Below, in pieces: positions 1 through 64,000 of a DNA stretch of 64,000 nt. Source of the DNA: Rhodopseudomonas sp. AAP120 (GTDB lineage Bacteria; Pseudomonadota; Alphaproteobacteria; Rhizobiales; Xanthobacteraceae); contig NZ_LJIC01000011.1 in the NCBI RefSeq assembly GCF_001295845.1, positions 62,001 through 126,000 of the forward strand, in the 5' to 3' direction. The notes under the pieces are model-generated. The model saw only the letters and a program-made list of their open reading frames with translations, searched no databases and had not been told where the DNA came from. A program made the translations under genes and the position numbers. Numbering within the stretch: position 1 is the stretch's first letter; each line of letters opens with the position of its first letter.

Positions 1-212
1 AACGTATTCAGCACTTCGCCAAGCACGATTTGCTCCGGCGCAATTTCGTGCTCGGCGGAGAGAGCGGCCTTCAGGCGCGCCACATCCTCGCCGGCGTAGC
101 GGCTGAGATCCATCAGGCTGCTGCTGATCGCTTCCAGCACGCGCGGCGATGGGCCGAACGGGTTCTCGTTCAATGACAGCCGAACGTGCTCGGTCGCTGG
201 CGGCGTGCTCAT
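1..212 (-). CDS. PLP-dependent aminotransferase, HisC-like (partial, N-terminus only)
   Basis: The reverse strand opens with ATG at 212 and runs off the left edge after about 70 residues. The visible N-terminus contains RLSLNENPFGPSPRVLEAI followed by LSRYAGEDVARLKAALS and EQIVLGEV. This is the substrate-arm and first-helix pattern of class I/II aminotransferases close to histidinol-phosphate aminotransferase. The catalytic lysine lies outside the window. It is the last visible gene of the minus-strand catabolic operon, 200 bp after the M20 peptidase, so it may act on an amino acid released by that enzyme rather than in histidine synthesis. That role is inferred from position only. Confidence 0.75.
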   Translation of the reverse strand, partial: MSTPPATEHVRLSLNENPFGPSPRVLEAISSSLMDLSRYAGEDVARLKAALSAEHEIAPEQIVLGEVLNT

Positions 213-412
213 CACGATTTCGGGTCCTTGCTCAGCTCGCCATCATCGTCCACCAAGTGCGGTGTGCAAGGTCTTCCTTTGGCGGCGAATTGACCGCCGG
301 GTGATATGTGCGCCGGTTCGCATCGGCGAAGGCGACGTGCTTGAGCATGCCTCCGATCACCTCGTGGCGGAGGCGATGCAGCCTCGAGGTGGCGCGCTGG
401 TGCGGCGTTGAT

Positions 413-1588
413 TCAGCACTTCGATTGTGGAAGCGCGCGCTCCACCAACCGCGTCCAATACGAGATCCCATACGGGATCGCCGCATCGTTGAAGTCGTAG
501 CGCGGGTGATGCAGGCCCGCGCTGTCGCCGTTGCCGAGGAAGATGATCGAGCCGGGGCGCTCCTGCAGCATGTAGGCGAAGTCTTCGGCTCCCATCATCG
601 GCGCCAGTTCGCGATCGACCTTGTCGTCGCCGATCAGCGACGCGGCCGTATCCGCCGCGAACGTGGTTTGCTCGGCGTGATTGACAGTGACGGGATAGCC
701 GCGTCCGTAAGTGACGCGCGCCGTTGCGCCGTGCGCCTTCGCGATATGGGTGGCGAGTTCTTCGATCTGCCGTTCGAGCTGATCGCGGACATCGGGGGAA
801 AGGGCGCGCGCGGTACCGATGAGGCGGGCGGTCTGCGGAATGACGTTGAAGGCCGATCCGGCGTTGAACGTCGTGATCGACACGACCGCGGAGTCCAGCG
901 GATCGAGCCGGCGCGACACGATGGTTTGCAGAGCCGTGATGATCTGCGCGCCGACAACGACGGGATCAATGGCGAAGTGCGGCCGCGCGGCGTGGCCGCC
1001 GACGCCGTCGATTTCGATTTCGATCCGATCCATCGACGCCATCACGGCGCCCGAGCGGATGGTGAACTCACCGACCGCGAGCCCCGGCTTGTTGTGCATG
1101 CCGTAGACCTCGTCGATCGGAAACCGCGTGAACAGCCCATCGTCGATCATCGCCTTGGCGCCGGCGCCGCCTTCTTCGGCCGGCTGGAAGATGAAAGCGA
1201 CCGAGCCGTTGAAGGCGCGGTTGGCGGCGAGATGCTTCGCCGCGCCGAGCAACATCGCGGTGTGGCCGTCATGGCCGCAGGCATGCATACGGCCCGGCGT
1301 GCGCGACGCGTAGGCCGCGCCGGTCGCTTCCTCGATCGGCAGCGCGTCCATATCGGCGCGAAGTCCGATCGCGCGATTTGCCGTTCGGTTGGCGCCGTGC
1401 ACCAGCCCGACCACGCCGGTGCGACCGAGGCCGGTAACGACTTCGTCGCAGCCGAACTGGCGTAGCAGATCAGCGACCCGCGCGGAGGTCCTGTCGAGAT
1501 CGTAGAGCAGTTCGGGATGGGCGTGGAAGTCGTGCCGCCATTCGGTGGCTTCTTCGGCGATGGCGCTGATGCGGGGATCGATCGTCAT
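413..1588 (-). CDS. M20-family amidohydrolase (hippurate hydrolase / N-acyl amino acid deacylase type)
   Basis: The 391-residue protein has the normal length for the M20D HipO/AbgB/IAA-amino-acid hydrolase group. Metal-site motifs are intact: GLRADMDALPI near residue 96, MHACGHDGHTAMLL near 122 and FQPAEEGGAG near 155. A dimerisation-domain histidine lies in GVGGHAARPH. Members hydrolyse the amide bond of N-acyl or aromatic-acyl amino acids in the cytoplasm. It lies 29 bp after the VOC gene on the same strand and belongs to the operon with a peptide-type importer and an acyl ligase. This suggests that an imported amide conjugate is cut here. The substrate cannot be told from sequence. Confidence 0.88.
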   Translation of the reverse strand: MTIDPRISAIAEEATEWRHDFHAHPELLYDLDRTSARVADLLRQFGCDEVVTGLGRTGVVGLVHGANRTANRAIGLRADMDALPIEEATGAAYASRTPGRMHACGHDGHTAMLLGAAKHLAANRAFNGSVAFIFQPAEEGGAGAKAMIDDGLFTRFPIDEVYGMHNKPGLAVGEFTIRSGAVMASMDRIEIEIDGVGGHAARPHFAIDPVVVGAQIITALQTIVSRRLDPLDSAVVSITTFNAGSAFNVIPQTARLIGTARALSPDVRDQLERQIEELATHIAKAHGATARVTYGRGYPVTVNHAEQTTFAADTAASLIGDDKVDRELAPMMGAEDFAYMLQERPGSIIFLGNGDSAGLHHPRYDFNDAAIPYGISYWTRLVERALPQSKC

Positions 1589-1617
1589 GGGTTCTTTCAG
1601 CTTGTGGATTGCAACAA

Positions 1618-2412
1618 TCAGGACTTCGCCTGACCGACGAAGTCGAGCCGGGCGCCGTGCGACAGGGCTCGGTCGAGCGGGCCGGCAGGTCCGCCGCTGA
1701 GCCCGACCGCAAACGGTCCTTCTCCACGGCTGGCGAGATGAGCGGCGAGCGCGTCGCCGGCTTCGCCTTTGCCCGACGGAGTCGCCAAGGTAATCGATCC
1801 GTGGCCCGCATCAAGATGCGCCACGCGCAGGCCCAATCCGGGGAGCGCGTAAGCCCGGGCCGGCGGCTCGTCGAACAAGGCGGCGTAGCGCGCGATGCTG
1901 CGGTCGAGATCGGATACTGCAACGACGACCGAGGCGATGCCTTGTACGTTGTTGGCATGCTGGCGGACCGCTCCCTCCGGCACCCGCAGCGCGCGCGGCG
2001 TGACGTCGCCGCAGAAGAACGGCGTGTCGCTTTGCGGCGATCGTACAGTCTTCCAGACCAGGCGTTCGCCGTCCGGACGGGCGCGGCCGCCATCGACCGG
2101 CGCCTCGAAGTCGAGGCCGCGCGCTTGCGCCGCCGCGACATCGCGGTCGATGTCGCTGGGCAGCAGGGCAAAATCGACGAAGCCGGGCCCGGATTGGTCG
2201 AGCACCTGCCACCAGCGGAAATCCGGCGTCGGCCGGCTGAAGGTGATCAATTCGAAGTAGGAGCCGTCCGCGAACACCACGAGCGCGTTCTTGGACCCGC
2301 GTCCCGGGTGTTCGCCGCCTTCCTCGACCGTAAAACCGAGCTGGCGATAGTCGGCGATCGCCTGGCCGAGGTCGGCGACGGCGATGACGACGTGATCGAT
2401 TGCAAATCCCAT
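1618..2412 (-). CDS. VOC/glyoxalase-like domain protein
   Basis: The 264-residue protein starts MGFAIDHVVIAVADLGQAIADYRQLGF, the first beta-alpha-beta unit of vicinal-oxygen-chelate proteins. A second, weaker repeat begins near residue 158 with GIASVVVAVSDLDRSIARYAALF. The two-module arrangement with GRGSKNALVVF and SYFELI fits the glyoxalase-like PF13468 group found in many catabolic operons. Family members bind a divalent metal and catalyse isomerisation, epimerisation or ring-opening chemistry; the reaction here is unknown. It sits between the SDR and the M20 hydrolase in the same operon. Confidence 0.8.
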   Translation of the reverse strand: MGFAIDHVVIAVADLGQAIADYRQLGFTVEEGGEHPGRGSKNALVVFADGSYFELITFSRPTPDFRWWQVLDQSGPGFVDFALLPSDIDRDVAAAQARGLDFEAPVDGGRARPDGERLVWKTVRSPQSDTPFFCGDVTPRALRVPEGAVRQHANNVQGIASVVVAVSDLDRSIARYAALFDEPPARAYALPGLGLRVAHLDAGHGSITLATPSGKGEAGDALAAHLASRGEGPFAVGLSGGPAGPLDRALSHGARLDFVGQAKS

Positions 2413-2453
2413 ACGAACTTCCTCACGAGGCGTGGTTTCTTGAGCGGCATTGA

Positions 2454-3218
2454 CTAGAGACGTTGACCGCCGCTGGCGTCAATCGTCTGTCCGGTAACCC
2501 AGCGTCCGTCGTCGGATGCCAGAAACGACACGACGGCAGCGATGTCGTCCGGCTGTCCGACGCGGCCGAGCGCAATGCTGGTCGCGACGGCCTGCGCCCG
2601 GATCGGATCGCGTGCGCCGGGATTGAGATCGGTCGCGGTGGCGCCGGGCGCAACAGCGTTGACGGTGATGCTGCGCGGCCCGAAATGCACCGCGAGCGCC
2701 CGGGTCAGAGCTTCGAGCCCGGCTTTGGCTGGCGCGTAGGCGACCATGTCGGCGAACGCTGCGCGCGTCCCCATCGAAGAGATGTTGATGATGCGGCCGC
2801 CGTCGTTCAGGCGAGGCGCGAGCGCCTTGATCAGCCGAAACGGAGCAACCAGGTCGATGCGCAAGACTTCTTCGAAGCCGGTGTCGCCGATCTCTTCGAT
2901 CGTCGCACGCAGACCAACGCCGGCATTGTTGACGAGGATATCCAGCGCCGGCGCATCCAGATCGGCACGTGCTGCCGCGACGATCTTTTCGGCAAGGAGC
3001 TCGGGCGTGTCCGGCTCCGCGAGATCTCCGGCGATGGCGATCGCCTCTCCGCCGCCGGCCCGGATCGCCGCGACGACGTCGCGCGCTTCCTTTTCGGCCT
3101 TGTTGTAGTGGACGACGACCTTCGCGCCGTCCGCGGCGAGGCGAAGCGCGATCGCCCGGCCGATGCCGCGACTGGCGCCGGTGACGACCGCGACCTTGCC
3201 GGTGAGGCGGCCGGTCAT
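2454..3218 (-). CDS. Short-chain dehydrogenase/reductase
   Basis: The 254-residue classical SDR has the cofactor motif TGASRGIGRA near residue 13, NNAGVG near 98, the catalytic serine in NISSMG near 148 and the YAPAK active-site motif near 162. Basic residues after the second strand (HYNKAEKEARD) suggest NADP(H). The start at 3218 was chosen because it overlaps the stop of the upstream acyl-ligase gene in an ATGA arrangement and gives the standard N-terminus MTGRLTGKVAVVTG. It is related to 3-oxoacyl-ACP reductases. In this operon it would reduce or oxidise a carbonyl intermediate, which is inference. Confidence 0.9.
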   Translation of the reverse strand: MTGRLTGKVAVVTGASRGIGRAIALRLAADGAKVVVHYNKAEKEARDVVAAIRAGGGEAIAIAGDLAEPDTPELLAEKIVAAARADLDAPALDILVNNAGVGLRATIEEIGDTGFEEVLRIDLVAPFRLIKALAPRLNDGGRIINISSMGTRAAFADMVAYAPAKAGLEALTRALAVHFGPRSITVNAVAPGATATDLNPGARDPIRAQAVATSIALGRVGQPDDIAAVVSFLASDDGRWVTGQTIDASGGQRL

Positions 3219-4726
3219 CGATCCCACGCCTGCGCGGTTTCGATATCGCGGGCGAGGTCGAGCAGCGCCTTGCGATCGATCTTGTTGGTGCCGGCCCAGG
3301 GCAGCTCGGGCAGGAAGCGGATGCGGCGCGGATGCTGATAGGCCGGTCCGCCGGCGAGCGCGAACCGCTTGACGTCCTCCGCCGACAGCTTGATGTCGCC
3401 GCGGCTGACGACGAAGGCGACCGGCACCTGGCTGCGCTCCTCGTCGGGTAGCGGTACGACGGCGGCCTGCTGAATGGCAGGGTGGCGCTCCAGCAGTTTT
3501 TCCACCTCGCCGGGATAGATGTTCTCGCCGGCGCACACGAACATGTCGTCGGCCCGCCCGACGAAGTAGTAGAACCCGTCGGCGTCGCGACGCATGACGT
3601 CGCCGCTGTTGTACCAGCCGTCGTCGCTCAGCACTTTCGCGGTCTGGGCCGGCAGGTTGCGATAACCGGCCGTCACCGCCGGGTTGCGCATCCACAGGAC
3701 GCCTTCGTTCTCGGTGGCTCCGACGAGCTTGACGAAGTCGGGATTGATCGGGGTGCCGAGCGCGAGCGGCGGCGCCGGCAGGCCGTTCGGATGAGGGCCG
3801 AAGATCGCGGGACCGGCCTCGGTGGTGCCATAGCCGACGCTGATGGTGATTCCCGGGAATGCCGCGCGAATGCGCTCCAGCAGCGAGACCGTCATCGGCG
3901 CCGAGCCGAGCATCAGCCGCCGGAACGACGAGAAGTCACGGGCGGCGAGCAGATCGGTCTCTTTCAGCGCGCGCGCCCACATCGTCGGGACCGCCGTGGC
4001 CGCTGTGACCTTGTGCTGCGCGATCGCCTCCAGATAGGCGCGGCTGTCAAATGACGGCTGCAGCACCAGCGACGCGTTGGTCCCGAACACGGTCTTGGCC
4101 GAGAACAGCCCGTTCATGTGATACAGCGGCTGCGCGATGATGTAGCGCTCGTGCTGATTGAGAGCTCCCGAGGTTCGGGTCGAGAGCGCCCACAGCTGCC
4201 CGTGATGCGACAGCGGCACACCCTTTGGCCGGCCGGTGGATCCAGACGTGTAGAGCAATTGGCCGACCTCGTCGGCATCGACGACGAGGCTTTCGAACGG
4301 GGCCGGCGCAACCACGGCTCCGAAGCCATCGGGGCCTGCAGCGTCGAAGTCGATGACGGGGATGATATCCTGCAGCAAACGGCGGTGAGCTGCATCGACA
4401 AAGCCGAGCTGCGCGCCGGAATCCTCAATGACGAATTGGATCGTCTCGGCAGGCAGCTTGATGTTGATCGGCACGGCCACCAGGCCGGCGCGCATGATAC
4501 CGAAATAAGCGGCGAGATACTCGGCGCGGTTGAACGCGGCGATCGCGACCGATGCGCCGCGCTGCAAGCCGCGCGACAGCAGCAGCCGTGCGATGCCGCC
4601 GGCGAGAAGATCGACCTCACGGTGCGTAAAGGTGCGCTCCCGTCCGGGTACCGGCGAGTCGATGATGGCGACACGGTCGAGGTCAGCGTTACGGTCGATC
4701 AGATCGCCGAGATTGGTCCAACGCAT
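3215..4726 (-). CDS. AMP-forming acyl-CoA synthetase/ligase
   Basis: This is a 503-residue ANL-superfamily adenylating enzyme. It shows LLYTSGSTGRPKGVPLSH near 167 (AMP-binding P-loop), GYGTTEAG near 296, YNSGDVMRRDADGFYYFVGR near 370, the hinge region with GENIYPGEVEKLLE, and the C-terminal acylation lysine in GTNKIDRKALL. It would activate a carboxylic acid to its CoA thioester with ATP. The overlap with the downstream SDR gene and the 6-bp gap to the upstream ABC ATPase show co-transcription. The substrate is unknown; together with the thioesterase and M20 hydrolase it suggests an aromatic or branched acid. Confidence 0.9.
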   Translation of the reverse strand: MRWTNLGDLIDRNADLDRVAIIDSPVPGRERTFTHREVDLLAGGIARLLLSRGLQRGASVAIAAFNRAEYLAAYFGIMRAGLVAVPINIKLPAETIQFVIEDSGAQLGFVDAAHRRLLQDIIPVIDFDAAGPDGFGAVVAPAPFESLVVDADEVGQLLYTSGSTGRPKGVPLSHHGQLWALSTRTSGALNQHERYIIAQPLYHMNGLFSAKTVFGTNASLVLQPSFDSRAYLEAIAQHKVTAATAVPTMWARALKETDLLAARDFSSFRRLMLGSAPMTVSLLERIRAAFPGITISVGYGTTEAGPAIFGPHPNGLPAPPLALGTPINPDFVKLVGATENEGVLWMRNPAVTAGYRNLPAQTAKVLSDDGWYNSGDVMRRDADGFYYFVGRADDMFVCAGENIYPGEVEKLLERHPAIQQAAVVPLPDEERSQVPVAFVVSRGDIKLSAEDVKRFALAGGPAYQHPRRIRFLPELPWAGTNKIDRKALLDLARDIETAQAWDR

Positions 4727-4732
4727 GCTCGT

Positions 4733-5755
4733 TCATCCTTTGAGGGCTGTGTGCAGAGGTCTGACGACGGCACCCGCCACGATCGGTTCGGGGACCGGGT
4801 GCACCAGCGGCGGCAGGTCGAAATGACAGGCGACCGAGTGACCCTCGGTCTTCGGCCGGAGCTGTGGCTGCTGATGACGGCAGCGATCCTGGGCAAACGG
4901 ACATCGCGTCACGAACACGCAGCCGGACGGAGGATGGTACGGGCTCGGAAGTTCGCCCTCGATCGGCTTGCGGATGCGTCGGCGGGCTGAGCGCGGGTCG
5001 GCGATCGGCGCACTGGCCAGCAGCGCGCGGGTGTAGGGATGGGCGGCTGAGCGCCACACCGTCTCGACCGGGCCCGCCTCGACGATCCGGCCGAGATACA
5101 TCACCAGCACCCGCTGGGCGACGTGCTCGATCACGCTGAGATCGTGCGAGATGAACAGGAACGCGATCTCGCGGCCGCGCTGCAGACGCGTCAGCAGATT
5201 GATGATCTGGGCTCGCACCGAGACATCCAAGGCCGACACCGGCTCGTCGCAGACGACGAGCTGCGGCTCCAGTGCAAGTGCCCGGGCGATCCCGATGCGC
5301 TGCCGCTGTCCGCCGGAAAACTCGTGCGGGTAGCGCGTCGCCGCCTGCCGCGGCAGCCCGACCTGATCCATCAGATTGAGCGCGCGATCATTGGCCTCCG
5401 CGCGCCGCCAACCGGCGATCAACAACGGCTGACGAATGATGGTGAGCACATCGTGGCGCGGGTTGAGCGAACCGTACGGATCCTGAAAGATCATCTGGAT
5501 CTTGCGGCGAAACTCCGCGCGCTCATGGCGCTGGATCGTATCAAAGTCACGCCCCTCGAAGGCGATCGCGCCTTCGGAGATGGGCGCCAATTGCATGATG
5601 GCTTTGGCGAGCGATGACTTTCCGCAGCCGGACTCGCCGACAAGCCCGACGGTTTCGCCGGGCTCGATATCGAACGACACGCCCGACACCGCCGACAGCC
5701 GGCCGTGCGAACTCTCGTAGCGGACCACCAGATCACGAACGCTGAGTAGCGACAC
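4733..5755 (-). CDS. ABC transporter ATPase, Dpp/Opp F type
   Basis: This oligopeptide/dipeptide-type ATPase has Walker A GESGCGKSS, signature SGGQRQRIGIARAL and Walker B VVCDEPVSALD. Its C-terminal oligopeptide-transport domain contains HPYTRALLAS and the cysteine cluster CVFVTRCPFAQDRC. GTG at 5755 was chosen as start because AGGAGG lies nine bases upstream; a TTG at 5776 is the alternative. The gene overlaps the stop of the DppD-like ATPase by 23 bp. It energises the importer encoded by the next four genes upstream. Confidence 0.92.
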   Translation of the reverse strand: MSLLSVRDLVVRYESSHGRLSAVSGVSFDIEPGETVGLVGESGCGKSSLAKAIMQLAPISEGAIAFEGRDFDTIQRHERAEFRRKIQMIFQDPYGSLNPRHDVLTIIRQPLLIAGWRRAEANDRALNLMDQVGLPRQAATRYPHEFSGGQRQRIGIARALALEPQLVVCDEPVSALDVSVRAQIINLLTRLQRGREIAFLFISHDLSVIEHVAQRVLVMYLGRIVEAGPVETVWRSAAHPYTRALLASAPIADPRSARRRIRKPIEGELPSPYHPPSGCVFVTRCPFAQDRCRHQQPQLRPKTEGHSVACHFDLPPLVHPVPEPIVAGAVVRPLHTALKG

Positions 5756-6740
5756 GGCGTGCGTCCTCCTCGGCAACGAAGCAGGCCGCGCTGCGCGACG
5801 GCGACAACGAACGAAGCGGCGGCGGCGACGTCAGGCAGATGTCGCGAACCTCCGAGCAGCGGTTGGAGAACGCGCAGCCCGGCGGCAGCTCCGCGAGCGA
5901 CGGGACGGTGCCGCCGATCTCCGGAAGGAAGTCGCCATGCCGCCGGCCGAGACCAAGCGTCGAACTCAGCAGCCCTCTGGTGTAGGGATGCTGCGGATCT
6001 TCGAACAGATCAGCCGCGGGCCCCTGTTCGACGGGGCGGCCGGCATACATCACCAGCACGCGGTCGGCGATCTCCGCGACCACGCCGAGATCGTGCGTGA
6101 TCAGGATGAGCGCGGTGCCGAGCGATTGCTGCAGCTCCTTCAGCAGCTCGATGACCTGGGCCTGAACCGTGACGTCGAGCGCGGTGGTCGGCTCGTCGGC
6201 GATCAGCACCTTCGGCGAACAGGCGATCGCCATCGCGATCATCACCCGCTGCCGCATGCCACCCGACAGCATATGCGGATATTCGTCGAGCCGGCGGCGT
6301 GCGTCCGGCACGCTGACGCGGTCGAGCAGCTCGACCGCGCGTGTCTCGGCGTCGCGGCGCGAGAGCGGCGTGTGGGCGCAGATCGCCTCGGTCAGCTGCC
6401 GGCCAATCGACATCACCGGATCGAGCGCGCCGAGCGGGTCCTGAAAAATCATGCCGATCTCACGGCCGCGCACCTTGCGCATCCGTGCTTCAGGCAGCGT
6501 CGCCAGGTCGAGGCCGCCGAGGTCGATCCGGCCGGCGACGATGCGCGCCGGCGGCGTCGGGAGCAGCCGCATCAGCGCCAGCGCCGTCAGCGATTTGCCG
6601 CATCCGGATTCACCGACGATCGCCAGCGTTTCTCCCGCACGGAGGTCGAACGACAGATTGTCGACCGCCTGCATCACGCCCGCGCGCGTGAACAGCGAAA
6701 CCGACAATCCGTCGACGCGGAGGAGGGGATCGTTCGTCAT
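5733..6740 (-). CDS. ABC transporter ATPase, Dpp/Opp D type
   Basis: The 335-residue protein shows GESGCGKSLTALALM (Walker A), SGGMRQRVMIAMAI (signature), LIADEPTTALD (Walker B) and ITHDLGVVAEIADR (switch histidine). The C-terminal extension has HPYTRGLLSS and PGCAFSNRCSEVRDIC, typical of dipeptide/nickel/opine ATPases. It starts with ATG inside the stop codon of the upstream permease (ATGA). It forms a heterodimer with the neighbouring F-type ATPase on the cytoplasmic face of the membrane. Confidence 0.93.
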   Translation of the reverse strand: MTNDPLLRVDGLSVSLFTRAGVMQAVDNLSFDLRAGETLAIVGESGCGKSLTALALMRLLPTPPARIVAGRIDLGGLDLATLPEARMRKVRGREIGMIFQDPLGALDPVMSIGRQLTEAICAHTPLSRRDAETRAVELLDRVSVPDARRRLDEYPHMLSGGMRQRVMIAMAIACSPKVLIADEPTTALDVTVQAQVIELLKELQQSLGTALILITHDLGVVAEIADRVLVMYAGRPVEQGPAADLFEDPQHPYTRGLLSSTLGLGRRHGDFLPEIGGTVPSLAELPPGCAFSNRCSEVRDICLTSPPPLRSLSPSRSAACFVAEEDARRVATQRS

Positions 6741-7588
6741 CGGTCACGCAGTTTCGGGTTGAGCGCGTCGTTGAGGCCGTCGCCGACGAGATTGAGCGCC
6801 AGCACCGTGATCATGATGGTCGCGCCGGGGATCGCGCAGATGTACCAGGACGTCCGGATCAGGCTGCGCCCGTCGCCGATCAGCCGTCCCCAGCTCGCGA
6901 TATTCGGATCGCCCAGCCCCAGGAACGAAACGGCCGACTCGTAAAGGATCGCGCCGGCCACCGAGAGCGAGGACAGCACCACGATCGGCGGCAGCGCATT
7001 GGGAAGGATCTCGCCGAGGATGATGCGCCAGTTGGACATGCCCATGGTCCGGCAGGCCAGCACGAACTCGCGCTCGCGCAGCGTCAGGAATTCGGCCCGC
7101 GTCAGCCGCGCGATCGAGGTCCAGGTGACGAGCCCGACGGCGATGACGACGTTCTCGATCCGCTGCCCGAGGATCACCACGATCGTCAGAACGAAGATCA
7201 GGGCCGGCACGGTCTGGAATAATTCGGTGATCCGCATCAGCACGCGATCGGCCCATCCGCCGAAATAGGCGGCCGTCGCGCCGACCGACACGCCGATCAC
7301 CGTGGCGGTGATCGATGCGAACAGGCTGATCGCCAGCGTGGTCCGGGCGCCATGGGCGATCATCGCGGCGATGTCACGGCCAAGCGAATCCGTCCCGAGC
7401 GGATAGGAGGGATTGATGAACGGCCAGATTTCCGGACGCGCCACGATGCGCAGCGGGTTGCGCGGAAACAGCAGCGGCGCCAGCGCGGCGATCGCCACCA
7501 CGGCGACGACGATGATCAGGCCCGCAACCGCCGCCCGGTTGCGGCTGAAGTTGCGGATGAAGTCGAGCGAAGCAGAGGCGCGCATCAT
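6737..7588 (-). CDS. ABC transporter permease, DppC type
   Basis: The 283-residue membrane protein has an N-terminal segment (RAAVAGLIIVVAVVAIAALAPLLF) and the DppC landmark YPLGTDSLGRDIAAMIAHGARTTLAIS. It carries the EAA-type loop LACRTMGMSNWRIILGEILPNALPPIVV that contacts the ATPase, and ends in a TM block followed by LVGDGLNDALNPKLRDR. It forms the translocation channel with the preceding DppB-like permease. An ATGA overlap with both neighbours shows translational coupling. Confidence 0.92.
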   Translation of the reverse strand: MMRASASLDFIRNFSRNRAAVAGLIIVVAVVAIAALAPLLFPRNPLRIVARPEIWPFINPSYPLGTDSLGRDIAAMIAHGARTTLAISLFASITATVIGVSVGATAAYFGGWADRVLMRITELFQTVPALIFVLTIVVILGQRIENVVIAVGLVTWTSIARLTRAEFLTLREREFVLACRTMGMSNWRIILGEILPNALPPIVVLSSLSVAGAILYESAVSFLGLGDPNIASWGRLIGDGRSLIRTSWYICAIPGATIMITVLALNLVGDGLNDALNPKLRDR

Positions 7589-8562
7589 CGTGCTGTCCGG
7601 ATGCGCGGATCGAGCCGGGTGTAGATCAGGTCGACGGCTGCGTTCGCGAGCGCCACGACCAGCGCGCCGAGAATGAGGATGCCGAGAACGACCGGGTAGT
7701 TCCGGCTCATCACGGAATCAAACAGCAGGCTGCCGATCCCGGGCCAGCTGAACACGGCCTCGACCACCACGCTGCCGCCGAGCACGGTGCCGAGCTGGAG
7801 CCCGAGCAGGGTGACGACGGGCAGCAGCGCATTGCGCACCACGTGCGCCAGGATGACCCGGGTGCGCGACAGACCCTTGGCCTGCGCCGCGCGTACAAAG
7901 TCGAGCCGCGCGACTTCGAGCATCGACGCGCGCATCACCCGCGCGTAGGTCGCGGCATAGAACAACCCGAGTGACAGCGCCGGCAGCGTGAGGTGGCGCA
8001 GCACGTCGAGGCTGGCAGCCAGCCAGGATTGGTCGACCCCGATCGAGGTCATGCCGCCGACCGGAAGCCATCCCAGCTTCACCGCGAACAGGATCGTCAT
8101 CATCAGACCGAGCCAGAAGCTCGGCGCGGCGAAGAAGAACACCGCGGCAAACGAAATCAGATTGTCCCAGATCGTATTCACCTTGGCGGCGGCAATCGCG
8201 CCGGCGGTGGTGCCGAGCACGACGGCGATCGAGATCGCCGCCAGCATCAACAGCAGCGTCGCCGGCAGCTGTTCGAGGATGACGTCCAGCACCGGCGCGT
8301 TCTGCCGATAGGAGAAGCCGAAATCGAATCGCAGCACCGACCAGATGTATTTGGCGAGTTGGATATAGGCGGGGTCGTCGAAGCCGTAGAGATTGCGCAG
8401 CTTCTCGAGCATCGCCGGATCGATGATCTGCTGCTCGGAGGTCATCACGTCGAACAGCGTCCCCGGCGCGAGCCGGATCAACACGAAGTTGAGCACGATC
8501 ACCCCGAGCACCAGCGCGGCGATCTCTCCGAGCGTTTTGGCCAGCCGCCGCACCCGACGCAT
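7585..8562 (-). CDS. ABC transporter permease, DppB type
   Basis: The 325-residue permease begins with a TM segment (ALVLGVIVLNFVLIRLAPG, the DppB RLAPG landmark). It has the coupling loop FVRAAQAKGLSRTRVILAHVVRNALLPVVTLLG and ends with further TM helices and DPRIRTA. The length and the order permease B, permease C, ATPase D, ATPase F after a binding-protein gene match the peptide/nickel/opine importer family. Only one base separates it from the binding-protein stop. Confidence 0.92.
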   Translation of the reverse strand: MRRVRRLAKTLGEIAALVLGVIVLNFVLIRLAPGTLFDVMTSEQQIIDPAMLEKLRNLYGFDDPAYIQLAKYIWSVLRFDFGFSYRQNAPVLDVILEQLPATLLLMLAAISIAVVLGTTAGAIAAAKVNTIWDNLISFAAVFFFAAPSFWLGLMMTILFAVKLGWLPVGGMTSIGVDQSWLAASLDVLRHLTLPALSLGLFYAATYARVMRASMLEVARLDFVRAAQAKGLSRTRVILAHVVRNALLPVVTLLGLQLGTVLGGSVVVEAVFSWPGIGSLLFDSVMSRNYPVVLGILILGALVVALANAAVDLIYTRLDPRIRTAR

Positions 8563-8563
8563 C

Positions 8564-10162
8564 CTACCGGGCCAGCCAGACGCCGGACCACGACTCGCCC
8601 ATGAAGTCGGCGGCCAGCGAGTGGTCTCGCACGTCGGCGCGCGCGATGGTGACGGGCTCGAGATCGACCAGCGGCAGGATCGGCGCCTCGGTGGTCACCA
8701 GCTTGTCGAAGGCGTGGACCAGGCCGACACGACGTTCCGGATCGGTCTCGCGAGCGATGTCGGCGACGAGGGCGTCGACTTGCGGGTTCGAGTAGCCGGT
8801 CGCGTTCCGGAACGCGGCTCCCTTCACGATGCCGTCCGTGGTGTAGAATTGGGTCGTCGTCGGCAGAAGCTCGATCGAGCCGGAGTTGTTGGAGATCGCA
8901 ACGTCGTAATCGTAGTCGGTGTAAATCCGCTTCAGCGACGTCGCGCGATCCGGGACGGAGAGCTCGACCTTGATGTCGACGTCTTCCAGAGCCTGCTTGA
9001 CGTATTGGCCGATCTTGACGTTCTCTTCGAACCAGCCGGCCGACACCAGGCTGATCGAGAAACGCGATCCCTTCTTGACCGGATAGCCGGCCGCGTCGAG
9101 CAAAGCGCCGGCCTTCTTCGGATCGAACGGATAGCTCGGCACGTCGGAGGTGAAGAAGATCTTGTTCGAGGCATGGATGGCGCCGACCGATGGCTTGGCG
9201 CGGCCGAAGAAGATCGTATCGGCGATGAAGCTGCGGTCGATGGCGTGATGCAGGGCCCGCCGGACCTCCGGCTTCGAAACGATGTCGCGGCGCTGATTGA
9301 ACTCCAGCGTGGTAAGCCAAGCGGAGTTGGCATAACCCTTGGTTTCCGCGACGAACTTGCCGCCCTGCACGAGGCGTGGGATGTCCGGCGGCGGCACCGC
9401 GTTGAAGACGGCGAGGTCGAGCTGTCCGGCCTCGAACGCCGCCGAGCGCGACGCGGGATCGCGCCACCAGCGGATGATCAGCCGATCCAAATACGGCTTG
9501 CCGGCGTCCCAATAGGTTTCATTGCGCACGAATTCGACGTGGCTGCCGCGCACCCATTCCTTGACCTTGAATGGGCCGGTGCCGATCGGCGCGTTGTTGA
9601 TGGGATTGGTGAGAATATTGCTGCCGTCGTAGACGTGCTTCGGAATCACCAAAGCGCCTTTGCCGGCCAGGATGGATTTGAGGAAGAATTCCGGCACAGG
9701 TGCCTTGAAGTCGAGCACAGCCGTCGTCTGGTCGGTCGCCTTGGCGCCCGCGAGCGCGTCGAGTGCGGCGCCCGCCGAGATCGGCTTCCAATACGACAGC
9801 GCGCTGAAAACGATGTCGTCCGCGGTGAGCGGCTTGCCGTCGTGCCAGACGACGCCGTCACGGAGCTTGATCGTGTAGCTTGTGAAGTCCGCGGAGGGTG
9901 TGACGGAGGTCGCCAGCACGGGCTTGAACTGCAGATCGTCGGACAGCGCCAGCAGCCGCTCCAGCACCTTGGTGGAGGTGAAGTAGGGGCTCGATCCGCC
10001 GCCGGGCGGCACGAACAGCGCTTGCGGTTCGAGACCTCCCCAGGTCGCGACCAGCGTGCCGCCGCGCTTGGGCGTTTCAGCTGAGGCGCGGCCGATCAAG
10101 CTGGGCACGAGCGCGCTGCCTGCCGCCGCCAGAAGAAGATGTCTCCGAGTAAGTCCGGTCAT
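8564..10162 (-). CDS. ABC transporter substrate-binding protein, family 5 (peptide/opine type)
   Basis: The 532-residue extracytoplasmic solute-binding protein has a twin-arginine-like signal (LTRRHLLLAAAGSALVPS, probable cleavage after RASA). SBP family 5 features follow: KRGGTL, LAWL-equivalent region LRDGVVWHDGKPLTADDIVFS, GTGPFKVKEW and FNQRRDIVSKPEVRRALHHAIDR. It captures the operon's substrate in the periplasm and delivers it to the B/C permeases. Cofactor-independent Tat export of SBPs is seen in many alphaproteobacteria. Ligand identity cannot be read from the sequence. Confidence 0.9.
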   Translation of the reverse strand: MTGLTRRHLLLAAAGSALVPSLIGRASAETPKRGGTLVATWGGLEPQALFVPPGGGSSPYFTSTKVLERLLALSDDLQFKPVLATSVTPSADFTSYTIKLRDGVVWHDGKPLTADDIVFSALSYWKPISAGAALDALAGAKATDQTTAVLDFKAPVPEFFLKSILAGKGALVIPKHVYDGSNILTNPINNAPIGTGPFKVKEWVRGSHVEFVRNETYWDAGKPYLDRLIIRWWRDPASRSAAFEAGQLDLAVFNAVPPPDIPRLVQGGKFVAETKGYANSAWLTTLEFNQRRDIVSKPEVRRALHHAIDRSFIADTIFFGRAKPSVGAIHASNKIFFTSDVPSYPFDPKKAGALLDAAGYPVKKGSRFSISLVSAGWFEENVKIGQYVKQALEDVDIKVELSVPDRATSLKRIYTDYDYDVAISNNSGSIELLPTTTQFYTTDGIVKGAAFRNATGYSNPQVDALVADIARETDPERRVGLVHAFDKLVTTEAPILPLVDLEPVTIARADVRDHSLAADFMGESWSGVWLAR

Positions 10163-10191
10163 AGTCGTCCCCGTATTTGATCGATGTGCGG

Positions 10192-10617
10192 TCAGCCGGC
10201 GCTCGGCAGTGTCGAGTAGGTGCCGCGCCCGACCGCCAGCAGCGTGCCGTTCTCGTCGAACACATCGACGTCAGCGACGCCGACGCTCTTGCCGCTTCTG
10301 CGAACACGCCCGACGCTGATCAGCGCCGTCTTGATCGCCGGCCGCAGGTAGTCGACGCGAAAGTTGATCGTCGGCAGGCCGCGGCCTGCCAAGGCCGCGA
10401 GCGCAAAATCCCCGACGGTGTCGATTACCGCCGCGATGGCGCCGCCGTGCCACTGGCTGGTCCCCGTGCCACGTTCGAATTCCGGCCGCATCTCGGTGCG
10501 GACCGTGATTTCCTGCTTGGGCAGGTCCAGCGAGACGACCTTCAGCCCCAGCCAGGAATTGAACGGCGACGCATCGAATTTCTGCTGGATCTGCTCGGCG
10601 TCGAGCGGCGCCGTCAT
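10192..10617 (-). CDS. PaaI-type hotdog-fold thioesterase
   Basis: The 141-residue single hotdog domain has the PaaI/YbgC-like helix motif WHGGAIAAVIDTVGDFALAA around residue 50, then INFRVDYLRPA. Members hydrolyse acyl-CoA thioesters, often aromatic acyl-CoAs, in the cytoplasm. It starts with ATG overlapping the stop of the upstream oxidoreductase (ATGA) and lies 29 bp before the binding-protein gene. With the acyl ligase it could release stalled CoA or finish the pathway; this is inferred. Confidence 0.85.
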   Translation of the reverse strand: MTAPLDAEQIQQKFDASPFNSWLGLKVVSLDLPKQEITVRTEMRPEFERGTGTSQWHGGAIAAVIDTVGDFALAALAGRGLPTINFRVDYLRPAIKTALISVGRVRRSGKSVGVADVDVFDENGTLLAVGRGTYSTLPSAG

Positions 10618-11645
10618 GGCGTCACCACGACTTTGCCGAACACCGCGCGATCCTCCACCGCCTGGACTGCGAGCGCGCCTTGCTCGAGCGGGTAGGCATG
10701 GTCGATCAGCACTTTGAGCTTGCCGTCGCCGACCAGCTGGAACAGCTCGCGAATGTCGTCGGGCTCCCAGCCGTTCGAGCCGAGGATCTGAAGCTCGAAC
10801 GTCCAGATGAATCGAATGTCCTCCTGCGGCGCGTAACCGGCAGTGGCACCGCAGGTGAGGAGACGGCCGCCGAGCCGCAAGGCGCGCAGCGATTTCACCC
10901 AGGTGTCGCCGCCGGTGAAATTGACGACGACGTCGACGCCGCCACCCTCGACGAAGCGGCGGCGGTGCGGCTTGCCGTGACGCTCGTAGATCACCTTCAG
11001 GAAATCATCGCGCGTGTAGAGGATCGTTTCGTCCGCGCCGAGTTCTTCGAGGCGGCGCGCCTTTTCCTCGGAACCGGCGGCCGCGATCACATAGGCGCCA
11101 GCGAGCTTGGCGAGTTGGACGCAGCAGACGCCAACGCCGCCGCTGGCGCCTAGAATCAGCACCTTCTCGCCGGCCTTGATCTTGCCGATTGTCTTCATCA
11201 TGCGCAGCGCGGTGCCGTAGGCGACCGGCAGGGCAGCCGCCTGCTCGAACGACACGTTGTCGGGAATCCGGATCAACTGGTGTGCACGGGCACGGCAGAA
11301 CTCGGCGAGTCCGCCGTCCACCGTCTCACCCATCAGCCCGCCTTCGACCCGATTGATCGGGTCGACCAGAACGCGATCGCCGATCTTCCAATCGTTGACG
11401 TCGGGTCCGACCTCCGCGATCTCGCCGACGACATCGAGTCCGACGACAACGGGCAACGGCACCTTGATGCCGGGCATGCCCCGGCGGGTGAAGACATCAT
11501 GGTAGTTGATGGATGACGCACGAACCCTGAGAAGAACATCACCATCGCCTATCTTGGGAGTGGGATAATCGTCTTCATAGATCAGTTTTTCAGGTCCACC
11601 ATGCTCCCGTAAGACGACGGCACGCATTGACTCGATTTCTCCCAT
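10614..11645 (-). CDS. Zinc-independent medium-chain dehydrogenase / quinone oxidoreductase-like
   Basis: The 343-residue MDR protein has the N-terminal substrate domain MRAVVLREHGGPEKLIYED, VGLDVVGEIAEVGPDV, and the cofactor-binding motif ILGASGGVGVCCVQLAKLAGA near 170. The conserved Cys/His zinc set of alcohol dehydrogenases is not obvious, which favours the quinone oxidoreductase/enoyl reductase branch. It appears to be the first gene of the minus-strand operon. The start ATG at 11645 is followed seven codons later by MRAVV, which is also a credible start. Confidence 0.85.
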   Translation of the reverse strand: MGEIESMRAVVLREHGGPEKLIYEDDYPTPKIGDGDVLLRVRASSINYHDVFTRRGMPGIKVPLPVVVGLDVVGEIAEVGPDVNDWKIGDRVLVDPINRVEGGLMGETVDGGLAEFCRARAHQLIRIPDNVSFEQAAALPVAYGTALRMMKTIGKIKAGEKVLILGASGGVGVCCVQLAKLAGAYVIAAAGSEEKARRLEELGADETILYTRDDFLKVIYERHGKPHRRRFVEGGGVDVVVNFTGGDTWVKSLRALRLGGRLLTCGATAGYAPQEDIRFIWTFELQILGSNGWEPDDIRELFQLVGDGKLKVLIDHAYPLEQGALAVQAVEDRAVFGKVVVTP

Positions 11646-12212
11646 GTCGCTGAACTAATCGAAAATGTCGCGACAGTGTGCGTCGAGTTTTACCGCCGGA
11701 TCAATAGAATGGTGTCTCAATCTGGCGCCCAAACAATCAGTCGTATTCTCGTTGAGTGTCCATATTGATGACGCTCGTTCTCTTTTCCGCACCACGATGC
11801 GGGGGCGCGTGTGCGCAACGGCGATTCCGATTGCTGATCGCCATATGATTACTTCTATGTCTACCGGGGCGAGCCGTTCTGGGCAGGACCGGCTCGATCT
11901 GCTGGAGCAGGCGATCGTGTCCGGCCTCCTTGTCGGTCTCGGCAAATGTGAAGAGCTCGATCTCCGGCTCCATCCCGGCGCGCGGCGATGCCGCCGCGCG
12001 ATGGCCCGGAGGAAAACGCCTCGGCATCGACGTGACATCTGGTCCGCATCGCGACGTCGCGTCGCGGGGGCGACTTCACGACCCTGCGACGGCGCGATCG
12101 CTGATCGTCCACCACGGATAGGAACGCGACGTTCGGCCCGCGGTTGCGTGCTCAGTCGACGCGACAGCAGCGGGGCGTCTCAGCCGGGCTGCCTCGCTCC
12201 CACGCGTACTTG
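11646..12212. other. Intergenic region, divergent promoters expected
   Basis: About 570 bp separate the minus-strand catabolic operon from the plus-strand urease cluster. No open frame here shows a recognisable protein. It must hold the promoter of the leftward operon and probably that of the rightward cluster, but no convincing -35/-10 pair or operator was found by eye. A 7-bp inverted repeat (CGAGCCG at 11870-11876 and CGGCTCG at 11890-11896) is the only visible dyad. Confidence 0.5.
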
Positions 12213-12413
12213 ATGAGGTTCGCGATGTTGTTCTTGTCGGTTGCGATCTGGGCATCGGTGTCGTTCTGGCTGATGAGTATCGAACATGGCTGGCAACTCA
12301 CATGGGCCGTTTCGCTGCTGCTCGGCATGGTGTTGTTCGCCCTGCTGGTGCAGCGGTTGATCGGAGAACTGCGCCTCCTTCGATCGCTGCGCCAGGATTC
12401 CCGTTCGCGGTGA
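12213..12413 (+). CDS. Small two-TM membrane protein (hypothetical, 66 aa)
   Basis: ATG at 12213 opens a 66-residue frame. It has two hydrophobic segments, MLFLSVAIWASVSFWLM and TWAVSLLLGMVLFALLVQRL, and a basic C-terminal tail rich in R and L. This composition is what a real small inner-membrane protein would show, and it is unlike the alanine/arginine-rich shadows elsewhere. It is followed three bases later by a second small membrane frame, then by the AmiC-like gene and urease genes. I do not recognise a family. A role in amide or urea passage is possible but unsupported. Confidence 0.55.
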   Translation: MRFAMLFLSVAIWASVSFWLMSIEHGWQLTWAVSLLLGMVLFALLVQRLIGELRLLRSLRQDSRSR

Positions 12414-12416
12414 CGC

Positions 12417-12581
12417 ATGACCGACACTGCGCTGCGATCGGCTGACATCGTCGCCGGGCTGCCTTGGGCGCTGATCGGGTTGATGCTGCTGTCTGTCGCT
12501 TGGAACTGGCGGAGCGCCGTCTTCATCGCGCTCTTGGTTGCGACAGTGGCGGCGACGCAGGCGAGCGCAGCGGCGCTGTGA
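12417..12581 (+). CDS. Small membrane protein (hypothetical, 54 aa)
   Basis: ATG at 12417 begins three bases after the previous stop and gives 54 residues. There are two hydrophobic stretches, GLPWALIGLMLLSVAW and SAVFIALLVATVAATQASAAA, joined by NWR. The tight spacing after another small hydrophobic frame suggests a translationally linked pair. No family is recognised. The 195 bp after it, up to the AmiC-like gene, contain no supported gene. Confidence 0.5.
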   Translation: MTDTALRSADIVAGLPWALIGLMLLSVAWNWRSAVFIALLVATVAATQASAAAL

Positions 12582-12776
12582 ATCATCACGCGCGACGGGG
12601 CGAGCGCCGTGCGCCGCCCGCCGCCATAAGACCTGCGCAAAGATTGGTCTGATTCCGCTGCTCCGCTGGCGTAAAATCGGGCAATCGGCCTGCGTCGTGA
12701 TCGCCTTGGGCCGGACGGGCCGGCTTGGACGCTCGATTCCGACTTGGCATGATTCGTGAGTGTGCATCTCGCCTTC

Positions 12777-13841
12777 ATGGAGATGCCGCGCTTGGGAAGT
12801 GTCCGAATTTGCTTGCTGATCCCGCAGACCGGTGCGGCCGGGCTGTGGGCGCCGTCGGCCGAAGCCTGTGGCCGTCTCGCCGTCGACGAGATCAATCGGG
12901 GCTCCGGTCTGCTGCGGCGTCACATCGACCTGCGCATCGTCAACGCCGGCGAGACCGGCGAAAGCGCGGGCCGGGCCGCCCGTGATGCGATCGAGATCGA
13001 CGGCGTCGACGGCATCGTCGGCATGGTGCCGAGTTTCGCGCGGGATCGCGTCGCCGAAGCAGCGCGTGATCGCGTCCCGTTCATCTACACGCCCCAGTTC
13101 GAGGGGCTGTCGCCGTCGCAGAAGGTGATGGCGACCGGCGAGACCGCCGACGAGCTGCTCGGCCCCGCGATCCACTGGCTGTCGGAGGTGAAGCAGGCCC
13201 GGCGCTTCTTCCTGTGCGGCAGCGACTACGTGTGGCCGCGCGGCTGTCTGCAGATCGCCCGTGCGTTGATTGCCCGCTGCGGCGGAGCGGTCACCGGCGA
13301 GTGCTATCTGCCGATCGGCGAGCACGACTTCGACGAGATTTTGGACCGTATCAAGACGACGCGGTCGGATGCGGTGCTGCCGTATTTTCTCGGCTTCGAC
13401 TGCATCGCCTTCAACCGCGCGTTCTGTGCGGCCGGGCTGAGTTCGCGCGTGCTGCGGTTTTCGTCCGCAGTCGACGAGACCGTGGCCTATGGGCTGGAGC
13501 CGAGCGAGACGGAAAATCTGTACGCGGCGTCGAGCTATTTTTCCTCGATCCGCTCGCGCAACAACGGGGCGTTCCTGGAGCGCTACCACACCGCTTTCGG
13601 CGACCATCCGCCGCCGGCGAATGCGTTCGGCGAATCCTGTTACGAGGGCATCTACTCGCTCGCCGCCCTGATCGAAGAGGCCGCCAGCCTCGACGCCCGC
13701 AAGCTCGCCCGGCATTACGGCCGGACGCTGCAGCAACGCACCGCGCGAGGCGATCAGGCGCAGTCGGTGGTCGGCGGCCGTCACCCGGTCTATCTCGCGC
13801 AGGTCGAGGGCTACGACTTCTCGATCATCGACTGGCGCTGA
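12777..13841 (+). CDS. AmiC/UrtA-like amide-binding protein lacking a signal peptide
   Basis: The 354-residue product belongs to the periplasmic-binding-protein type 1 group that includes AmiC and urea-binding UrtA. Landmarks are VRICLLIPQTGAAGLW, LAVDEINRGSGLL, GMVPSFARD, FFLCGSDYVWPRG and AASSYFSS. No signal peptide or TM segment precedes the fold, so it is probably a cytoplasmic sensor like AmiC and not a transporter component. No AmiR-like partner or ABC genes follow; a urease cluster does, from 14000. Candidate starts are GTG 12756, ATG 12777 and ATG 12783; none has a strong ribosome-binding site. Confidence 0.75.
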   Translation: MEMPRLGSVRICLLIPQTGAAGLWAPSAEACGRLAVDEINRGSGLLRRHIDLRIVNAGETGESAGRAARDAIEIDGVDGIVGMVPSFARDRVAEAARDRVPFIYTPQFEGLSPSQKVMATGETADELLGPAIHWLSEVKQARRFFLCGSDYVWPRGCLQIARALIARCGGAVTGECYLPIGEHDFDEILDRIKTTRSDAVLPYFLGFDCIAFNRAFCAAGLSSRVLRFSSAVDETVAYGLEPSETENLYAASSYFSSIRSRNNGAFLERYHTAFGDHPPPANAFGESCYEGIYSLAALIEEAASLDARKLARHYGRTLQQRTARGDQAQSVVGGRHPVYLAQVEGYDFSIIDWR

Positions 13842-13999
13842 AGCTTGCCTTTTCAAATATTGCCGTCTTAAATACGAGCTGTCGCGCATCCAGCAGGGTG
13901 TTCCCCGCAATGCCGCGACGCGTGTCTCGGACGTTTCGCACGCGCGAACGCTTCGAGGAATGCCGGCCCGACTTCCAACCCGCACGGGAGATTTTCGAG

Positions 14000-14449
14000 A
14001 TGCTGCGGCTCCATGGCATCATCGGGCGATCCGACGATGCGGCCTGCGCGGCCCGCCTGCATCATGTCGAGCATCACGGCGGCATCGAACTGTTGTTCGT
14101 GCCGCCCTCGGACGCCGGCCGCAAACGCTTCCGGTTGATGACCGATCGCGGCACCGATTGCGCCGTGAGCCTCGACCGCGACGAGCAACTGGTCGACGGC
14201 GCCGTGCTGTTCCTGGAGCACGACCGCGCGATCGTCGCGCGCTTCGGCGAGCAGGCGCAGATGCGGCTGAAGCCGGCCGATCAAGCCGCGGCACTGAAGC
14301 TCGGCTGGAACGCCGGCAACCTGCATTGGCGTGTCCGCTTCGAGGGCGATGAGCTGATCGTGCTGCTGGATGGTCCGGCCGAGAGCTATCGGGCGCGGAT
14401 CAGGCCGCTGCTGGAGTCGGGCGAAGTGGTCGAGCGCGATGCTGTTTGA
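14000..14449 (+). CDS. ureE: Urease accessory protein UreE (cluster 1, no His-rich tail)
   Basis: This is a 149-residue nickel chaperone. It aligns by eye with the second UreE at 42847: MLRLHGIIGRSDD against MLRIDHVLGSRID, then VDGAVLFLEHDRAIV and the signature LGWNAGNLHWRVRFEGDEL. The start at 14000 follows GGGAG by ten bases and matches the N-terminus of its paralogue. Unlike the paralogue it has no C-terminal histidine tail, so its nickel store is limited to the conserved core sites. It overlaps ureF by 11 bp. UreE delivers Ni to the UreDFG-apourease complex. Confidence 0.88.
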   Translation: MLRLHGIIGRSDDAACAARLHHVEHHGGIELLFVPPSDAGRKRFRLMTDRGTDCAVSLDRDEQLVDGAVLFLEHDRAIVARFGEQAQMRLKPADQAAALKLGWNAGNLHWRVRFEGDELIVLLDGPAESYRARIRPLLESGEVVERDAV

Positions 14450-15119
14450 TCGCGCGCAGACGCTGGCGCTGCTGCAACTCGGCGACAGCGCCTATCCGGC
14501 CGGCGGCTTCGCATTCTCCTGGGGCCTCGAAGGCCTGATGGCCGACGGCCTGCTCGGCGGCCGCAGCGAACTGGACGAGGTGATCGCCGATCAGCTCGCG
14601 CGGCGTTGGGCCACGATGGATCGCATCCTGCTGCGGCGCGCCTTCGCGGCGGACAGTTGTGAGGCGATCGCGGCCGTCGATCGCATCGCTGAAACCGGCA
14701 CGGCGGCGGCGGAAATGCGCGAAGGCTCGCGCCGCGCCGGCCGCGCGCTGCTCGGCGTCTGGGGCAAGCTCGACGGTGCGCTGTCGTTGTCGTATCGGCA
14801 GGTGGTGGCGTCGGATTCGCGGCTCGGCCATCTGCCGATCGTGCAGGCCGTCGTGGCGCGCGACGCCGGGTTCAGCCTCGACGCCGCCGAACTGATGTCC
14901 GGCTGGACGCTGATCACCGGGCTGGTCAGCGCCGCGGTGCGGCTCGGACTGATCGGCCACATCGACGCGCAGCGCAGCCAGTCCGCCGCGCGTACGCTTC
15001 TGACCGAATTGCTCGCCGACACGCCGCCCGCCGATGCGGAACCGGCGAGCTTCACGCCCTTCATCGACATCGCCATCGCGCGCGGGCCGCTTCGGCACAT
15101 CCGCATGTTCACGACCTGA
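14439..15119 (+). CDS. ureF: Urease accessory protein UreF (cluster 1)
   Basis: This 226-residue all-helical accessory protein has LLQLGDSAYPAGGFAFSWGLEGLMADG at its start, a normal UreF N-terminus. GHLPIVQAVVARDAG lies mid-protein, and the conserved end is PFIDIAIARGPLRHIRMF. UreF forms the UreD-UreF-UreG activation complex and gates GTPase-driven nickel insertion. It overlaps ureE and is followed 15 bp later by ureAB. The order E-F-AB-C-G-D is repeated in the second urease cluster. Confidence 0.92.
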   Translation: MLFDRAQTLALLQLGDSAYPAGGFAFSWGLEGLMADGLLGGRSELDEVIADQLARRWATMDRILLRRAFAADSCEAIAAVDRIAETGTAAAEMREGSRRAGRALLGVWGKLDGALSLSYRQVVASDSRLGHLPIVQAVVARDAGFSLDAAELMSGWTLITGLVSAAVRLGLIGHIDAQRSQSAARTLLTELLADTPPADAEPASFTPFIDIAIARGPLRHIRMFTT

Positions 15120-15134
15120 CGAGGTGACTTTCGC

Positions 15135-15833
15135 ATGATGAACCTGTCGCCGACCGAGATGGATCGCCTGGTGATCTTCAACGCCGCGCAGATGGCGCGG
15201 CGGAACATGTCGCTCGGCATCAAGCTCAGCCATCCGGAGGCGGTGGCCTATCTCACCGACGAGGTGATGACCGCGGCGCGCCGCGATCTGCCTTATGCGG
15301 AGATCCGCGATATGGCCGGCCGGCTGCTGACGACGGACGATGTCGAGCCCGGCGTCGCGCAGATGATCCCGCTGATCTACATCGAATGCCTGTTCGCCGA
15401 AGGCACCAAAGTGATGGCGCTGTTCGAGCCGATCGGGCCGGGCGAAGCCGAGATCACCGACAGCCTGGTGCCCGGCGAGATCATCGCCGGCGGCGACGAC
15501 ATCGAGAGCTTCGCCGATCTGCCGGCGATCACGCTCGATGTCGTCAACACCGGCGACCGCGACGTCCAGGTCCGCAGCCACACCCATTTCTTCGAGGTCA
15601 ATCGCGCGCTGCGGTTCGATCGTGCGGCCGCGTGGGGCATGAAGGTGGACCGGCCTGCCGGCGCCGGCATTCGCTTCGAGCCCGGCGTGGTGAAGTCGGT
15701 GCGGCTGGTGCCGATCGCCGGCGATCGCGTGGTGCGCGGCCAGGCCGGGCTGGTGAACGGGCCGCTCGACGAACCCACCGCCAAAGACGCCGCGCTCGAA
15801 CGCGCCTGCGCCCGCGGCTATCTGGGAGCCTGA
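15135..15833 (+). CDS. ureA: Urease gamma-beta fusion subunit UreAB (cluster 1)
   Basis: The 232-residue protein joins the gamma subunit (residues about 1-100: MNLSPTEMDRLVIFNAAQMARR, LSHPEAVAYLTDEV, VEPGVAQMIPLIYIECLF) to the beta subunit (from about 105: [40 protein letters not shown]). The fusion resembles the gamma-beta fusion of Helicobacter UreA. It is a structural part of the cytoplasmic nickel urease trimer. It lies three bases before ureC. The paralogue at 44079 has the same fusion. Confidence 0.92.
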   Translation: MMNLSPTEMDRLVIFNAAQMARRNMSLGIKLSHPEAVAYLTDEVMTAARRDLPYAEIRDMAGRLLTTDDVEPGVAQMIPLIYIECLFAEGTKVMALFEPIGPGEAEITDSLVPGEIIAGGDDIESFADLPAITLDVVNTGDRDVQVRSHTHFFEVNRALRFDRAAAWGMKVDRPAGAGIRFEPGVVKSVRLVPIAGDRVVRGQAGLVNGPLDEPTAKDAALERACARGYLGA

Positions 15834-15836
15834 GCC

Positions 15837-17543
15837 ATGGCCGTCCTCACCCGCCGCGCCTATGGCGAGCTCTACGGCCCGACCAAGGGCGACCTGGTGC
15901 GGCTCGCCGACACCAGCCTGCTCGCCGAGATCGAGCACGACTACACCACCTACGGGCACGAACTCCTCGTCGGCGCCGGCAAGAATCTGCGCGACGGCGA
16001 AGGCGTCAACGGCGACCTCACCTCGTCGCACAAGATCCTCGACGTGGTGATCAAGAACGCCACGATCGTCGACGCCGTCGCCGGCATCATCAAGGCCGAT
16101 ATCGGCATCCGCGACGGCCGCATCGTCGGCATCGGCAAGGCCGGCAATCCCGACGTGATGCCGGACGTGCATCCCGACATGATCGTCGGCCACACCACCG
16201 CGCCGATCGCCGGCGGCCCGTTCATCGTCACCGCGGGGGCGATCGAGTCCCACGCGCATCTGATCTCGCCCGAGCAATCCGACCACGCGCTGTCCGGCGG
16301 CACCACCACGCTCGTCGGCAACGGCTCGGGTCCGGTGTTCGACGTCGGCAGCGGCGCGGCGGCGACCTTCGGCAATTTCCTGCGCGCGATTGAATTCTCG
16401 CCGCTGAACTACGCGCTGTTCGGCCGCGGCGGCTCCAATCCGGAAGCGGTCGAAGAGGCGGTCGCGTCCGGCGGCATGTCGGTGAAGATCCACGAGGACT
16501 TCGGCGCCGCGCCGGCGGTGATCGACCAGAGTCTGGTGGCGGCGGACCGCAATGATTTCGCGGTGCATCTGCACACCGACTCGATCAACGAATACGGCTT
16601 CTGCGAAGACACCATGGCGGCCGTCGATGGCCGCACCATCCACATGTATCACGTCGAGGGCGCCGGCGGCGGCCACGCACCGGATCTGCTCAAAGTGGTG
16701 TCGTGGGACAATGTGATCCCGTCCTCCACCAACCCGACCAACCCCTACACCTCCTATGGCATGGAGGAGGGCGTGCCGATGACGATGATCTGTCATCAGC
16801 TCAACTACAACGCGCCCGAGGACGTGATGTTCGGCGAGGCGCGGGTGCGCGCGCAATCGATGGCGGCGGAAGACTTCCTGCACGACATGGGCGCGATCTC
16901 GATCTTCGGCACCGACACCCAGGGCATGGGCCGGCTCGCCGAGAACGTCGCCAAATGCTGGCAGCTCGCCAGCGTGATGAAGGATCGCATCGGCCGTCTG
17001 CCGGAGGAGACCACCGCGCGGGCCGACAACGAGCGCATCAAACGCTACGTCGCCAAGCTGACGATCAATCCGGCGATCGCGGTCGGCATCGACCACGAGG
17101 TCGGCTCGATCGAGGTCGGCAAGATGGCGGATCTGGTGCTGTGGCCGCGCGCATCCTTCGGGCTCAAGCCTTACATGGTGATCAAGAACGGCTTCGTGGT
17201 CTGGGCCGCGATGGGCGACGGCAATGGCAGCCTCGGCCTGTCCGAGCCGATGATCCAGAAACGGATGTGGGGCGCGCTCGGCGCGGCGCCGCAGCAGCTC
17301 GGCGTCAACTTCATGTCGAAGCTCGCAATGGATGCGGATGTTCGCCGCAAGCTCGGGCTCGATCGCAAGTCGGTGCAGATCAAGAACGTGCGCAAGCTGC
17401 GCAAGACCGACATGATCCGCAACGCCGCGATGCCGCATGTCGACGTCGATCCGCAGACCTTCGAGGTGCGGGCCGACGGAAAGTTACTCATGTGCGAGCC
17501 CGCGACCAGGGTGCCGCTCGCACGCCGGTTCATGCTGCGATGA
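15837..17543 (+). CDS. ureC: Urease alpha subunit UreC (cluster 1, divergent)
   Basis: The 568-residue catalytic subunit keeps all expected nickel-site residues. They are HAH in [10 protein letters not shown], the carbamylated lysine at about 217 in [27 protein letters not shown] and the aspartate in [11 protein letters not shown]. The active-site flap reads CHQ at 319-321, where cluster 2 and most ureases have CHH; C319 and H320 are retained. Several usually invariant stretches are altered, for example ESHAHLI where IDTHIHxI is common. It overlaps ureG (ATGA). It should hydrolyse urea, but the divergence leaves room for altered kinetics or substrate. Confidence 0.92.
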
Positions 17544-18187
17544 GCCGGCTCTCGCTCGGCGGCGCCATGGCCGCGGTCGCGACCGCCGCGCGCGTCGGCA
17601 TCGGCGGTCCGGTCGGCTCCGGCAAGACGGCGCTGGTGGAGCGCCTGATCCCGGCGCTGCTGGCGCGCGGCATCGACATCGCGGTGATCACCAACGATCT
17701 GGTCACCGCCGAAGACGCCGAACGCATCCGCCGCTCCGGACTGATCGATCCGGCGCGCGTCTCGGCGGTCGAGGCGGGGGCGTGTCCGCACACGGTGATC
17801 CGCGAAGATCCCACGCTCAACATCGAAGCTGCCGATGAGCTGGAGCGGCGCTTCCCCGGCGTCGAGCTGATCCTGCTGGAAAGCGGCGGCGACAATCTCG
17901 CTTCGACCTTTTCGCGCGACCTCACCGATTTCTGGATGTTCGTGATCGACGTCGCCGGCGGCGATGATATTCCGCGCAAGCGCGGCCCCGGCGTGATCCG
18001 GGCCGACCTCCTGGTGATCAACAAGGTCGATCTCGCGCCGCATGTCGGCGTCGATCTGGAACGGATGCATCAGGAGGCGCTGAAGGTCCGCGATCAGCGC
18101 CCCGTGCATCTGACCAATTGCCGGCGCGGCGAGGGGATCGACGGCATCGTCGATCTGCTCGAGCGCGAGGTGCTGTTCAGGTCGTGA
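17540..18187 (+). CDS. ureG: Urease accessory GTPase UreG (cluster 1)
   Basis: This 215-residue SIMIBI GTPase has the P-loop [27 protein letters not shown], the nickel-binding CPH in [41 protein letters not shown] and the guanine-specificity motif NKVD. It drives GTP-dependent nickel transfer to apo-urease. It overlaps ureC and ureD by four bases at each end, showing tight translational coupling. Confidence 0.94.
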
Positions 18188-19095
18188 CTCCAGCGGCGAC
18201 CAAAAGCAACGCGCTGCTCGATCTGAGCTTCGTCCGCCGGGGCGGCCGCACCGTGATCGACCGGCGGCTGTTCGCCTGGCCCTTCGTGCTGACGCGCGGC
18301 TTCTATCTCGATGCGGACCGGCCGGATCGCCTGAGCCTGATCGTGCAGACCGGCAGCGGCGCGCTGCACGGCGAAGACCGTCTTGTGCAGCGGCTCGACC
18401 TTGGCGCAGACACCGCGGTGTCGCTGACCAACCAGGGCGCCACCTCGGTGCATCGCGCCGACACGGCGGCGCGCGCGAGCGAAATCGTGTCGCTGCAGGT
18501 CGCGCGCGGTGCCAGCCTCGAATATCTGCCCGAGCCGCGCATCCTATTTCCCGACGCCGCGCTGTCGCAGCAGCTCGACATCGATTGCGCCTGGGATGCG
18601 AGCGCACTGGTGGTCGATGCCTTCACCATGCATGCGCCGGACGGTGCGCCGCAGATTTTTCGCGAGCTGGAGTCGGTGGTGCGCGTGTGCAGGTCGGGCG
18701 GCGATCCGGTGCTGATCGATCGCGCGCGGTTGCTGCGCCCCGCTCATAAAGTCTTTCGCGGGGCGCGCGCCTTTGCATCTGCCTATCTGATGCCGACGCC
18801 GGAGGTCGACCTTGGCGCCGTGCAGCAACAGCTCACAGCGGCGCTGAGCGACACGCCGGACGTGTACGGCGCCGCCAGCGTGATGCCGGAACAAGCCGGG
18901 CTCGTGGTCCGGATCGCCGCGCCGGATCTCAGGCCGGTGCGCGCGGCGTTCGCGCGCATCAAGCAGGTGTATCGCCTGACGCTTCCGCCCGATCGCGCGG
19001 CGCGGCCGGCGATGGTGATTACTTCAGTCGCTCCAGCAGCGCCAGAAACTGCGCGCGCTCGTCCTTCGTCAGCGGCGACAGCGTCTCCTTGGTGA
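18184..19095 (+). CDS. ureD: Urease accessory protein UreD (cluster 1)
   Basis: A GTG at 18184 overlaps the ureG stop (GTGA) and gives 303 residues. UreD features include [61 protein letters not shown] and, near the C-terminus, [22 protein letters not shown]. UreD is the scaffold of the UreDFG activation complex. The last 25 codons are antisense to the 3' end of the MarR gene. The tail after about residue 278 has no family resemblance and may be read-through. Confidence 0.88.
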
Positions 19096-19465
19096 CGTCG
19101 TGCGCCACCGGGATCGAGCGCTCCGTCAGCACCTTGCCGTCCGGCGTCAGCGACACCACCAGCCGGCGGCCGTCTTCCGGATCGGCGGCGGTCTCGACCA
19201 GGCCGCGCTTCACTAATCGTTCGACCACGCCCTTGATCGTCGCCGCGTCCATTGCGGTGGCGCGGCCGAGCAGGTTTTGCGAGCAGGGACCTTTCTCGAA
19301 CAGCTTCGCCAGCGCGGCCCATTGCGTCATCGTCAGATCTTCGCCCATGCGGCTGACGAAAATCGTCGCATGACGCTGCAGCACCTGGCGTAGCGTGAAG
19401 CCGACCTGCGCGTCGAGCAGATAGGATGGGGCGCTCTTGGCCTTGCGGCGTGGCTTGTCCAACAC
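19019..19465 (-). CDS. MarR-family transcriptional regulator (candidate repressor of the nicotinate regulon)
   Basis: The 148-residue protein has a winged-helix core: TMTQWAALAKLFEKGPCSQNLLGRATAMDAATIKGVVERLVKRGLVETAADPEDGRRLVVSLTPDGKVL, the typical MarR H3-H4-wing pattern. It is the last gene of the long minus-strand operon that begins with 6-hydroxynicotinate reductase, 38 bp after livF. That position suggests it senses nicotinate or 6-hydroxynicotinate and feeds back on the operator sites near 27.8 and 32.3 kb. In Pseudomonas putida, the MarR protein NicR has such a role; equivalence here is inferred. It overlaps ureD tail-to-tail by 77 bp. Confidence 0.88.
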   Translation of the reverse strand: MLDKPRRKAKSAPSYLLDAQVGFTLRQVLQRHATIFVSRMGEDLTMTQWAALAKLFEKGPCSQNLLGRATAMDAATIKGVVERLVKRGLVETAADPEDGRRLVVSLTPDGKVLTERSIPVAHDVTKETLSPLTKDERAQFLALLERLK

Positions 19466-19503
19466 TTTGTCTTTACCCTAAACTGTAGCCACCGCTGCTC
19501 TGC

Positions 19504-20208
19504 TCACACCGCCAGATACGCGTCGCGGATTTCCGGATGCGCCTCGAGTTCGTCGATCGTGCCGGAAAAGCGGATGCGGCCCTTCTCGATGATATAGGCG
19601 CGGTCGCAGATCAGCTTGGCGAAATGCAGGTTCTGCTCCGAAATGATGATACCGAGCCCCTCGCGCTTCATCGCCAGGATGGCATCGGCCATCTGCTCGA
19701 CGATCTTCGGGGCGAGGCCTTCGGACGGCTCGTCGAGTAGCACCAGCGACGGGTTGCCCATCAGCGTGCGGCCGATGCTGAGCATCTGCTGCTCACCGCC
19801 GCTCATGTCGCCGCCGAGCCGCTTGCGCATCTCGCCAAGATTGGGAAACAGCTTGTAGATCCGGTCCGGCGTCCACTCCGCGACGCCGGGGCGCGGCTTC
19901 TGCTTGCCGACCTCGAAGTTCTCCTCGACCGTCAGCTCGGTGAAGATGCGGCGATCTTCCGGCACGTAGCCGAGGCCGCGGCGCACGATCTCGTAGGACG
20001 GCAGCCGCGAGATGTCCTCGCCCTCGAACGTCACCTTGCCGCTGCGCCGCTGCACCAGGCCCACGACCGAGCGGAAGCTGGTGCTCTTGCCGGCGCCGTT
20101 GCGGCCCAGCATGGCGACGACTTCGCCTTCGCCGACCGCGAAGCCGACGTCGAACAGAATATGCGCCGGGCCGTAATGGCTGTTGAGGTCGGAGACTTCG
20201 AGCTTCAT
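19504..20208 (-). CDS. livF: Liv-type ABC transporter ATPase LivF
   Basis: This 234-residue branched-chain-type ATPase has GRNGAGKST (Walker A), LGYVPEDRRIFTELTVEENF, signature SGGEQQMLSIGRTL and Walker B LVLLDEPSEGL. It starts by ATGA overlap with livG. In this operon the natural inference is uptake of nicotinate or a related aromatic acid, not leucine, because the transporter sits between 6-hydroxynicotinate reductase and the MarR gene. Confidence 0.92.
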   Translation of the reverse strand: MKLEVSDLNSHYGPAHILFDVGFAVGEGEVVAMLGRNGAGKSTSFRSVVGLVQRRSGKVTFEGEDISRLPSYEIVRRGLGYVPEDRRIFTELTVEENFEVGKQKPRPGVAEWTPDRIYKLFPNLGEMRKRLGGDMSGGEQQMLSIGRTLMGNPSLVLLDEPSEGLAPKIVEQMADAILAMKREGLGIIISEQNLHFAKLICDRAYIIEKGRIRFSGTIDELEAHPEIRDAYLAV

Positions 20209-20987
20209 GTCAGCGCCTCCGCGCGGTGCTTGGCATCGTAGAGCAGGCCTTCGCCGAGATAGATCGCCTGCACCTGACGGTCCTGGCGGACCTGCTGCGG
20301 CGTGCCGCGCGCGATCAACTGGCCGCGGTTCAGCACCATCACCTCGTCGGCGTGTTCGAACACCACGTCCATGTCGTGCTCGGTGAACAGCACACCGATG
20401 TTCTTGGCCCGCGCAATGCCGGCGGTCAGCCGCATCAGCTCGACGCGTTCCTTCGGCGCCATGCCGGCGGTCGGCTCGTCCATCAGCAACAGCCGCGGCT
20501 GGTTGGCGAGCGCGATCGCAAGCTCGAGCCGCTTGAGGTCGCCGTAGGCGAGTTCGCCACACGGCCGCTCGGCCTGTTCGGTCATGCCGACCAGCGCGAG
20601 CAGCTCATCGGCCTCGGCGCGATGCTGCGCGCCGGCGTAGCCGATCAGCGACCACAGCCGGTGATGAAACGACAGCAGCGCCACCTGCACATTCTCGCGC
20701 ACCGTCATCGACGCGAAGGTCGCGGTGATCTGGAAGGTGCGGCCGACGCCGCGGCGCCACACCGTGCGCGGCGGCAGTCCGACGATTTCTTCACCGGCGA
20801 GCCGGATCGAGCCGGCGTCGGGCTTGATCTGGCCGTTGAGCATGTTGAAGCAGGTGCTCTTGCCGGCGCCGTTGGGTCCGATCAGCGCGAGGATCTCGCC
20901 GGCGTTCACCGTGAAGCTGACGTCGCGCACGGCGTGAACGCCCGCGTAGGACTTCACCAGGCCTTTGACTTCGAGCAGCGTGGTCAT
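20205..20987 (-). CDS. livG: Liv-type ABC transporter ATPase LivG
   Basis: The 260-residue ATPase shows GPNGAGKSTCFNMLNGQIKPDAG, VGRTFQITATFASMTVRENV and the LivG-type signature LAYGDLKRLELAIALANQPRLLLMDEPTAGM. It overlaps both neighbours with ATGA junctions. It pairs with LivF to power the fused permease encoded immediately upstream. Confidence 0.93.
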   Translation of the reverse strand: MTTLLEVKGLVKSYAGVHAVRDVSFTVNAGEILALIGPNGAGKSTCFNMLNGQIKPDAGSIRLAGEEIVGLPPRTVWRRGVGRTFQITATFASMTVRENVQVALLSFHHRLWSLIGYAGAQHRAEADELLALVGMTEQAERPCGELAYGDLKRLELAIALANQPRLLLMDEPTAGMAPKERVELMRLTAGIARAKNIGVLFTEHDMDVVFEHADEVMVLNRGQLIARGTPQQVRQDRQVQAIYLGEGLLYDAKHRAEALT

Positions 20988-22876
20988 TCCGCGGCCTCCA
21001 TCTTGGCGACGGCGAGGGCATCGGGTTTGCCGTTCTTCGGTCGCGGTCCGCGGTGGCGCCAGTCCTCGATGAAGCCGACGATGCCCTTCGGGGCGGCGAC
21101 GACCAGCAGCACGATGATGGCGCCGAGCACCAGCTTGGAGAGATCGGTCTGGCTCATCAGCCAGATCGCCAGCGCCTTGTAGACGATGGCGCCGATCACC
21201 GCGCCCGACACCGTCTCGATGCCGCCGAGCAGCACCATCACCAGGCCGTCGACCGAGATCGGGATGGCGAGCGATTCTGGAAACACCGAACCCTTGAGGA
21301 AGGCGAACAGCGCGCCGGCGACGCCCGCGAAGGTGCCGGCGACGATCAGCGCCGCCCACTGCGTCGACTTGCGGTCGATGCCGATGGCGTCGGCGCGCAG
21401 CGTGTTGTCGCGCGTGGCGCGCAGGCCGAAGCCGTAGGGCGAGAACACCAGCATGCGCAGCATCGCAACGCCGACCACGGCGACGCCGAGCGTCAGCCAG
21501 AAGAAGCCGCGCGGGCTGGAGGCCCAGGCCGACGGCCAGATTCCCAGGATGCCATTGTCACCGCCGGTGACCTCGACCCACTGGAACGCCACCGACCAGA
21601 TGATCTGTGCGAAGGCCAGCGTCAGCATCGCGAAGTACACGCCCGACAGCCGCACGCAGAACCAGCCGGCGACCAGCGCGCCCATCAGACCAAACGCCGG
21701 GCCGACGAGCAGCGCCAGCTCCATCGGCGCGCCGAGAAACTTCACCGCGAACGCCGCGCCGTAAGCGCCAAGGCCGAAATACGCGGCGTGGCCGAACGAG
21801 GCGAGGCCGCCGACCGTCATCATGAAGTGCAGGCTGGCGGCAAACAGCACGAACACCAGGATTTCGGAGCCGACGCTGAGCAGATAGTTGCCGGCGAACA
21901 GCGGCAGCAGCGCCGCGATCACGACCAGCGCGGCGACGCCGCCGCGCTCCAGCAACGTCATCGGCTTCCATGGCCGGAACGAAATGCCCGTACTGGACCG
22001 CGTGCCGCGCTCCGCCTTGCCGAGCAGCCCGTAGGGCCGCACCACCAGCACCACCGCCATCACCAGGAACACGGCGATCAGCGAAATCTTCGGCAGCACC
22101 AAGATGCCGAGCGCGTTCAGCTCGGAGACCAGCACGGCGGCGATGAACGCGCCGGTCACCGAACCGAGCCCGCCGATCACCACCACGACGAACACCTCGA
22201 CGATGATCGACAGGTCCATCGCATGAGTCACCGTGGTGCGCGGGATCTGCAGTGCGCCGCCAAGCGCGGCGAGGAACACGCCGAGCGCGAATACGCTGGT
22301 GAACAGCCATTTCTGATTGACGCCGAGGCAGGCGACCATGTCGCGGTCCTGCGTCGCGGCGCGCACCAGCACGCCCCAGCGGGTGCGGTGGAACAGCAGC
22401 CAGAGCAGGCCGAGCACCGTAGGGCCGAGCACGATCAGCAACAGGTCATAGGTGGGGACCAGCCGGCCGAACAGGCTGAACGCCCCGCTGAAGCCGGGCG
22501 CGCGCGGACCCATCAGGTCGTCCGGGCCCCAGATCAGCACCACGAGATCCTGCACCATCAGCGTCACGCCGAACGTGGCGAGCAGCTGGAATAATTCGGG
22601 CGCCTGATAGATCCGGCGCAGCAGCACCATCTCCATCAGCGCGCCGAGCGCCGCGACGATCAGGCTGGCGAGAAGCAGCCCGCCCCAGAAGCCGAATGCG
22701 CCGCTGAAGCGATCGGTCAGCGTGAACGCCATATAGGCGCCCAGCATGTAGAACGCGCCGTGCGCGAAGTTCACGATGCGGGTGACGCCGAAGATGATCG
22801 ACAGACCCGACGCCACCAGGAACAGCGACGCGGCGCTGGCGAGACCACTGAGAGCCTGGACCACAATCAGTTCCAC
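20984..22876 (-). CDS. Fused LivH-LivM ABC transporter permease
   Basis: The 630-residue protein is a single-chain fusion. Residues 1 to about 290 match LivH (LIVVQALSGLASAASLFLVASGLSIIFGVTRIVNFAHGAFYMLGAY, then VVVIGGLGSVTGAFIAAVLVSELNALG). Residues about 315-610 match LivM (LFAASLHFMMTVGGLASFGHAAYFGLGAYGAAF, SPYGFGLRATRDNTLRADAIG, VMVLLGGIETVSGAVIGAIVYKAL). The usual form is two separate permeases of about 300 residues each. No frame break is seen across the linker near residues 285-315. It would form the whole membrane channel as one polypeptide. Confidence 0.92.
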   Translation of the reverse strand: MELIVVQALSGLASAASLFLVASGLSIIFGVTRIVNFAHGAFYMLGAYMAFTLTDRFSGAFGFWGGLLLASLIVAALGALMEMVLLRRIYQAPELFQLLATFGVTLMVQDLVVLIWGPDDLMGPRAPGFSGAFSLFGRLVPTYDLLLIVLGPTVLGLLWLLFHRTRWGVLVRAATQDRDMVACLGVNQKWLFTSVFALGVFLAALGGALQIPRTTVTHAMDLSIIVEVFVVVVIGGLGSVTGAFIAAVLVSELNALGILVLPKISLIAVFLVMAVVLVVRPYGLLGKAERGTRSSTGISFRPWKPMTLLERGGVAALVVIAALLPLFAGNYLLSVGSEILVFVLFAASLHFMMTVGGLASFGHAAYFGLGAYGAAFAVKFLGAPMELALLVGPAFGLMGALVAGWFCVRLSGVYFAMLTLAFAQIIWSVAFQWVEVTGGDNGILGIWPSAWASSPRGFFWLTLGVAVVGVAMLRMLVFSPYGFGLRATRDNTLRADAIGIDRKSTQWAALIVAGTFAGVAGALFAFLKGSVFPESLAIPISVDGLVMVLLGGIETVSGAVIGAIVYKALAIWLMSQTDLSKLVLGAIIVLLVVAAPKGIVGFIEDWRHRGPRPKNGKPDALAVAKMEAAE

Positions 22877-22924
22877 GGCGGCGCCTTTCGTTCGGGTTTG
22901 CAGTCGTCGAAGCTTGGGGAAGAC

Positions 22925-22948
22925 GCCGCCGCTGAGATCAGCGGCGGC
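22925..22948 (-). other. Stem-loop between binding-protein and permease genes
   Basis: GCCGCCGCTGA and TCAGCGGCGGC form a perfect 11-bp inverted repeat separated by two bases. It lies in the 95-bp gap between livK and the fused permease, just after the binding-protein stop. No T-run follows on the minus strand, so it is probably an mRNA-stabilising or partial attenuation hairpin that raises binding-protein expression over the membrane genes. That role is inferred. Confidence 0.55.
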
Positions 22949-22971
22949 GATTGGCTGAAGATGGAGTCAGC

Positions 22972-24168
22972 TCAGTTCGCCGGACGCAGCTTGGCGGCTT
23001 CGGCCTCGGGCGGCAGATAGTCTTCGCCCTTCTTGAACTTGACATCGACCATGATGCCCTTGCCGTCCTTCTGGGTGGTCTTGCCGACGAAGGCGCCCAT
23101 CGTCGACTGATGGTCGCCGGCGCGGTACACCACCGGGCCGAACGGGGTGTCGACCTTGAGGTTCTTCATCGCCTTGGCCAGGCTCTCGGTCGACGTATCG
23201 TCGGCGGCGTTCAGCACCGCGGCGATGCTCTTCACCGTCGAATAGCCGACCACCGAGCCGAGCCGCGGATAGTCCTTGTTGGCCGCCTGATAGGCGTCGA
23301 GGAAGGCTTTGTGCTCCGGTGTGTCGATCGAATACCAGGGATAGCCGGTGACGATCCAGCCCTCCGGCGTCTCGGTCTTCAGCGGGTCGAGATATTCCGG
23401 TTCGCCGGTGAGGTAGGACACCACGACGCGATCCTTGAACACGCCGCGGGTGTTGCCTTCACGCACCAGCTTCACCAGGTCGCCGGCGAAGGTGGCGTTG
23501 AGGATGGCGTCGGGCTTGGCGGCGTCGATCGCCTGCAGCACCGGGCCGGCGTCGATCTTGCCCAGCGGCGGCCACTGCTCGGCGACGAATTCGACGTCGG
23601 GCCGCTTCTTGGTGAGGATCTCCTTGAACGCGGCGACGAAGGACTGGCCGTATTCGTAGTTCGGCGCGATCGTCGCCCACTTCTTGGCCGGCAGCTTGGC
23701 GGCTTCTTCGGCCAGCATCGAGGCCTGCATGTGGTTCGAAGCGCGCAGCCGGAAGGTGTAGTCGTTGCCCTTCGACCAGACGATGGCGTCGGTCAGCGGC
23801 TCGGCGGCGATGTACAGCACTTTCTTCTGCTTGGCGAAGTCGGACAGCGCCAGGCCGATATTGGAGAGGAAGCCGCCGGCGATCATCACCACGCCGTCGC
23901 GCGACACCAGCTCGTTGGCGGCGGTCAATGCGTCGCCGGGTTTGCCCCCGTCGTCCTTGGTGATGACGACCAGCTTCTTGCCCTTGATGCCGCCGGCATC
24001 GTTGATCTGCTTGACGGCGAGCTCGAGGCCCTTGCGATACGGCTCGGTGAAGCCGGGCAGGGACGAGTAGGAGTTGATCTCGCCCACCTTGATCTCGCCC
24101 TGCTGGGCGTAGGCCGCCCCGGACGTCAACAACAATGCCGTCAGTGCCAGTCGTGCTATCTGCTTCAT
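22972..24168 (-). CDS. LivK-type periplasmic substrate-binding protein
   Basis: The 398-residue protein has a Sec signal (MKQIARLALTALLLTSGAAYAQ). A type 1 periplasmic binding fold follows: IKVGEINSYSSLPGFTEPYRKGLELAVKQINDAGGIKGKKL, then AANELVSRDGVVMIAGG and AKLPAKKWATIAPNYEYGQS. Related proteins in Rhodopseudomonas and Bradyrhizobium bind aromatic acids as well as amino acids. It lies 36 bp after the second PF06684 gene in the same direction, so it belongs to the 6-hydroxynicotinate reductase operon. A nicotinate-like ligand is a reasonable, untested guess. Confidence 0.9.
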   Translation of the reverse strand: MKQIARLALTALLLTSGAAYAQQGEIKVGEINSYSSLPGFTEPYRKGLELAVKQINDAGGIKGKKLVVITKDDGGKPGDALTAANELVSRDGVVMIAGGFLSNIGLALSDFAKQKKVLYIAAEPLTDAIVWSKGNDYTFRLRASNHMQASMLAEEAAKLPAKKWATIAPNYEYGQSFVAAFKEILTKKRPDVEFVAEQWPPLGKIDAGPVLQAIDAAKPDAILNATFAGDLVKLVREGNTRGVFKDRVVVSYLTGEPEYLDPLKTETPEGWIVTGYPWYSIDTPEHKAFLDAYQAANKDYPRLGSVVGYSTVKSIAAVLNAADDTSTESLAKAMKNLKVDTPFGPVVYRAGDHQSTMGAFVGKTTQKDGKGIMVDVKFKKGEDYLPPEAEAAKLRPAN

Positions 24169-24204
24169 ACGCTCTTGCCCTCTTCTGGTGATACTCAGCC
24201 TGGT

Positions 24205-24789
24205 TCAGCGTAGTCCGTCTTCGCCCTTGATCTCGGCGGTGGTCAAGCCGCCGACCCGCGGCAGCGGGCGGCCGGAATCCGTCACCGCCACGGCGACGAC
24301 GATTTCATTGGCGCGCGGCGCATCGCCGACGCTCACCTGCATGCCGTCGAAATGGCTGCGCACGAAGGCGGCGTCCTTGTGGCCGAGCGGGATGTCGAGT
24401 TCGGCGCCCAGCCCGCCGCGACGCTTCGACGACGGGATCAGCGCCGCGCCTTTGCCCAGCACCTTGCGCACCGGCGCGCCCATCTTCGGATGCAGCAGCG
24501 CGGCGGCGTGTTCGAGTTCGCCGTTCTCGCCGACCAAAGCGGCCTTGCCGTAGCTCTCCGCCTTGCTGCCCTCGATGCCGAGCGCCGCCACGGTCTTTTC
24601 AGTCAGAAGTCCGCCGAGCTCTTCGCCGATCGCGATCAGTTCGGACAGATCCTCGACATAGCGGCCGGCGAAAGGGTTCTCGATCACCGCGATCGCGGCG
24701 GCGCGGCGGGTGGCCGGGGTCACTGGCCGGCCCATTTCGGTCAGCGTCTCTTCGACGACGACGACGATCTTGCGGATCTTGGCGCTCAT
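24205..24789 (-). CDS. PF06684 'amino acid synthesis' family protein, paralogue 2
   Basis: The 194-residue protein has AVIENPFAGRYVEDLSELIAIGEEL, YGKAALVGENGELEHAAALLHPKMG, SSKRRGGLGAELDIPLGHKDAAFVRSHFD and the C-terminus EIKGEDGLR. It shares these blocks and its exact length with the protein encoded just upstream. PF06684 (formerly DUF1185) has a Bacillus chorismate-mutase-like fold and no established reaction. The start overlaps the paralogue's stop (ATGA). Its placement after 6-hydroxynicotinate reductase suggests a step on the ring-derived intermediates, or a hetero-oligomer with its twin. Confidence 0.85.
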   Translation of the reverse strand: MSAKIRKIVVVVEETLTEMGRPVTPATRRAAAIAVIENPFAGRYVEDLSELIAIGEELGGLLTEKTVAALGIEGSKAESYGKAALVGENGELEHAAALLHPKMGAPVRKVLGKGAALIPSSKRRGGLGAELDIPLGHKDAAFVRSHFDGMQVSVGDAPRANEIVVAVAVTDSGRPLPRVGGLTTAEIKGEDGLR

Positions 24790-25370
24790 CGCAACCCGTC
24801 CTCGCCCTTGATATCTTCGGCTTTGAGCCCGCCGACGCGCGCATGCACACGCGGGCCGCAGCTCATCACCAGCACCAGCGCGATCTCGTTGGCCTTCGGC
24901 GCGTCTGTGACGCCGACTTCCATCGCGTCGAAATGGCTGCGCACGTAGGAGGCGTTGACGTGCGTGATCGGCACGTCGAGCTTGGTGCCCGGACCGCCGA
25001 CCTTCTTGGTCGAGGGCACGATCGCCTTGGCGTCGCCGAGAATTTCGCGCATCGCATAGCCGCCCGGCACGTGCCACAGCGCGCCGTGCTCGAGTTCGCC
25101 GTTGGCGCCGACGATCGCACCCTTGCCGTAGCCGTCGATCGCCTTGGCGTCGCCGCCGAGCGCCTGCAGCAGTTCGCCGGCCAGCGCGACGCCGAGCGGC
25201 GTCAGATCGTCCATGAAGCCGGCGATCTCCGGCTCGTAGCGGCCGGCGAACGGGTTCTCGATCACCGCGATGATGGCGCCGCGCTTGCGCGGCGTCGCCG
25301 CCACCGGGCCGCCTTCGTGGAAGACCTCCTCGGTGATCAGCAGCTTCTTGCGGACTTTGACCTCAGGCAT
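24786..25370 (-). CDS. PF06684 'amino acid synthesis' family protein, paralogue 1
   Basis: The 194-residue protein begins MPEVKVRKKLLITEEVFHEGG. It has AVIENPFAGRYEPEIAGFMDDL, YGKGAIVGANGELEHGALWHVPGGYAMREILG, PSTKKVGGPGTKLDVPITHVNASYVRSHFD and the ending EDIKGEDGLR. ATG 25370 was chosen because it starts the conserved region and overlaps the UPF0280 stop by eight bases; a start at 25412 would add 14 unlikely residues. The reaction is unknown. Two adjacent copies of equal length suggest duplication followed by specialisation or a heteromeric enzyme. Confidence 0.85.
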   Translation of the reverse strand: MPEVKVRKKLLITEEVFHEGGPVAATPRKRGAIIAVIENPFAGRYEPEIAGFMDDLTPLGVALAGELLQALGGDAKAIDGYGKGAIVGANGELEHGALWHVPGGYAMREILGDAKAIVPSTKKVGGPGTKLDVPITHVNASYVRSHFDAMEVGVTDAPKANEIALVLVMSCGPRVHARVGGLKAEDIKGEDGLR

Positions 25371-26277
25371 CGGTTTGCTCTTGTTGTGAGTGCGAGGAAA
25401 GGAATGCGGCATCGCCGGTGCTGACGGTCTCGCCCTGCAAATGCAGCGCCGCGGACGAGATCAATCCGCGCGACATCAGGTCGCGCGCCACAGTGAGGCC
25501 GGCGGACAGCGCCTGCATGCGTTCGGCAGCCGACAACATCGGCACGTCGCGTGTGACGCGGCGATCGCCGAGATCGTTGTCGGGCTGAATGTCGCGCGCA
25601 GCGCCGCGAACGACGCCCGGATGCTCCGGCAGATCGACCGCGTTGGCAACAACGGTAGCGGCCGCATCCGCCATCGCGGCGGTCGGTGCCAAAATCGTCA
25701 CCGCGTCGGCGATGCCGAGCGAGAAGCTGCGCCCGCGCCAGCCGCTGGTCGCGACGCCGCGCACCGGACTATCCGCGGTGATTTCGGCCGAGCCGATCAG
25801 CCGCGGCTGGTCGGGACGATCGACCAGGCCGACCGTGTAGCTCGCGCCCTGCGCCAGATGCAGCGCGATGTCGCCGCCATTGTTGACATAGGCGCGGGTG
25901 ATGCCGGGGCAGACCAGCACCTTCAGCACCTCGTCGGCCACCGCGCCGGCGACTGCCGCCATTGGCGTGATGAACATCGCGTCAGCGAACGGAGCGACCG
26001 CCGCGGCCATGCGCTGCGCGACCGGGTGCACCAGCGCTGGCGCGTTGCCGCCGGCCGGCGCACGCAGCGCCGAGAGTTCTGCACACAGCGCGTCGAGTAG
26101 CCCGGTGAAGCGCCGCGCCGCGGCGTCATAGGCGTGGCGCACCGCTTCCGGTTCGCCGGTCGCCTCGATGATCAGGTCGATCGGGCCGTCCTGCAGATGC
26201 AGGCGGCGGCCATTGGCCAGCAGCGCCGCCTGGATGGGCCGTCCTCGAACCGGCGAGATGGGTTGCGGGGCGGCCAT
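25363..26277 (-). CDS. UPF0280 / ApbE-like protein (candidate maturation factor of 6-hydroxynicotinate reductase)
   Basis: The 304-residue protein matches the UPF0280 group of the ApbE-like superfamily. Landmarks are GPIDLIIEATGEPEAVRHAYDAAARRF, HPVAQRMAAAVAPFADAMFITPMAAVAGAVADEVL, ITRAYVNNGGDIALHL and VATSGWRGRSFSLGIADAVTILA. The NNGGDI segment parallels the GGDI region of ApbE flavin transferases. ATG 26277 lies four bases after the reductase stop. The Eubacterium barkeri reductase carries a covalently bound flavin, so a flavin-transfer role is an attractive inference. UPF0280 itself has no proven activity. Confidence 0.82.
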   Translation of the reverse strand: MAAPQPISPVRGRPIQAALLANGRRLHLQDGPIDLIIEATGEPEAVRHAYDAAARRFTGLLDALCAELSALRAPAGGNAPALVHPVAQRMAAAVAPFADAMFITPMAAVAGAVADEVLKVLVCPGITRAYVNNGGDIALHLAQGASYTVGLVDRPDQPRLIGSAEITADSPVRGVATSGWRGRSFSLGIADAVTILAPTAAMADAAATVVANAVDLPEHPGVVRGAARDIQPDNDLGDRRVTRDVPMLSAAERMQALSAGLTVARDLMSRGLISSAALHLQGETVSTGDAAFLSSHSQQEQTDA

Positions 26278-26281
26278 GCGA

Positions 26282-27775
26282 TCAGCCGAAGTAACGTTTG
26301 ACGGCGTTGGGCGCGAGCGGCCACGGATTGTCCGCATGCGGCGCGACCGGACGCCGGCCGTCGTCGAGTGTGATCGACGATACCGGGCGAACTTCCGCCA
26401 TGTGGCCGCCGAGTTCCTGATAGTCCGACAGCCGCAGCGTGAACTCGATCGGCGCCACCAGCGCCGGCGTCGGCACGTAGCCGAAGGCGTTTTCCGGCAT
26501 CTTGGTGACGTCGACCATGATGGTGATGCCGCCGCCCGGATAGACATAGACCGGCGCGCCGCCGCAGGTGACGTAAGTCAGCGCGTCCTTCACCGAATTG
26601 GTCAGCCGCACCGGATTTTCCGTGACGCCGGCACGCAGCGAACCGCCAGCGCCCGCCATGAATAGCACCGTCGACAGCGCCGGCTCGCAATTGTCCTTCA
26701 CGCGCTGCGACAGCATCGCCAGCTCCGCCGGCATCTCCTTCTCGCGCGGGATCAGCTCGTCGTCGAGTTCGAAGTAAGCGGCGTGCTCGCCGGTGGTCGA
26801 GATGAAATACAGCCGCAGCCCGGGCCAGGCGACCTTGCGGTCGAACGGGCCGAGGATCGACAGCGGATCGGAAATGTTGGTGCCGCCCCAGCCGGTGCCG
26901 GGCTCGGCGACCTGGAAGTAACGGCCCGGCGTCGAGCGCCGTCCCTTGATCTTGATGCCGGTGTCGGGAATGCCCAGAACCTTGCCGGCCTGATGTTCGG
27001 ACAGCACGCCGGTGATGTGATCGTCCACCACCACGACGTCGTCGACCAGGCCGAGCCACTGTTTGGCGAACATGCCGATCGTCGCCGAGCCGCAGCCGAC
27101 GCGCATCCGCTCTTCCATCACGCCGTTGACGATCGGCGCCTTGCCGGCCTGCACCACCACGGTCGAGCCGCCGTCGATCGTCAGTTCGACCGGCTTGCCG
27201 TTGCACAGATCGAGCAGCGCCTCGCAGGTGATGCGGCCCTCCTTCTTGCTGCCGCCGGTGAGGTGATGCACGCCGCCCAGCGACAGCATCTGCGAGCCGT
27301 ATTCCGACGTCGTGACGTGGCCGACCGCTTCGCCGCCGGCCCGCACCGTCGCCTGCTCGGGGCCGAGGAAGCGGTCGGTGTCGATCTTCACCTTGACGCC
27401 GCAGTAGCTGAAGATGCCTTCGGTGACGACCGTCACCATGTCGACGCCGCCCACTTCGGACGACACGATGAACGGCGCGGGCTTGTAATCCGGATAGGTG
27501 GTGCCGGCGCCGATCGCGGTGACGAAGGTCTCCGGCGGAGAAATCAGTGTGCCGTCCCACGAGCCGTCGCGATGGAACGGCACCACGGCGGCGCCATGCG
27601 CCAGCGCGCGGTCGAGCACGACATGCGGATCGACGCGGACCAGTTCGCCGCCCGCATTGGCGTAGCGATCGCAAGCGCCGCTGGCGCCCGGCTTGATGTA
27701 GCACATCACCGGACAGGCATCGCAGCGGATCTTGTCGTCGCTCGGCGCCTGCGCCGCGGGAATGCTGTCGCTCAT
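26282..27775 (-). CDS. hnr: 6-hydroxynicotinate reductase
   Basis: The 497-residue protein resembles the Eubacterium barkeri reductase that converts 6-hydroxynicotinate to 1,4,5,6-tetrahydro-6-oxonicotinate with reduced ferredoxin. An N-terminal cysteine cluster (C18, C21, C25, C35; CDACPVMCYIKPGASGAC) should bind an Fe-S cluster. GCGSATIG around 227-234 is vaguely similar to flavinylation motifs ending in GAT. YVYPGGGITIMVDVTKMP and TGWGGTNISDP are further recognisable blocks. The start at 27775 follows GGAG by 11 bases and excludes a poor upstream extension. It heads an operon reaching to the MarR gene and is divergent from nicA. Confidence 0.85.
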   Translation of the reverse strand: MSDSIPAAQAPSDDKIRCDACPVMCYIKPGASGACDRYANAGGELVRVDPHVVLDRALAHGAAVVPFHRDGSWDGTLISPPETFVTAIGAGTTYPDYKPAPFIVSSEVGGVDMVTVVTEGIFSYCGVKVKIDTDRFLGPEQATVRAGGEAVGHVTTSEYGSQMLSLGGVHHLTGGSKKEGRITCEALLDLCNGKPVELTIDGGSTVVVQAGKAPIVNGVMEERMRVGCGSATIGMFAKQWLGLVDDVVVVDDHITGVLSEHQAGKVLGIPDTGIKIKGRRSTPGRYFQVAEPGTGWGGTNISDPLSILGPFDRKVAWPGLRLYFISTTGEHAAYFELDDELIPREKEMPAELAMLSQRVKDNCEPALSTVLFMAGAGGSLRAGVTENPVRLTNSVKDALTYVTCGGAPVYVYPGGGITIMVDVTKMPENAFGYVPTPALVAPIEFTLRLSDYQELGGHMAEVRPVSSITLDDGRRPVAPHADNPWPLAPNAVKRYFG

Positions 27776-27826
27776 GGGACTGATGGCTCCAGGCCGTCGG
27801 CGTGTGGCGATCCGGCACTGCCTCAT

Positions 27827-27846
27827 TTCATATGTATACTAATGAA
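27827..27846. promoter_or_regulatory. Operator-like palindrome A upstream of the 6-hydroxynicotinate reductase operon
   Basis: TTCATATGTATACTAATGAA is an imperfect 20-bp palindrome with 16 of 20 positions symmetric about GTATAC. It lies 51 bp upstream of the reductase start in the divergent nicA/hnr region. It is unusually AT-rich for this genome. Two related sites occur at 27931 and 32252. A dimeric MarR-type repressor is the obvious candidate binder; a gene for one closes the same operon. Confidence 0.7.
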
Positions 27847-27930
27847 AAGGGAGGGCTGCCTTGAAGTCAAGCATAAGGAATGGGCAGCACATGCACAAAC
27901 ATTGTCGCAGTGCACACGCGCTTGACGGAA

Positions 27931-27950
27931 TTCATTGGTGTAGAAACAAT
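27931..27950. promoter_or_regulatory. Operator-like site B at the nicAB promoter
   Basis: TTCATTGGTGTAGAAACAAT matches site C at 32252 in 18 of 20 bases. A -35-like TTGACG lies at 27922-27927, so the site would occupy the spacer and -10 region of a promoter reading toward nicA (start 28077). Binding here would block RNA polymerase directly. The 226 bp between this site and site A and the nicA start hold no supported gene. Confidence 0.7.
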
Positions 27951-28076
27951 CGTCCGAGCAATTGCCAACGGCGGTGGAGCCCGAATGCCCGCTACTCATC
28001 ACAGTGCAGCGTCGTTTGTTGCGGTGCACGCTGCGCGCTGCTTGCGGTGCAAGGCCGCATCTGCGGGGCGGCACCG

Positions 28077-28580
28077 ATGAGTTCGGCGGCGCCCGTCATT
28101 TTGACCGTCAACGGAACCGAGCACGCTTTCGATCTGCCGCGGGACACCAAGTTGATCTACGTGCTGCGCAACGATCTCGGCCTCAACGGCCCAAAATTCG
28201 GCTGCGGCCTCGGCGAGTGCGGCGCCTGCACGGTTCTGATCGACGGCGTGCCGGCGCGGTCCTGCGTGGTGACGCTGAAGACGGCCGAGGGCCGAATTGT
28301 TACCACGCTGGAAGGCCTCGGGACTCGCGATGCGCTGCACCCGGTGCAGGCCGCGTTCATCGCCGCGCAGGCAGCGCAATGCGGCTACTGCCTCAACGGC
28401 ATGATCATGTCGGCGACCGCGCTGCTGGCGCGAAACCCGACGCCCAGCGTCAACGAGATCCGCGAGGCGCTGCGCTACAATCTGTGCCGCTGCGGCACGC
28501 ATGTGGAAATCATCCGTGCCGTGATGATCGCGGCGGGCGTAGCCCCGGATGCGACGCTCGCTGAGGCGGCCCCGTCATGA
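28077..28580 (+). CDS. nicA: Nicotinate dehydrogenase small (2Fe-2S) subunit
   Basis: The 167-residue protein has the plant-type ferredoxin loop CGLGECGACTVLIDGVPARSC around residues 42-62. The second all-helical 2Fe-2S domain shows CGYCLNGMIM near 102 and CRCGTH near 138. This is the xanthine-dehydrogenase-family small subunit, close in length to Pseudomonas putida NicA. It relays electrons from the molybdenum site to the cytochromes of NicB. ATG 28077 was chosen over upstream codons because it begins the conserved domain. It overlaps nicB by ATGA. No FAD subunit gene is present, consistent with cytochrome-linked electron transfer. Confidence 0.9.
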   Translation: MSSAAPVILTVNGTEHAFDLPRDTKLIYVLRNDLGLNGPKFGCGLGECGACTVLIDGVPARSCVVTLKTAEGRIVTTLEGLGTRDALHPVQAAFIAAQAAQCGYCLNGMIMSATALLARNPTPSVNEIREALRYNLCRCGTHVEIIRAVMIAAGVAPDATLAEAAPS

Positions 28581-31500
28581 GCGAGCGCCAAGTGACCGAG
28601 CCGACGCCGGACACAGCGGATCTGCTGACTCGTGCCGGCACGCTCGCGGTGCTGCGGCCGTCGCAACACGTCAAAGGATTAGTCCCGACCGCGCCGCCGC
28701 CCGACGGCGCGCTCGATCTATTTCTGTTCGTCGACGACAGCGGGCAGGTGCTTGCCTTCAGCGGCCACGTCGATCTCGGCACCGGCATTCGCACCGCGCT
28801 GGCGCAGATCGTCGCCGAAGAACTCGACGTGCCGTTCGAGGCCGTCACCATGGTGATGGGCCACACCTCCGGCACGCCGAACCAGGGCGCCACCATCGCC
28901 AGCGACAGCATTCAGGTCAGCGCCGTGCCGCTGCGCAAGGCGGCCGCGCAGGCGCGGCATCATCTGGTCGCGCTCGCCGCGCAGGAGCTGGAGTTGCCGG
29001 CCGATCAGCTCACCGTCACCGACGGCATCGTGCATCCGCGCGACGCGTCCAATCGCGGCGTGTCCTATACGACGCTGCTGCAAGGGCGCCGCGAGCGGCT
29101 GATGCTGGCCGACGATGTTGTCGTCAAGCGGGTCGCCGAGCATCGCATCGTCGGGCGCCGCGTTGCGCGCTCGGATATTCCGGCGAAGGCCACCGGCGAT
29201 TTCGTCTATGTGCATGACGTCCGCGTGCCCGGCATGCTGCACGGCCGCGTCGTGCGGCCGCCTTATGCGGGCATCGATGCCGGCGATTTCATCGGCAATA
29301 GTTTGCTCGGCGTCGACGAGTCCTCCATCGCGCATATTCCCGGCGTGGTCGCGGTCGTCACCATGGGCGATTTCGTCGGCGTCGTTGCGGAGCGTGAGGA
29401 GCAGGCCGCCAAGGCCGCGCGCGTGCTCGAGGTCAAGTGGAAGCCGCCGCCGCCGCTGCCGAAGCTGGACGATCTGGCGACAGCGCTGCGCGCCAATCCG
29501 GCGACGACCCGCACGCTGCTCGACAAGGGCGACGTCGAGGCGGCGCGTAGTGCGGCGACTGTGCCGATGGATCGCACTTACGTCTGGCCGTATCAGATGC
29601 ACGGCTCGATCGGGCCGTCCTGCGGCGTCGCCGATGTCCGGGACGGCTTCGCGCGGATCTGGTCGGGCACGCAGAATCCGTATCCGCTGCGGCTGGATAT
29701 CTCGATCCTGCTCGGCATCCCCGAAGCCGACGTCGAGATCCTGCGCTTCGAGGCGGCCGGCTGCTACGGCCGCAATTGCGCCGACGATGTCTGTGCCGAT
29801 GCCGCGTTGCTCTCACGTGCTGTCGGACGGCCGGTGCGCGTGCAACTGACGCGCGAGCAGGAGCACGCCTGGGAGCCGAAGGGCGCGGCGCAGCTGATGG
29901 AGATCTCCGGCGGGCTCACCGCCGACGGCAGCCCGGCCGCCTACGACTTTGCTACGCGCTATCCATCGAACGCCGCCGTGACGCTGGCGTTGTTGCTCAC
30001 AGGTCGCGTGCCCGCGAACAATCCGGTGTTCGAGATGGGCGATCGCACCGCGATCCCGCCTTATGCCTACGACAACATCCGTGTGCGCGTGCACGACATG
30101 GCGCCGATCGTCCGGGCCGCCTGGCTGCGCGGCGTCTCGGCGCTGCCGAATTCGTTCGCGCATGAGAGCTACATCGACGAACTCGCCGCCGCCGCCGGTG
30201 TCGATCCGCTGGAGTATCGGCTGCGCTATCTGCACGATCCCCGCGCCGTCGATCTGGTGAAGGAAGTCGCCGCGCGCGCCAACTGGGCGCATCGCACCGG
30301 GCCGCGCCGCGAGATCGTCGAGGGCGACGTCGTCCGCGGGCAGGGGCTCGCTTATGCGCTGTATGTTCACTCCAAGTTTCCCGGCTACGGCGCCGCCTGG
30401 TCCGCCTGGGTCGCCGATGTCGAGGTGAACACCCGGACCGGCGATGTCGCGGTCAAGCGCGTCGTGGTCGGCCAGGATTCCGGACTGATGATCAACCCGG
30501 CCGGCATCGAGCATCAGATCCACGGCAACGTCATCCAGTCGACCAGCCGCGCGCTGAAGGAACAGGTGAGCTTCACCGACACCGCGGTCGCCGACAAGGA
30601 ATGGGGCGCGTATCCGATCCTCACCTTCCCCGAGGTGCCGGTGATCGACGTCGTGCTGATGCCGCGGCCGGACGATCCGCCGCTCGGCAGCGGCGAGTCC
30701 GCCTCCGTGCCCTCCGCGGCGGCGATCGCCAACGCGATTTTCGACGCCACCGGCGTGCGGCTGCGCGAGCCGCCGTTCACGCCGGACCGCGTCCGCGCTG
30801 CCTTGGGTTTGCCACAGCCTGAAACGCCCGTCGCGCCGCCGCCGCGGAAACGCTCATGGTTCGCAATGGCGGGTGCCGCGTTGCTCGGCGCGCTCGGCAT
30901 GGCGGCGGTCGCGCTACCGATCCGCGGCGCGCTCGCCCCGATTGCACCGCCCGATCCCGCGACCTTCTCGGCCGACATGATCGCCCGCGGCCGCCAACTC
31001 GCCGCCCTCGGCGGCTGCGCCACCTGCCACACCGTCCCCGGCGGCATCCCCAACGCCGGCGGCCGGCCAATGGAGACGCCATTCGGCACGGTATATGCGA
31101 CCAACCTCACGCCAGATCCGGAGACCGGCATCGGCGCTTGGTCCTACGCGGCGTTCGAACGCGCGATGCGCGAAGGCATTGCCCGCGATGGCAGCCACCT
31201 CTACCCCGCGTTTCCCTATGCGTCGTTCACCCGCACCAGCGACGCCGATCTGCAGGCGCTATACGCTTATCTGATGTCGCAGGCCCCGGTGAAGGCCCCG
31301 ACACCGGCGGCCAAGATGGCGTTTCCGTTCAATATTCGGCCGCTGATGGCCGGCTGGAATCTGCTGTTCCTGCGGCCGGGCCCGATCCAGGCCGACCCGG
31401 CCCGTGCGGCGCAATGGAACCGCGGCGCCTATCTGGTCGAAAGCCTCGGCCATTGCGGCGCCTGCCACACCCCGCGCAATGCGCTCGGCGCCGAGCAGGC

Positions 31501-32143
31501 GAAGACCGCCTATCTGGCCGGCGGCGAGGTCGACGGCTGGCACGCGCCGGCACTGACCGCGCTGTCGCGCGCGCCGATCCCGTGGACCGAAGCCGAACTG
31601 TTCGCCTATCTGCGCAGCGGCTTCTCGCGCTTCCACGGCACGGCGGCGGGCCCGATGGCGGCAGTCGTCGAGCAGCTCGGCCCGCTCCCGGATGCCGATA
31701 TCCGCGCAATGGCGACCTATCTGGCCTCGTTCGCACCGCCGTCAGAAGCCGATCCGGCCGAACGCGCCGCGGCGCTGCAGGCCGAGGCGGCCTCGGCGCT
31801 GCGCCCGCTCGATACGCTGGGCGGCCGGTTGTACGAGGGCGCCTGTGCGTCCTGCCATTCCGAAACCGGCCCGACGCTATTCGGCGTCCGTCCGGCTTTG
31901 GCGCTCAACACCAATCTCCACGCCGCGACCCCCGACAACCTGATTAGGGTCATTCTAGACGGAATACCTAGTCCCGCAGCGGCGGAATTGGGCGATATGC
32001 CCGGGTTCCGCCACAGTTTCGACGATAACCAGATCGCGGCGCTGGTCACTTATCTCCGCGCCTCCTTCGCCCCGCAGGCGCCCGCCTGGGGCGGCGTGGA
32101 ACAAGCGGTGGCGCGCCTGCGCGCTCACCAAGGCTCCCACTGA
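28577..32143 (+). CDS. nicB: Nicotinate dehydrogenase large subunit: molybdopterin domain fused to triheme cytochrome c
   Basis: The 1188-residue protein joins an aldehyde oxidase/xanthine dehydrogenase-type molybdopterin subunit (to about residue 740) to a cytochrome c region. A hydrophobic segment (SWFAMAGAALLGALGMAAVALPI) lies between them near 755-780. Three haem c motifs follow: CATCH near 814, CGACH near 960 and CASCH near 1090. Length and architecture match P. putida NicB. The reaction is hydroxylation of nicotinate to 6-hydroxynicotinate using water oxygen, with electrons passed to the respiratory chain. Cytochromes must face the periplasm, so topology is a point of interest. Confidence 0.9.
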   Translation: MSERQVTEPTPDTADLLTRAGTLAVLRPSQHVKGLVPTAPPPDGALDLFLFVDDSGQVLAFSGHVDLGTGIRTALAQIVAEELDVPFEAVTMVMGHTSGTPNQGATIASDSIQVSAVPLRKAAAQARHHLVALAAQELELPADQLTVTDGIVHPRDASNRGVSYTTLLQGRRERLMLADDVVVKRVAEHRIVGRRVARSDIPAKATGDFVYVHDVRVPGMLHGRVVRPPYAGIDAGDFIGNSLLGVDESSIAHIPGVVAVVTMGDFVGVVAEREEQAAKAARVLEVKWKPPPPLPKLDDLATALRANPATTRTLLDKGDVEAARSAATVPMDRTYVWPYQMHGSIGPSCGVADVRDGFARIWSGTQNPYPLRLDISILLGIPEADVEILRFEAAGCYGRNCADDVCADAALLSRAVGRPVRVQLTREQEHAWEPKGAAQLMEISGGLTADGSPAAYDFATRYPSNAAVTLALLLTGRVPANNPVFEMGDRTAIPPYAYDNIRVRVHDMAPIVRAAWLRGVSALPNSFAHESYIDELAAAAGVDPLEYRLRYLHDPRAVDLVKEVAARANWAHRTGPRREIVEGDVVRGQGLAYALYVHSKFPGYGAAWSAWVADVEVNTRTGDVAVKRVVVGQDSGLMINPAGIEHQIHGNVIQSTSRALKEQVSFTDTAVADKEWGAYPILTFPEVPVIDVVLMPRPDDPPLGSGESASVPSAAAIANAIFDATGVRLREPPFTPDRVRAALGLPQPETPVAPPPRKRSWFAMAGAALLGALGMAAVALPIRGALAPIAPPDPATFSADMIARGRQLAALGGCATCHTVPGGIPNAGGRPMETPFGTVYATNLTPDPETGIGAWSYAAFERAMREGIARDGSHLYPAFPYASFTRTSDADLQALYAYLMSQAPVKAPTPAAKMAFPFNIRPLMAGWNLLFLRPGPIQADPARAAQWNRGAYLVESLGHCGACHTPRNALGAEQAKTAYLAGGEVDGWHAPALTALSRAPIPWTEAELFAYLRSGFSRFHGTAAGPMAAVVEQLGPLPDADIRAMATYLASFAPPSEADPAERAAALQAEAASALRPLDTLGGRLYEGACASCHSETGPTLFGVRPALALNTNLHAATPDNLIRVILDGIPSPAAAELGDMPGFRHSFDDNQIAALVTYLRASFAPQAPAWGGVEQAVARLRAHQGSH

Positions 32144-32223
32144 TCGACGTCTTTCCCTTCAGGTTGCCCGATAAATCGGCGCGCGATGCCTGAAATGTCC
32201 GCGCGGCACGGGCGTTCGCCGCG

Positions 32224-32253
32224 TTGACAGGGGGCGGGCTGCGATCCTATTTT
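32224..32253 (+). promoter_or_regulatory. Predicted promoter of the fpr-ena unit
   Basis: TTGACA at 32224-32229 and TATTTT at 32248-32253 are separated by 18 bp, a near-consensus housekeeping arrangement. It is 84 bp upstream of the fpr start and clear of nicB. Operator-like site C begins within the -10 element, which is the expected place for a repressor site. Confidence 0.65.
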
Positions 32254-32271
32254 CATTCGTGTACAAACAAT
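32252..32271. promoter_or_regulatory. Operator-like site C upstream of fpr-ena
   Basis: TTCATTCGTGTACAAACAAT differs from site B at only two positions, both G/C exchanges. It shares the TTCAT, central GT-TAC and A-rich right side of palindrome A. It overlaps the -10 region of the predicted promoter. Three such sites at the only three plausible promoters of the nicotinate genes argue for one regulator. Confidence 0.7.
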
Positions 32272-32336
32272 CTGTCGGGCTGACGCCTCGTGCCTTCGCC
32301 GTCCCGGCCGATCAACACCAACTCCGGAGTTCTGCC

Positions 32337-33110
32337 GTGAGCAATCTGATGGAAGAGCGCGTTCTCTCCGTTCGTCATTGGACCGATCGTTTGTTCAGCT
32401 TCACCACCACCCGCGACTCCGGCTTCCGGTTCCGCAACGGTGAGTTCACCATGACGGGCATCAAGGTCGACGGGAAGCCGCTGCTCCGCGCCTACTCGGT
32501 CGCCAGCCCGAACTACGAAGAGACGCTGGAGTTCTACTCCATCAAGGTGCCGAACGGCCCGCTCACGTCCCGTATGCAGCACCTCAAGGAAGGCGACACC
32601 ATCATCGTCGGCCGCAAGGCGACCGGCACGCTGGTGATCGACAATCTGCGTGACGGCAAGAACCTGTACCTGCTCGCGACCGGCACCGGCGTCGCGCCGT
32701 TCCTGTCGATCATCCGCGATCCCGAAACCTACGATCGCTTCGAGAAGATCGTGCTGGTCCATGGCTGCCGGCAGATCGCCGAGCTGGCCTACGGCGAGTC
32801 GATGGTGACGGCGCTGCAGGATCACGAATTCCTCGCCGACGAGGTCAAGGCCAAGCTGATCTACTACCCGACCGTCACGCGCGAGCCGTTCATCCACGAG
32901 GGCCGGATCTCGAAGCTGATCGACAACGGCCAGCTGTTTTCCGACATCGGCCTGCCGCCGCTCGACAAGGCGCAGGATCGCGTGATGCTGTGCGGCTCGA
33001 CCCAGATGATGGTCGACCTCAAGAGCCGCCTGGTCGCGCTCGGCTTCGAAGAAGGCAATCACGGCGAAGCCGGCGACTTCGTGCTCGAGAAGGCGTTCGC
33101 CGAGCGGTGA
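32337..33110 (+). CDS. fpr: Ferredoxin/flavodoxin-NADP+ reductase
   Basis: The 257-residue FNR has the FAD-binding RAYSVASPNYEE motif near 52, NADP-binding ATGTGVAPFLSIIRDPE near 113, CGSTQMMVDL near 223 and a C-terminal EKAFAER, as in bacterial FprA-type enzymes. GTG 32337 was chosen because CGGAG lies nine bases upstream. Because 6-hydroxynicotinate reductase from E. barkeri takes electrons from reduced ferredoxin, this enzyme could supply them from NADPH. The shared operator and the downstream enamidase gene support a dedicated role; a housekeeping function is the alternative. Confidence 0.9.
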   Translation: MSNLMEERVLSVRHWTDRLFSFTTTRDSGFRFRNGEFTMTGIKVDGKPLLRAYSVASPNYEETLEFYSIKVPNGPLTSRMQHLKEGDTIIVGRKATGTLVIDNLRDGKNLYLLATGTGVAPFLSIIRDPETYDRFEKIVLVHGCRQIAELAYGESMVTALQDHEFLADEVKAKLIYYPTVTREPFIHEGRISKLIDNGQLFSDIGLPPLDKAQDRVMLCGSTQMMVDLKSRLVALGFEEGNHGEAGDFVLEKAFAER

Positions 33111-33229
33111 ACTCTGCGCGGGCCGCGCAGCGATCGGCGTTGCGCGGCGTCGCCAAGGTCGTATGCTGACAAACAAACAGCCCCAAGGCTGACAAGCCAA
33201 GCGGGTCGGATCGGTGAGGAGATAGCTCG

Positions 33230-34426
33230 ATGGCTCACGACGCGCCCACCCCGCAGGGGCCGACCAAGCTGGTGGTCCGCAACATCGGCCTGATGCTCAG
33301 CGGCGATCTCAATCAGCCGATCCTCGAAGCCGACACCATCGTGGCCGAGAACGGCCGTATCACCGCGATCGGCCGCCTCAAGGACGTCGACACCGAAGGC
33401 GCGACCACCATCGTCGATGCCCACGGCGCCGCGGTGACGCCAGGGCTGATCGACAGCCACGTCCATCCGGTCGCCGGCGACTGGACGCCGCGGCAGAGCC
33501 AGCTCAACTGGATCGACTCCTCGCTGCACGGCGGCGTCACCACCATGATCTCGGCCGGCGAAGTGCACTATCCGGGCCGGCCGCGCGACGTCATCGGCAT
33601 CAAGGCACTGGCGATCACCGCACAGCGCAGCTTCTCGGCTTTCCGCGCCACCGGCGTGAAGGTTCATGCCGGCGCCCCGGTGATCGAACACGAGATGGAA
33701 GAGAACGACTTCAAGGAGCTCGCCGCCGCCGGCGTCAAGCTGCTCGGCGAAGTCGGCCTCGGCGGCGTCAAGGACGGCCCGACCGCGAAGAAGATGGTGG
33801 CGTGGGCGCGCAAATACGGCATCCAGTCGACCATTCACACCGGTGGCCCGTCGATCGCGGGCTCCGGACTGATCGACAAGGACGTCGTGCTCGAAGCCGG
33901 CACCGACGTGGTCGGTCACATCAACGGCGGCCACACCGCGCTGCCCGACGATCAGATCCGCTGTATCTGCGAGGGCTGCAAGGCCGGCCTCGAACTCGTG
34001 CACAACGGCAACGAACGCTCGGCGCTGTACACGCTGCGGATCGCGCGCGAGATGGGCGATCTCAATCGCGTCATTCTCGGCACTGACGGCCCCGCCGGCT
34101 CCGGCGTGCAGCCGCTCGGCATCCTGCGCATGGTGTCGCTGCTGTCGTCGCTCGGCGATCTGCCAGCCGAGCAGGCGTTCTGTCTCGCCACCGGCAACAC
34201 CGCGCGGATGCGCGAACTCGACTGCGGCCTGATCGAGGTCGGCCGCGCCGCCGACCTCGTCATCATGGACGTCGCCCAGCATTCGGGCGGCGCGACGCTG
34301 CTGGAGAGCGTGCGGCTCGGCGATCTGCCGGGCATCGGCATGACCATCATCGACGGCATCGTGCGATCCGAGCGCTCGCGCAACACGCCGCCGGCGAAGC
34401 GCTTCCCCAGCATCGTCAAGGTCTGA
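33230..34426 (+). CDS. ena: Enamidase (6-oxo-1,4,5,6-tetrahydronicotinate amidohydrolase)
   Basis: This 398-residue amidohydrolase-superfamily protein has the metal motif LIDSHVHP near 77. GEVGLGG is near 173, IHTGGPS near 202, VVGHINGGHTALPD near 224, and the terminal metal aspartate is in ILGTDGPAGSG near 283. It closely follows the Eubacterium barkeri Fe-Zn enamidase, which opens the tetrahydro-oxonicotinate ring to ammonia and 2-formylglutarate. A strong ribosome-binding site (GAGGAGAT) precedes ATG 33230. It lies 119 bp after fpr on the same strand. With nicAB and hnr it completes nicotinate ring opening. Confidence 0.85.
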   Translation: MAHDAPTPQGPTKLVVRNIGLMLSGDLNQPILEADTIVAENGRITAIGRLKDVDTEGATTIVDAHGAAVTPGLIDSHVHPVAGDWTPRQSQLNWIDSSLHGGVTTMISAGEVHYPGRPRDVIGIKALAITAQRSFSAFRATGVKVHAGAPVIEHEMEENDFKELAAAGVKLLGEVGLGGVKDGPTAKKMVAWARKYGIQSTIHTGGPSIAGSGLIDKDVVLEAGTDVVGHINGGHTALPDDQIRCICEGCKAGLELVHNGNERSALYTLRIAREMGDLNRVILGTDGPAGSGVQPLGILRMVSLLSSLGDLPAEQAFCLATGNTARMRELDCGLIEVGRAADLVIMDVAQHSGGATLLESVRLGDLPGIGMTIIDGIVRSERSRNTPPAKRFPSIVKV

Positions 34427-34814
34427 CGTTCCCGGGGCGAATGGACCGGCGCTGACCTGCGCCGGTCGACGCGATGACGGCTTGTCCGAAGCTCGACCTC
34501 TCCGGCATCCGCCTCATTTTGAGGCGAATGCCGGGCTGCACTCCTCGGCCCTCATCGAGCGTCAACTGACGAATGACAGACTGAGCTTGCCCTAGAGAAT
34601 CGAACCGTTTGTACTTGGTCGTCCGGTTCGGAGGACGGACGAACGCGATCCCGGACACGTCGTACCTGCCTACTAAATATCCGTCCATGCTTGCTGATTG
34701 AGCAATCAGTCAGCCGGACGGACAGCTCGCCCGCTGATGCGGGCTTGCGCTGCGGCTGCAGCTGGATCATTTCTCGATTGATGAATTTTGTCGTCGGGGA
34801 TAGTTCTGCAGAAT
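34427..34814. other. Intergenic region between enamidase and amiC, with stem-loops
   Basis: About 390 bp hold no recognisable gene. A 9-bp stem (GACCGGCGC at 34444-34452 and GCGCCGGTC at 34459-34467) lies 17 bp after the ena stop. A second, longer hairpin follows at 34502-34534. TGATTG/CAATCA at 34695-34708 is a short AT-rich dyad upstream of amiC. The amiC promoter should lie in the right half, but no clear hexamers or sigma-54 motif were found. Confidence 0.5.
34502..34534 (+). terminator. Strong stem-loop after ena, possible terminator
   Basis: CCGGCAT-C-CGCCTC pairs with GAGGCG-A-ATGCCGG around the loop ATTTT: 13 pairs with one C-A mismatch. It is 75 bp downstream of the ena stop. No T-run follows, so it may end transcription weakly or act as an mRNA 3' barrier. 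It separates the nicotinate genes from the amide cluster. Confidence 0.45.
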
Positions 34815-35981
34815 ATGGCTTTGCATGAGGATCATTCGAGTAGCTGGCGCGTCGGCGTCTTGTTCTCGCAAACCGGTGTGACGGCCGCGGTCGAGCGGTC
34901 CCAACTGAACGCCACGTTGCTGGCCATCGAAGAGATCAACGCGGCCGGCGGTGTGCTGGACCGGCCGATCGAGCCGGTGATCTACGATCCGGCCTCCAGT
35001 CCGAAACAGATCCGCGGCCTCGCGGAGCGGCTGCTGCAGGTCGACAAGGTGCGGCTGCTGTTCGGCTGCTACATGACCAGCACCCGCAAGGCGATCCTGC
35101 CGGTGGTCGAAGCGTATCGCGGCCTGCTGTTCTATCCGACGTTGTATGAGGGGTTCGAATACTCGCGCCACTGCATCTACACCGGCGCGGCACCGAACCA
35201 GAATTCGATCCAACTCGCGAAATATCTGCTGTCGGCCTACGGCAATCGCTTCGTCTTCGTCGGTTCGAACTACATCTATCCCTATGAATCCAATCGGCTG
35301 ATGGCCGATTTCGTCTCGCAGGACCGCGGCAAGGTGCTGGACGAGTTGTATGTGCCGCTCCAGGTAGAGCCCAAGGATTTCGACCGGGTCATCGCCAAGA
35401 TCAAGAAGGCTTCGCCCGACGTGATCTTCTCGACGGTGGTCGGGAGCGGAACGGCGATGTTCTATCAGGCCTATCGTGAAGCCGGCTTCGACCCGGCCAA
35501 GATGCCGATCGCCAGCCTGAGCACCAGCGAGGCCGAACTCGCCGAGATGTCGGCCGAAGCCGCCGAAGGTCACCTCACCGCGGCGCCGTTCTTCGACACG
35601 CTGTCGACGCCGTCGGCGCGGCGCTTTGTCGAGAATTTCAAGCGGCGTTTCGGGCCGGACGCGCCGGTGACAGCGAGCGCGGAAGCCGCGTATTTCCAGG
35701 TGCATCTGGCGATGCGCGCGGTCGCCAAATGTGGCTCGGACGACCCCGAGCGGGTGCTCGTCGAATTGCGCGATGCCGAATTCGACGCGCCCCAAGGGCG
35801 CGTGCGGATCGATCACGAGAACAACCACACTTATCTCTGGCCGCGGATCGCCCGCGTCGACGGCCAAGGGCGGTTCCGCACCGTTTGGAATCCCGGCGTC
35901 CGGATCAAGCCGGATCCCTATTGCGTCGTGCAGAGCCTGGACGATTGGTCTGCGGACGAACTCAAGCCATCGGTCACATGA
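34815..35981 (+). CDS. amiC: AmiC, amide-sensing negative regulator
   Basis: The 388-residue type 1 periplasmic-binding fold lacks a signal peptide, as in cytoplasmic Pseudomonas AmiC (385 residues). Landmarks are VGVLFSQTGVTAAVERSQLNATLLAIEEINAAGG, LLFGCYMTSTRKAILPVVEAYRGLLFYPTLYEGFEYS, FVFVGSNYIYPYESNR and LRDAEFDAPQGRVRID. AmiC sequesters AmiR until an amide binds. ATG 34815 was preferred to TTG 34788 because it matches the usual N-terminus. The gene lies 22 bp before amiR. Confidence 0.88.
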   Translation: MALHEDHSSSWRVGVLFSQTGVTAAVERSQLNATLLAIEEINAAGGVLDRPIEPVIYDPASSPKQIRGLAERLLQVDKVRLLFGCYMTSTRKAILPVVEAYRGLLFYPTLYEGFEYSRHCIYTGAAPNQNSIQLAKYLLSAYGNRFVFVGSNYIYPYESNRLMADFVSQDRGKVLDELYVPLQVEPKDFDRVIAKIKKASPDVIFSTVVGSGTAMFYQAYREAGFDPAKMPIASLSTSEAELAEMSAEAAEGHLTAAPFFDTLSTPSARRFVENFKRRFGPDAPVTASAEAAYFQVHLAMRAVAKCGSDDPERVLVELRDAEFDAPQGRVRIDHENNHTYLWPRIARVDGQGRFRTVWNPGVRIKPDPYCVVQSLDDWSADELKPSVT

Positions 35982-36003
35982 ACCTCAGATACGGAGCTGA
36001 CGG

Positions 36004-36612
36004 GTGACCATCCAAATTCTCCGGGATCTGCGCGGTCTGCGCGTTCATGTCGTTCATCCCGCGGATGTCGAGAGGGTTCAGCTCGTCGAGCACCTGCGGC
36101 GCATCGGCTGCATGGTGGAATCGCAATGGCCGGTGCCGGCTGCCTGGCCGGACGGCACCGACGTGGTGATCCTCGCGATCGAGCACGACGTGCGGGCGGA
36201 GATCCACAAATTGCTCAAATCGGATGGGGCCGGGCGGCCGACGCTGATCGCCGTCGTCAGCTACGAAGACCCGTCGACCTTGCAACTTGTACTTGAAGCC
36301 GGCGCCGTGGCGGTGATCGAGCGGCCGATCAGGCCGTTCGGTTTGCTGACAAATCTGACGATCGCCCGCAGCCTGTGGTTGGAGCGTCGGGAAACGACCA
36401 AGCGCATCCGCAAGCTCGAGCGCAAGCTCTCTGGCATTCAGCGCATTCAGAAAGCAAAGACCATTCTGATGGAGGGGCAGGGGCTCGACGAGGCGCAGGC
36501 CTATGAGAGCATCCGCCGTCAGGCGATGTCGAAGCGTGTATCGATGGACGACATGGCGTCTGCTATCATTCACGCAAATGAGCTCTTGCAGTACCGTGCG
36601 AAAGATGATTAG
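36004..36612 (+). CDS. amiR: AmiR, ANTAR-domain antitermination regulator
   Basis: The 202-residue protein has an AmiR-type pseudo-receiver (residues 1-125, lacking the phosphoacceptor set) and a coiled coil near 128-150 (TKRIRKLERKLSGIQRIQKAK). The C-terminal ANTAR domain reads ILMEGQGLDEAQAYESIRRQAMSKRVSMDDMASAIIHANEL. ANTAR domains bind RNA hairpins and prevent termination. The gene starts with GTG 36004. A leader with an intrinsic terminator follows directly, before urtA, which is exactly where AmiR should act. Confidence 0.9.
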   Translation: MTIQILRDLRGLRVHVVHPADVERVQLVEHLRRIGCMVESQWPVPAAWPDGTDVVILAIEHDVRAEIHKLLKSDGAGRPTLIAVVSYEDPSTLQLVLEAGAVAVIERPIRPFGLLTNLTIARSLWLERRETTKRIRKLERKLSGIQRIQKAKTILMEGQGLDEAQAYESIRRQAMSKRVSMDDMASAIIHANELLQYRAKDD

Positions 36613-36674
36613 TCTTTAGTCGTCGCGCAGGAACTGCCTGTTAGTGACGCAGCCGCACCATCGATGAAGCTGGT

Positions 36675-36734
36675 TCGGCACTAGGCTGTGTAGCCCGAGG
36701 GGTCCGCGAGGACCTGTCGGGCTTTTTTGTTTTT
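36675..36734 (+). terminator. Leader attenuator: terminator with a competing hairpin
   Basis: GCCCGA (36693-36698) pairs with TCGGGC (36717-36722), extended by GGTCC/GGACC around a GCGA loop. TTTTTTG and further T residues follow to 36734. This is a classic intrinsic terminator in the 245-bp leader between amiR and urtA. An alternative hairpin, GGCT-GTGT-AGCC at 36684-36695, with TCGG at 36675 able to pair with CCGA, uses the 5' arm of the terminator. AmiR binding to the upstream structure would allow readthrough. The exact ANTAR hexaloop consensus was not confirmed by eye. Confidence 0.75.
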
Positions 36735-36857
36735 GCGGCTGGCTTGTGTCGGCGGGCGTCGTTCGCTCCGCCGCGCGGCAGACGATTAGGTCATCTTTGG
36801 GTCGAAACAACGCGCTCGGGCGCGAACGACGGGTCATGCCTGAGGAAAGGGAGCAGT

Positions 36858-38114
36858 ATGGCAATCGATCGGCGTAAATTCATCAAGGGCGGGTTGCTCG
36901 CCACCGGCGCGGCGATCACGTCGCCTGCGGTGTTCTCGACTGCCGCGCAGGCCGCGGGCGAGATCAAGGTCGGCGTGCTGTTCAGCCTCACCGGCGGTCT
37001 GTCGATCGTCGAAAAGTCGCTGCACGACGCCACCATGATGGCGATCAGCGAGATAAATGCGGCCGGCGGCGTCAAGGGCATGAAGATCGTGCCGATCGCC
37101 GAAGACGGCGCGTCGGATCCCAAGACCTACAACGAAAAGGCCTCCAAGCTCGTCATCCAGGACCGGGTGCCGACCGTGTTCGGCTCCTACACCTCGGCCA
37201 GCCGCAAGGCCGTGCTGCCGGTGTTCGAGAAGCGCAACAATCTCTACTTCTACCCGACCTATTACGAAGGCTTCGAGTGCTCGAAGAACGTCGTCTACAC
37301 CGGCGCCGTTCCCAACCAGCAGCTCTCGAACTTCATCCCCTGGATCATCAAGACGCTGGGCAAGAAGAAGTTCTTCATCGTCGGATCGAACTACATCTAT
37401 CCGCGCGAGATGGCCAAGGTGTCCAAGATCCTGATCGAGAAGAACGGCGGTCAGTGGGTGGCCGACGAATATCTTGAGCTCGGCCACTCCGAATGGGGCT
37501 CGATGGTCAACAAGATCAAGAGCTCCGGCTGCGACGTGGTGCTGTCGAACGTGGTCGGCGACTCGGTGATCGCGTTCTATCGCGAGTACAAGAACCAGGG
37601 TCTGACCCACGACAAGCTGCCGATCTGCGCGACCGTCACCTCGGAGATCGAAATCGCCGCGATGGGGCCCGAATACGCGGTGGGCAGCTACACCTCGTTC
37701 CCGTACTTCCAGGCGATCGATACCGACCGCAACAAGGCGTTCATCGAGCGCTACCGGGCCTTCGTCAAGGATCCCAAGGCGGTGACGCATCACGCGCTGG
37801 AGTCGTCCTACTTCCAGGTGTTCCTGTGGAAGCAGGCGGTCGAGAAGGCGACCGAGATCACCCCGATGGCGATCCGCGAGGCGGTGAAGGGGCAGGAGTT
37901 CGACGCCCCGAACGGTCACGTCAAGATCGATCCGCAGAACCTGCATTGCTACCTCACGCCGCGTATCGCGCAGTGGCAGGCGGACGGCCAGGGCAAGATC
38001 ATCGACGCCTACAAGGAGCCGGTGATGCCGCTGCCTTACGTCGCTTACGGCGAGACCGAGTCGAACCTGTTCTGCACCGCCAAGGGTCTCGACACCACCA
38101 AGCTCAAGATCTGA
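36858..38114 (+). CDS. urtA: Urea/short-chain amide ABC transporter substrate-binding protein
   Basis: The 418-residue protein has a twin-arginine signal (DRRKFIKGGLLATGAAITS, cleavage near AQAA). The UrtA/FmdD fold shows IKVGVLFSLTGGLSIVEKSLHDATMMAISEINAAGG, VFGSYTSASRKAVLPVFEKRNNLYFYPTYYEGFECS, FFIVGSNYIYPREM and VKGQEFDAPNGHVKIDPQN. It binds urea or a short-chain amide in the periplasm; the amidase gene downstream favours amides such as formamide or acetamide. ATG 36858 follows the AGGAAAGGGAG ribosome-binding site. It is the first gene after the attenuator. Confidence 0.9.
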   Translation: MAIDRRKFIKGGLLATGAAITSPAVFSTAAQAAGEIKVGVLFSLTGGLSIVEKSLHDATMMAISEINAAGGVKGMKIVPIAEDGASDPKTYNEKASKLVIQDRVPTVFGSYTSASRKAVLPVFEKRNNLYFYPTYYEGFECSKNVVYTGAVPNQQLSNFIPWIIKTLGKKKFFIVGSNYIYPREMAKVSKILIEKNGGQWVADEYLELGHSEWGSMVNKIKSSGCDVVLSNVVGDSVIAFYREYKNQGLTHDKLPICATVTSEIEIAAMGPEYAVGSYTSFPYFQAIDTDRNKAFIERYRAFVKDPKAVTHHALESSYFQVFLWKQAVEKATEITPMAIREAVKGQEFDAPNGHVKIDPQNLHCYLTPRIAQWQADGQGKIIDAYKEPVMPLPYVAYGETESNLFCTAKGLDTTKLKI

Positions 38115-38173
38115 CACCTCGCTCTTGCGCCGCCGCACGCGATGTGCGGCGGCCCTTCTCTCGGGGAGCCGCG

Positions 38174-39067
38174 ATGCTCGACGTCCTGTTCATTGGTTTG
38201 AGTCTCGGTTCGGTGCTGCTGCTGGTGGCATTGGGGCTGGCGATCACTTACGGCGCCATGGGGGTCATCAACATGGCCCATGGCGAGATGGTGATGATCG
38301 GCGCCTACGTCACGGTGCTGTCCGGCATCTGGCTCGGCACCAACATTTTCGTGGCGATCCCGCTGGCCTTCATCGTCACCGCGCTGCTTGGTCTGCTGAT
38401 CGAGCGTGTGGTGGTCCGCAAGCTGTACGGCCGCTTGCTCGACACGCTGCTCGCGACCTGGGGCATCGCCATCCTGATCCAGCAGGCCGTGCGCCTCGAG
38501 TTCGGCCTGTCGTTCTTCGGCATTCACATCCAGGGGCTCGGCCCCGGCCTGCAGAACGTCGCGGTGCCGGCGTTCCTGCAGGGCACGTTCATGATCGGCG
38601 GCGCCGAGATCAATCGCTATCGCGCCTTCATCATCGTGGTCACCACGATCCTGGCGTTGCTGACCTGGCTGATCATGTATCGCACGGCGATCGGCACGCA
38701 GGTCCGCGCCATTATCCGCAACCCGAAGATGGCGGCCGCCTGCGGCATCAATGTCGAGCGTGTCAACGCCTTGACCTTCGCATTCGGCTCCGGCCTCGCC
38801 GGCATCGCCGGGGTGATGATGTCGGGCTTCAAAACGGTGTTTCCCGACATGGGCACGTCGATGGTGGTCGACGGCTTCCTCGTCGTGGTGATGGGCGGGG
38901 TCGGCAGCCTGCTCGGATCGGTGCTGTCGGCCGGCATTCTCGGCGAGATCAACGGCCTCGTCGCGGCGGCGACCAACGACATTCTGGCCCGCGCCGTGGT
39001 GTTCGGCATCGTGATCGCGATCATCATTCTCAAGCCGAAGGGCCTGTTCGCCCTCAAGGGACGCTGA
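38174..39067 (+). CDS. urtB: Urea/amide ABC transporter permease UrtB
   Basis: This 297-residue LivH-type permease has LFIGLSLGSVLLLVALGLAITYGAMGVINMAHGEMVMIGAYV at the N-terminus, the conserved loop IRNPKMAAACGINVERVNALTFAFGSGLAGIAGVM, and VVMGGVGSLLGSVLSAGILGEINGL. These are UrtB/FmdE landmarks. It lies 59 bp after urtA and three bases before urtC. It forms half of the inner-membrane channel. Confidence 0.92.
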   Translation: MLDVLFIGLSLGSVLLLVALGLAITYGAMGVINMAHGEMVMIGAYVTVLSGIWLGTNIFVAIPLAFIVTALLGLLIERVVVRKLYGRLLDTLLATWGIAILIQQAVRLEFGLSFFGIHIQGLGPGLQNVAVPAFLQGTFMIGGAEINRYRAFIIVVTTILALLTWLIMYRTAIGTQVRAIIRNPKMAAACGINVERVNALTFAFGSGLAGIAGVMMSGFKTVFPDMGTSMVVDGFLVVVMGGVGSLLGSVLSAGILGEINGLVAAATNDILARAVVFGIVIAIIILKPKGLFALKGR

Positions 39068-39070
39068 ACG

Positions 39071-40216
39071 ATGGCTTCGAAGCGCAGCATCACCTGGGCG
39101 GCCTACGCGGCGTTCATCGTGCTGATCATGGCGGCGCCGCTGGTGATGGATCCGTTCTGGCTCAACCGCGTCGCCAAATATCTGGTGTTCGGCATGCTCG
39201 GCATCGCGATCGCGCTGTCGTGGGGCTATGCGGGCATTCTCAATCTCGGTCAGGGACTGTTCTTCGGCGCCGGCGCCTACATGCTGGCGATGTCGCTGAA
39301 GCTGGCGAGTCCGACCAGCCTGCAGCAGGGCTCGGACAAGCCTGTGCCCGACTTCATGCTGTGGAACGCCGAGCCCGGTGCGCAGACGGATCTGTGCTGC
39401 ATCAACAAGGCGTCCTTTCTCTGGATCCCGTTCAAGAGCGAATGGTTCGGCATGGCGATGGGCATCGTGCTGCCGGTGCTGATCGCCGGGCTGATCGGCA
39501 CCATCGTGTTCCGCAAGCGCATCTCCGGCGTGTTCGTGTCGATCATCACGCTGGCGCTGGTGTTGCTGGTGCGCTTGGTGGTGATCGACGCCCAGCCGAT
39601 CACCAACGGCTTCAACGGTCTCACCGATCTCGGCTGGCTCAACATCGGCGGTTTCGAATTCGATCCCTATGTGGTCCCGACCTATTACCTGATCGCGGTC
39701 TCGCTCTCCGTCGTGTTGATCGCGACGCGCCTCCTGGTCGAGACCCGCGCCGGCCTGATCCTGCAGGCGATCCGCGACGACGAGAACCGTGCGCGCTACC
39801 TCGGCTTCGACGTCCCGACCTACCAGATCTTCTTCTACGCGGTGTCGGCGGCGATCGCCGGTTTCGCCGGGATGCTCTACGTCGTGATTTCGGAGTTCGC
39901 GTCGCCGACCTTCATGGACCTGGCATTCTCCATCACCATGGTGGTGTGGGCGGCGGTCGGCGGGCGCAAATCGATCCTCGGTGCCTGCATCGGCGCGATC
40001 CTGATCAACGTGATCTCGGCGACCGTCAGTGAAACCGAAGGCTTCGCCGAAGCCTGGAAGGCGATCATCGGGCTGATCTTCGTGCTGGTGGTGCTGTATC
40101 TGCCGCACGGCCTCGCCGGCTTGGCGCACGATCTGATCGATCGGGTGCTGCGCCGCAAGCCGAAGGCGCCGTCCCGTCAGATCGACGCCAGCGGCGTCTC
40201 GCAGCTCGCGGAGTAG
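39071..40216 (+). CDS. urtC: Urea/amide ABC transporter permease UrtC
   Basis: This 381-residue LivM-type permease has VFGMLGIAIALSWGYAGILNLGQGLFFGAGAYMLAM, the soluble insertion LWNAEPGAQTDLCCINKASFLWIPFKSEWF seen in UrtC/FmdF, the coupling loop LQAIRDDENRARYLGFDVPTYQIFFYAVSAAIAGFAG, and AAVGGRKSILGACIGAILINVIS. It completes the channel with UrtB. It is followed four bases later by urtD. Confidence 0.92.
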   Translation: MASKRSITWAAYAAFIVLIMAAPLVMDPFWLNRVAKYLVFGMLGIAIALSWGYAGILNLGQGLFFGAGAYMLAMSLKLASPTSLQQGSDKPVPDFMLWNAEPGAQTDLCCINKASFLWIPFKSEWFGMAMGIVLPVLIAGLIGTIVFRKRISGVFVSIITLALVLLVRLVVIDAQPITNGFNGLTDLGWLNIGGFEFDPYVVPTYYLIAVSLSVVLIATRLLVETRAGLILQAIRDDENRARYLGFDVPTYQIFFYAVSAAIAGFAGMLYVVISEFASPTFMDLAFSITMVVWAAVGGRKSILGACIGAILINVISATVSETEGFAEAWKAIIGLIFVLVVLYLPHGLAGLAHDLIDRVLRRKPKAPSRQIDASGVSQLAE

Positions 40217-40220
40217 TTCG

Positions 40221-40970
40221 ATGGATCGCATCGCACTCACCATCGATGGTCTCGGCGTCGATTTCGAAGGCTTCAAGGCGGTCAACAACGTCTCGCTGAC
40301 CATCGGAGAAGGCGAACTGCGGGTCGTGCTCGGCGCCAACGGCGCCGGCAAGACGACGCTGATGGATCTGATCTCCGGCAAGACGCAGAGCACCAGCGGG
40401 CGTGTCTTCATCGACGACACCGAGATCACCAACTGGCCCGAGCACAAGATCGCGCGCGCCGGCATCGGGCGGAAGTTTCAGATCCCGAGCGTGTTCAAGG
40501 AACTCAGCGTTCGCCGCAACCTCGAGGTCGCGAGCTGCAAGAACCCCGGCGTGCTGGCCAATCTCGGCTTCGGCTTCGGGCCAGAGACCCGGCGGCGCGT
40601 CTCGGAGGTGCTGGAGCTGATCGGCTTGACCGAGGAGGCCGAGCGTACCGCGGCGTATCTCAGCCATGGCCAAACGCAGTGGCTCGAACTCGGCCTGCTG
40701 ATCATCCAGAATCCGAAAGTGATCCTGCTCGACGAGCCGACGGCCGGCATGACCCAGGCCGAAACCCACAAGACCTCGCAGATCGTCAACAACCTCAAGG
40801 GCCGGCACACCATCATCGTGGTCGAACACGACATGGCATTCGTTCGCGAGATCGCCGAGCGCATCACCGTGCTGCATCTCGGTCAGGTTCTCGCCGAAGG
40901 CAGCGTGAGCCAGATCGAGAACGATCCGCGGGTCAAGGAAGCCTATCTCGGCGCGCAGGGGATCACCTGA
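40221..40970 (+). CDS. urtD: Urea/amide ABC transporter ATPase UrtD
   Basis: The 249-residue ATPase has GANGAGKTTLMDLISGKTQ (Walker A), the UrtD-type signature LSHGQTQWLELGLLI and Walker B VILLDEPTAGM. GRKFQIPSVFKELSVRRNLEVA is typical of this branch. It overlaps urtE by one base (TGATG). Confidence 0.92.
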   Translation: MDRIALTIDGLGVDFEGFKAVNNVSLTIGEGELRVVLGANGAGKTTLMDLISGKTQSTSGRVFIDDTEITNWPEHKIARAGIGRKFQIPSVFKELSVRRNLEVASCKNPGVLANLGFGFGPETRRRVSEVLELIGLTEEAERTAAYLSHGQTQWLELGLLIIQNPKVILLDEPTAGMTQAETHKTSQIVNNLKGRHTIIVVEHDMAFVREIAERITVLHLGQVLAEGSVSQIENDPRVKEAYLGAQGIT

Positions 40971-41665
40971 TGCTGACCTTCACCAACGTCAACAGCTTCT
41001 ACGATCGCAGCCACATCCTGCACAATGTGAGCCTCGAGATTCCGACCGGCCAGATCACCGCGATCCTCGGCCGCAACGGCACCGGCAAGACCACGCTGCT
41101 GAAGACGCTGATGGGCCTCACCGACCGCAGCGATGGCCAGATCCGGCTCGAGGACGACGATCTCGCTGCGCTGCCGACGTTCCGCCGCGCCCGCGCCGGC
41201 ATCGCTTACGTGCCGCAGGGCCGTGAGATCATTCCGGACTTCACCATCCGCAACAACATCCTGATGGGCGCCTTCGCGCGCACCGACGGCAAGCGCGAGA
41301 TCCCGCCGCTGGTCGCCGAGCTGTTTCCGTATCTGATGCAGAATCTCGACCGCAACGGCGGCGTGCTGTCCGGCGGTCAGCAGCAGCAACTTGCGATCGC
41401 CCGCGCGCTGGCTGCCGATCCGAAGATCATCCTGCTCGACGAGCCGAACGAAGGCATCCAGCCGTCGATCGTGCAGGAGATCGAAGCGATCATCGTCAGG
41501 CTGAACCGTGAGCTCGGTCTCACGGTGCTGCTCGTCGAACAGAACATCCCGTTCGTACGCCGTGCTGCGCAGCGCTTCGCCATGATGGAGAAGGGGCGCG
41601 TGGTCGAATTCGGCGCGATCGACCGGCTCTCGGACGACATGGTCCACCGCCACATGGCGGTGTGA
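40970..41665 (+). CDS. urtE: Urea/amide ABC transporter ATPase UrtE
   Basis: The 231-residue ATPase shows [74 protein letters not shown] and [17 protein letters not shown], all UrtE landmarks. ATG 40970 is coupled to the urtD stop. The transporter genes end here, 73 bp before amiE. Confidence 0.92.
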
Positions 41666-41738
41666 TCGCCACGAAGTCACCCGGCCCGACGGCGCGCCGG
41701 CATCTGCCCGACAACAACGCTCATCAAGGGAGTGCGAC

Positions 41739-42776
41739 ATGCATCATGGTGATATCTCGTCCAGCAACGACACGGTCGGCGTCGCCGTTGTCAACTACAA
41801 GATGCCCCGGCTGCACACCAAGGCCGAGGTGCTGGCCAACGCCAAGAAGATCGCCGACATGATCGTCGGCATGAAGGTCGGCCTGCCGGGCATGGATCTG
41901 GTGATCTTCCCGGAATATTCGACCCACGGCATCATGTACGACTCCAAGGAGATGTACGAAACCGCCTCGACAGTGCCGGGCGACGAGACCGAGATCTTCG
42001 CCGAAGCCTGCCGCAAGGCCAAGGTGTGGGGCGTGTTCTCGCTGACCGGCGAGCGTCACGAGGAGCATCCCAACAAGGCGCCCTACAACACGCTGATCCT
42101 GATGAATGACAAGGGCGAGATCGTTCAGAAGTATCGCAAGATCATGCCCTGGGTGCCGATCGAGGGCTGGTACCCCGGCAACTGCACTTACGTCTCGGAG
42201 GGCCCGAAGGGCCTGAAAGTGTCGCTGATCATCTGCGACGACGGCAACTACCCGGAGATCTGGCGCGACTGCGCCATGAAGGGTGCCGAACTGATCGTCC
42301 GCTGCCAGGGCTACATGTATCCGGCCAAGGACCAGCAGGTGATCATGGCCAAGGCGATGGCCTGGGCCAACAACGTCTATGTCGCGGTGGCGAACGCCGC
42401 CGGCTTCGACGGCGTCTACTCCTATTTCGGCCATTCGGCGATCGTCGGCTTCGACGGCCGCACGCTCGGCGAATGCGGCGAGGAGGAATACGGCATCCAG
42501 TATGCGCAGCTGTCGAAGTCGCTGATCCGCGACGCGCGCAAGACCGGCCAATCCAACAACCACCTCTTCAAGCTGCTGCACCGCGGCTACACCGGCGTCA
42601 TCAATTCCGGCGACGGCGACAAGGGCGTGGCGGCCTGTCCCTACGATTTCTACGCCAAATGGATCTCCGATCCGGAAGGCACCCGCGAGATGGTGGAGTC
42701 GTTCACGCGCGACACCATCGGCGTCGAGGAATGCCCGATCGACGGCATCCCGAACAAGAAGGTCGTGCATCGCTGA
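41739..42776 (+). CDS. amiE: Aliphatic amidase AmiE
   Basis: The 345-residue nitrilase-superfamily amidase is nearly the length of Pseudomonas aeruginosa AmiE (346) and follows it closely from [20 protein letters not shown]. The catalytic Glu59 (FPEYS), Lys134 (YRKI) and Cys166 ([12 protein letters not shown]) fall at the same positions. It hydrolyses short-chain amides to acid plus ammonia in the cytoplasm and can also form hydroxamates. AmiC and AmiR are encoded upstream and urease genes downstream, so the operon releases nitrogen from both amides and urea. Confidence 0.95.
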
Positions 42777-42792
42777 CGATGCCCTGAACACC

Positions 42793-42814
42793 GCCCGCGG
42801 CCCGGGCCGCGGGC
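42793..42814. repeat. 22-bp perfect GC palindrome between amiE and ureE
   Basis: GCCCGCGGCCC is followed directly by its inverse GGGCCGCGGGC. It lies 17 bp after the amiE stop and 33 bp before ureE. As RNA it would form a very stable hairpin without a T-run. It may protect the amiE message or reduce readthrough into the urease genes. Confidence 0.55.
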
Positions 42815-42846
42815 GACCGTCTGAACTCGAAACGAAAGGGGAGCCG

Positions 42847-43398
42847 ATGCTTCGGATCGATCATGTTCTGGGCAGCCGTATCGATCCGAATTTCTCGGAA
42901 GATCTGCATCGGCTCGAGCACAGCGGCGGCGTCGACATCGTCAGCATTCCGGTCGCCGATCTGGCGCGTCGCCGCTTGCTTGCGACCACGCGGGGCGGGC
43001 AGGAGCTGGCGATCGCACTGCCGCGCAGCGAGAAGCTGTTCGACGGCGCCGTGCTGTTCATCGATGACGCGCGGGCGATCGTCGTTCACGCCGGGACCGA
43101 GCGCTGGCTGCGGCTGGTGCCACGCTCGATCGCCGACGCGATCGAGCTCGGCTATCAGGCCGGCAATCTGCATTGGCGCGTGCGGTTCGAGGGCGAGGCG
43201 TTGTTCGTCGCGCTGGAGGGGCGCGCCGAAGACTACATCGCCCGGCTCGACGAACTGATCGGCAGCCGCCGCATCGGCGTCTCGATCGTCGACCAGGAAA
43301 GCGGTGAGGGCGGGCGAAATGGACTCGATGCAGCGCACGGCGCAACGCCGCACTCGCACGGTCACGGCCATCATCACGGCCACGACCACGATCATTGA
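42847..43398 (+). CDS. ureE: Urease accessory protein UreE (cluster 2, His-rich tail)
   Basis: The 183-residue nickel chaperone has the UreE core (FDGAVLFIDDARAIVVHAG, ELGYQAGNLHWRVRFEGEALFV). A histidine-rich tail, HSHGHGHHHGHDHDH, can bind several extra nickel ions. The cluster 1 paralogue lacks this tail. Its TGA overlaps a possible TTG start of ureF. A purine-rich ribosome-binding site (AAAGGGGAG) precedes ATG 42847. Confidence 0.93.
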   Translation: MLRIDHVLGSRIDPNFSEDLHRLEHSGGVDIVSIPVADLARRRLLATTRGGQELAIALPRSEKLFDGAVLFIDDARAIVVHAGTERWLRLVPRSIADAIELGYQAGNLHWRVRFEGEALFVALEGRAEDYIARLDELIGSRRIGVSIVDQESGEGGRNGLDAAHGATPHSHGHGHHHGHDHDH

Positions 43399-43400
43399 TC

Positions 43401-44069
43401 ATGCGCGCCGCCCTCCTCGCGATCTGGCAGGCCGACAGCGGGTTTCCGAACGGCTCGTTCGCGTTCTCCTATGGCGTCGAGGCGATCGCCGATCTGCGCG
43501 GCAAGCTGTCGCCGCGGTCGCTTGCGGATCTCATCGAGTCGGTGCTGCGGCTGCGCTGGGCGACGTTCGATCGCGTGCTGATGGTTCGTGCGTTCCGGGC
43601 GGGCGACGAGTTGGTCCACCTCGCGGAGCTCGATCGGCTCTGTGAGGCGATGTCGCTGCTGGAGCCGCATCGGCTCGGCTCTCGGCGTAACGGCGGTTCG
43701 TTCGTCGCGGCGCATGCGCGGCTCGGGGATCCGCTCGCCCTGCGGCTGCGCGATGCGATCGCGGCGGGTGAGTGCCTCGGACATCTGCCGGTGATGCAGG
43801 GAGCGGTCTGGCGCGCCCTGCAGTTCGATCGGCAGGCCGCGGAGATTGCCTCCGGTTACATTACGGCCTCGGGCATGATCGCGGCAGCGGTGCGCCTCGG
43901 CGCGATCGGCGCGCTGCAGGCGCAGGCTGCGCTGCAGAGCGTGCTGCCGATCATCGAGGGTCTCGTGGCGCACGGCGGCGACGATGCCGAGCCGTCGAGC
44001 TGCGTTCCCTTCATCGACATCGCCGCCGCCCGGCACATGCGGGCCGATCTGCGGTTGTTCGCAAACTGA
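43401..44069 (+). CDS. ureF: Urease accessory protein UreF (cluster 2)
   Basis: The 222-residue protein begins MRAALLAIWQADSGFPNGSFAFSYGVEAIADLRG and ends PFIDIAAARHMRADLRLFAN, the usual UreF boundaries. GHLPVMQGAVWRALQFD lies mid-protein. ATG 43401 is two bases after the ureE stop; a TTG at 43395 would overlap it. It works with UreD and UreG in nickel insertion. Confidence 0.9.
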   Translation: MRAALLAIWQADSGFPNGSFAFSYGVEAIADLRGKLSPRSLADLIESVLRLRWATFDRVLMVRAFRAGDELVHLAELDRLCEAMSLLEPHRLGSRRNGGSFVAAHARLGDPLALRLRDAIAAGECLGHLPVMQGAVWRALQFDRQAAEIASGYITASGMIAAAVRLGAIGALQAQAALQSVLPIIEGLVAHGGDDAEPSSCVPFIDIAAARHMRADLRLFAN

Positions 44070-44078
44070 GAGGCTCCG

Positions 44079-44774
44079 ATGCTGCTCACTCCGACGGAAC
44101 TCGAACGCCTGACGATCTTCAACGCCGCGGAACTGGCGCGCCGCCGCCGCGCGCGCGGGCTGAAGCTGAACTATCCGGAGGCGGTCGCGCTGATCACCGA
44201 CGATATTCTCGAGGGCGCGCGTGATGGCCGCACGGTGGCGGATCTGATCGGCTACGGCTCGACGATCCTGACCACCGACGACGTGCTGCCCGGCATCGCC
44301 GCGATGATGCATATGATCCAGGTCGAGTGCGTGTTTCCGGATGGCACCAAGCTGGTGACGGTGCACGAGCCGATCCGACCTGCGCCGGGCAGCGAGGCCG
44401 ATCCCGAACATCCCGGCTTGATCACCGCAGCGGAAGGCTCCCTTGAGCTCAACGCCGGCCGGCGGCGGCTGTCGCTCACGGCCGTCAACACCGGCGATCG
44501 CCCGATCCAGGTCGGCTCGCACTATCATTTCTTCGAGGTCAACCGCGCACTCGAATTCGATCGCGGCGCGGCCTTCAACATGCGGCTCGACATTCCGGCC
44601 GGCACTGCCGTTCGCTTCGAACCGGGCGCGTCCAAGGAAGTCACACTGGTCGAGTTCGGCGGCAGCGGCGATCTCACCGGGCTCAACAATCTCACGGCGG
44701 GGCGCGGCTCCGATCCACGCGTGCGCGAGGCGGCGCTGGCCCGCGCCAAGGCGCGCGGCTTCAGGGGAGCGTAA
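44079..44774 (+). CDS. ureA: Urease gamma-beta fusion subunit UreAB (cluster 2)
   Basis: The 231-residue fusion has gamma ([43 protein letters not shown], then [18 protein letters not shown]) and beta ([58 protein letters not shown]) regions. The same fusion occurs in cluster 1, so both clusters derive from an ancestor with fused UreAB. It lies four bases before ureC. Confidence 0.93.
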
Positions 44775-44778
44775 CACC

Positions 44779-46488
44779 ATGGCGAAGATTCAGAGGCGCG
44801 ACTATGCCGCGCTGTACGGCCCCACCACCGGCGACAGCATCCGGCTCGGCGACACCGCGCTCCAGGCGGTGGTCGAGAAGGACTACGCGGTGTATGGCGA
44901 CGAGTGTCTGCACGGCGGCGGCAAGACGCTGCGCGACGGCATCGGCATGGCCGGCATCACCAGCGCCGAGGGCGCGCTCGATTTCCTGCTGTGCAACGTC
45001 ACGGTGATCGATCCGGTGCTCGGCATCGTCAAGGGTGATCTCGGCATTCGGCATGGCCGCATCGTCGGCATCGGCAAGGCCGGCAATCCGGCGATCATGG
45101 ACGGCGTCGATCAGCGGCTGATCGTGTCGACCGGCACTACGGTGCGCGATTGCGAAGGCATGATCGCGACGCCGGGCGCGATCGACGTCCACGTGCATTT
45201 CGACAGCGCCGGCCTGGTCGAGCACGCGCTCGCCAGCGGCATCACCACGATGATCGGCGGTTCGCTCGGCCCGATCACGGTCGGCATCGATTCCGGTGGC
45301 CCGTTCAACACCGGCAAGATGCTGCAGGCGGCCGAAGCGTGGCCCATGAATTTCGGCTTCCTCGGCCGCGGCAATTCGCACGTCGCGCCGCCGATGGTTG
45401 AGCAGCTCGAAACCGGCGTGATGGGGTTGAAGCTGCACGAGGACTGGGGCTCGATGCCGGCGGCGATCGATTGCTGCCTGCGCGTCGCCGACGAATACGA
45501 CTTCCAGGTCCAGATCCACACCGACACGCTGAACGAGTCCGGCTTCGTCGAGGATACGCTGCAGGCGATCGGCGGCCGCACCATCCACATGTATCACACC
45601 GAAGGCGCCGGCGGCGGCCACGCTCCGGACATCATCCGCGTCGCCGGCGAGATGCACTGCCTGCCGTCGTCGACCAATCCGACCAATCCCTACACGGTCA
45701 ACACCTTCGACGAACACCTCGACATGACGATGGTGTGCCACCATCTCAATCCGGCGATCCCCGAGGACGTCGCCTTCGCCGAGAGCCGCATCCGGGCCCA
45801 GACCATCGCGGCCGAAGACGTGCTGCACGATATCGGCGCGATCTCGATGCTCGGCTCGGACAGCCAGGGCATGGGCCGTATCCACGAAGTGATCTGCCGG
45901 ACCTGGCAGCTCGCCTCGAAGATGAAGCAGCAGCGCGGCGCCCTGCCGGAAGATCAACCCGGCATGGGCGACAACGCGCGCATCAAGCGCTACATCGCCA
46001 AATACACCATCAATGCGGCGAAGACCTTCGGCATCGCCGATCACATCGGCTCGCTGGAAGACGGCAAGCTCGCCGACATCGTGGTGTGGAAGCCGGCGTT
46101 CTTCGGCATCAAGCCGGAGCTGGTGATCAAGGGCGGCTTCATCGCCTGGGGCGCGATGGGCGACAGCGCGGCGTCGCTGATGACCTGCGAGCCGATCCTG
46201 ATGCGGCCGCAATGGGGCTCGTTCGGCCGCGCGCCGGCTGCGCTGTCGGCTTGCTTCGTGCATCCGCTGGCGATCGACGGCGGCATCGCGGGGAAGCTCG
46301 GCCTGTCGAAATCGTTCCTGCCGGTGAAGGGCACGCGCACGCTCAGCAAGCGCGACATGCTGCACAACGACGCGTGTCCGCGGATCACCGTCAATCCGGA
46401 TACGTTCGACGTCTTCGTCGATGGTGAACTTGCGACCTGCGAGCCCGCGACCGAGCTGCCGCTGGCGCGGCGCTATATGTTGAGGTGA
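44779..46488 (+). CDS. ureC: Urease alpha subunit UreC (cluster 2)
   Basis: The 569-residue catalytic subunit has HVH in [10 protein letters not shown], carbamylated Lys at about 218 in [39 protein letters not shown], the CHH flap at 320-322 in MVCHHLNP and the metal aspartate in [11 protein letters not shown]. The region after HVHF ([24 protein letters not shown]) differs from classical ureases, so this enzyme is also somewhat divergent. It hydrolyses urea to ammonia and CO2 in the cytoplasm. ureG begins four bases after it. Confidence 0.94.
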
Positions 46489-46491
46489 CGC

Positions 46492-47148
46492 ATGGGACTG
46501 CAACAGACGCCAATGAGCACGAGCACCGGCGCACGGCCGTCCGTCGCCGCCCGCATCGGCATCGGCGGGCCGGTGGGCTCCGGCAAGACGGCGCTGATCG
46601 AAGCGCTGATCCCGGTGCTGCAGCGCCGCGGCGTCGATTTCGCCGTCGTCACCAACGATCTCGTCACCAAGGAAGACGCCGAGCGGCTGCGGCGCTCGGG
46701 GCTGATCGATCCGGCGCGGGTGTCTGCGGTCGAGGCGGGCGCCTGTCCGCACACGGTGATCCGCGAAGATCCGACGCTGAACATCGCGGCGGGTGACGCG
46801 CTGGAGGCGAAGTTTCCCGGCCTCGAACTGGTGCTGTTCGAATCCGGCGGCGACAATCTCGCCTCGACGTTTTCGCTCGATCTCGTCGACTGGTGGATAT
46901 TCGTCATCGACGTCGCCGGCGGCGACGACATCCCACGCAAGCGCGGGCCGGGCGTGATCAAATGCGACCTGCTGGTGGTCAACAAGGTGGACCTCGCGCC
47001 GCATGTCGGCGTGGTGCTTGACGCGATGCTGGCGGAGGCGGAGCGGGTGCGCGGCGGGCGGCCGGTGATCGCCACCAATGCACGTTCGGGTGTGGGGATT
47101 GAGGCGGTGGCCGATGCAATTACTTCCGCCGTCCTGTTTCACGCCTGA
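46492..47148 (+). CDS. ureG: Urease accessory GTPase UreG (cluster 2)
   Basis: This 218-residue GTPase has P-loop [31 protein letters not shown] (nickel-binding CPH), [28 protein letters not shown] and NKVD. Long identical stretches are shared with cluster 1 UreG, which makes UreG the best-conserved protein between the two clusters. It overlaps ureD by 35 bp. Confidence 0.94.
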
Positions 47149-47968
47149 GCCGTCGCGCGTTGCGGCGGCGCACCTTACGGCCGAGTTTGCCGGCGGCCGG
47201 ACGATCCTGCGCCGGCAACAGGTCGGCTATCCGTGGCACCTGACGCGCGGCTTCTACCTCGACGGTGCGCGCCCCGATCTGCTGACGCTGTATCTGCAGT
47301 CGGCCGCCGGCGGCATGTATGGCGCCGACGATCTGCAATTCGACGTGACGGTCGGCGAAGGCGCCGCGCTGCATCTGACGACGCAATCGGCAACCGTGGT
47401 GCACCCTGGCCGCGATCGCCCGGCAACGCTGCGCCAGCGCATCGAGGTCGGAGCCGGCGGATTCGCGGCGCTCACCAGCGATCCCTACATTCTGTTTCCG
47501 GACGCTGAACTATCTTTGTCGAGCACGGCGGTGGTCGATCAAGACGGCGTGCTGCTGATCGCCGACGGTTTTTCGACGCATTGCCCGCCGCGATCGACCG
47601 GCGTGTTTCGGCGATTTGCCAACGAGCTGCGGATCGAACGGCCAGATGGCCGGCTGCTGATGCTGGATCGCGGTGCGCTGCGCGGCAGCGATCTTCGCGG
47701 TGATTTCGATGCGCTCGGCGGCGCACGCGCGGCAGCCTCGGTCGTGCTGATCGCACCGCCGGACCGGCTGCCACCCGGCGAGGAGATCGAGGCGGAAGCC
47801 GATCGTGTCGGCTGCTTCGCCGGCGTCTCGCAGGCGCCGAACGAGGCCGGCCTGGTGGTGCGGATGACGGCGCCGGACGCCGGCGGGCTGACGCGCGGCA
47901 TCACCGCGGGGTTTCACGTCATCACCCGCCACGTGTTCGGCGTCGATCTTGCGCCGCGGCGCAAGTAA
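47114..47968 (+). CDS. ureD: Urease accessory protein UreD (cluster 2)
   Basis: From ATG 47114 the protein has 284 residues with [71 protein letters not shown] and [16 protein letters not shown]. These are UreD features in the expected order. The start lies inside ureG; an upstream start at 47078 would only add non-conserved residues. Its stop codon directly abuts the stop of the convergent VWA gene, leaving no intergenic base. Confidence 0.88.
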
Positions 47969-50269
47969 TCAGCGGCGGGCGAGGCGGAAGTAGAGCTCCG
48001 ACAGCCGGCTCGGCAGATCCTCGACGCGGTGCACCAGCATGGTGTTGCCGCGGCCGAAGATCCGCGCGGCCGCGTTCATGCCGCCGCTGCCCAGCACCAC
48101 GCCAAAGCTGTCGATGCCGCGCGCATGCAGGTGCATCACGGCGCGCCGCGCGTCTTCGATCAGATCGGCCGGGTCATCGACGTCGATATCCGATGGCTCG
48201 CCGTCGGTGAGCACCAGCACCAGCTTGCGGAAGCTGTTGCGCTCGCTGATGACCGCACCGGCATGGCGCAGCGCCGTGCCGAGCCGGGTCGAATAGCCGG
48301 AGACGAGGCCGTCGAGCCGCGCCATGCTGTCGGGGCCATAGCTTTCACTGAAGGCTTTCACCGTGGTCAGCTTGACGTCGTCGCGTCCATCCGACGCGAA
48401 GGCGAGCAGGCCGAATGGATCCTGCAGCGCCTGCATGGCCTCGGCGAGAACCGCGACCGCGAGGCGCTCGACATCGAGCACGGTCGCGCCCGAAGCGAGG
48501 CGATCGTTGGTCGACTGCGAGGTATCGATCAGCAGCAGCGTTGCGAGATCGCGATGTTTGGAGGTCGACGAACGGAACACCCGCGGGTCGGGATCCTGTC
48601 CGGTGCGTAGCGCCAGCCCGGCGTCGATCACGGCATCGAGATCGAGATCGTGGCCGTCCTGCTGACGATTGAGCCGGATCGAGCGGCCGACGCGCAGTCC
48701 GCGCACCAGTTGCGCGACGCGGCCGCGCAGGACATCGGCGCGATCGAGCGCTTCGATAATCCGCTTCGGATGGCCGCGCACGGCCGCGACTTCGCGCACC
48801 GTCGTCCAGTCTGGGCGCTCGATGCCGTGGCGGCGATCCCATTCCGGATAGGTCGCCAGCACGGTGCCGCGCGCGTCCGGCGCCACCGGCCGCGCCTTGC
48901 CGGCTTCGCTGTCCTGTCGCTGCTCGTCAGTGTTGCTCGGGCCGTCCTCGGCTTCCTGTTGCTCGATGCGGGCGGCATCGATGAACATCTCCAAGACTTC
49001 GGCGTTTGCCTGCGGCGGTTCGTCGAAGTCCCACAGGCCGAGATTGTCGTCGCGATACACCGGCTCGACCACATAGGTCTTGGCGTTGAACTGCACCCGC
49101 ATCTGGCCGAGATCGTTACCGAGCAGCATCCCGATCTCGCGCGAGATCGCCGGATCGTTCAGCCGCGGAAGAGCTTGCGCGAACAGCGCGCGGCCCTTGG
49201 CGACGAAGCCGTCGTCGTCTTGATAGTCCGGATCGAACAGCGCACGGGACAGCCGCGCCAGCAGCGCCGGCGCGGTGGCGATGCCGGCGGGCCTTGCGGT
49301 GTGATACGGCGCCCACAGCCGGCGCAGGCCCGGCAGCTGCCGCATCGCCAAGGTCTCGATGCGCGCGTCCTCGATCAACCCGACCAGCACGATCTGCAGC
49401 GGTTTCAGCTTGCCGACGACGAAACGATCGCTACCGAGGACGAGGTGCGCATGCGCGTGGGCGGCGGCGGCGCGATACAGTGCCCACGCGGCGTCGCCCT
49501 CGAAACCGCGATACACGTCCGGCAGCCGGATCAGCGGTCCGGCGATCGACGCCCGCCGTGGAATTGCGGTGTCGGCCGGCGGCAGGCTGCGCAGCAGCGG
49601 CACGTGGCCCCACAGCGCGGTGACGAACGTCTTGAGGTGCCGCTCGGCCTCGGCGAAATCGACGCCGCCGAACTCGCGGCTGATCAGCCGCCGCGCCAGC
49701 TCGTGCTGCAGCGTGAAGTAGTCGAGCCGGACCGTCTTGTTGCCCGCGGCGAGCTTCAACCCGGCGGCGATGAAGTTCTCGAATGCCTCGACCGAACCGG
49801 GCGCCAGGATCGCAGCCATCCGCTGCGCCATCGGCTCGATCACCTCCGGCGCCTCGCGCGACAGACCGCGCAGCGCGCTCCACCAGCGCGCCAGCATCGG
49901 CTCCGACGCGAAGGCGTTGCGGGCGATCGGCAGCGATTTCAGGCTGAGCGCGGCCGCGCGCGCGCCGGCATGGCGGCAGATCTCCGCGGCGGCGTCGGCA
50001 GCTTCCAGCAGCGGCGTGAGGGCTGCGGCCGGGTGACTGCGGCTGATATCCCAATAGGCGATCAGTCCGGTCGGGCCGAGATTGACGTTGGCCAGCGCGA
50101 GCACCGCGGCCGACCACGCGTTCAGTTCGTCCGCGCTAAATCGATCGCTCAGCTCCGCCCATGTCGCCTCGAACGGCGCCCGCAACACATCGCGCTGGCG
50201 CATCATCTGGCGCAGCGTCTGCGTGGCAGACGTCGCCTGCACCGGGCTGAGCGGGGCAGTCGTGCTCAC
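47969..50269 (-). CDS. VWA-domain protein, CbbO/NorD family
   Basis: A GTG at 50269 overlaps the ATPase stop (GTGA) and gives 766 residues. The C-terminal third is a von Willebrand A domain with the MIDAS motif LLIDTSQS and [14 protein letters not shown]. The helical N-terminal part and the spacer near 470 ([17 protein letters not shown]) match the CbbO/NorD group. These proteins work with a MoxR ATPase to remodel a metal enzyme, such as RubisCO or nitric-oxide reductase. The length is nearer that recalled for CbbO than for NorD. Neither target is encoded nearby. Confidence 0.85.
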
Positions 50270-51066
50270 GGCATGCACGCGTCGATCGCGGCGCGCAGCG
50301 CGGCGCGGACGTCGGGATTGTCGGTGATCGGCAGGACGATGCTCGACTGCACGGCGGTGGCGAGCGGCAGGCCGCCGCGCACCAGCCGGCCGGCATGAAT
50401 CAGCATCCGGGTCGAGGCGCCTTCGTCGAGGCCGTGGCCCTGCAGATTGCGCGAACGCTGCCCGATCGCCACCAGCACGTCGGCCAGCGCGGCATCGGCG
50501 CCGCTTTCGCGCGTCACGATCGCGCTCTCGATTTGCGGCGGCGGGTAGGAGAAGTCGATCGCCAGGAAGCGCTGCTTGGTGGATTCCTTGAGGTCCTTGA
50601 CGGCGCTCTGATAGCCCGGGTTGTAGGAAATCGTGAGTTGGAAGTCGGCATGCGCCGGCACGATCTCGTTGTGCTTCTCCAGCGGCAGCACCCGCCGCGC
50701 GTCGGTCAGCGGATGGATCACCACGGTGGTGTCCTGCCGGGCCTCGACGATTTCGTCCAGATAGCAGATGGCGCCCTGGCGTACCGCTTGCGTCAGCGGG
50801 CCGTCGTGCCAGACGGTGCCTTCGGGCTCTAGCAGATAGCGGCCGGCGAGGTCGGCGGCGGTCATGTCCTCGTGCGCCGCCACGGTGATCAGCGGCCTGC
50901 CGAGCCGCCACGCCATGTGTTCGACGAACCGCGTCTTGCCGCAGCCGGTTGGCCCCTTGAGCATCACCGGCAGCCGCTCGTCATAGGCGGCGCGAAAGAT
51001 CTCGATCTCGTCGCCGTGCGGCTGGTAGTAGGGCTCGGATGTGATCCGGTATGCGTCCAGGCTCAT
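50266..51066 (-). CDS. MoxR-family AAA+ ATPase, CbbQ/NirQ/NorQ type
   Basis: The 266-residue ATPase starts [28 protein letters not shown]. It has Walker [19 protein letters not shown], Walker [17 protein letters not shown], and the subfamily signature [22 protein letters not shown] and [19 protein letters not shown]. It is preceded by a GGAGG ribosome-binding site. With the VWA partner it forms an activase or insertase. The subfamily alone does not tell CbbQ from NorQ, and the physiological target cannot be named from this window. The 222 bp upstream hold its promoter and the 3' end of the phn operon. Confidence 0.88.
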
Positions 51067-51288
51067 GCAATCCTCCGAAGGTGAACGAAGGACGGGCGCC
51101 GCGGAAGGGAGATCGGAATATGCGGCAGCCACCGTCCCTGCAAAAAGGGATCATGGCAATCACTGCCGCTCTGGCGCGCTGCTGCCTTGAAGCGCGCTTG
51201 ATCGCTGACAATAGCCCGAAACCAGGCGAGCGCAAGGGCGGAGCCGTCCGCGGGGATGGCCGGGGGACAGGCTCTCAGGTCTTGCGAC

Positions 51289-51909
51289 CTACCACATCGT
51301 CTCGGCGGCGCGCTGTGGCCAGGCGCGGTCGTAGGCGTCACCGCCGACCCGGCCCTCGGTCATCGACGCCAGGATCTGGCCCGGCGTCGGCAGCGTGGCG
51401 GGATCGATGTGCTTGTCGGGATTCCACAGCTCCGACCGGATCAGCGCCCGGCCGCATTGGAAGTAGATCTCCTCGACGGTCATCACCACCACGCTGCGCG
51501 GCGCCTTGCCGTCGACCTTGAAGGACTCCAGCAGCGCCGCGTCGGCGCTGATGAGCGCGCGGCCGTTGATGCGCAGGGCGTTGAGCGAGCCGGGGATCAG
51601 CAGCATTAAGGCGACGCGCGGATCGCGGACGATGTTGCGCAGCGAGTCGATGCGATTGTTGCCGCGGCGATCGGGCAGCATCAGCGTCGTGTCGTCGTGG
51701 ATGTGAATGAAGCCCGGCAGGTCGCCGCGGGGCGAGCAGTCGAGGCCTTCCGGTCCGACGGTCGCCAGCGCCGCAAACGGCGAGCGCTCGATCAGCGTGC
51801 GATAGGCCGAGGTGATGCGGTGCGCGACCTTCTCGGTAGAGGCGTCGTTGGGCACGCCGTACAGCGCCTCGAGCTCGGCGACGGAGCCGATGGCCGGGAT
51901 CGTCGTCAT
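51289..51909 (-). CDS. PPOX-class flavoprotein (MSMEG_1061-like), coupled to phnN
   Basis: The 206-residue split-barrel flavoprotein has SPFAALATVGPEGLDCSPRGDLPGFIHIHDDTTLMLPDRRGNNRIDSLRNIVRDPRVALMLLIPG, the FMN-binding region of pyridoxamine-5'-phosphate-oxidase-like proteins. EIYFQCGRALIRSELW follows. Its ATG overlaps the phnN stop (ATGA), so it is the last gene of the C-P lyase operon. Its reaction is unknown. It is not one of the classical phn genes, and a redox or detoxification task linked to phosphonate use is possible. Confidence 0.85.
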   Translation of the reverse strand: MTTIPAIGSVAELEALYGVPNDASTEKVAHRITSAYRTLIERSPFAALATVGPEGLDCSPRGDLPGFIHIHDDTTLMLPDRRGNNRIDSLRNIVRDPRVALMLLIPGSLNALRINGRALISADAALLESFKVDGKAPRSVVVMTVEEIYFQCGRALIRSELWNPDKHIDPATLPTPGQILASMTEGRVGGDAYDRAWPQRAAETMW

Positions 51910-52505
51910 CGTGTGTTCCTTGCAGCTTCCGGCGTGCCGCGTATGATCGCCAGCAACTCGTGCGCGTGATCGTCGGGACTTGCGACGTTCATGATCGTGA
52001 AGTCGGCGATCTCGCCGCCGACGTTGCGTCCGATCCGGTCCGAACTCATCGCGTCGCTGCTGCGGGCGCGCAGCGCAATGCGGCGCGCCAGCACGTCCGG
52101 CGGCGCCGTGATCTGGACCACCACGACGTTGGCGTAGGTCTGCCGCGCCTGTGCGATCACCGTGCGCGACACGTTCGCCACCACGGTGCGGCCGGCGCGG
52201 ATGTCGTTGTCGATGCTGCGTAGCACGCCGTAAGAGTGACCGTGCGCCTCCCAGTGCAGCGCGAATTCGCCTGCAGCGATCATGGCGCGGAACGCCTCGG
52301 GCGTGCTCTGCAGATTGTCCTCGGCGGGCGAGGGTTCGCGCGTCACCACGCGGCGCGCGAAGCCGACGCCGGTTTCGCCGAGGCAAGCGATCCGGGCGAT
52401 GCCGAGCAGGGTGTCCTTGCCGGCGCCGCTCGGCCCGACGACCAGCACCAGCCGGCCCGGTCCGATCCGGCTCTGCTGCGGGGCGATCGGCGCGAGCTCG
52501 GTCAT
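51906..52505 (-). CDS. phnN: Ribose 1,5-bisphosphate phosphokinase PhnN
   Basis: The 199-residue guanylate-kinase-like protein has GRLVLVVGPSGAGKDTLLGIAR (P-loop), ARRVVTREPSPAEDN and FALHWEAHGHSYGV. PhnN converts ribose 1,5-bisphosphate from the C-P lyase pathway into PRPP. It overlaps phnM (ATGA) and the PPOX gene at its other end. Confidence 0.92.
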   Translation of the reverse strand: MTELAPIAPQQSRIGPGRLVLVVGPSGAGKDTLLGIARIACLGETGVGFARRVVTREPSPAEDNLQSTPEAFRAMIAAGEFALHWEAHGHSYGVLRSIDNDIRAGRTVVANVSRTVIAQARQTYANVVVVQITAPPDVLARRIALRARSSDAMSSDRIGRNVGGEIADFTIMNVASPDDHAHELLAIIRGTPEAARNTR

Positions 52506-53653
52506 GCCACCCGGTGTCCTTCGCGCCAGACGCTGCGCACCGCCGGCACGTCGTGCGCGACATGGACGCGGATCAGGTCGGCGCGCTTGCCGACAGCGAT
52601 CTCGCCGCGATCGGGCAGGCCGACCGCCTCGGCCGGCGCCTTGGTGACGGTGCGGACCGCCGCGGCGAGATCGATCGCCGGCGCGCGCAGCGGCAATTGC
52701 AGCGCCGCCATCAGCAGGCTCGACGGGATGTAGTCCGACGACAAAATGTCCAGCAGTCCTTCGTGCGCGAGATCGATGGCCGCGATATTGCCGGAGTGCG
52801 AGCCGCCGCGCACCACGTTGGGCGCGCCCATCAGGATGTCGATGCCCGCCTCGTGCAGGCCGCGCGCCGCTTCCAGCGTGGTCGGGAATTCGGCGACCGC
52901 CACCTTGTCGCGGATCGCCTCGACGACGTTCTCCTCGGTGGTGTCGTCGTGGCTCGCCAGCGGAATGGCGTGCTGATGCGCCAGCGCGACGATCGCGCGC
53001 ATGTTAGCGTCGGCGTAGTTCTCCTTGCAGTACACGCGCCGCGCGAACATCACGTCGAGCTCGGCGTCGGTCATGCCGGCGCCCTTGCCGCGATAGTAAT
53101 CGCGCAGCTTCTCCTCGTCGCGAAACTGGCGCTGCCCCGGCGTGTGGTCCATCAGCGACATCAGCCGGATGTCGGGCCGGTCGATCAGCTCCTTGGCTTC
53201 GGCGACGACGTTGGGCATCGGAATTTCGCAGCGCAGATGCAGGAAATGATCGGCACGCAGCAGATTGGCATCGCGCGCAGCCGAGATCGCTCCGGCCAGC
53301 ACGATCGCCTGGCCGTCGACGTCCTCGGCGCCTTCCTCGCGCCACACCCGCAGCGAGTCCAGCACGGTGGTGATGCCGCAGGTCGCGAGCTGGCCGTCAT
53401 AGGAAACCACGGCTGCCACCGGATTCCACTGCACCTTGGGGCGCGGCATGTAGTGCGCCTCGAGATGATCGGTGTGCAGTTCGATCAGGCCGGGCATCAG
53501 CAGATCGCCGCCCATGTCGTGGCCGCCGGCGGGCACGCCGGTCTCGCCGATCTCGGCGATGCGGCCGTCCGCAACCGCGAGCCAGCCGTGCTCGATGACG
53601 CGGTCGGCCAGCACGATGCGGGCATTGCGAAGGATGAAGTCGGAATTCGTCAT
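52502..53653 (-). CDS. phnM: RPnTP diphosphatase PhnM
   Basis: The 383-residue amidohydrolase-fold protein has NARIVLADRVIEHGW at the N-terminus, the metal motif LMPGLIELHTDHLEAHYMPRPKVQW, SLMDHTPGQRQFRD, SHDDTTEENV and MGAPNVVRGGSHSGN. PhnM removes pyrophosphate from ribose-1-methylphosphonate triphosphate before C-P cleavage. Its length matches E. coli PhnM. It lies 14 bp after phnL. Confidence 0.94.
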   Translation of the reverse strand: MTNSDFILRNARIVLADRVIEHGWLAVADGRIAEIGETGVPAGGHDMGGDLLMPGLIELHTDHLEAHYMPRPKVQWNPVAAVVSYDGQLATCGITTVLDSLRVWREEGAEDVDGQAIVLAGAISAARDANLLRADHFLHLRCEIPMPNVVAEAKELIDRPDIRLMSLMDHTPGQRQFRDEEKLRDYYRGKGAGMTDAELDVMFARRVYCKENYADANMRAIVALAHQHAIPLASHDDTTEENVVEAIRDKVAVAEFPTTLEAARGLHEAGIDILMGAPNVVRGGSHSGNIAAIDLAHEGLLDILSSDYIPSSLLMAALQLPLRAPAIDLAAAVRTVTKAPAEAVGLPDRGEIAVGKRADLIRVHVAHDVPAVRSVWREGHRVA

Positions 53654-53667
53654 TACTGTCTCTCTCG

Positions 53668-54378
53668 TCAGGCGGCCGCGGCGAAGCTGGTGACGTCGAT
53701 CAGCCGGTCGGTGATGCGGGCCCGCACTTCATCGTCGTGCACGATGGCGATCATCGCGACGCCGTCGCGTTTCTTCTCGGCGACCAGCTCCATCACCACG
53801 GCGCGGTTGGCGGCGTCGAGCGACGCGGTCGGCTCGTCCAGCAGCAGGATCGGAAAATGCGCGATGAAGCCACGCGCGATATTGACGCGCTGCTGCTCGC
53901 CGCCGGAGAAGGTCGCCGGCGGCAGCGTCCACAGCCGCTCGGCGATGTTCAGCCGCTTCAAGAGTTCGCCGGCGCGGGCGCGGGCTTCCTCCTTCGCCAC
54001 GCCATTGGCGAGCAGCGGCTCGGCGACGACGTCGATCGCTGCGACGCGCGGCACCGCGCGCAGAAACTGGCTGACATAGCCGATCGTGAAGCGACGCAGC
54101 TCCAGCACCTGGCGCGGCTCGGCGCTGGCGAGGTCGATGGTCGCGCCGCGATGCAGAATGTCGATCCGGCCGCCGTCGCAGCGATAGTTGCCGAAGATCA
54201 TCTTCAGGATCGACGACTTGCCGGCGCCGGACGGCCCGGCCAGCACGACGCATTCGCCGGCGCCGACCTCGAACGAGACGCCGCGCACCACCGGCAGGCG
54301 CAAGCCGCCCTGCAGGTGCATCACGAAGGACTTCTGGGCGTTAGTCAGTTGGATCATCGCGGTCATCGGCGGGCTCAT
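53668..54378 (-). CDS. phnL: C-P lyase ABC-type protein PhnL
   Basis: The 236-residue ATPase-like protein has Walker A LAGPSGAGKSSILKMIFGNY, GYVSQFLRAVPRVAAIDVVAEPL, signature FSGGEQQRVNIARGF and Walker B ILLLDEPTASLD. PhnL joins PhnK on the C-P lyase core complex. It has no cognate permease here. It overlaps phnK by ATGA. Confidence 0.93.
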   Translation of the reverse strand: MSPPMTAMIQLTNAQKSFVMHLQGGLRLPVVRGVSFEVGAGECVVLAGPSGAGKSSILKMIFGNYRCDGGRIDILHRGATIDLASAEPRQVLELRRFTIGYVSQFLRAVPRVAAIDVVAEPLLANGVAKEEARARAGELLKRLNIAERLWTLPPATFSGGEQQRVNIARGFIAHFPILLLDEPTASLDAANRAVVMELVAEKKRDGVAMIAIVHDDEVRARITDRLIDVTSFAAAA

Positions 54379-55169
54379 GCGGGCAGGATCGAGGCGACGA
54401 GGAGCTGGGTGTAGGGCTCGTGCGGATCGTCGAGCACCTGGTCGGTGAGCCCGGTCTCGATCACGCGGCCGCCCTGCATCACCATCACCCGATGCGACAG
54501 CAGCCGCGCCACCGCGAGGTCGTGCGTCACCACCACGGCGGCGAGGCCGAGTTCGGTGACGAGGCCGCGCAACAGATCGAGCAGCCGCGCCTGCACCGAG
54601 ACGTCGAGGCCGCCGGTCGGCTCGTCCATGAACATCAGCCGCGGCTCGGTGACGAGATTGCGCGCGATCTGCAGCCGCTGCCGCATCCCGCCGGAATACG
54701 TGCGCGGCGCGTCGTCGATGCGGTCCTGCGCGATCTCGACGCGCGACAGCCAGGACGATGCGGTGTCGCGGATCTTGCCATAGTGATTCCAGCCGACCGC
54801 CATCAGCCGCTCGCCGACATTGGCGCCGGCCGACACCGCCATGCGCAGGCCCTGCGCCGGGTCCTGATGCACGTAGCCCCAGTCGGTGCGAAACAAAAAG
54901 CGCCGCTCCGCCTCGCCGAGCGCGGCGAGGTCACGCAGCACGCCGTCGCGCATCCGGTAGGAGACGGTGCCGGTGCTCGGCGCAAGCTGCGCCGACAGCA
55001 TCTGCAGCAGCGTCGATTTGCCGGAGCCGGACTCGCCGACGATCGCCAGCACTTCGCCGGGATACAGCTTGAACGAGATGTCGCGGCAGGCCTGCAGCCG
55101 GCCGTAGGACTTCGACAGATGCTCGGCGACGAGCAGCGGCTGATCGGCCGGGATGGTGCGGTCAAGCAT
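54375..55169 (-). CDS. phnK: C-P lyase ABC-type protein PhnK
   Basis: The 264-residue protein has GESGSGKSTLLQMLSAQLAPSTG, DWGYVHQDPAQGLRMAVSAGANVGERLM, SGGMRQRLQIARNLVTEPRLMFMDEPTGGLD and HDLAVARLLSHRVMVMQGG. PhnK docks on the PhnGHIJ complex and uses ATP during turnover. ATG 55169 overlaps the phnJ end by eight bases. Confidence 0.94.
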   Translation of the reverse strand: MLDRTIPADQPLLVAEHLSKSYGRLQACRDISFKLYPGEVLAIVGESGSGKSTLLQMLSAQLAPSTGTVSYRMRDGVLRDLAALGEAERRFLFRTDWGYVHQDPAQGLRMAVSAGANVGERLMAVGWNHYGKIRDTASSWLSRVEIAQDRIDDAPRTYSGGMRQRLQIARNLVTEPRLMFMDEPTGGLDVSVQARLLDLLRGLVTELGLAAVVVTHDLAVARLLSHRVMVMQGGRVIETGLTDQVLDDPHEPYTQLLVASILPA

Positions 55170-56043
55170 CGGCGTGCTCCTGATGCGGCGCGCTTTCGCT
55201 GCCGCGATGGCCCTGCGCCTGGCGGGTCTCACAATAATCGGTGTCGGAGCAGACGAACATCCGTCCGCCGCGATCGTCGGTGACGATCTCGTCGAGATAG
55301 GAGTCGTTCGAGCCGCACAGCGCGCAGGGCGCATCCTGCCGATAGCGCGTGAAGGGGTGATCCTCGAAATCGAGCGACACCACCTGCGTGTAAGGCGGGA
55401 TCGCGTAGATCCGCTTCTCGCGGCCGGCGCCGAACAATTGCAGCGCCGCGCAATCGTCCATCTTCGGGTTGTCGAATTTCGGCGTCGGCGACGGGTCCAT
55501 CACGTAGCGCGCGTTGACCTTCACCGGATAGGCGTAGGACGTGGCGATGTGGCCGAATTTGGCGATGTCCTCGTACAGCTTGACGTGCATCAGGCCGTAT
55601 TCGGCGAGCGCATGCATCCGCCGCGTCTCGGTCTCGCGCGGCTCGAGGAAGCGCAGCGGCTCGGGGATCGGCACCTGATACACCAGCACCTGCCCCTCGT
55701 GCAGCGGCGCCTCGGGAATGCGATGCCGCGTCTGGATCACGGTCGCTTCGCCCGTATTCGTGGTGGTGGCGACGCCCGCGGTCTTGGCGAAGAATTTCCG
55801 GATCGAGATCGCGTTGGTGGTGTCGTCGCTGCCTTGGTCGATCACTTTGAGCACGTCGGTGCGTCCGAGGATCGCGGCGGTGACCTGCACGCCGCCGGTG
55901 CCCCAGCCATAGGGCATCGGCATCTCGCGGCTGGCGAACGGCACCTGATAGCCGGGGATCGCGATCGCCTTGAGGATGGCGCGGCGGATCATCCGCTTGG
56001 TCTGTTCGTCGAGATAAGCGAAGTTGTAGTCGGGCGCGTTCAT
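55162..56043 (-). CDS. phnJ: Radical SAM C-P lyase PhnJ
   Basis: The 293-residue catalytic subunit has PMPYGWGTGGVQVTAAILG near 43, QGSDDTTNAISIRKFF near 70 and PEPLRFLEPRE near 130. The unusual cluster-binding pattern C-x2-C-x21-C-x5-C near the C-terminus (CALCG ... FVCSDTDYC) is intact and provides the radical-SAM cluster ligands and reactive cysteine. It cleaves the C-P bond of ribose-1-phosphonate 5-phosphate. It overlaps phnI by ATGA. Confidence 0.96.
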   Translation of the reverse strand: MNAPDYNFAYLDEQTKRMIRRAILKAIAIPGYQVPFASREMPMPYGWGTGGVQVTAAILGRTDVLKVIDQGSDDTTNAISIRKFFAKTAGVATTTNTGEATVIQTRHRIPEAPLHEGQVLVYQVPIPEPLRFLEPRETETRRMHALAEYGLMHVKLYEDIAKFGHIATSYAYPVKVNARYVMDPSPTPKFDNPKMDDCAALQLFGAGREKRIYAIPPYTQVVSLDFEDHPFTRYRQDAPCALCGSNDSYLDEIVTDDRGGRMFVCSDTDYCETRQAQGHRGSESAPHQEHADA

Positions 56044-57146
56044 TCCGCTGCCTCCGGCAATGCATCGGGTTGTTCGGCGGCGTCGGCGAAGTCCTGACGC
56101 AGCCGGCGGATCAGTCCGAGCTCGGACTGGAAGTCGACATAGTGCGGCAGCTTCAGATGCTCGACGAAGCCGGTGGCCTGCACGTTGTCGGAATGCGACA
56201 GCACGAACTCCTCGTCCTGCGCTGGCGCCAGCGCTTCCTCGCCGAGTTCGCGGGCGCGTAGCGCGCGATCGACCAGCGCCATCGCCATCGTCTTGCGTTC
56301 GCTCTGGCCGAAGGCGAGGCCGTAACCACGGGTGAAGCAGGGCGGCTCGGTGGCCGAGCCCTTGAACTGATTCACCATCTGGCATTCGGTCAGCGCGATG
56401 CTGCCAAGCGGCACCGCGAAGCCGGCGTCCTCGGCGACGAACTCCAGCTCGACCTCGCCGAAGCGGATCTCGCCGGCGAACGGATGGGTGCGTCCGTAGC
56501 CGCGCTGGGTCGAATAGCCGAGCGCGAGCAGAAAACCCTCGTCGCCGCGCGCCAGATTCTGCAGCCGCAGATCGCGGTCGGCCGGAAAGCTCAGTGGCTC
56601 GCGGGTGAGATCGCCGATCGGCGCGTCCGGCTCCGGCTTCGATGTCGGCTCGATCAGGCCGTCGCGGCCAAGAATGTCGGTGACGCGCGGCATCGCTTCG
56701 CTCAGTGCAGGCGCGCTCGCCGGCTGCTCCGGCTCGCCGCCGGCGGCGAGTTGCGGGTCGAGCAGACGATGCGTGTAGTCGAAGGTCGGGCCGAGGATCT
56801 GGCCGCCGGGAATGTCCTTGAAGGTCGACGACACCCGCCGCCGCACCGTCATCACGCCGGTGTCGAGCGGCTCGGTGGCGCCGAACCGCGGCAGCGTGTT
56901 GCGGAAGGCGCGCAGCAGGAAGATCGCCTCGATCATGTCGCCGCGCGCCTGCTTGATCGCCAGCGCGGCCAGCTCGCGATCATACAGCGAGCCTTCGGCC
57001 ATCACCCGGTCGACGCCGAGCGCGAGCTGTTCGGAGATCTGCGCCAGCGTGACTTCCGGCACGTCACGATCGCCGCGGCGTTCGTGCGCCAGCAGCCGGT
57101 GCGCATTGTCGATGGCGCGCTCGCCACCTTTGACGGCGACATACAT
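56040..57146 (-). CDS. phnI: C-P lyase core subunit PhnI
   Basis: The 368-residue protein begins MYVAVKGGERAIDNAHRLLAHERRGD and has ASLYDRELAALAIKQARGDMIEAIFLLRAFR, RRRVSSTFKDIPGGQILGPTFDYTHRLLD and GYSTQRGYGRTHPFAGEIRFGEVELEF. PhnI, with PhnG/H/L, replaces the adenine of ATP or GTP with the phosphonate. Length matches the family. It shares one base with the phnH stop. Confidence 0.95.
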   Translation of the reverse strand: MYVAVKGGERAIDNAHRLLAHERRGDRDVPEVTLAQISEQLALGVDRVMAEGSLYDRELAALAIKQARGDMIEAIFLLRAFRNTLPRFGATEPLDTGVMTVRRRVSSTFKDIPGGQILGPTFDYTHRLLDPQLAAGGEPEQPASAPALSEAMPRVTDILGRDGLIEPTSKPEPDAPIGDLTREPLSFPADRDLRLQNLARGDEGFLLALGYSTQRGYGRTHPFAGEIRFGEVELEFVAEDAGFAVPLGSIALTECQMVNQFKGSATEPPCFTRGYGLAFGQSERKTMAMALVDRALRARELGEEALAPAQDEEFVLSHSDNVQATGFVEHLKLPHYVDFQSELGLIRRLRQDFADAAEQPDALPEAAE

Positions 57147-57754
57147 CAGTTGTCTCCTTGAGCGACGAGCCGCGTGGTACGCGGGATCGCGACGATCGCA
57201 TCGCCGGCCGTGAGGATGAAGTCGAGGCCGCGCGGAAACAGCGGCGCCAGCGCGTCGCGCTGGGCCAGCAGATCAGCGGGAAGCGGCGCGCGCAGCGTCG
57301 CCCTGCCGCGAATGCCGGGGCCGCTCAGGTCGAAAGCTGGCCCGTCATCGAGGCTGCCGAGCTGCAGGATCAGCGTGGTCGAGCGATCCGGATAGTCGTT
57401 GCTGCCGAGCGCGAAGTGATCGAGCGAGGGCATCGCGCCGGGATCGGCGATCAGCGCGAACGCCGCCGCGTCCGGCTCGCTCACCAGCGGCGCCGAGGTG
57501 TGGAAGCGCAGCCATTGCGTCACTGTCGCGACCTGCGTGGCGTCGTCGAGCCACAGCGGCGTGTCGTGATCGAACAGCGTCAGCGCAATCGCAGCGGTCG
57601 CCGCGGTGAGCGGGGCGGGGACATGCTGCAAGCCAGTCTCCAGCCGCTGCACCGTGCCGGGCCGTGCCATCGCCTGCATCACGGCGCGAAAGGTGGTCTG
57701 CGCCGAGGTGACCTTGTCGGCGAAGCCGGCGGAGAGTTCGAAAGCCATGCTCAT
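57146..57754 (-). CDS. phnH: C-P lyase core subunit PhnH
   Basis: The 202-residue protein has AFELSAGFADKVTSAQTTFRAVMQAMARPGTVQRLE at the N-terminus, a strong PhnH signature. LTLFDHDTPLWLDD and LSGPGIRGRATLRAPLP follow, and FPRGLDFILTAGDAIVAIPRTTRL closes the protein. It is a structural subunit of the PhnGHIJ complex. The gene starts two bases after the phnG stop. Confidence 0.94.
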   Translation of the reverse strand: MSMAFELSAGFADKVTSAQTTFRAVMQAMARPGTVQRLETGLQHVPAPLTAATAAIALTLFDHDTPLWLDDATQVATVTQWLRFHTSAPLVSEPDAAAFALIADPGAMPSLDHFALGSNDYPDRSTTLILQLGSLDDGPAFDLSGPGIRGRATLRAPLPADLLAQRDALAPLFPRGLDFILTAGDAIVAIPRTTRLVAQGDN

Positions 57755-57756
57755 CG

Positions 57757-58215
57757 TCAGCCCTCGCCTCGCACCATCGTGTAGAAATCGACTTTGGTGG
57801 CGGCCGTTTGCTCGGCCTTGCGCTGGCGCTCCGCGGCCTGTGCGGCGCGCAGCGGCGCCAGCACGTTAGTCTCGACCGCCGCCGCGGTGTCGCGGCGCTG
57901 GATCAGCGCATCGCATAGCGCGATCAGCCGCGCCTTCGCTTTGTCTCGGCCGAGCGTGTAGCCGAAGCCGCATTCGCCGCTGGCGAGCCGCACCGCGGCG
58001 CGCGTCACGGTCGCTTCGCCGAGATTGAACGGCGCGCCGTCGCCGCCGACGCGACCGCGCACCATCACCAGGCCGTTCTCCGGCTCGCGCAGCGCTTCGC
58101 TCGCGGGCAATTCGATCGCGGCGAGGCGCGCCGCGATGTCATCAGTGGGGGCATGAACCAGCACGGCCATCGCCGCCTGCCGGGTCTGCGTGCTGGTCTC
58201 GAAGGGCGTCGCCAT
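57757..58215 (-). CDS. phnG: C-P lyase core subunit PhnG
   Basis: The 152-residue protein has QTRQAAMAVLVHAPTDDIAARL, PENGLVMVRGRVGGDGAPFNLGEATVTRAAVRL and ECGFGYTLGRDKAKARLIALCDAL, characteristic of PhnG. It is the first gene of the phnGHIJKLMN operon, 125 bp from divergent phnF. Its promoter overlaps the inverted repeat at 58235-58260. Confidence 0.94.
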   Translation of the reverse strand: MATPFETSTQTRQAAMAVLVHAPTDDIAARLAAIELPASEALREPENGLVMVRGRVGGDGAPFNLGEATVTRAAVRLASGECGFGYTLGRDKAKARLIALCDALIQRRDTAAAVETNVLAPLRAAQAAERQRKAEQTAATKVDFYTMVRGEG

Positions 58216-58234
58216 GTTGCCTCTGGCCTATCTC

Positions 58235-58260
58235 AAGTTGTCTGTGATATTAGACAACTT
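58235..58260. promoter_or_regulatory. Inverted-repeat operator, probable PhnF site
   Basis: AAGTTGTCT and AGACAACTT form a perfect 9-bp inverted repeat with an 8-bp AT-rich spacer (GTGATATT). It lies between phnG and phnF, 20 bp upstream of the phnG start. HutC-type GntR repressors bind such dyads, often with a TGTCT/AGACA core. Control of both divergent units is inferred. Confidence 0.78.
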
Positions 58261-58339
58261 CATAGTGGGGTGCCATGACCTTTTGATGACGAGGTCGTGA
58301 AATGCTAGACCGACCCGAACGGTCGGAGCGAAGGACAAG

Positions 58340-59068
58340 ATGTCGACATTGCAGCCGGATTCCGGCGTCACGCTGTGGCGCAAGGTGGCGGACTCGATCG
58401 AGCGCGAGATCGCCCAGGGGGGCTATCCGGCCGGTGAAAAGCTGCCCGGCGAGGTCGAACTGGCGACGGTCCATCGGGTCAATCGTCATACGGTGCGGCG
58501 CGCGCTGGCGGCGCTCGCCGAGCGTGGGCTGGTGCGGGCCGAGCGCGGCAGCGGCACCTATGTGGAGCCGGGGCGCATCGCCTATCCGCTGCGCTCGCGC
58601 ACGCGGTTTTCCGAGATCGTCGGTGCCGGCGGGCGCGAGCCGCGCGGGCAATTACTCGGGGCGAGCCGGGAAGACGCGACGCGCGAACTGGCGCGCGAGC
58701 TGGATCTTCCGGTCGGCGCGCCGCTGATCCGGATCGACGGGCTGCGGCTGGCCGACAGCGCGCCGATCTGCGTCGGCAGCACCTGGCTCTCCGCCGAGCG
58801 TTTCCCCGATGCGGAGGAGCTGTATCGCCGCTTCGGCTCGATGACCAAGGTGCTGGCGCAGCACGGCATCCGCGATTATCGCCGCGCCTCGACGCGTATC
58901 ACCGCGGCGATCGCCGACGCCGGCGACGCCGCCCGCCTCGACCTCGGCATCGGCCGCCCGGTGCTAATCGTCGAGGGCCTCGACGTCGACGGCAAAGGCC
59001 GCCCGCTGCTGGCACTGCGCACCCGCTTTGCGGCGGAGCGGGTGCAGTTCGTGGTGGAGACGGAGTAG
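58340..59068 (+). CDS. phnF: GntR/HutC-family regulator PhnF
   Basis: The 242-residue protein has an N-terminal GntR winged helix (LWRKVADSIEREIAQGGYPAGEKLPGEVELATVHRVNRHTVRRALAALAERGLVRAERGSGTYV) and a UTRA ligand domain (TRFSEIVGAGGREPRGQLLGASRE, then IRIDGLRLADSAPICVGSTWLSAERFPD). It is divergent from the C-P lyase genes, as in other phn clusters. It probably represses phnG-N in the absence of a phosphonate or pathway intermediate. Confidence 0.92.
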   Translation: MSTLQPDSGVTLWRKVADSIEREIAQGGYPAGEKLPGEVELATVHRVNRHTVRRALAALAERGLVRAERGSGTYVEPGRIAYPLRSRTRFSEIVGAGGREPRGQLLGASREDATRELARELDLPVGAPLIRIDGLRLADSAPICVGSTWLSAERFPDAEELYRRFGSMTKVLAQHGIRDYRRASTRITAAIADAGDAARLDLGIGRPVLIVEGLDVDGKGRPLLALRTRFAAERVQFVVETE

Positions 59069-59123
59069 TTCGGGCGCCGCCGACAACAGTAGGAGTGAGG
59101 CGCAGCACCGCCCCACACCCAGC

Positions 59124-59224
59124 CGTCATCGCCCGCGCGTGCGGGCGACCCAGTATCCCAGAGCGTCAGTGTTGAACGCGAGCGCTCTGGAATATTGGAT
59201 CCTCCGCTTTCGCGGAGGATGACG
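59124..59224. repeat. Palindromic intergenic repeat, type 1
   Basis: The roughly 101-bp element is bounded by CGTCATC and GATGACG. It contains CCCGC/GCGGG near the left end and CCTCCGC-TTTC-GCGGAGG at the right end. This design resembles short dispersed intergenic repeats of Bradyrhizobium and Rhodopseudomonas genomes. Only one copy is in the window, so its dispersed status rests on recognition. Confidence 0.6.
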
Positions 59225-59339
59225 TTTGGGGGTGGGGCGGTCGATGTGCTCTGAGCTGACGGGCGAGCGCTTGCATTAGAGCACTTCTGCTTTTCATGGA
59301 ATCAGAGCTGAAGATCCGGGACGCCTGCCACATGGACAA

Positions 59340-59445
59340 CCTCATGGTGAGGAGGCGCGCAGCGCCGTCTCGAACCATGGGCCGCAGGGAATGCGTTGCC
59401 CCATCCTTCGAGACGCCCGGCTTCGCCGGGCTCCTCAGGATGAGG
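59340..59445. repeat. Palindromic intergenic repeat, type 2
   Basis: The element starts CCTCATGGTGAGGAG and ends CTCCTCAGGATGAGG, which match as inverted repeats at 13 of 15 positions. A nested pair, GTCTCGAACCATGG and CCATCCTTCGAGAC, is inverted at 12 of 14. This is the familiar dyad-rich intergenic repeat of the Bradyrhizobium group. It lies 115 bp after element 1. Confidence 0.65.
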
Positions 59446-59500
59446 ACTCAGTGCGTTCGGAAAGTCGGATCGTCTCAATCAAGCGATGAACCGCTCCAGG

Positions 59501-60349
59501 CTACGCAATCGCCCTTTTTCCGATGATCGCGAAGCGCAGCCGGGTCGAGATCCAGTCGATCGCCGCGACAGCCACCAGGATCATCAGGATCAGGAACGAC
59601 ACTTTCTGCCATTCCAGTACGCGGATCTGTTCGGCGAGTTGCAGGCCGATGCCGCCGGCGCCGACGATGCCGATGATGGTGGCGGAGCGGGTGTTGGACT
59701 CGATGAAGTACAGCACCTGGCCGGCGATCACCGGCAGCACCTGCGGCATCAGGCCGAAACGGATCTCGTGCAGCGGCGAGCCGCCGGAGGCGCGGACGCC
59801 CTCGACCTGTTTGCGGTCGGCGGTCTCGATCGCTTCGGAGAACAGCTTGCCGAACGCGCCGAAGTCCGACACCGCGATCGCCAGCACGCCGGCAAACGGG
59901 CCGAGGCCGACGACGTTGATCCACACCAGCGCCCAGATCAGCGTGTCGATGCCGCGCACGCCGTCGAGGAAGCGGCGCACCGGAAAGCGGATCAGCTGCG
60001 TCGGGATGATGTTGCGCGCGGCGAGCAGGCTGACCGGCAGCGCCATCAGCGCCGCCAGCGTGGTGCCGAGCAGCGCGATCGACAGCGTCTCACCCATCGC
60101 AGAGAGATAAGCCGGCAGCGACGAGCCCGGGTCCGGCGGGATCATCAGCAGCGCGAACCAGCCGAGCTGGCTCAGGCCGGCCAGAATGCGTTGCGGCGAG
60201 AAGTCGAGCTCGATCAGGCCATAGATGAATAGCGCCAATGCTGCCAGCGCGATGGCGGGCACGCCGAGCCGCGCCGCAGCCGGACGCTCGAACAGATGCG
60301 GGTGGCGCGCCTTGAGGTCGGCGAGGTCCGTTTGGATTTGCGCGGTCAT
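59501..60349 (-). CDS. phnE: Phosphonate ABC transporter permease PhnE (second copy)
   Basis: The 282-residue permease has LGTTLAALMALPVSLLAARNI, VRRFLDGVRGIDTLIWALVWINVVGLGPFAGVLAIAVSDFGAFGKLFSEAIE, the coupling region VEGVRASGGSPLHEIRFGLMPQVLPVIAGQVLYFIESNTRSATIIGIVGAGGIG and a terminal TM. These are PhnE landmarks. ATG 60349 overlaps the first phnE stop (ATGA); frames further upstream are not conserved. Its stop lies 32 bp inside from the repeat region. Confidence 0.93.
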   Translation of the reverse strand: MTAQIQTDLADLKARHPHLFERPAAARLGVPAIALAALALFIYGLIELDFSPQRILAGLSQLGWFALLMIPPDPGSSLPAYLSAMGETLSIALLGTTLAALMALPVSLLAARNIIPTQLIRFPVRRFLDGVRGIDTLIWALVWINVVGLGPFAGVLAIAVSDFGAFGKLFSEAIETADRKQVEGVRASGGSPLHEIRFGLMPQVLPVIAGQVLYFIESNTRSATIIGIVGAGGIGLQLAEQIRVLEWQKVSFLILMILVAVAAIDWISTRLRFAIIGKRAIA

Positions 60350-61224
60350 GCCCGGCCTCCGGTCAGGCGGCCGCGGATCCAGCCGGTCGAGATGTCGATG
60401 ATGAACACGGTGACGATGATCAGCAGCAGGATCGCGCTGACATCCGAGTAATAGAACTTGCGGATCGACACGATCAGTTCCTGGCCGATGCCGCCGGCGC
60501 CGACGAAGCCCATCACCGACGCACCGCGGACATTGATCTCGAACCGCAGCAGCGCGTAGCTGGCGAAGCCCGAGATCACCTGCGGCAGCACGGCGAAGCG
60601 CATGCAGGCGATCCAGCCGGCGCCGGTGGAGCGCACGCCCTCGACCGGCTTCATGTCGATATTCTCGACGATCTCGGAGAACAGCTTGCCGAGCGCGCCG
60701 GTGGAGTGGATGGCGATCGCCAGCACACCGGCCATCGGGCCGAGCCCGAACGCGATCACGAACACCAGCGCGAACACGATGTCCGGCACGGTGCGGCAGA
60801 TTTCGAGAAACCGCCGGATCACGAACAGCAGCCACGGCTGCGGCGCGGTGTTACGCGCGGCGAAGAAGTTCAGCAGCACCGCCAGCACGCCGCCGGCGAG
60901 TGTGCCCACATAGCTGATCAGCAGCGTCTCGCCGAGCAGCCCGAGCCATTTGCGCCAGCCCCAGAACCATTCGGCCGGGTCGGTCCACACCCGCGCGCCG
61001 CTGTCGAGCCGGAAGATGCGATCGAAATAGCTGAAGAAATTGCCGATCTTGCCGAAGAACGTGCCGAGATCGACCTCGGCACCGACCGCCGCGAGGGCGA
61101 GCGCGGCAAACGCGATGGCGAAGCCGACGAGCGTGCGCCAGCGCCGGCGGGCGATCGAAGCGTTGTAGGCCGCGTTCAGCGCGTCGAGCTGAGACTCGGG
61201 GAGCAGCGATACGGCCAGGGCCAT
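60346..61224 (-). CDS. phnE: Phosphonate ABC transporter permease PhnE (first copy)
   Basis: The 292-residue permease has LLGETLLISYVGTLAGGVLAVLLNFFAARNT, FLEICRTVPDIVFALVFVIAFGLGPMAGVLAIAIHSTGALGKLFSEIVENIDMKPVEGVRSTGAGW and FEINVRGASVMGFVGAGGIGQEL. ATG 61224 was chosen; a TTG at 61248 is possible. Two PhnE copies give a heterodimeric channel, common in rhizobia. A terminator-like hairpin lies between it and phnD. Confidence 0.92.
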   Translation of the reverse strand: MALAVSLLPESQLDALNAAYNASIARRRWRTLVGFAIAFAALALAAVGAEVDLGTFFGKIGNFFSYFDRIFRLDSGARVWTDPAEWFWGWRKWLGLLGETLLISYVGTLAGGVLAVLLNFFAARNTAPQPWLLFVIRRFLEICRTVPDIVFALVFVIAFGLGPMAGVLAIAIHSTGALGKLFSEIVENIDMKPVEGVRSTGAGWIACMRFAVLPQVISGFASYALLRFEINVRGASVMGFVGAGGIGQELIVSIRKFYYSDVSAILLLIIVTVFIIDISTGWIRGRLTGGRA

Positions 61225-61255
61225 GCGGGGAGGGCTCTCGATGCGCAAAAAACAA

Positions 61256-61279
61256 GGCCGGATCCCGAAGGATCCGGCC
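61256..61279 (-). terminator. Intrinsic terminator/attenuator between phnD and phnE
   Basis: On the minus strand GGCCGGATCC-TTCG-GGATCCGGCC forms a perfect 10-bp stem with a UUCG tetraloop, followed by TTGTTTTTTG. It begins 19 bp after the phnD stop. It should end part of the transcripts after the binding-protein gene, giving more PhnD than PhnE. Confidence 0.82.
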
Positions 61280-61298
61280 CGGTGGGACGAGATGAAAC

Positions 61299-62240
61299 TC
61301 AGGACGCCTTCTTCTTACGCAGGGCGTCGACGAACTTGATCAGCTCGATGGTGCCGTCCCAATCCTTGGTGGTGGCGGCGTGGAAGCCCTTCTTCTGACC
61401 GTCCGAGAGACGGTCGAACGCCGCCTTGTCCTTGGTCGGGGCGTCCATGAAGGCCTTGGCGATCGCCGCCTTGAGGTCTTCCGGCAGGTCGGAATTGTAG
61501 GCGTAGGGGCCGTTGATGATCGGCGCCGACTTGTGGATGATGCGGAAGTCGTCCTTCTTCATCGCGCTGCCGTCGGCATTCTTCAGCATGCCCTTGTGCA
61601 GCATCTGCTGCAGTGTCGAGTCGTCCTCGTTGGTCCACTGGTTGGCGGCGACGTCGACGGTGCCCTGCGCCAGCGCCAGCACGGCGTTCTCGTGGCTGCC
61701 GGTGAACACCACCTTGCCGAAATACGCCTCGGCGTCCGAGATGCCCATCTTGTCGAGCTCGAAGCGCGGCACGTTGTTGCCCGAGGTCGAGTTCGGATCG
61801 ACCAGGCCGAGGTTTTTGCCCTTGAGTTCGTCGATCGACTTGTAGGGGCTCGCCGCCTTGACGAAGAACACCGAGTAGTAGCCGGTCGAGCCGTCGGCGT
61901 TGATGTCGTTGGCGAAGGCGTCGGTCTTGACGCCGGTGAGGCGGGCGCGGGCGAACGAGGCCGAGCCGTAGCTGGCGATCTGGATGTTGCCGGCGCGCTG
62001 GCCTTCGATCACCGCCGCGTAGTCGTTGGCGATGCGCAGGTTCACCTTCACGCCGAGTTCCTTCGACAGATACGCGACGAACGGCGTCCAGCGCTCGGTG
62101 ACGCCGGAGGCGTTCTCGGCCGGCACCACCGCGAAGGTCAGCTCCGGATACTTCGTCTTGTAGTCCTGCGCCAGCGCGGTGGAGGCGGTGAGCGCCAGCG
62201 TGGCGGCGGCGAGCAGAATGGAGCGGCGGTCGATGGTCAT
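61299..62240 (-). CDS. phnD: Phosphonate-binding periplasmic protein PhnD
   Basis: The 313-residue protein has a signal peptide (MTIDRRSILLAAATLALTASTALAQ). The PhnD fold follows: LTFAVVPAENASGVTERWTPFVAYLSKELGVKVNLRIANDYAAVIEGQRAGNIQIASYGSASFARA, LVDPNSTSGNNVPRFEL and GTVDVAANQWTNED. It captures phosphonates in the periplasm for PhnC/PhnE. The start at 62240 gives the intact signal. Confidence 0.94.
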   Translation of the reverse strand: MTIDRRSILLAAATLALTASTALAQDYKTKYPELTFAVVPAENASGVTERWTPFVAYLSKELGVKVNLRIANDYAAVIEGQRAGNIQIASYGSASFARARLTGVKTDAFANDINADGSTGYYSVFFVKAASPYKSIDELKGKNLGLVDPNSTSGNNVPRFELDKMGISDAEAYFGKVVFTGSHENAVLALAQGTVDVAANQWTNEDDSTLQQMLHKGMLKNADGSAMKKDDFRIIHKSAPIINGPYAYNSDLPEDLKAAIAKAFMDAPTKDKAAFDRLSDGQKKGFHAATTKDWDGTIELIKFVDALRKKKAS

Positions 62241-62319
62241 CGTGACATCCCTGTCGGTTGATGTGTCTGTTGGACCCGCGTTCGCCGCGGGCTTCTGTTT
62301 CGGACGCGCGTGCGGCTTG

Positions 62320-63132
62320 TCAGGCCGCGACGGTGCCGAGCTCGGGCAGCAGTTCTTTCGCCGGGGCATGAACCGGCGCGGTGCCCATCACCTCGTTGGC
62401 TTCGAGGTCGTAGAGTTCGCGGGCGATGCTGTCGGTCAGCGCCGCCGGCACGTCGTCGAACACGATGCGGCCATTGGCCATGCCGATCAGCCGGTCGCAA
62501 TAGCTGCGGGCGAGATCGAGCGAGTGCAGATTGCACAGCACGGTGATGCCGAAATGCTTGTTGATGCGCAGCAGGGCGTCCATCACGACCTTGGTGTTGC
62601 GCGGGTCGAGCGAGGCGATCGGCTCGTCGGCCAGGATCAGGTCGGGTTCCTGCACCAGCGCGCGGGCGATCGCGACGCGCTGCTGCTGGCCGCCGGAGAG
62701 CTGATCGGCGCGCTGCGCGGCGAGCGGCGCGATATCGAACTGATCGAGCGCCGACATCGCCAGCGCGCGGTCCTTTTCGGGCCAGGCCTGCGCGAGCGAG
62801 CGCCAGGCCGGAACATGAGCGAGGCGGCCCATCAGCACATTGGTCATCACATCCAGACGGCCGACCAGGTTGAACTGCTGGAAGATCATCGCCGAGCGGG
62901 CGCGCCATTGGCGCAGCTCGCGGCCCTGCAGCGCGGTGACGTCGATGCCCTCGAACAGGATGCGGCCCTCGCTCGGATCGGCGAGGCGGTTCAGCGTTCG
63001 GAGCAGCGTCGACTTGCCGGCGCCGGAGCGGCCGATCACGCCGATGAAGCTGCCACGCTCGACCGAGAACGATGCATTGTCCACGGCCGCCTTGTTGCCG
63101 AACCGGCAAGTGAGTCCATCAACGACCAGCAT
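62320..63132 (-). CDS. phnC: Phosphonate ABC transporter ATPase PhnC
   Basis: The 270-residue ATPase has Walker [47 protein letters not shown] (a PhnC hallmark), signature [15 protein letters not shown] and Walker [13 protein letters not shown], then LYDLEANEV near the end. It heads the phnCDEE operon. The 91-bp gap upstream is shared with a divergent transferase gene. Confidence 0.94.
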
Positions 63133-63223
63133 CCGCTGCTCCAGGCAATTGGTTGCCCTATCGCTAACGCTGGTATCTTGCAGGGATATGACAGTCGCCG
63201 AGTTCGACAGTTTCAGTATGTGA

Positions 63224-63931
63224 ATGTCATCTTCGCGTCACGACGCCGTCATCGAGACTGCGGATGAACCTCTTCCCGCTCAGCAGGTAATGGAACTCAT
63301 GGTCGCGAAATCACTCTCGGTCGAACCCACGGTCGATGCTTCTGCCCGTCTCCACGACGTCAAGCTCGGGGCCTACTGTGAAGTCGGGGCGCGCACCATC
63401 CTGCACGAGGTGGCGATGGACGATTACTCCTACGTCGTCAACGACTCGCAGATCACCTACACGAGTATCGGTAAGTTCTGTTCGATCGCCGCGATGACCC
63501 GGATCAATCCCGGCAACCATCCGATGCAGCGCCCGACCCAGGCGCATTTCACCTACCGGGCCAGCGCTTACTTCCCGGGCGAAGAGGACGACGCCGAGTT
63601 CTTCGACTGGCGCCGTGCCCATCACGTCAGCATCGGCCACGACGTCTGGATCGGTCACGGCGCCATCGTGCTGCCGGGCCGCAGCATCGGCACAGGCGCC
63701 GTGATCGCGGCCGGCGCGATCGTCACGCGCGAAGTGCCGGCCTACACCATCGTGGCGGGCAATCCGGCGCGGGTGATCAAGCGCCGATTTTCCGAAGAGG
63801 TCGCGGGCCGCTTGGTGAATCTGGCATGGTGGGACTGGGACCACGAGACGCTGCGCCGCGCGCTGCCGGATTTCCGCAAGCTGCCGGTCGAGGCGTTTCT
63901 CGACAAGTATGAAGCCGCCGCACGGGCCTGA
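63224..63931 (+). CDS. Phosphonate-associated hexapeptide-repeat transferase
   Basis: The 235-residue left-handed beta-helix protein has hexapeptide repeats such as [60 protein letters not shown] and [55 protein letters not shown]. It matches the transferase family repeatedly found in phn clusters (TIGR03308 type). Acetylation of a phosphonate or aminophosphonate is a suggested role, not proven. ATG 63224 lacks a clear ribosome-binding site; M at 63290 is an alternative. Confidence 0.87.
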
Positions 63932-63953
63932 CGCGCCGCAACGGGAGAACGAG

Positions 63954-64000
63954 ATGACCGATATCCTGATCCAAGGCGGCCGGGTGCTCCTGGACAACGA
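63954..64000 (+). CDS. Amidohydrolase-like protein, N-terminus only (possible second PhnM)
   Basis: ATG 63954 follows GGGAGAACGAG and opens MTDILIQGGRVLLDN before the window ends. The strand-turn pattern ILIQGGRVLLDN is typical of the first beta-strand of amidohydrolases such as PhnM. Given the phn context, a second PhnM-like protein is likely, but 15 residues cannot decide. Confidence 0.5.
   Translation, partial: MTDILIQGGRVLLDN

Follow-up and report, generated by a model that had tools for sequence, protein, structure and literature searches.

Three conserved probable operators and a candidate MarR-family repressor of the reductive nicotinate cluster in Rhodopseudomonas sp. AAP120

Background

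How are the genes for the uptake and breakdown of nicotinate switched on together when they are spread over several transcription units? This question is raised by a locus of Rhodopseudomonas sp. AAP120, for which a first-pass annotation proposed that three related 20-bp sites at the promoters of hnr, nicAB and fpr-ena define one regulon under a single MarR-family repressor. The hnr-centred nicotinate cluster itself is already known: it was described in R. palustris HaA2, A. caulinodans, B. japonicum and strain SG-6C, and covers the first three steps of nicotinate breakdown via 1,4,5,6-tetrahydro-6-oxonicotinate (THON), where the first step yields 6-hydroxynicotinate, an intermediate seen in SG-6C (PMC3511419). 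That source describes genes and pathway, its main text contains no occurrence of the word MarR, and no operators were seen in the parts consulted. In other bacteria MarR proteins have been linked to this metabolism, e.g., BpsR of Bordetella, a repressor of nicotinate catabolism that is released by 6-hydroxynicotinate (PDB 6PCO/6PCP; PMC6837509).

Methods

The window, i.e., the whole stretch of DNA analysed here, comprises 64,000 nucleotides of contig NZ_LJIC01000011.1 (positions 62,001 to 126,000 of the forward strand), and all coordinates refer to its first letter. Conservation was assessed in the best 80 of at least 593 hnr loci together with their flanks (1.53 Mb), which derive mostly from Bradyrhizobium and other Alphaproteobacteria, using a test matrix that was trained only on sites between hnr and nicA. 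The hnr-nicA spacer was additionally aligned in seven rows, two of which (L041 and L013) represent the same contig. The co-occurrence analysis covered 198 genomes of the family, a sample of a larger group, with the motif accepted at ≤ 1 mismatch and MarR relatives at an E-value of 1e-30 or better. This resulted in 58 hnr-positive, 87 motif-positive and 98 MarR-positive genomes (the hnr match of G119, with 29% identity over 92 residues and an E-value of 5.6e-4, was not counted). At least seven of the best 80 hnr loci come from genomes that are also part of this draw, so that the locus test and the genome test are not fully independent. Site identity, conservation, promoter geometry, the co-occurrence and linkage of marR, and some self-sites were computed, and from these we infer binding, repression, operon limits and the inducer.

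Results

Genes of the cluster

The following genes were recognized in the window:

19019-19465, minus strand: marR, last gene of the hnr-strand run
about 19504-20990, minus strand: two ATPase genes after the permease, named from their ORF translations
20984-22876, minus strand: fused ABC permease, named from its ORF translation; the permease is conserved in relatives
22972-24168, minus strand: sbp, periplasmic binding protein (PF13458) of an ABC transporter, by family scan
24205-24789, minus strand: AA_synth (PF06684) protein 2, by family scan
24786-25412, minus strand: AA_synth (PF06684) protein 1, by family scan
25363-26277, minus strand: ApbE-like / PRK04334 family gene ("upf", which we take to be UPF0280), by family scan
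26282-27775, minus strand: hnr, 6-hydroxynicotinate reductase homologue, named from annotations of plasmid relatives
28077-28580, plus strand: nicA-like [2Fe-2S] subunit, by family scan
28577-32143, plus strand: nicB-like molybdopterin subunit fused to cytochrome c domains, by family scan
32337-33110, plus strand: fpr, ferredoxin-NADP reductase-like, scoring under the curated NF008178 cut-off
33230-34426, plus strand: ena, enamidase (PDB 2VUN, E-value 8.6e-109)

Nicotinate dehydrogenase, 6-hydroxynicotinate reductase and enamidase, the set of the reductive (THON) pathway, are thus present together by homology, and on this basis the genes are assigned to a reductive THON pathway cluster. Searches of Hnr against Pfam and NCBIfam returned no match, and its assignment relies on plasmid relatives, of which several are annotated as 6-hydroxynicotinate reductase and others are unnamed or hypothetical. 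The window protein is 97% identical to Hnr of R. infernalis. For the Hnr relative of SG-6C, homology to E. barkeri was reported (PMC3511419). The MarR gene that had been placed at the close of the hnr operon is indeed the last gene of the hnr-strand run, the operon limits being predicted, and its product carries the winged-helix domain PF01047 above the curated cut-off (43.4 bits, cut-off 24.6). No other regulator was found among the ten proteins scanned from 19019-34426.

The three sites and their promoters

Direct reading of the window confirmed all three sequences and their positions, and the following sites and promoter elements were considered:

27827-27846, no strand: operator 1 (hnr side), TTCATATGTATACTAATGAA, imperfect palindrome, from motif query, matrix and genus alignment
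27842-27847, minus strand: candidate hnr -10 TTTCAT, by eye, overlapping operator 1
27865-27870, minus strand: putative hnr -35 TTGACT, by eye, 24 bp before the operator start
27922-27950, plus strand: promoter-like TTGACG-17-AACAAT of nicAB (strict scan: 1 found, mean of 0.1 in shuffles)
27931-27950, no strand: operator 2 (nicA side), TTCATTGGTGTAGAAACAAT, lying on the spacer and -10 of the promoter-like element of nicAB
32224-32253, plus strand: promoter-like TTGACA-18-TATTTT of fpr-ena (strict scan: 1 found, mean of 0.1 in shuffles)
32252-32271, no strand: operator 3 (fpr-ena), TTCATTCGTGTACAAACAAT, its start falling within the -10

The sites at 27931 and 32252 match in 18 of 20 bases, as first noticed, with mismatches at 2 of 20 positions, while the palindrome at 27827 proved to be an imperfect one, in which a count by hand gave 8 of 10 symmetric pairs. 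This site is identical to the fpr site in 13 of 20 bases, or in 14 of 20 if reverse-complemented (by hand). A combined 27931/32252 query with ≤ 3 mismatches matched only these two places in the window, a 27827 query matched only itself (each with 0 matches in 100 shuffles), and the final matrix at a score ≥ 8 returned only the three sites and none in the reversed window, the nicA-side site being the weakest (21.5 vs. 30-31). In the motif scan of the 6.16-Mb genome that had been proposed as a check, the pattern TTCATWNGTRTASNAAYRAW occurred without mismatch only at these three places. Loose matches mean little, since ≤ 3 mismatches gave 11 matches vs. 8 for the reversed pattern. With the palindromic consensus (≤ 1 mismatch) two further places were found in the genome, C181:18710, near a SnoaL-like gene, and C223:1844; both were left out of the regulon, a similar site being found only in G067 among the other three hnr-positive genomes of the genus. 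By sequence reading, C223:1844 sits between two divergent genes that resemble ABC substrate-binding proteins.

The overlap of the last site with a -10 element, noted in the first-pass annotation, was borne out, as TTGACA-18-TATTTT ends at 32253 and the site starts at 32252. The strict promoter scan returned nothing at hnr, where the elements were assigned by eye. Across the 80 top-ranking loci out of at least 593 with hnr, 63 of 120 hnr-assigned sites (a number that may also count nicA-side sites) are preceded by a TTGAC that starts 23-28 bp before the operator. At 38 of 51 fpr-assigned sites this distance is 25-28 bp, and at a further 12 of these 51 it is 39 bp, which fits second, overlapping sites 14 bp further on. 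From this spacing, the operator is predicted to begin at the -10 and to cover the transcription start at hnr and fpr. Within the same span TTGAC was present at only 5 of 110 nicA-assigned and 10 of 50 ena-assigned sites, so that the nicA promoter geometry is not confirmed in the relatives. Operators placed across -10 and start, as predicted for hnr and fpr, or on the spacer and -10, as at nicA, fit steric repression. In the window, an operator reaching from the -10 over the start is observed at fpr (by scan) and at hnr (by eye).

Conservation across hnr loci

The counts in this paragraph and the next refer to the 80 top-ranking loci out of at least 593 with hnr. With the test matrix at a score ≥ 20, 188 sites were found (0 in the reversed sequence, 1.53 Mb). 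For 180 of them, a tblastn match to hnr, nicA, fpr, ena, sbp or marR starts no more than 450 bp downstream; seven of the other eight are located about 0.9-1 kb before a nicA-like match and one approximately 100 bp before upf (L100). Random occurrence without enrichment upstream of these genes in relatives had been named as the outcome that would speak against a regulon, and this is not what was found. Upstream sites were present for hnr in 63/80 and for nicA in 58/73 loci, i.e., in the training regions, as well as for two genes outside the training, fpr (40/42) and ena (37/47). When fpr or ena with ≥ 300 bp upstream were considered, 45 of 50 loci had a site (misses: L064, L066, L070, L108, and L111). 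Few sites were found at sbp (7/64) and marR (3/64), which fits their usual place inside the hnr run, and at the remaining cluster genes there were practically none (nicB 0/73, aas1 0/74, aas2 0/74, perm 0/62, upf 1/77). An sbp that stands apart has its own site in L053, L083, and L113; a separate sbp with a site was also recorded in L066, L108, L109, and L111, where the sbp match is only 25-29% identical.

In the first scan (threshold 8), 64 of the 80 loci had a site upstream of hnr. Of the 16 without it, 15 carry a same-strand nicA- or nicB-like match upstream (by hand), which would suit an hnr located within a longer unit. When the entire stretch is considered, 74 of 80 loci have one or more sites of score ≥ 14, and the six siteless loci (L064, L070, L081, L106, L119, and L120) all have no marR in the stretch. 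The marR match itself is present in 64 of the 80 fetched stretches; every one of these has a site at ≥ 14 and 63 of 64 at a score of 20 (exception L114), vs. 10/16 and 9/16, respectively, of the loci without marR in the stretch. Nine of the ten site-bearing, marR-less stretches are < 17 kb and may have lost marR.

Within the genus of the window, all three sites are kept in four hnr-positive genomes. In the seven-row spacer alignment, operator 1 has 17/20 and operator 2 14/20 invariant columns, compared with a mean invariant fraction of 0.34 over 20-bp windows, although an operator-free stretch (27862-27886), which includes the putative hnr -35, also reaches 0.8. The sites accompany the genes in further genera and also where the gene order differs, which supports the proposal of one regulon over hnr, nicAB and fpr-ena.

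The motif tracks MarR in family genomes

Among the 198 genomes, the motif was present in 81 of 98 genomes with MarR vs. 6 of 100 without (Fisher 1.4e-30, a value that overstates independence because the genomes are related), and in 57 of 58 hnr-positive vs. 30 of 140 hnr-negative genomes; the reversed-pattern control matched in 12 of 198. The association with MarR was also seen in hnr-negative genomes (24/41 MarR-positive vs. 6/99 MarR-negative). At ≤ 1 mismatch, 17 of the 98 MarR-positive genomes have no motif. By genus (counted by hand), a motif-positive genome was present in 22 of 22 MarR-positive genera vs. 3 of 25 others. The genus of the window is represented in the draw by four hnr-positive genomes with MarR and motif and by seven others without motif, one of which has a MarR relative at 45%. 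In 17 of the 30 motif-positive hnr-negative genomes a MarR relative lies ≤ 12 kb from the motif (by hand); in the remaining ones it lies farther away or on a different contig, or was not found.

Discussion

A predicted nicotinate regulon

The interpretation of the locus as a nicotinate regulon is supported by these results, and the three sites are supported as conserved operators, with binding predicted. In our reading, to which we assign a probability of about 0.86, a single repressor of the MarR family, the product of the gene at 19019-19465, uses them as its operators, and its release by a ligand, most likely 6-hydroxynicotinate, would induce three units together. Without ligand, the MarR dimer would sit from the -10 over the start at hnr and fpr and on the -35/-10 interval at nicA, blocking (i) hnr with its associated genes, the ABC transporter and marR, (ii) nicAB, and (iii) fpr-ena. 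A pathway compound, most likely 6-hydroxynicotinate, would free the DNA from the repressor, uptake, hydroxylation, ring reduction and enamide hydrolysis would be induced together, and the induction would also yield more repressor, i.e., negative feedback.

Regulons of the NicR/BpsR type of MarR are known, and the predicted regulon of the window is a well-defined new member. The closest solved relative of the window MarR is 2NNN (E-value 4.4e-43, recognition helix nearly identical), described as a probable transcriptional regulator of P. aeruginosa (PMC6837509). As in Pseudomonas putida, where NicR is a MarR repressor in nicotinate catabolism (PMC10269826, PMC6837509), a protein of this family is the candidate repressor, but in P. 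putida NicR represses the nicC and nicX operons and NicS represses nicAB (PMC10269826), while in the present cluster a single regulator seems to act on nicAB as well. BpsR also differs in its targets, as it represses nicC and nicE (PMC6837509).

Which compound is the inducer?

BpsR contacts 6-hydroxynicotinate via Tyr15, His23, Arg26, and His32, residues that are not conserved in NicR (PMC6837509). The window MarR (P0002) aligns to BpsR with an E-value of 1.6e-25; Tyr15, Arg26, and His32 are kept at the same numbers and are invariant in 64/64 cluster MarRs, whereas His23 is replaced by Phe in P0002 and in 64/64 cluster MarRs. With three of the four pocket residues kept, P0002 was not classed as BpsR, and it may still work like it. 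All 11 MarRs compared from regions that lack an hnr match have this set of pocket residues as well, so its use as proof of 6-hydroxynicotinate as the ligand was dropped; a pocket shared with a second module rather supports a small aromatic acid in general. The Phe at position 23 and this shared pocket are also what recommends the closest competing view, i.e., that MarR acts through the sites and is released by nicotinate itself or another aromatic acid. We regard this as distinctly the less probable option though one of real weight, given that the relative BpsR responds to 6-hydroxynicotinate via four residues of which three are kept (PMC6837509) and that the first step of the pathway yields this compound (PMC3511419). 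By analogy, 6-hydroxynicotinate is the best, not the only, inducer candidate, with somewhat better than even prospects.

The regions without hnr were inspected in 11 of the 17 hnr-negative regions in which motif and MarR are linked. Transporter matches of the same ABC type lie beside marR in 10 of the 11; the exception (L193) has an RND efflux gene beyond marR, and in L201 sites and transporter are on opposite sides of marR. Upstream genes, annotated in L192, L193, and L194 only, include an alpha/beta hydrolase and a short-chain dehydrogenase in 3/3, and an enoyl-CoA hydratase in L192 only. The 64 nicotinate MarRs and the 11 second-module MarRs agree in Tyr15, Phe23, Arg26, His32 and in most of the recognition helix. 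Tentatively, and we consider it rather unlikely as a whole, one MarR subfamily, its pocket invariant and its recognition helix nearly so, might govern two catabolic modules via the same operator. The second module would degrade an unrecognised nicotinate relative or a different small aromatic acid that this pocket senses, and the two would cross-talk wherever they occur together.

Is MarR the regulator?

GntR/FCD operators are TNGTNNACNA-like, and the GT-TAC core of the sites resembles them. The sites could thus belong to another regulator, e.g., of the GntR/FCD family, with MarR as a bystander. In one genome (G123) hnr, the ApbE-like gene and fpr indeed adjoin a GntR/FCD gene, situated near hnr and beside fpr, yet G123 is the only hnr-positive genome of the 198 without the motif, and it has no MarR at an E-value of 1e-30 either. 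The scan of ten proteins at 19019-34426 revealed no second regulator, and the motif tracks MarR even where hnr is missing.

A palindromic operator at the own promoter is common, not universal, in the MarR family, and the window marR would share the site of the hnr promoter. Five marR genes among the best 80 of at least 593 loci are detached, i.e., no regulon gene lies ≤ 2.5 kb upstream on the same strand: those of L045 and L048 have a strong site approximately 70 bp upstream, that of L118 has a weak site only (score 18, 218 bp), and no site was found before the gene in L049 and L100, the latter two being a point for a different regulator. A division into two operator types (TTCAT... vs. TTTGTTCG...) serving different regulators was also considered and dropped, as both occur with the same MarR homologues, whose recognition helix is nearly the same. 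As judged from the ten window proteins scanned and the 198 genomes, a bystander role of MarR is very improbable. The first-pass choice of MarR as regulator is supported by co-occurrence in the 198 genomes, by sites at some detached marR genes, by linkage without hnr and by the joint absence in G123, and MarR is very probably the regulator as judged from these genomic patterns.

Chance similarity or a constraint on promoter sequence, in favour of which the two weaker matches elsewhere in the genome and the about equally conserved operator-free stretch 27862-27886 could be cited, is a negligible explanation in view of the 180 of 188 sites at regulon promoters with none in reversed sequence (best 80 of at least 593 loci) and of the tracking of MarR over 198 genomes.

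Significance

In the open-licence literature searched, no published description of operators, their geometry or a MarR link in this pathway was found. For the reductive nicotinate pathway of Alphaproteobacteria, the present analysis supplies a precise, conserved operator together with a named candidate regulator, and ties conserved unknown genes and an ABC transporter to the same switch. The operator follows its genes through different gene orders and is absent together with the regulator in one genome, and it provides a DNA signature usable to find further genes of the regulon.

Operator arrangement and regulators

An alternative ATG for hnr lies upstream and in frame at window position 27826, directly adjoining operator 1 (27827..27846); homology to other Hnr proteins favours 27775 as the probable start. 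In Bradyrhizobium loci, two overlapping predicted operators, 14 bp apart, were seen in the spacer of the divergent fpr and ena genes, where each may serve one promoter. An example of this pair and a near-match site elsewhere in the AAP120 genome are:

L071 (an hnr locus), 19803 and 19817: overlapping operator pair, fpr-ena intergenic
C223 (AAP120 contig), 1844-1863, equivalent to L005 (fetched region), 1501-1520: near-match operator site between two divergent genes

By our reading of their sequences, both genes flanking the C223 site resemble ABC substrate-binding proteins, and a similar site with one base different is present in the congeneric G067. In genome G123, hnr, an ApbE-like gene and fpr are grouped with a GntR/FCD regulator in place of MarR and the MarR operator was not found at this cluster (L209, 6388-10422), an apparent swap of regulators. 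MarR and the identical operator type also occur in a second kind of cluster, in genomes without an hnr match (regions L192-L202), usually accompanied by a branched-chain-type ABC transporter; all three annotated regions contain a short-chain dehydrogenase and an alpha/beta hydrolase.

Genomic setting

At one end, the nicotinate cluster is flanked by what we take, from ORF translations, to be urease-type genes (window 13900-19100); at the other, the same kind of reading gives an AmiC/AmiR-like pair, an ABC transporter and an aliphatic-amidase-like gene (34788-42776). With these names, the cluster would sit in a nitrogen-scavenging neighbourhood.
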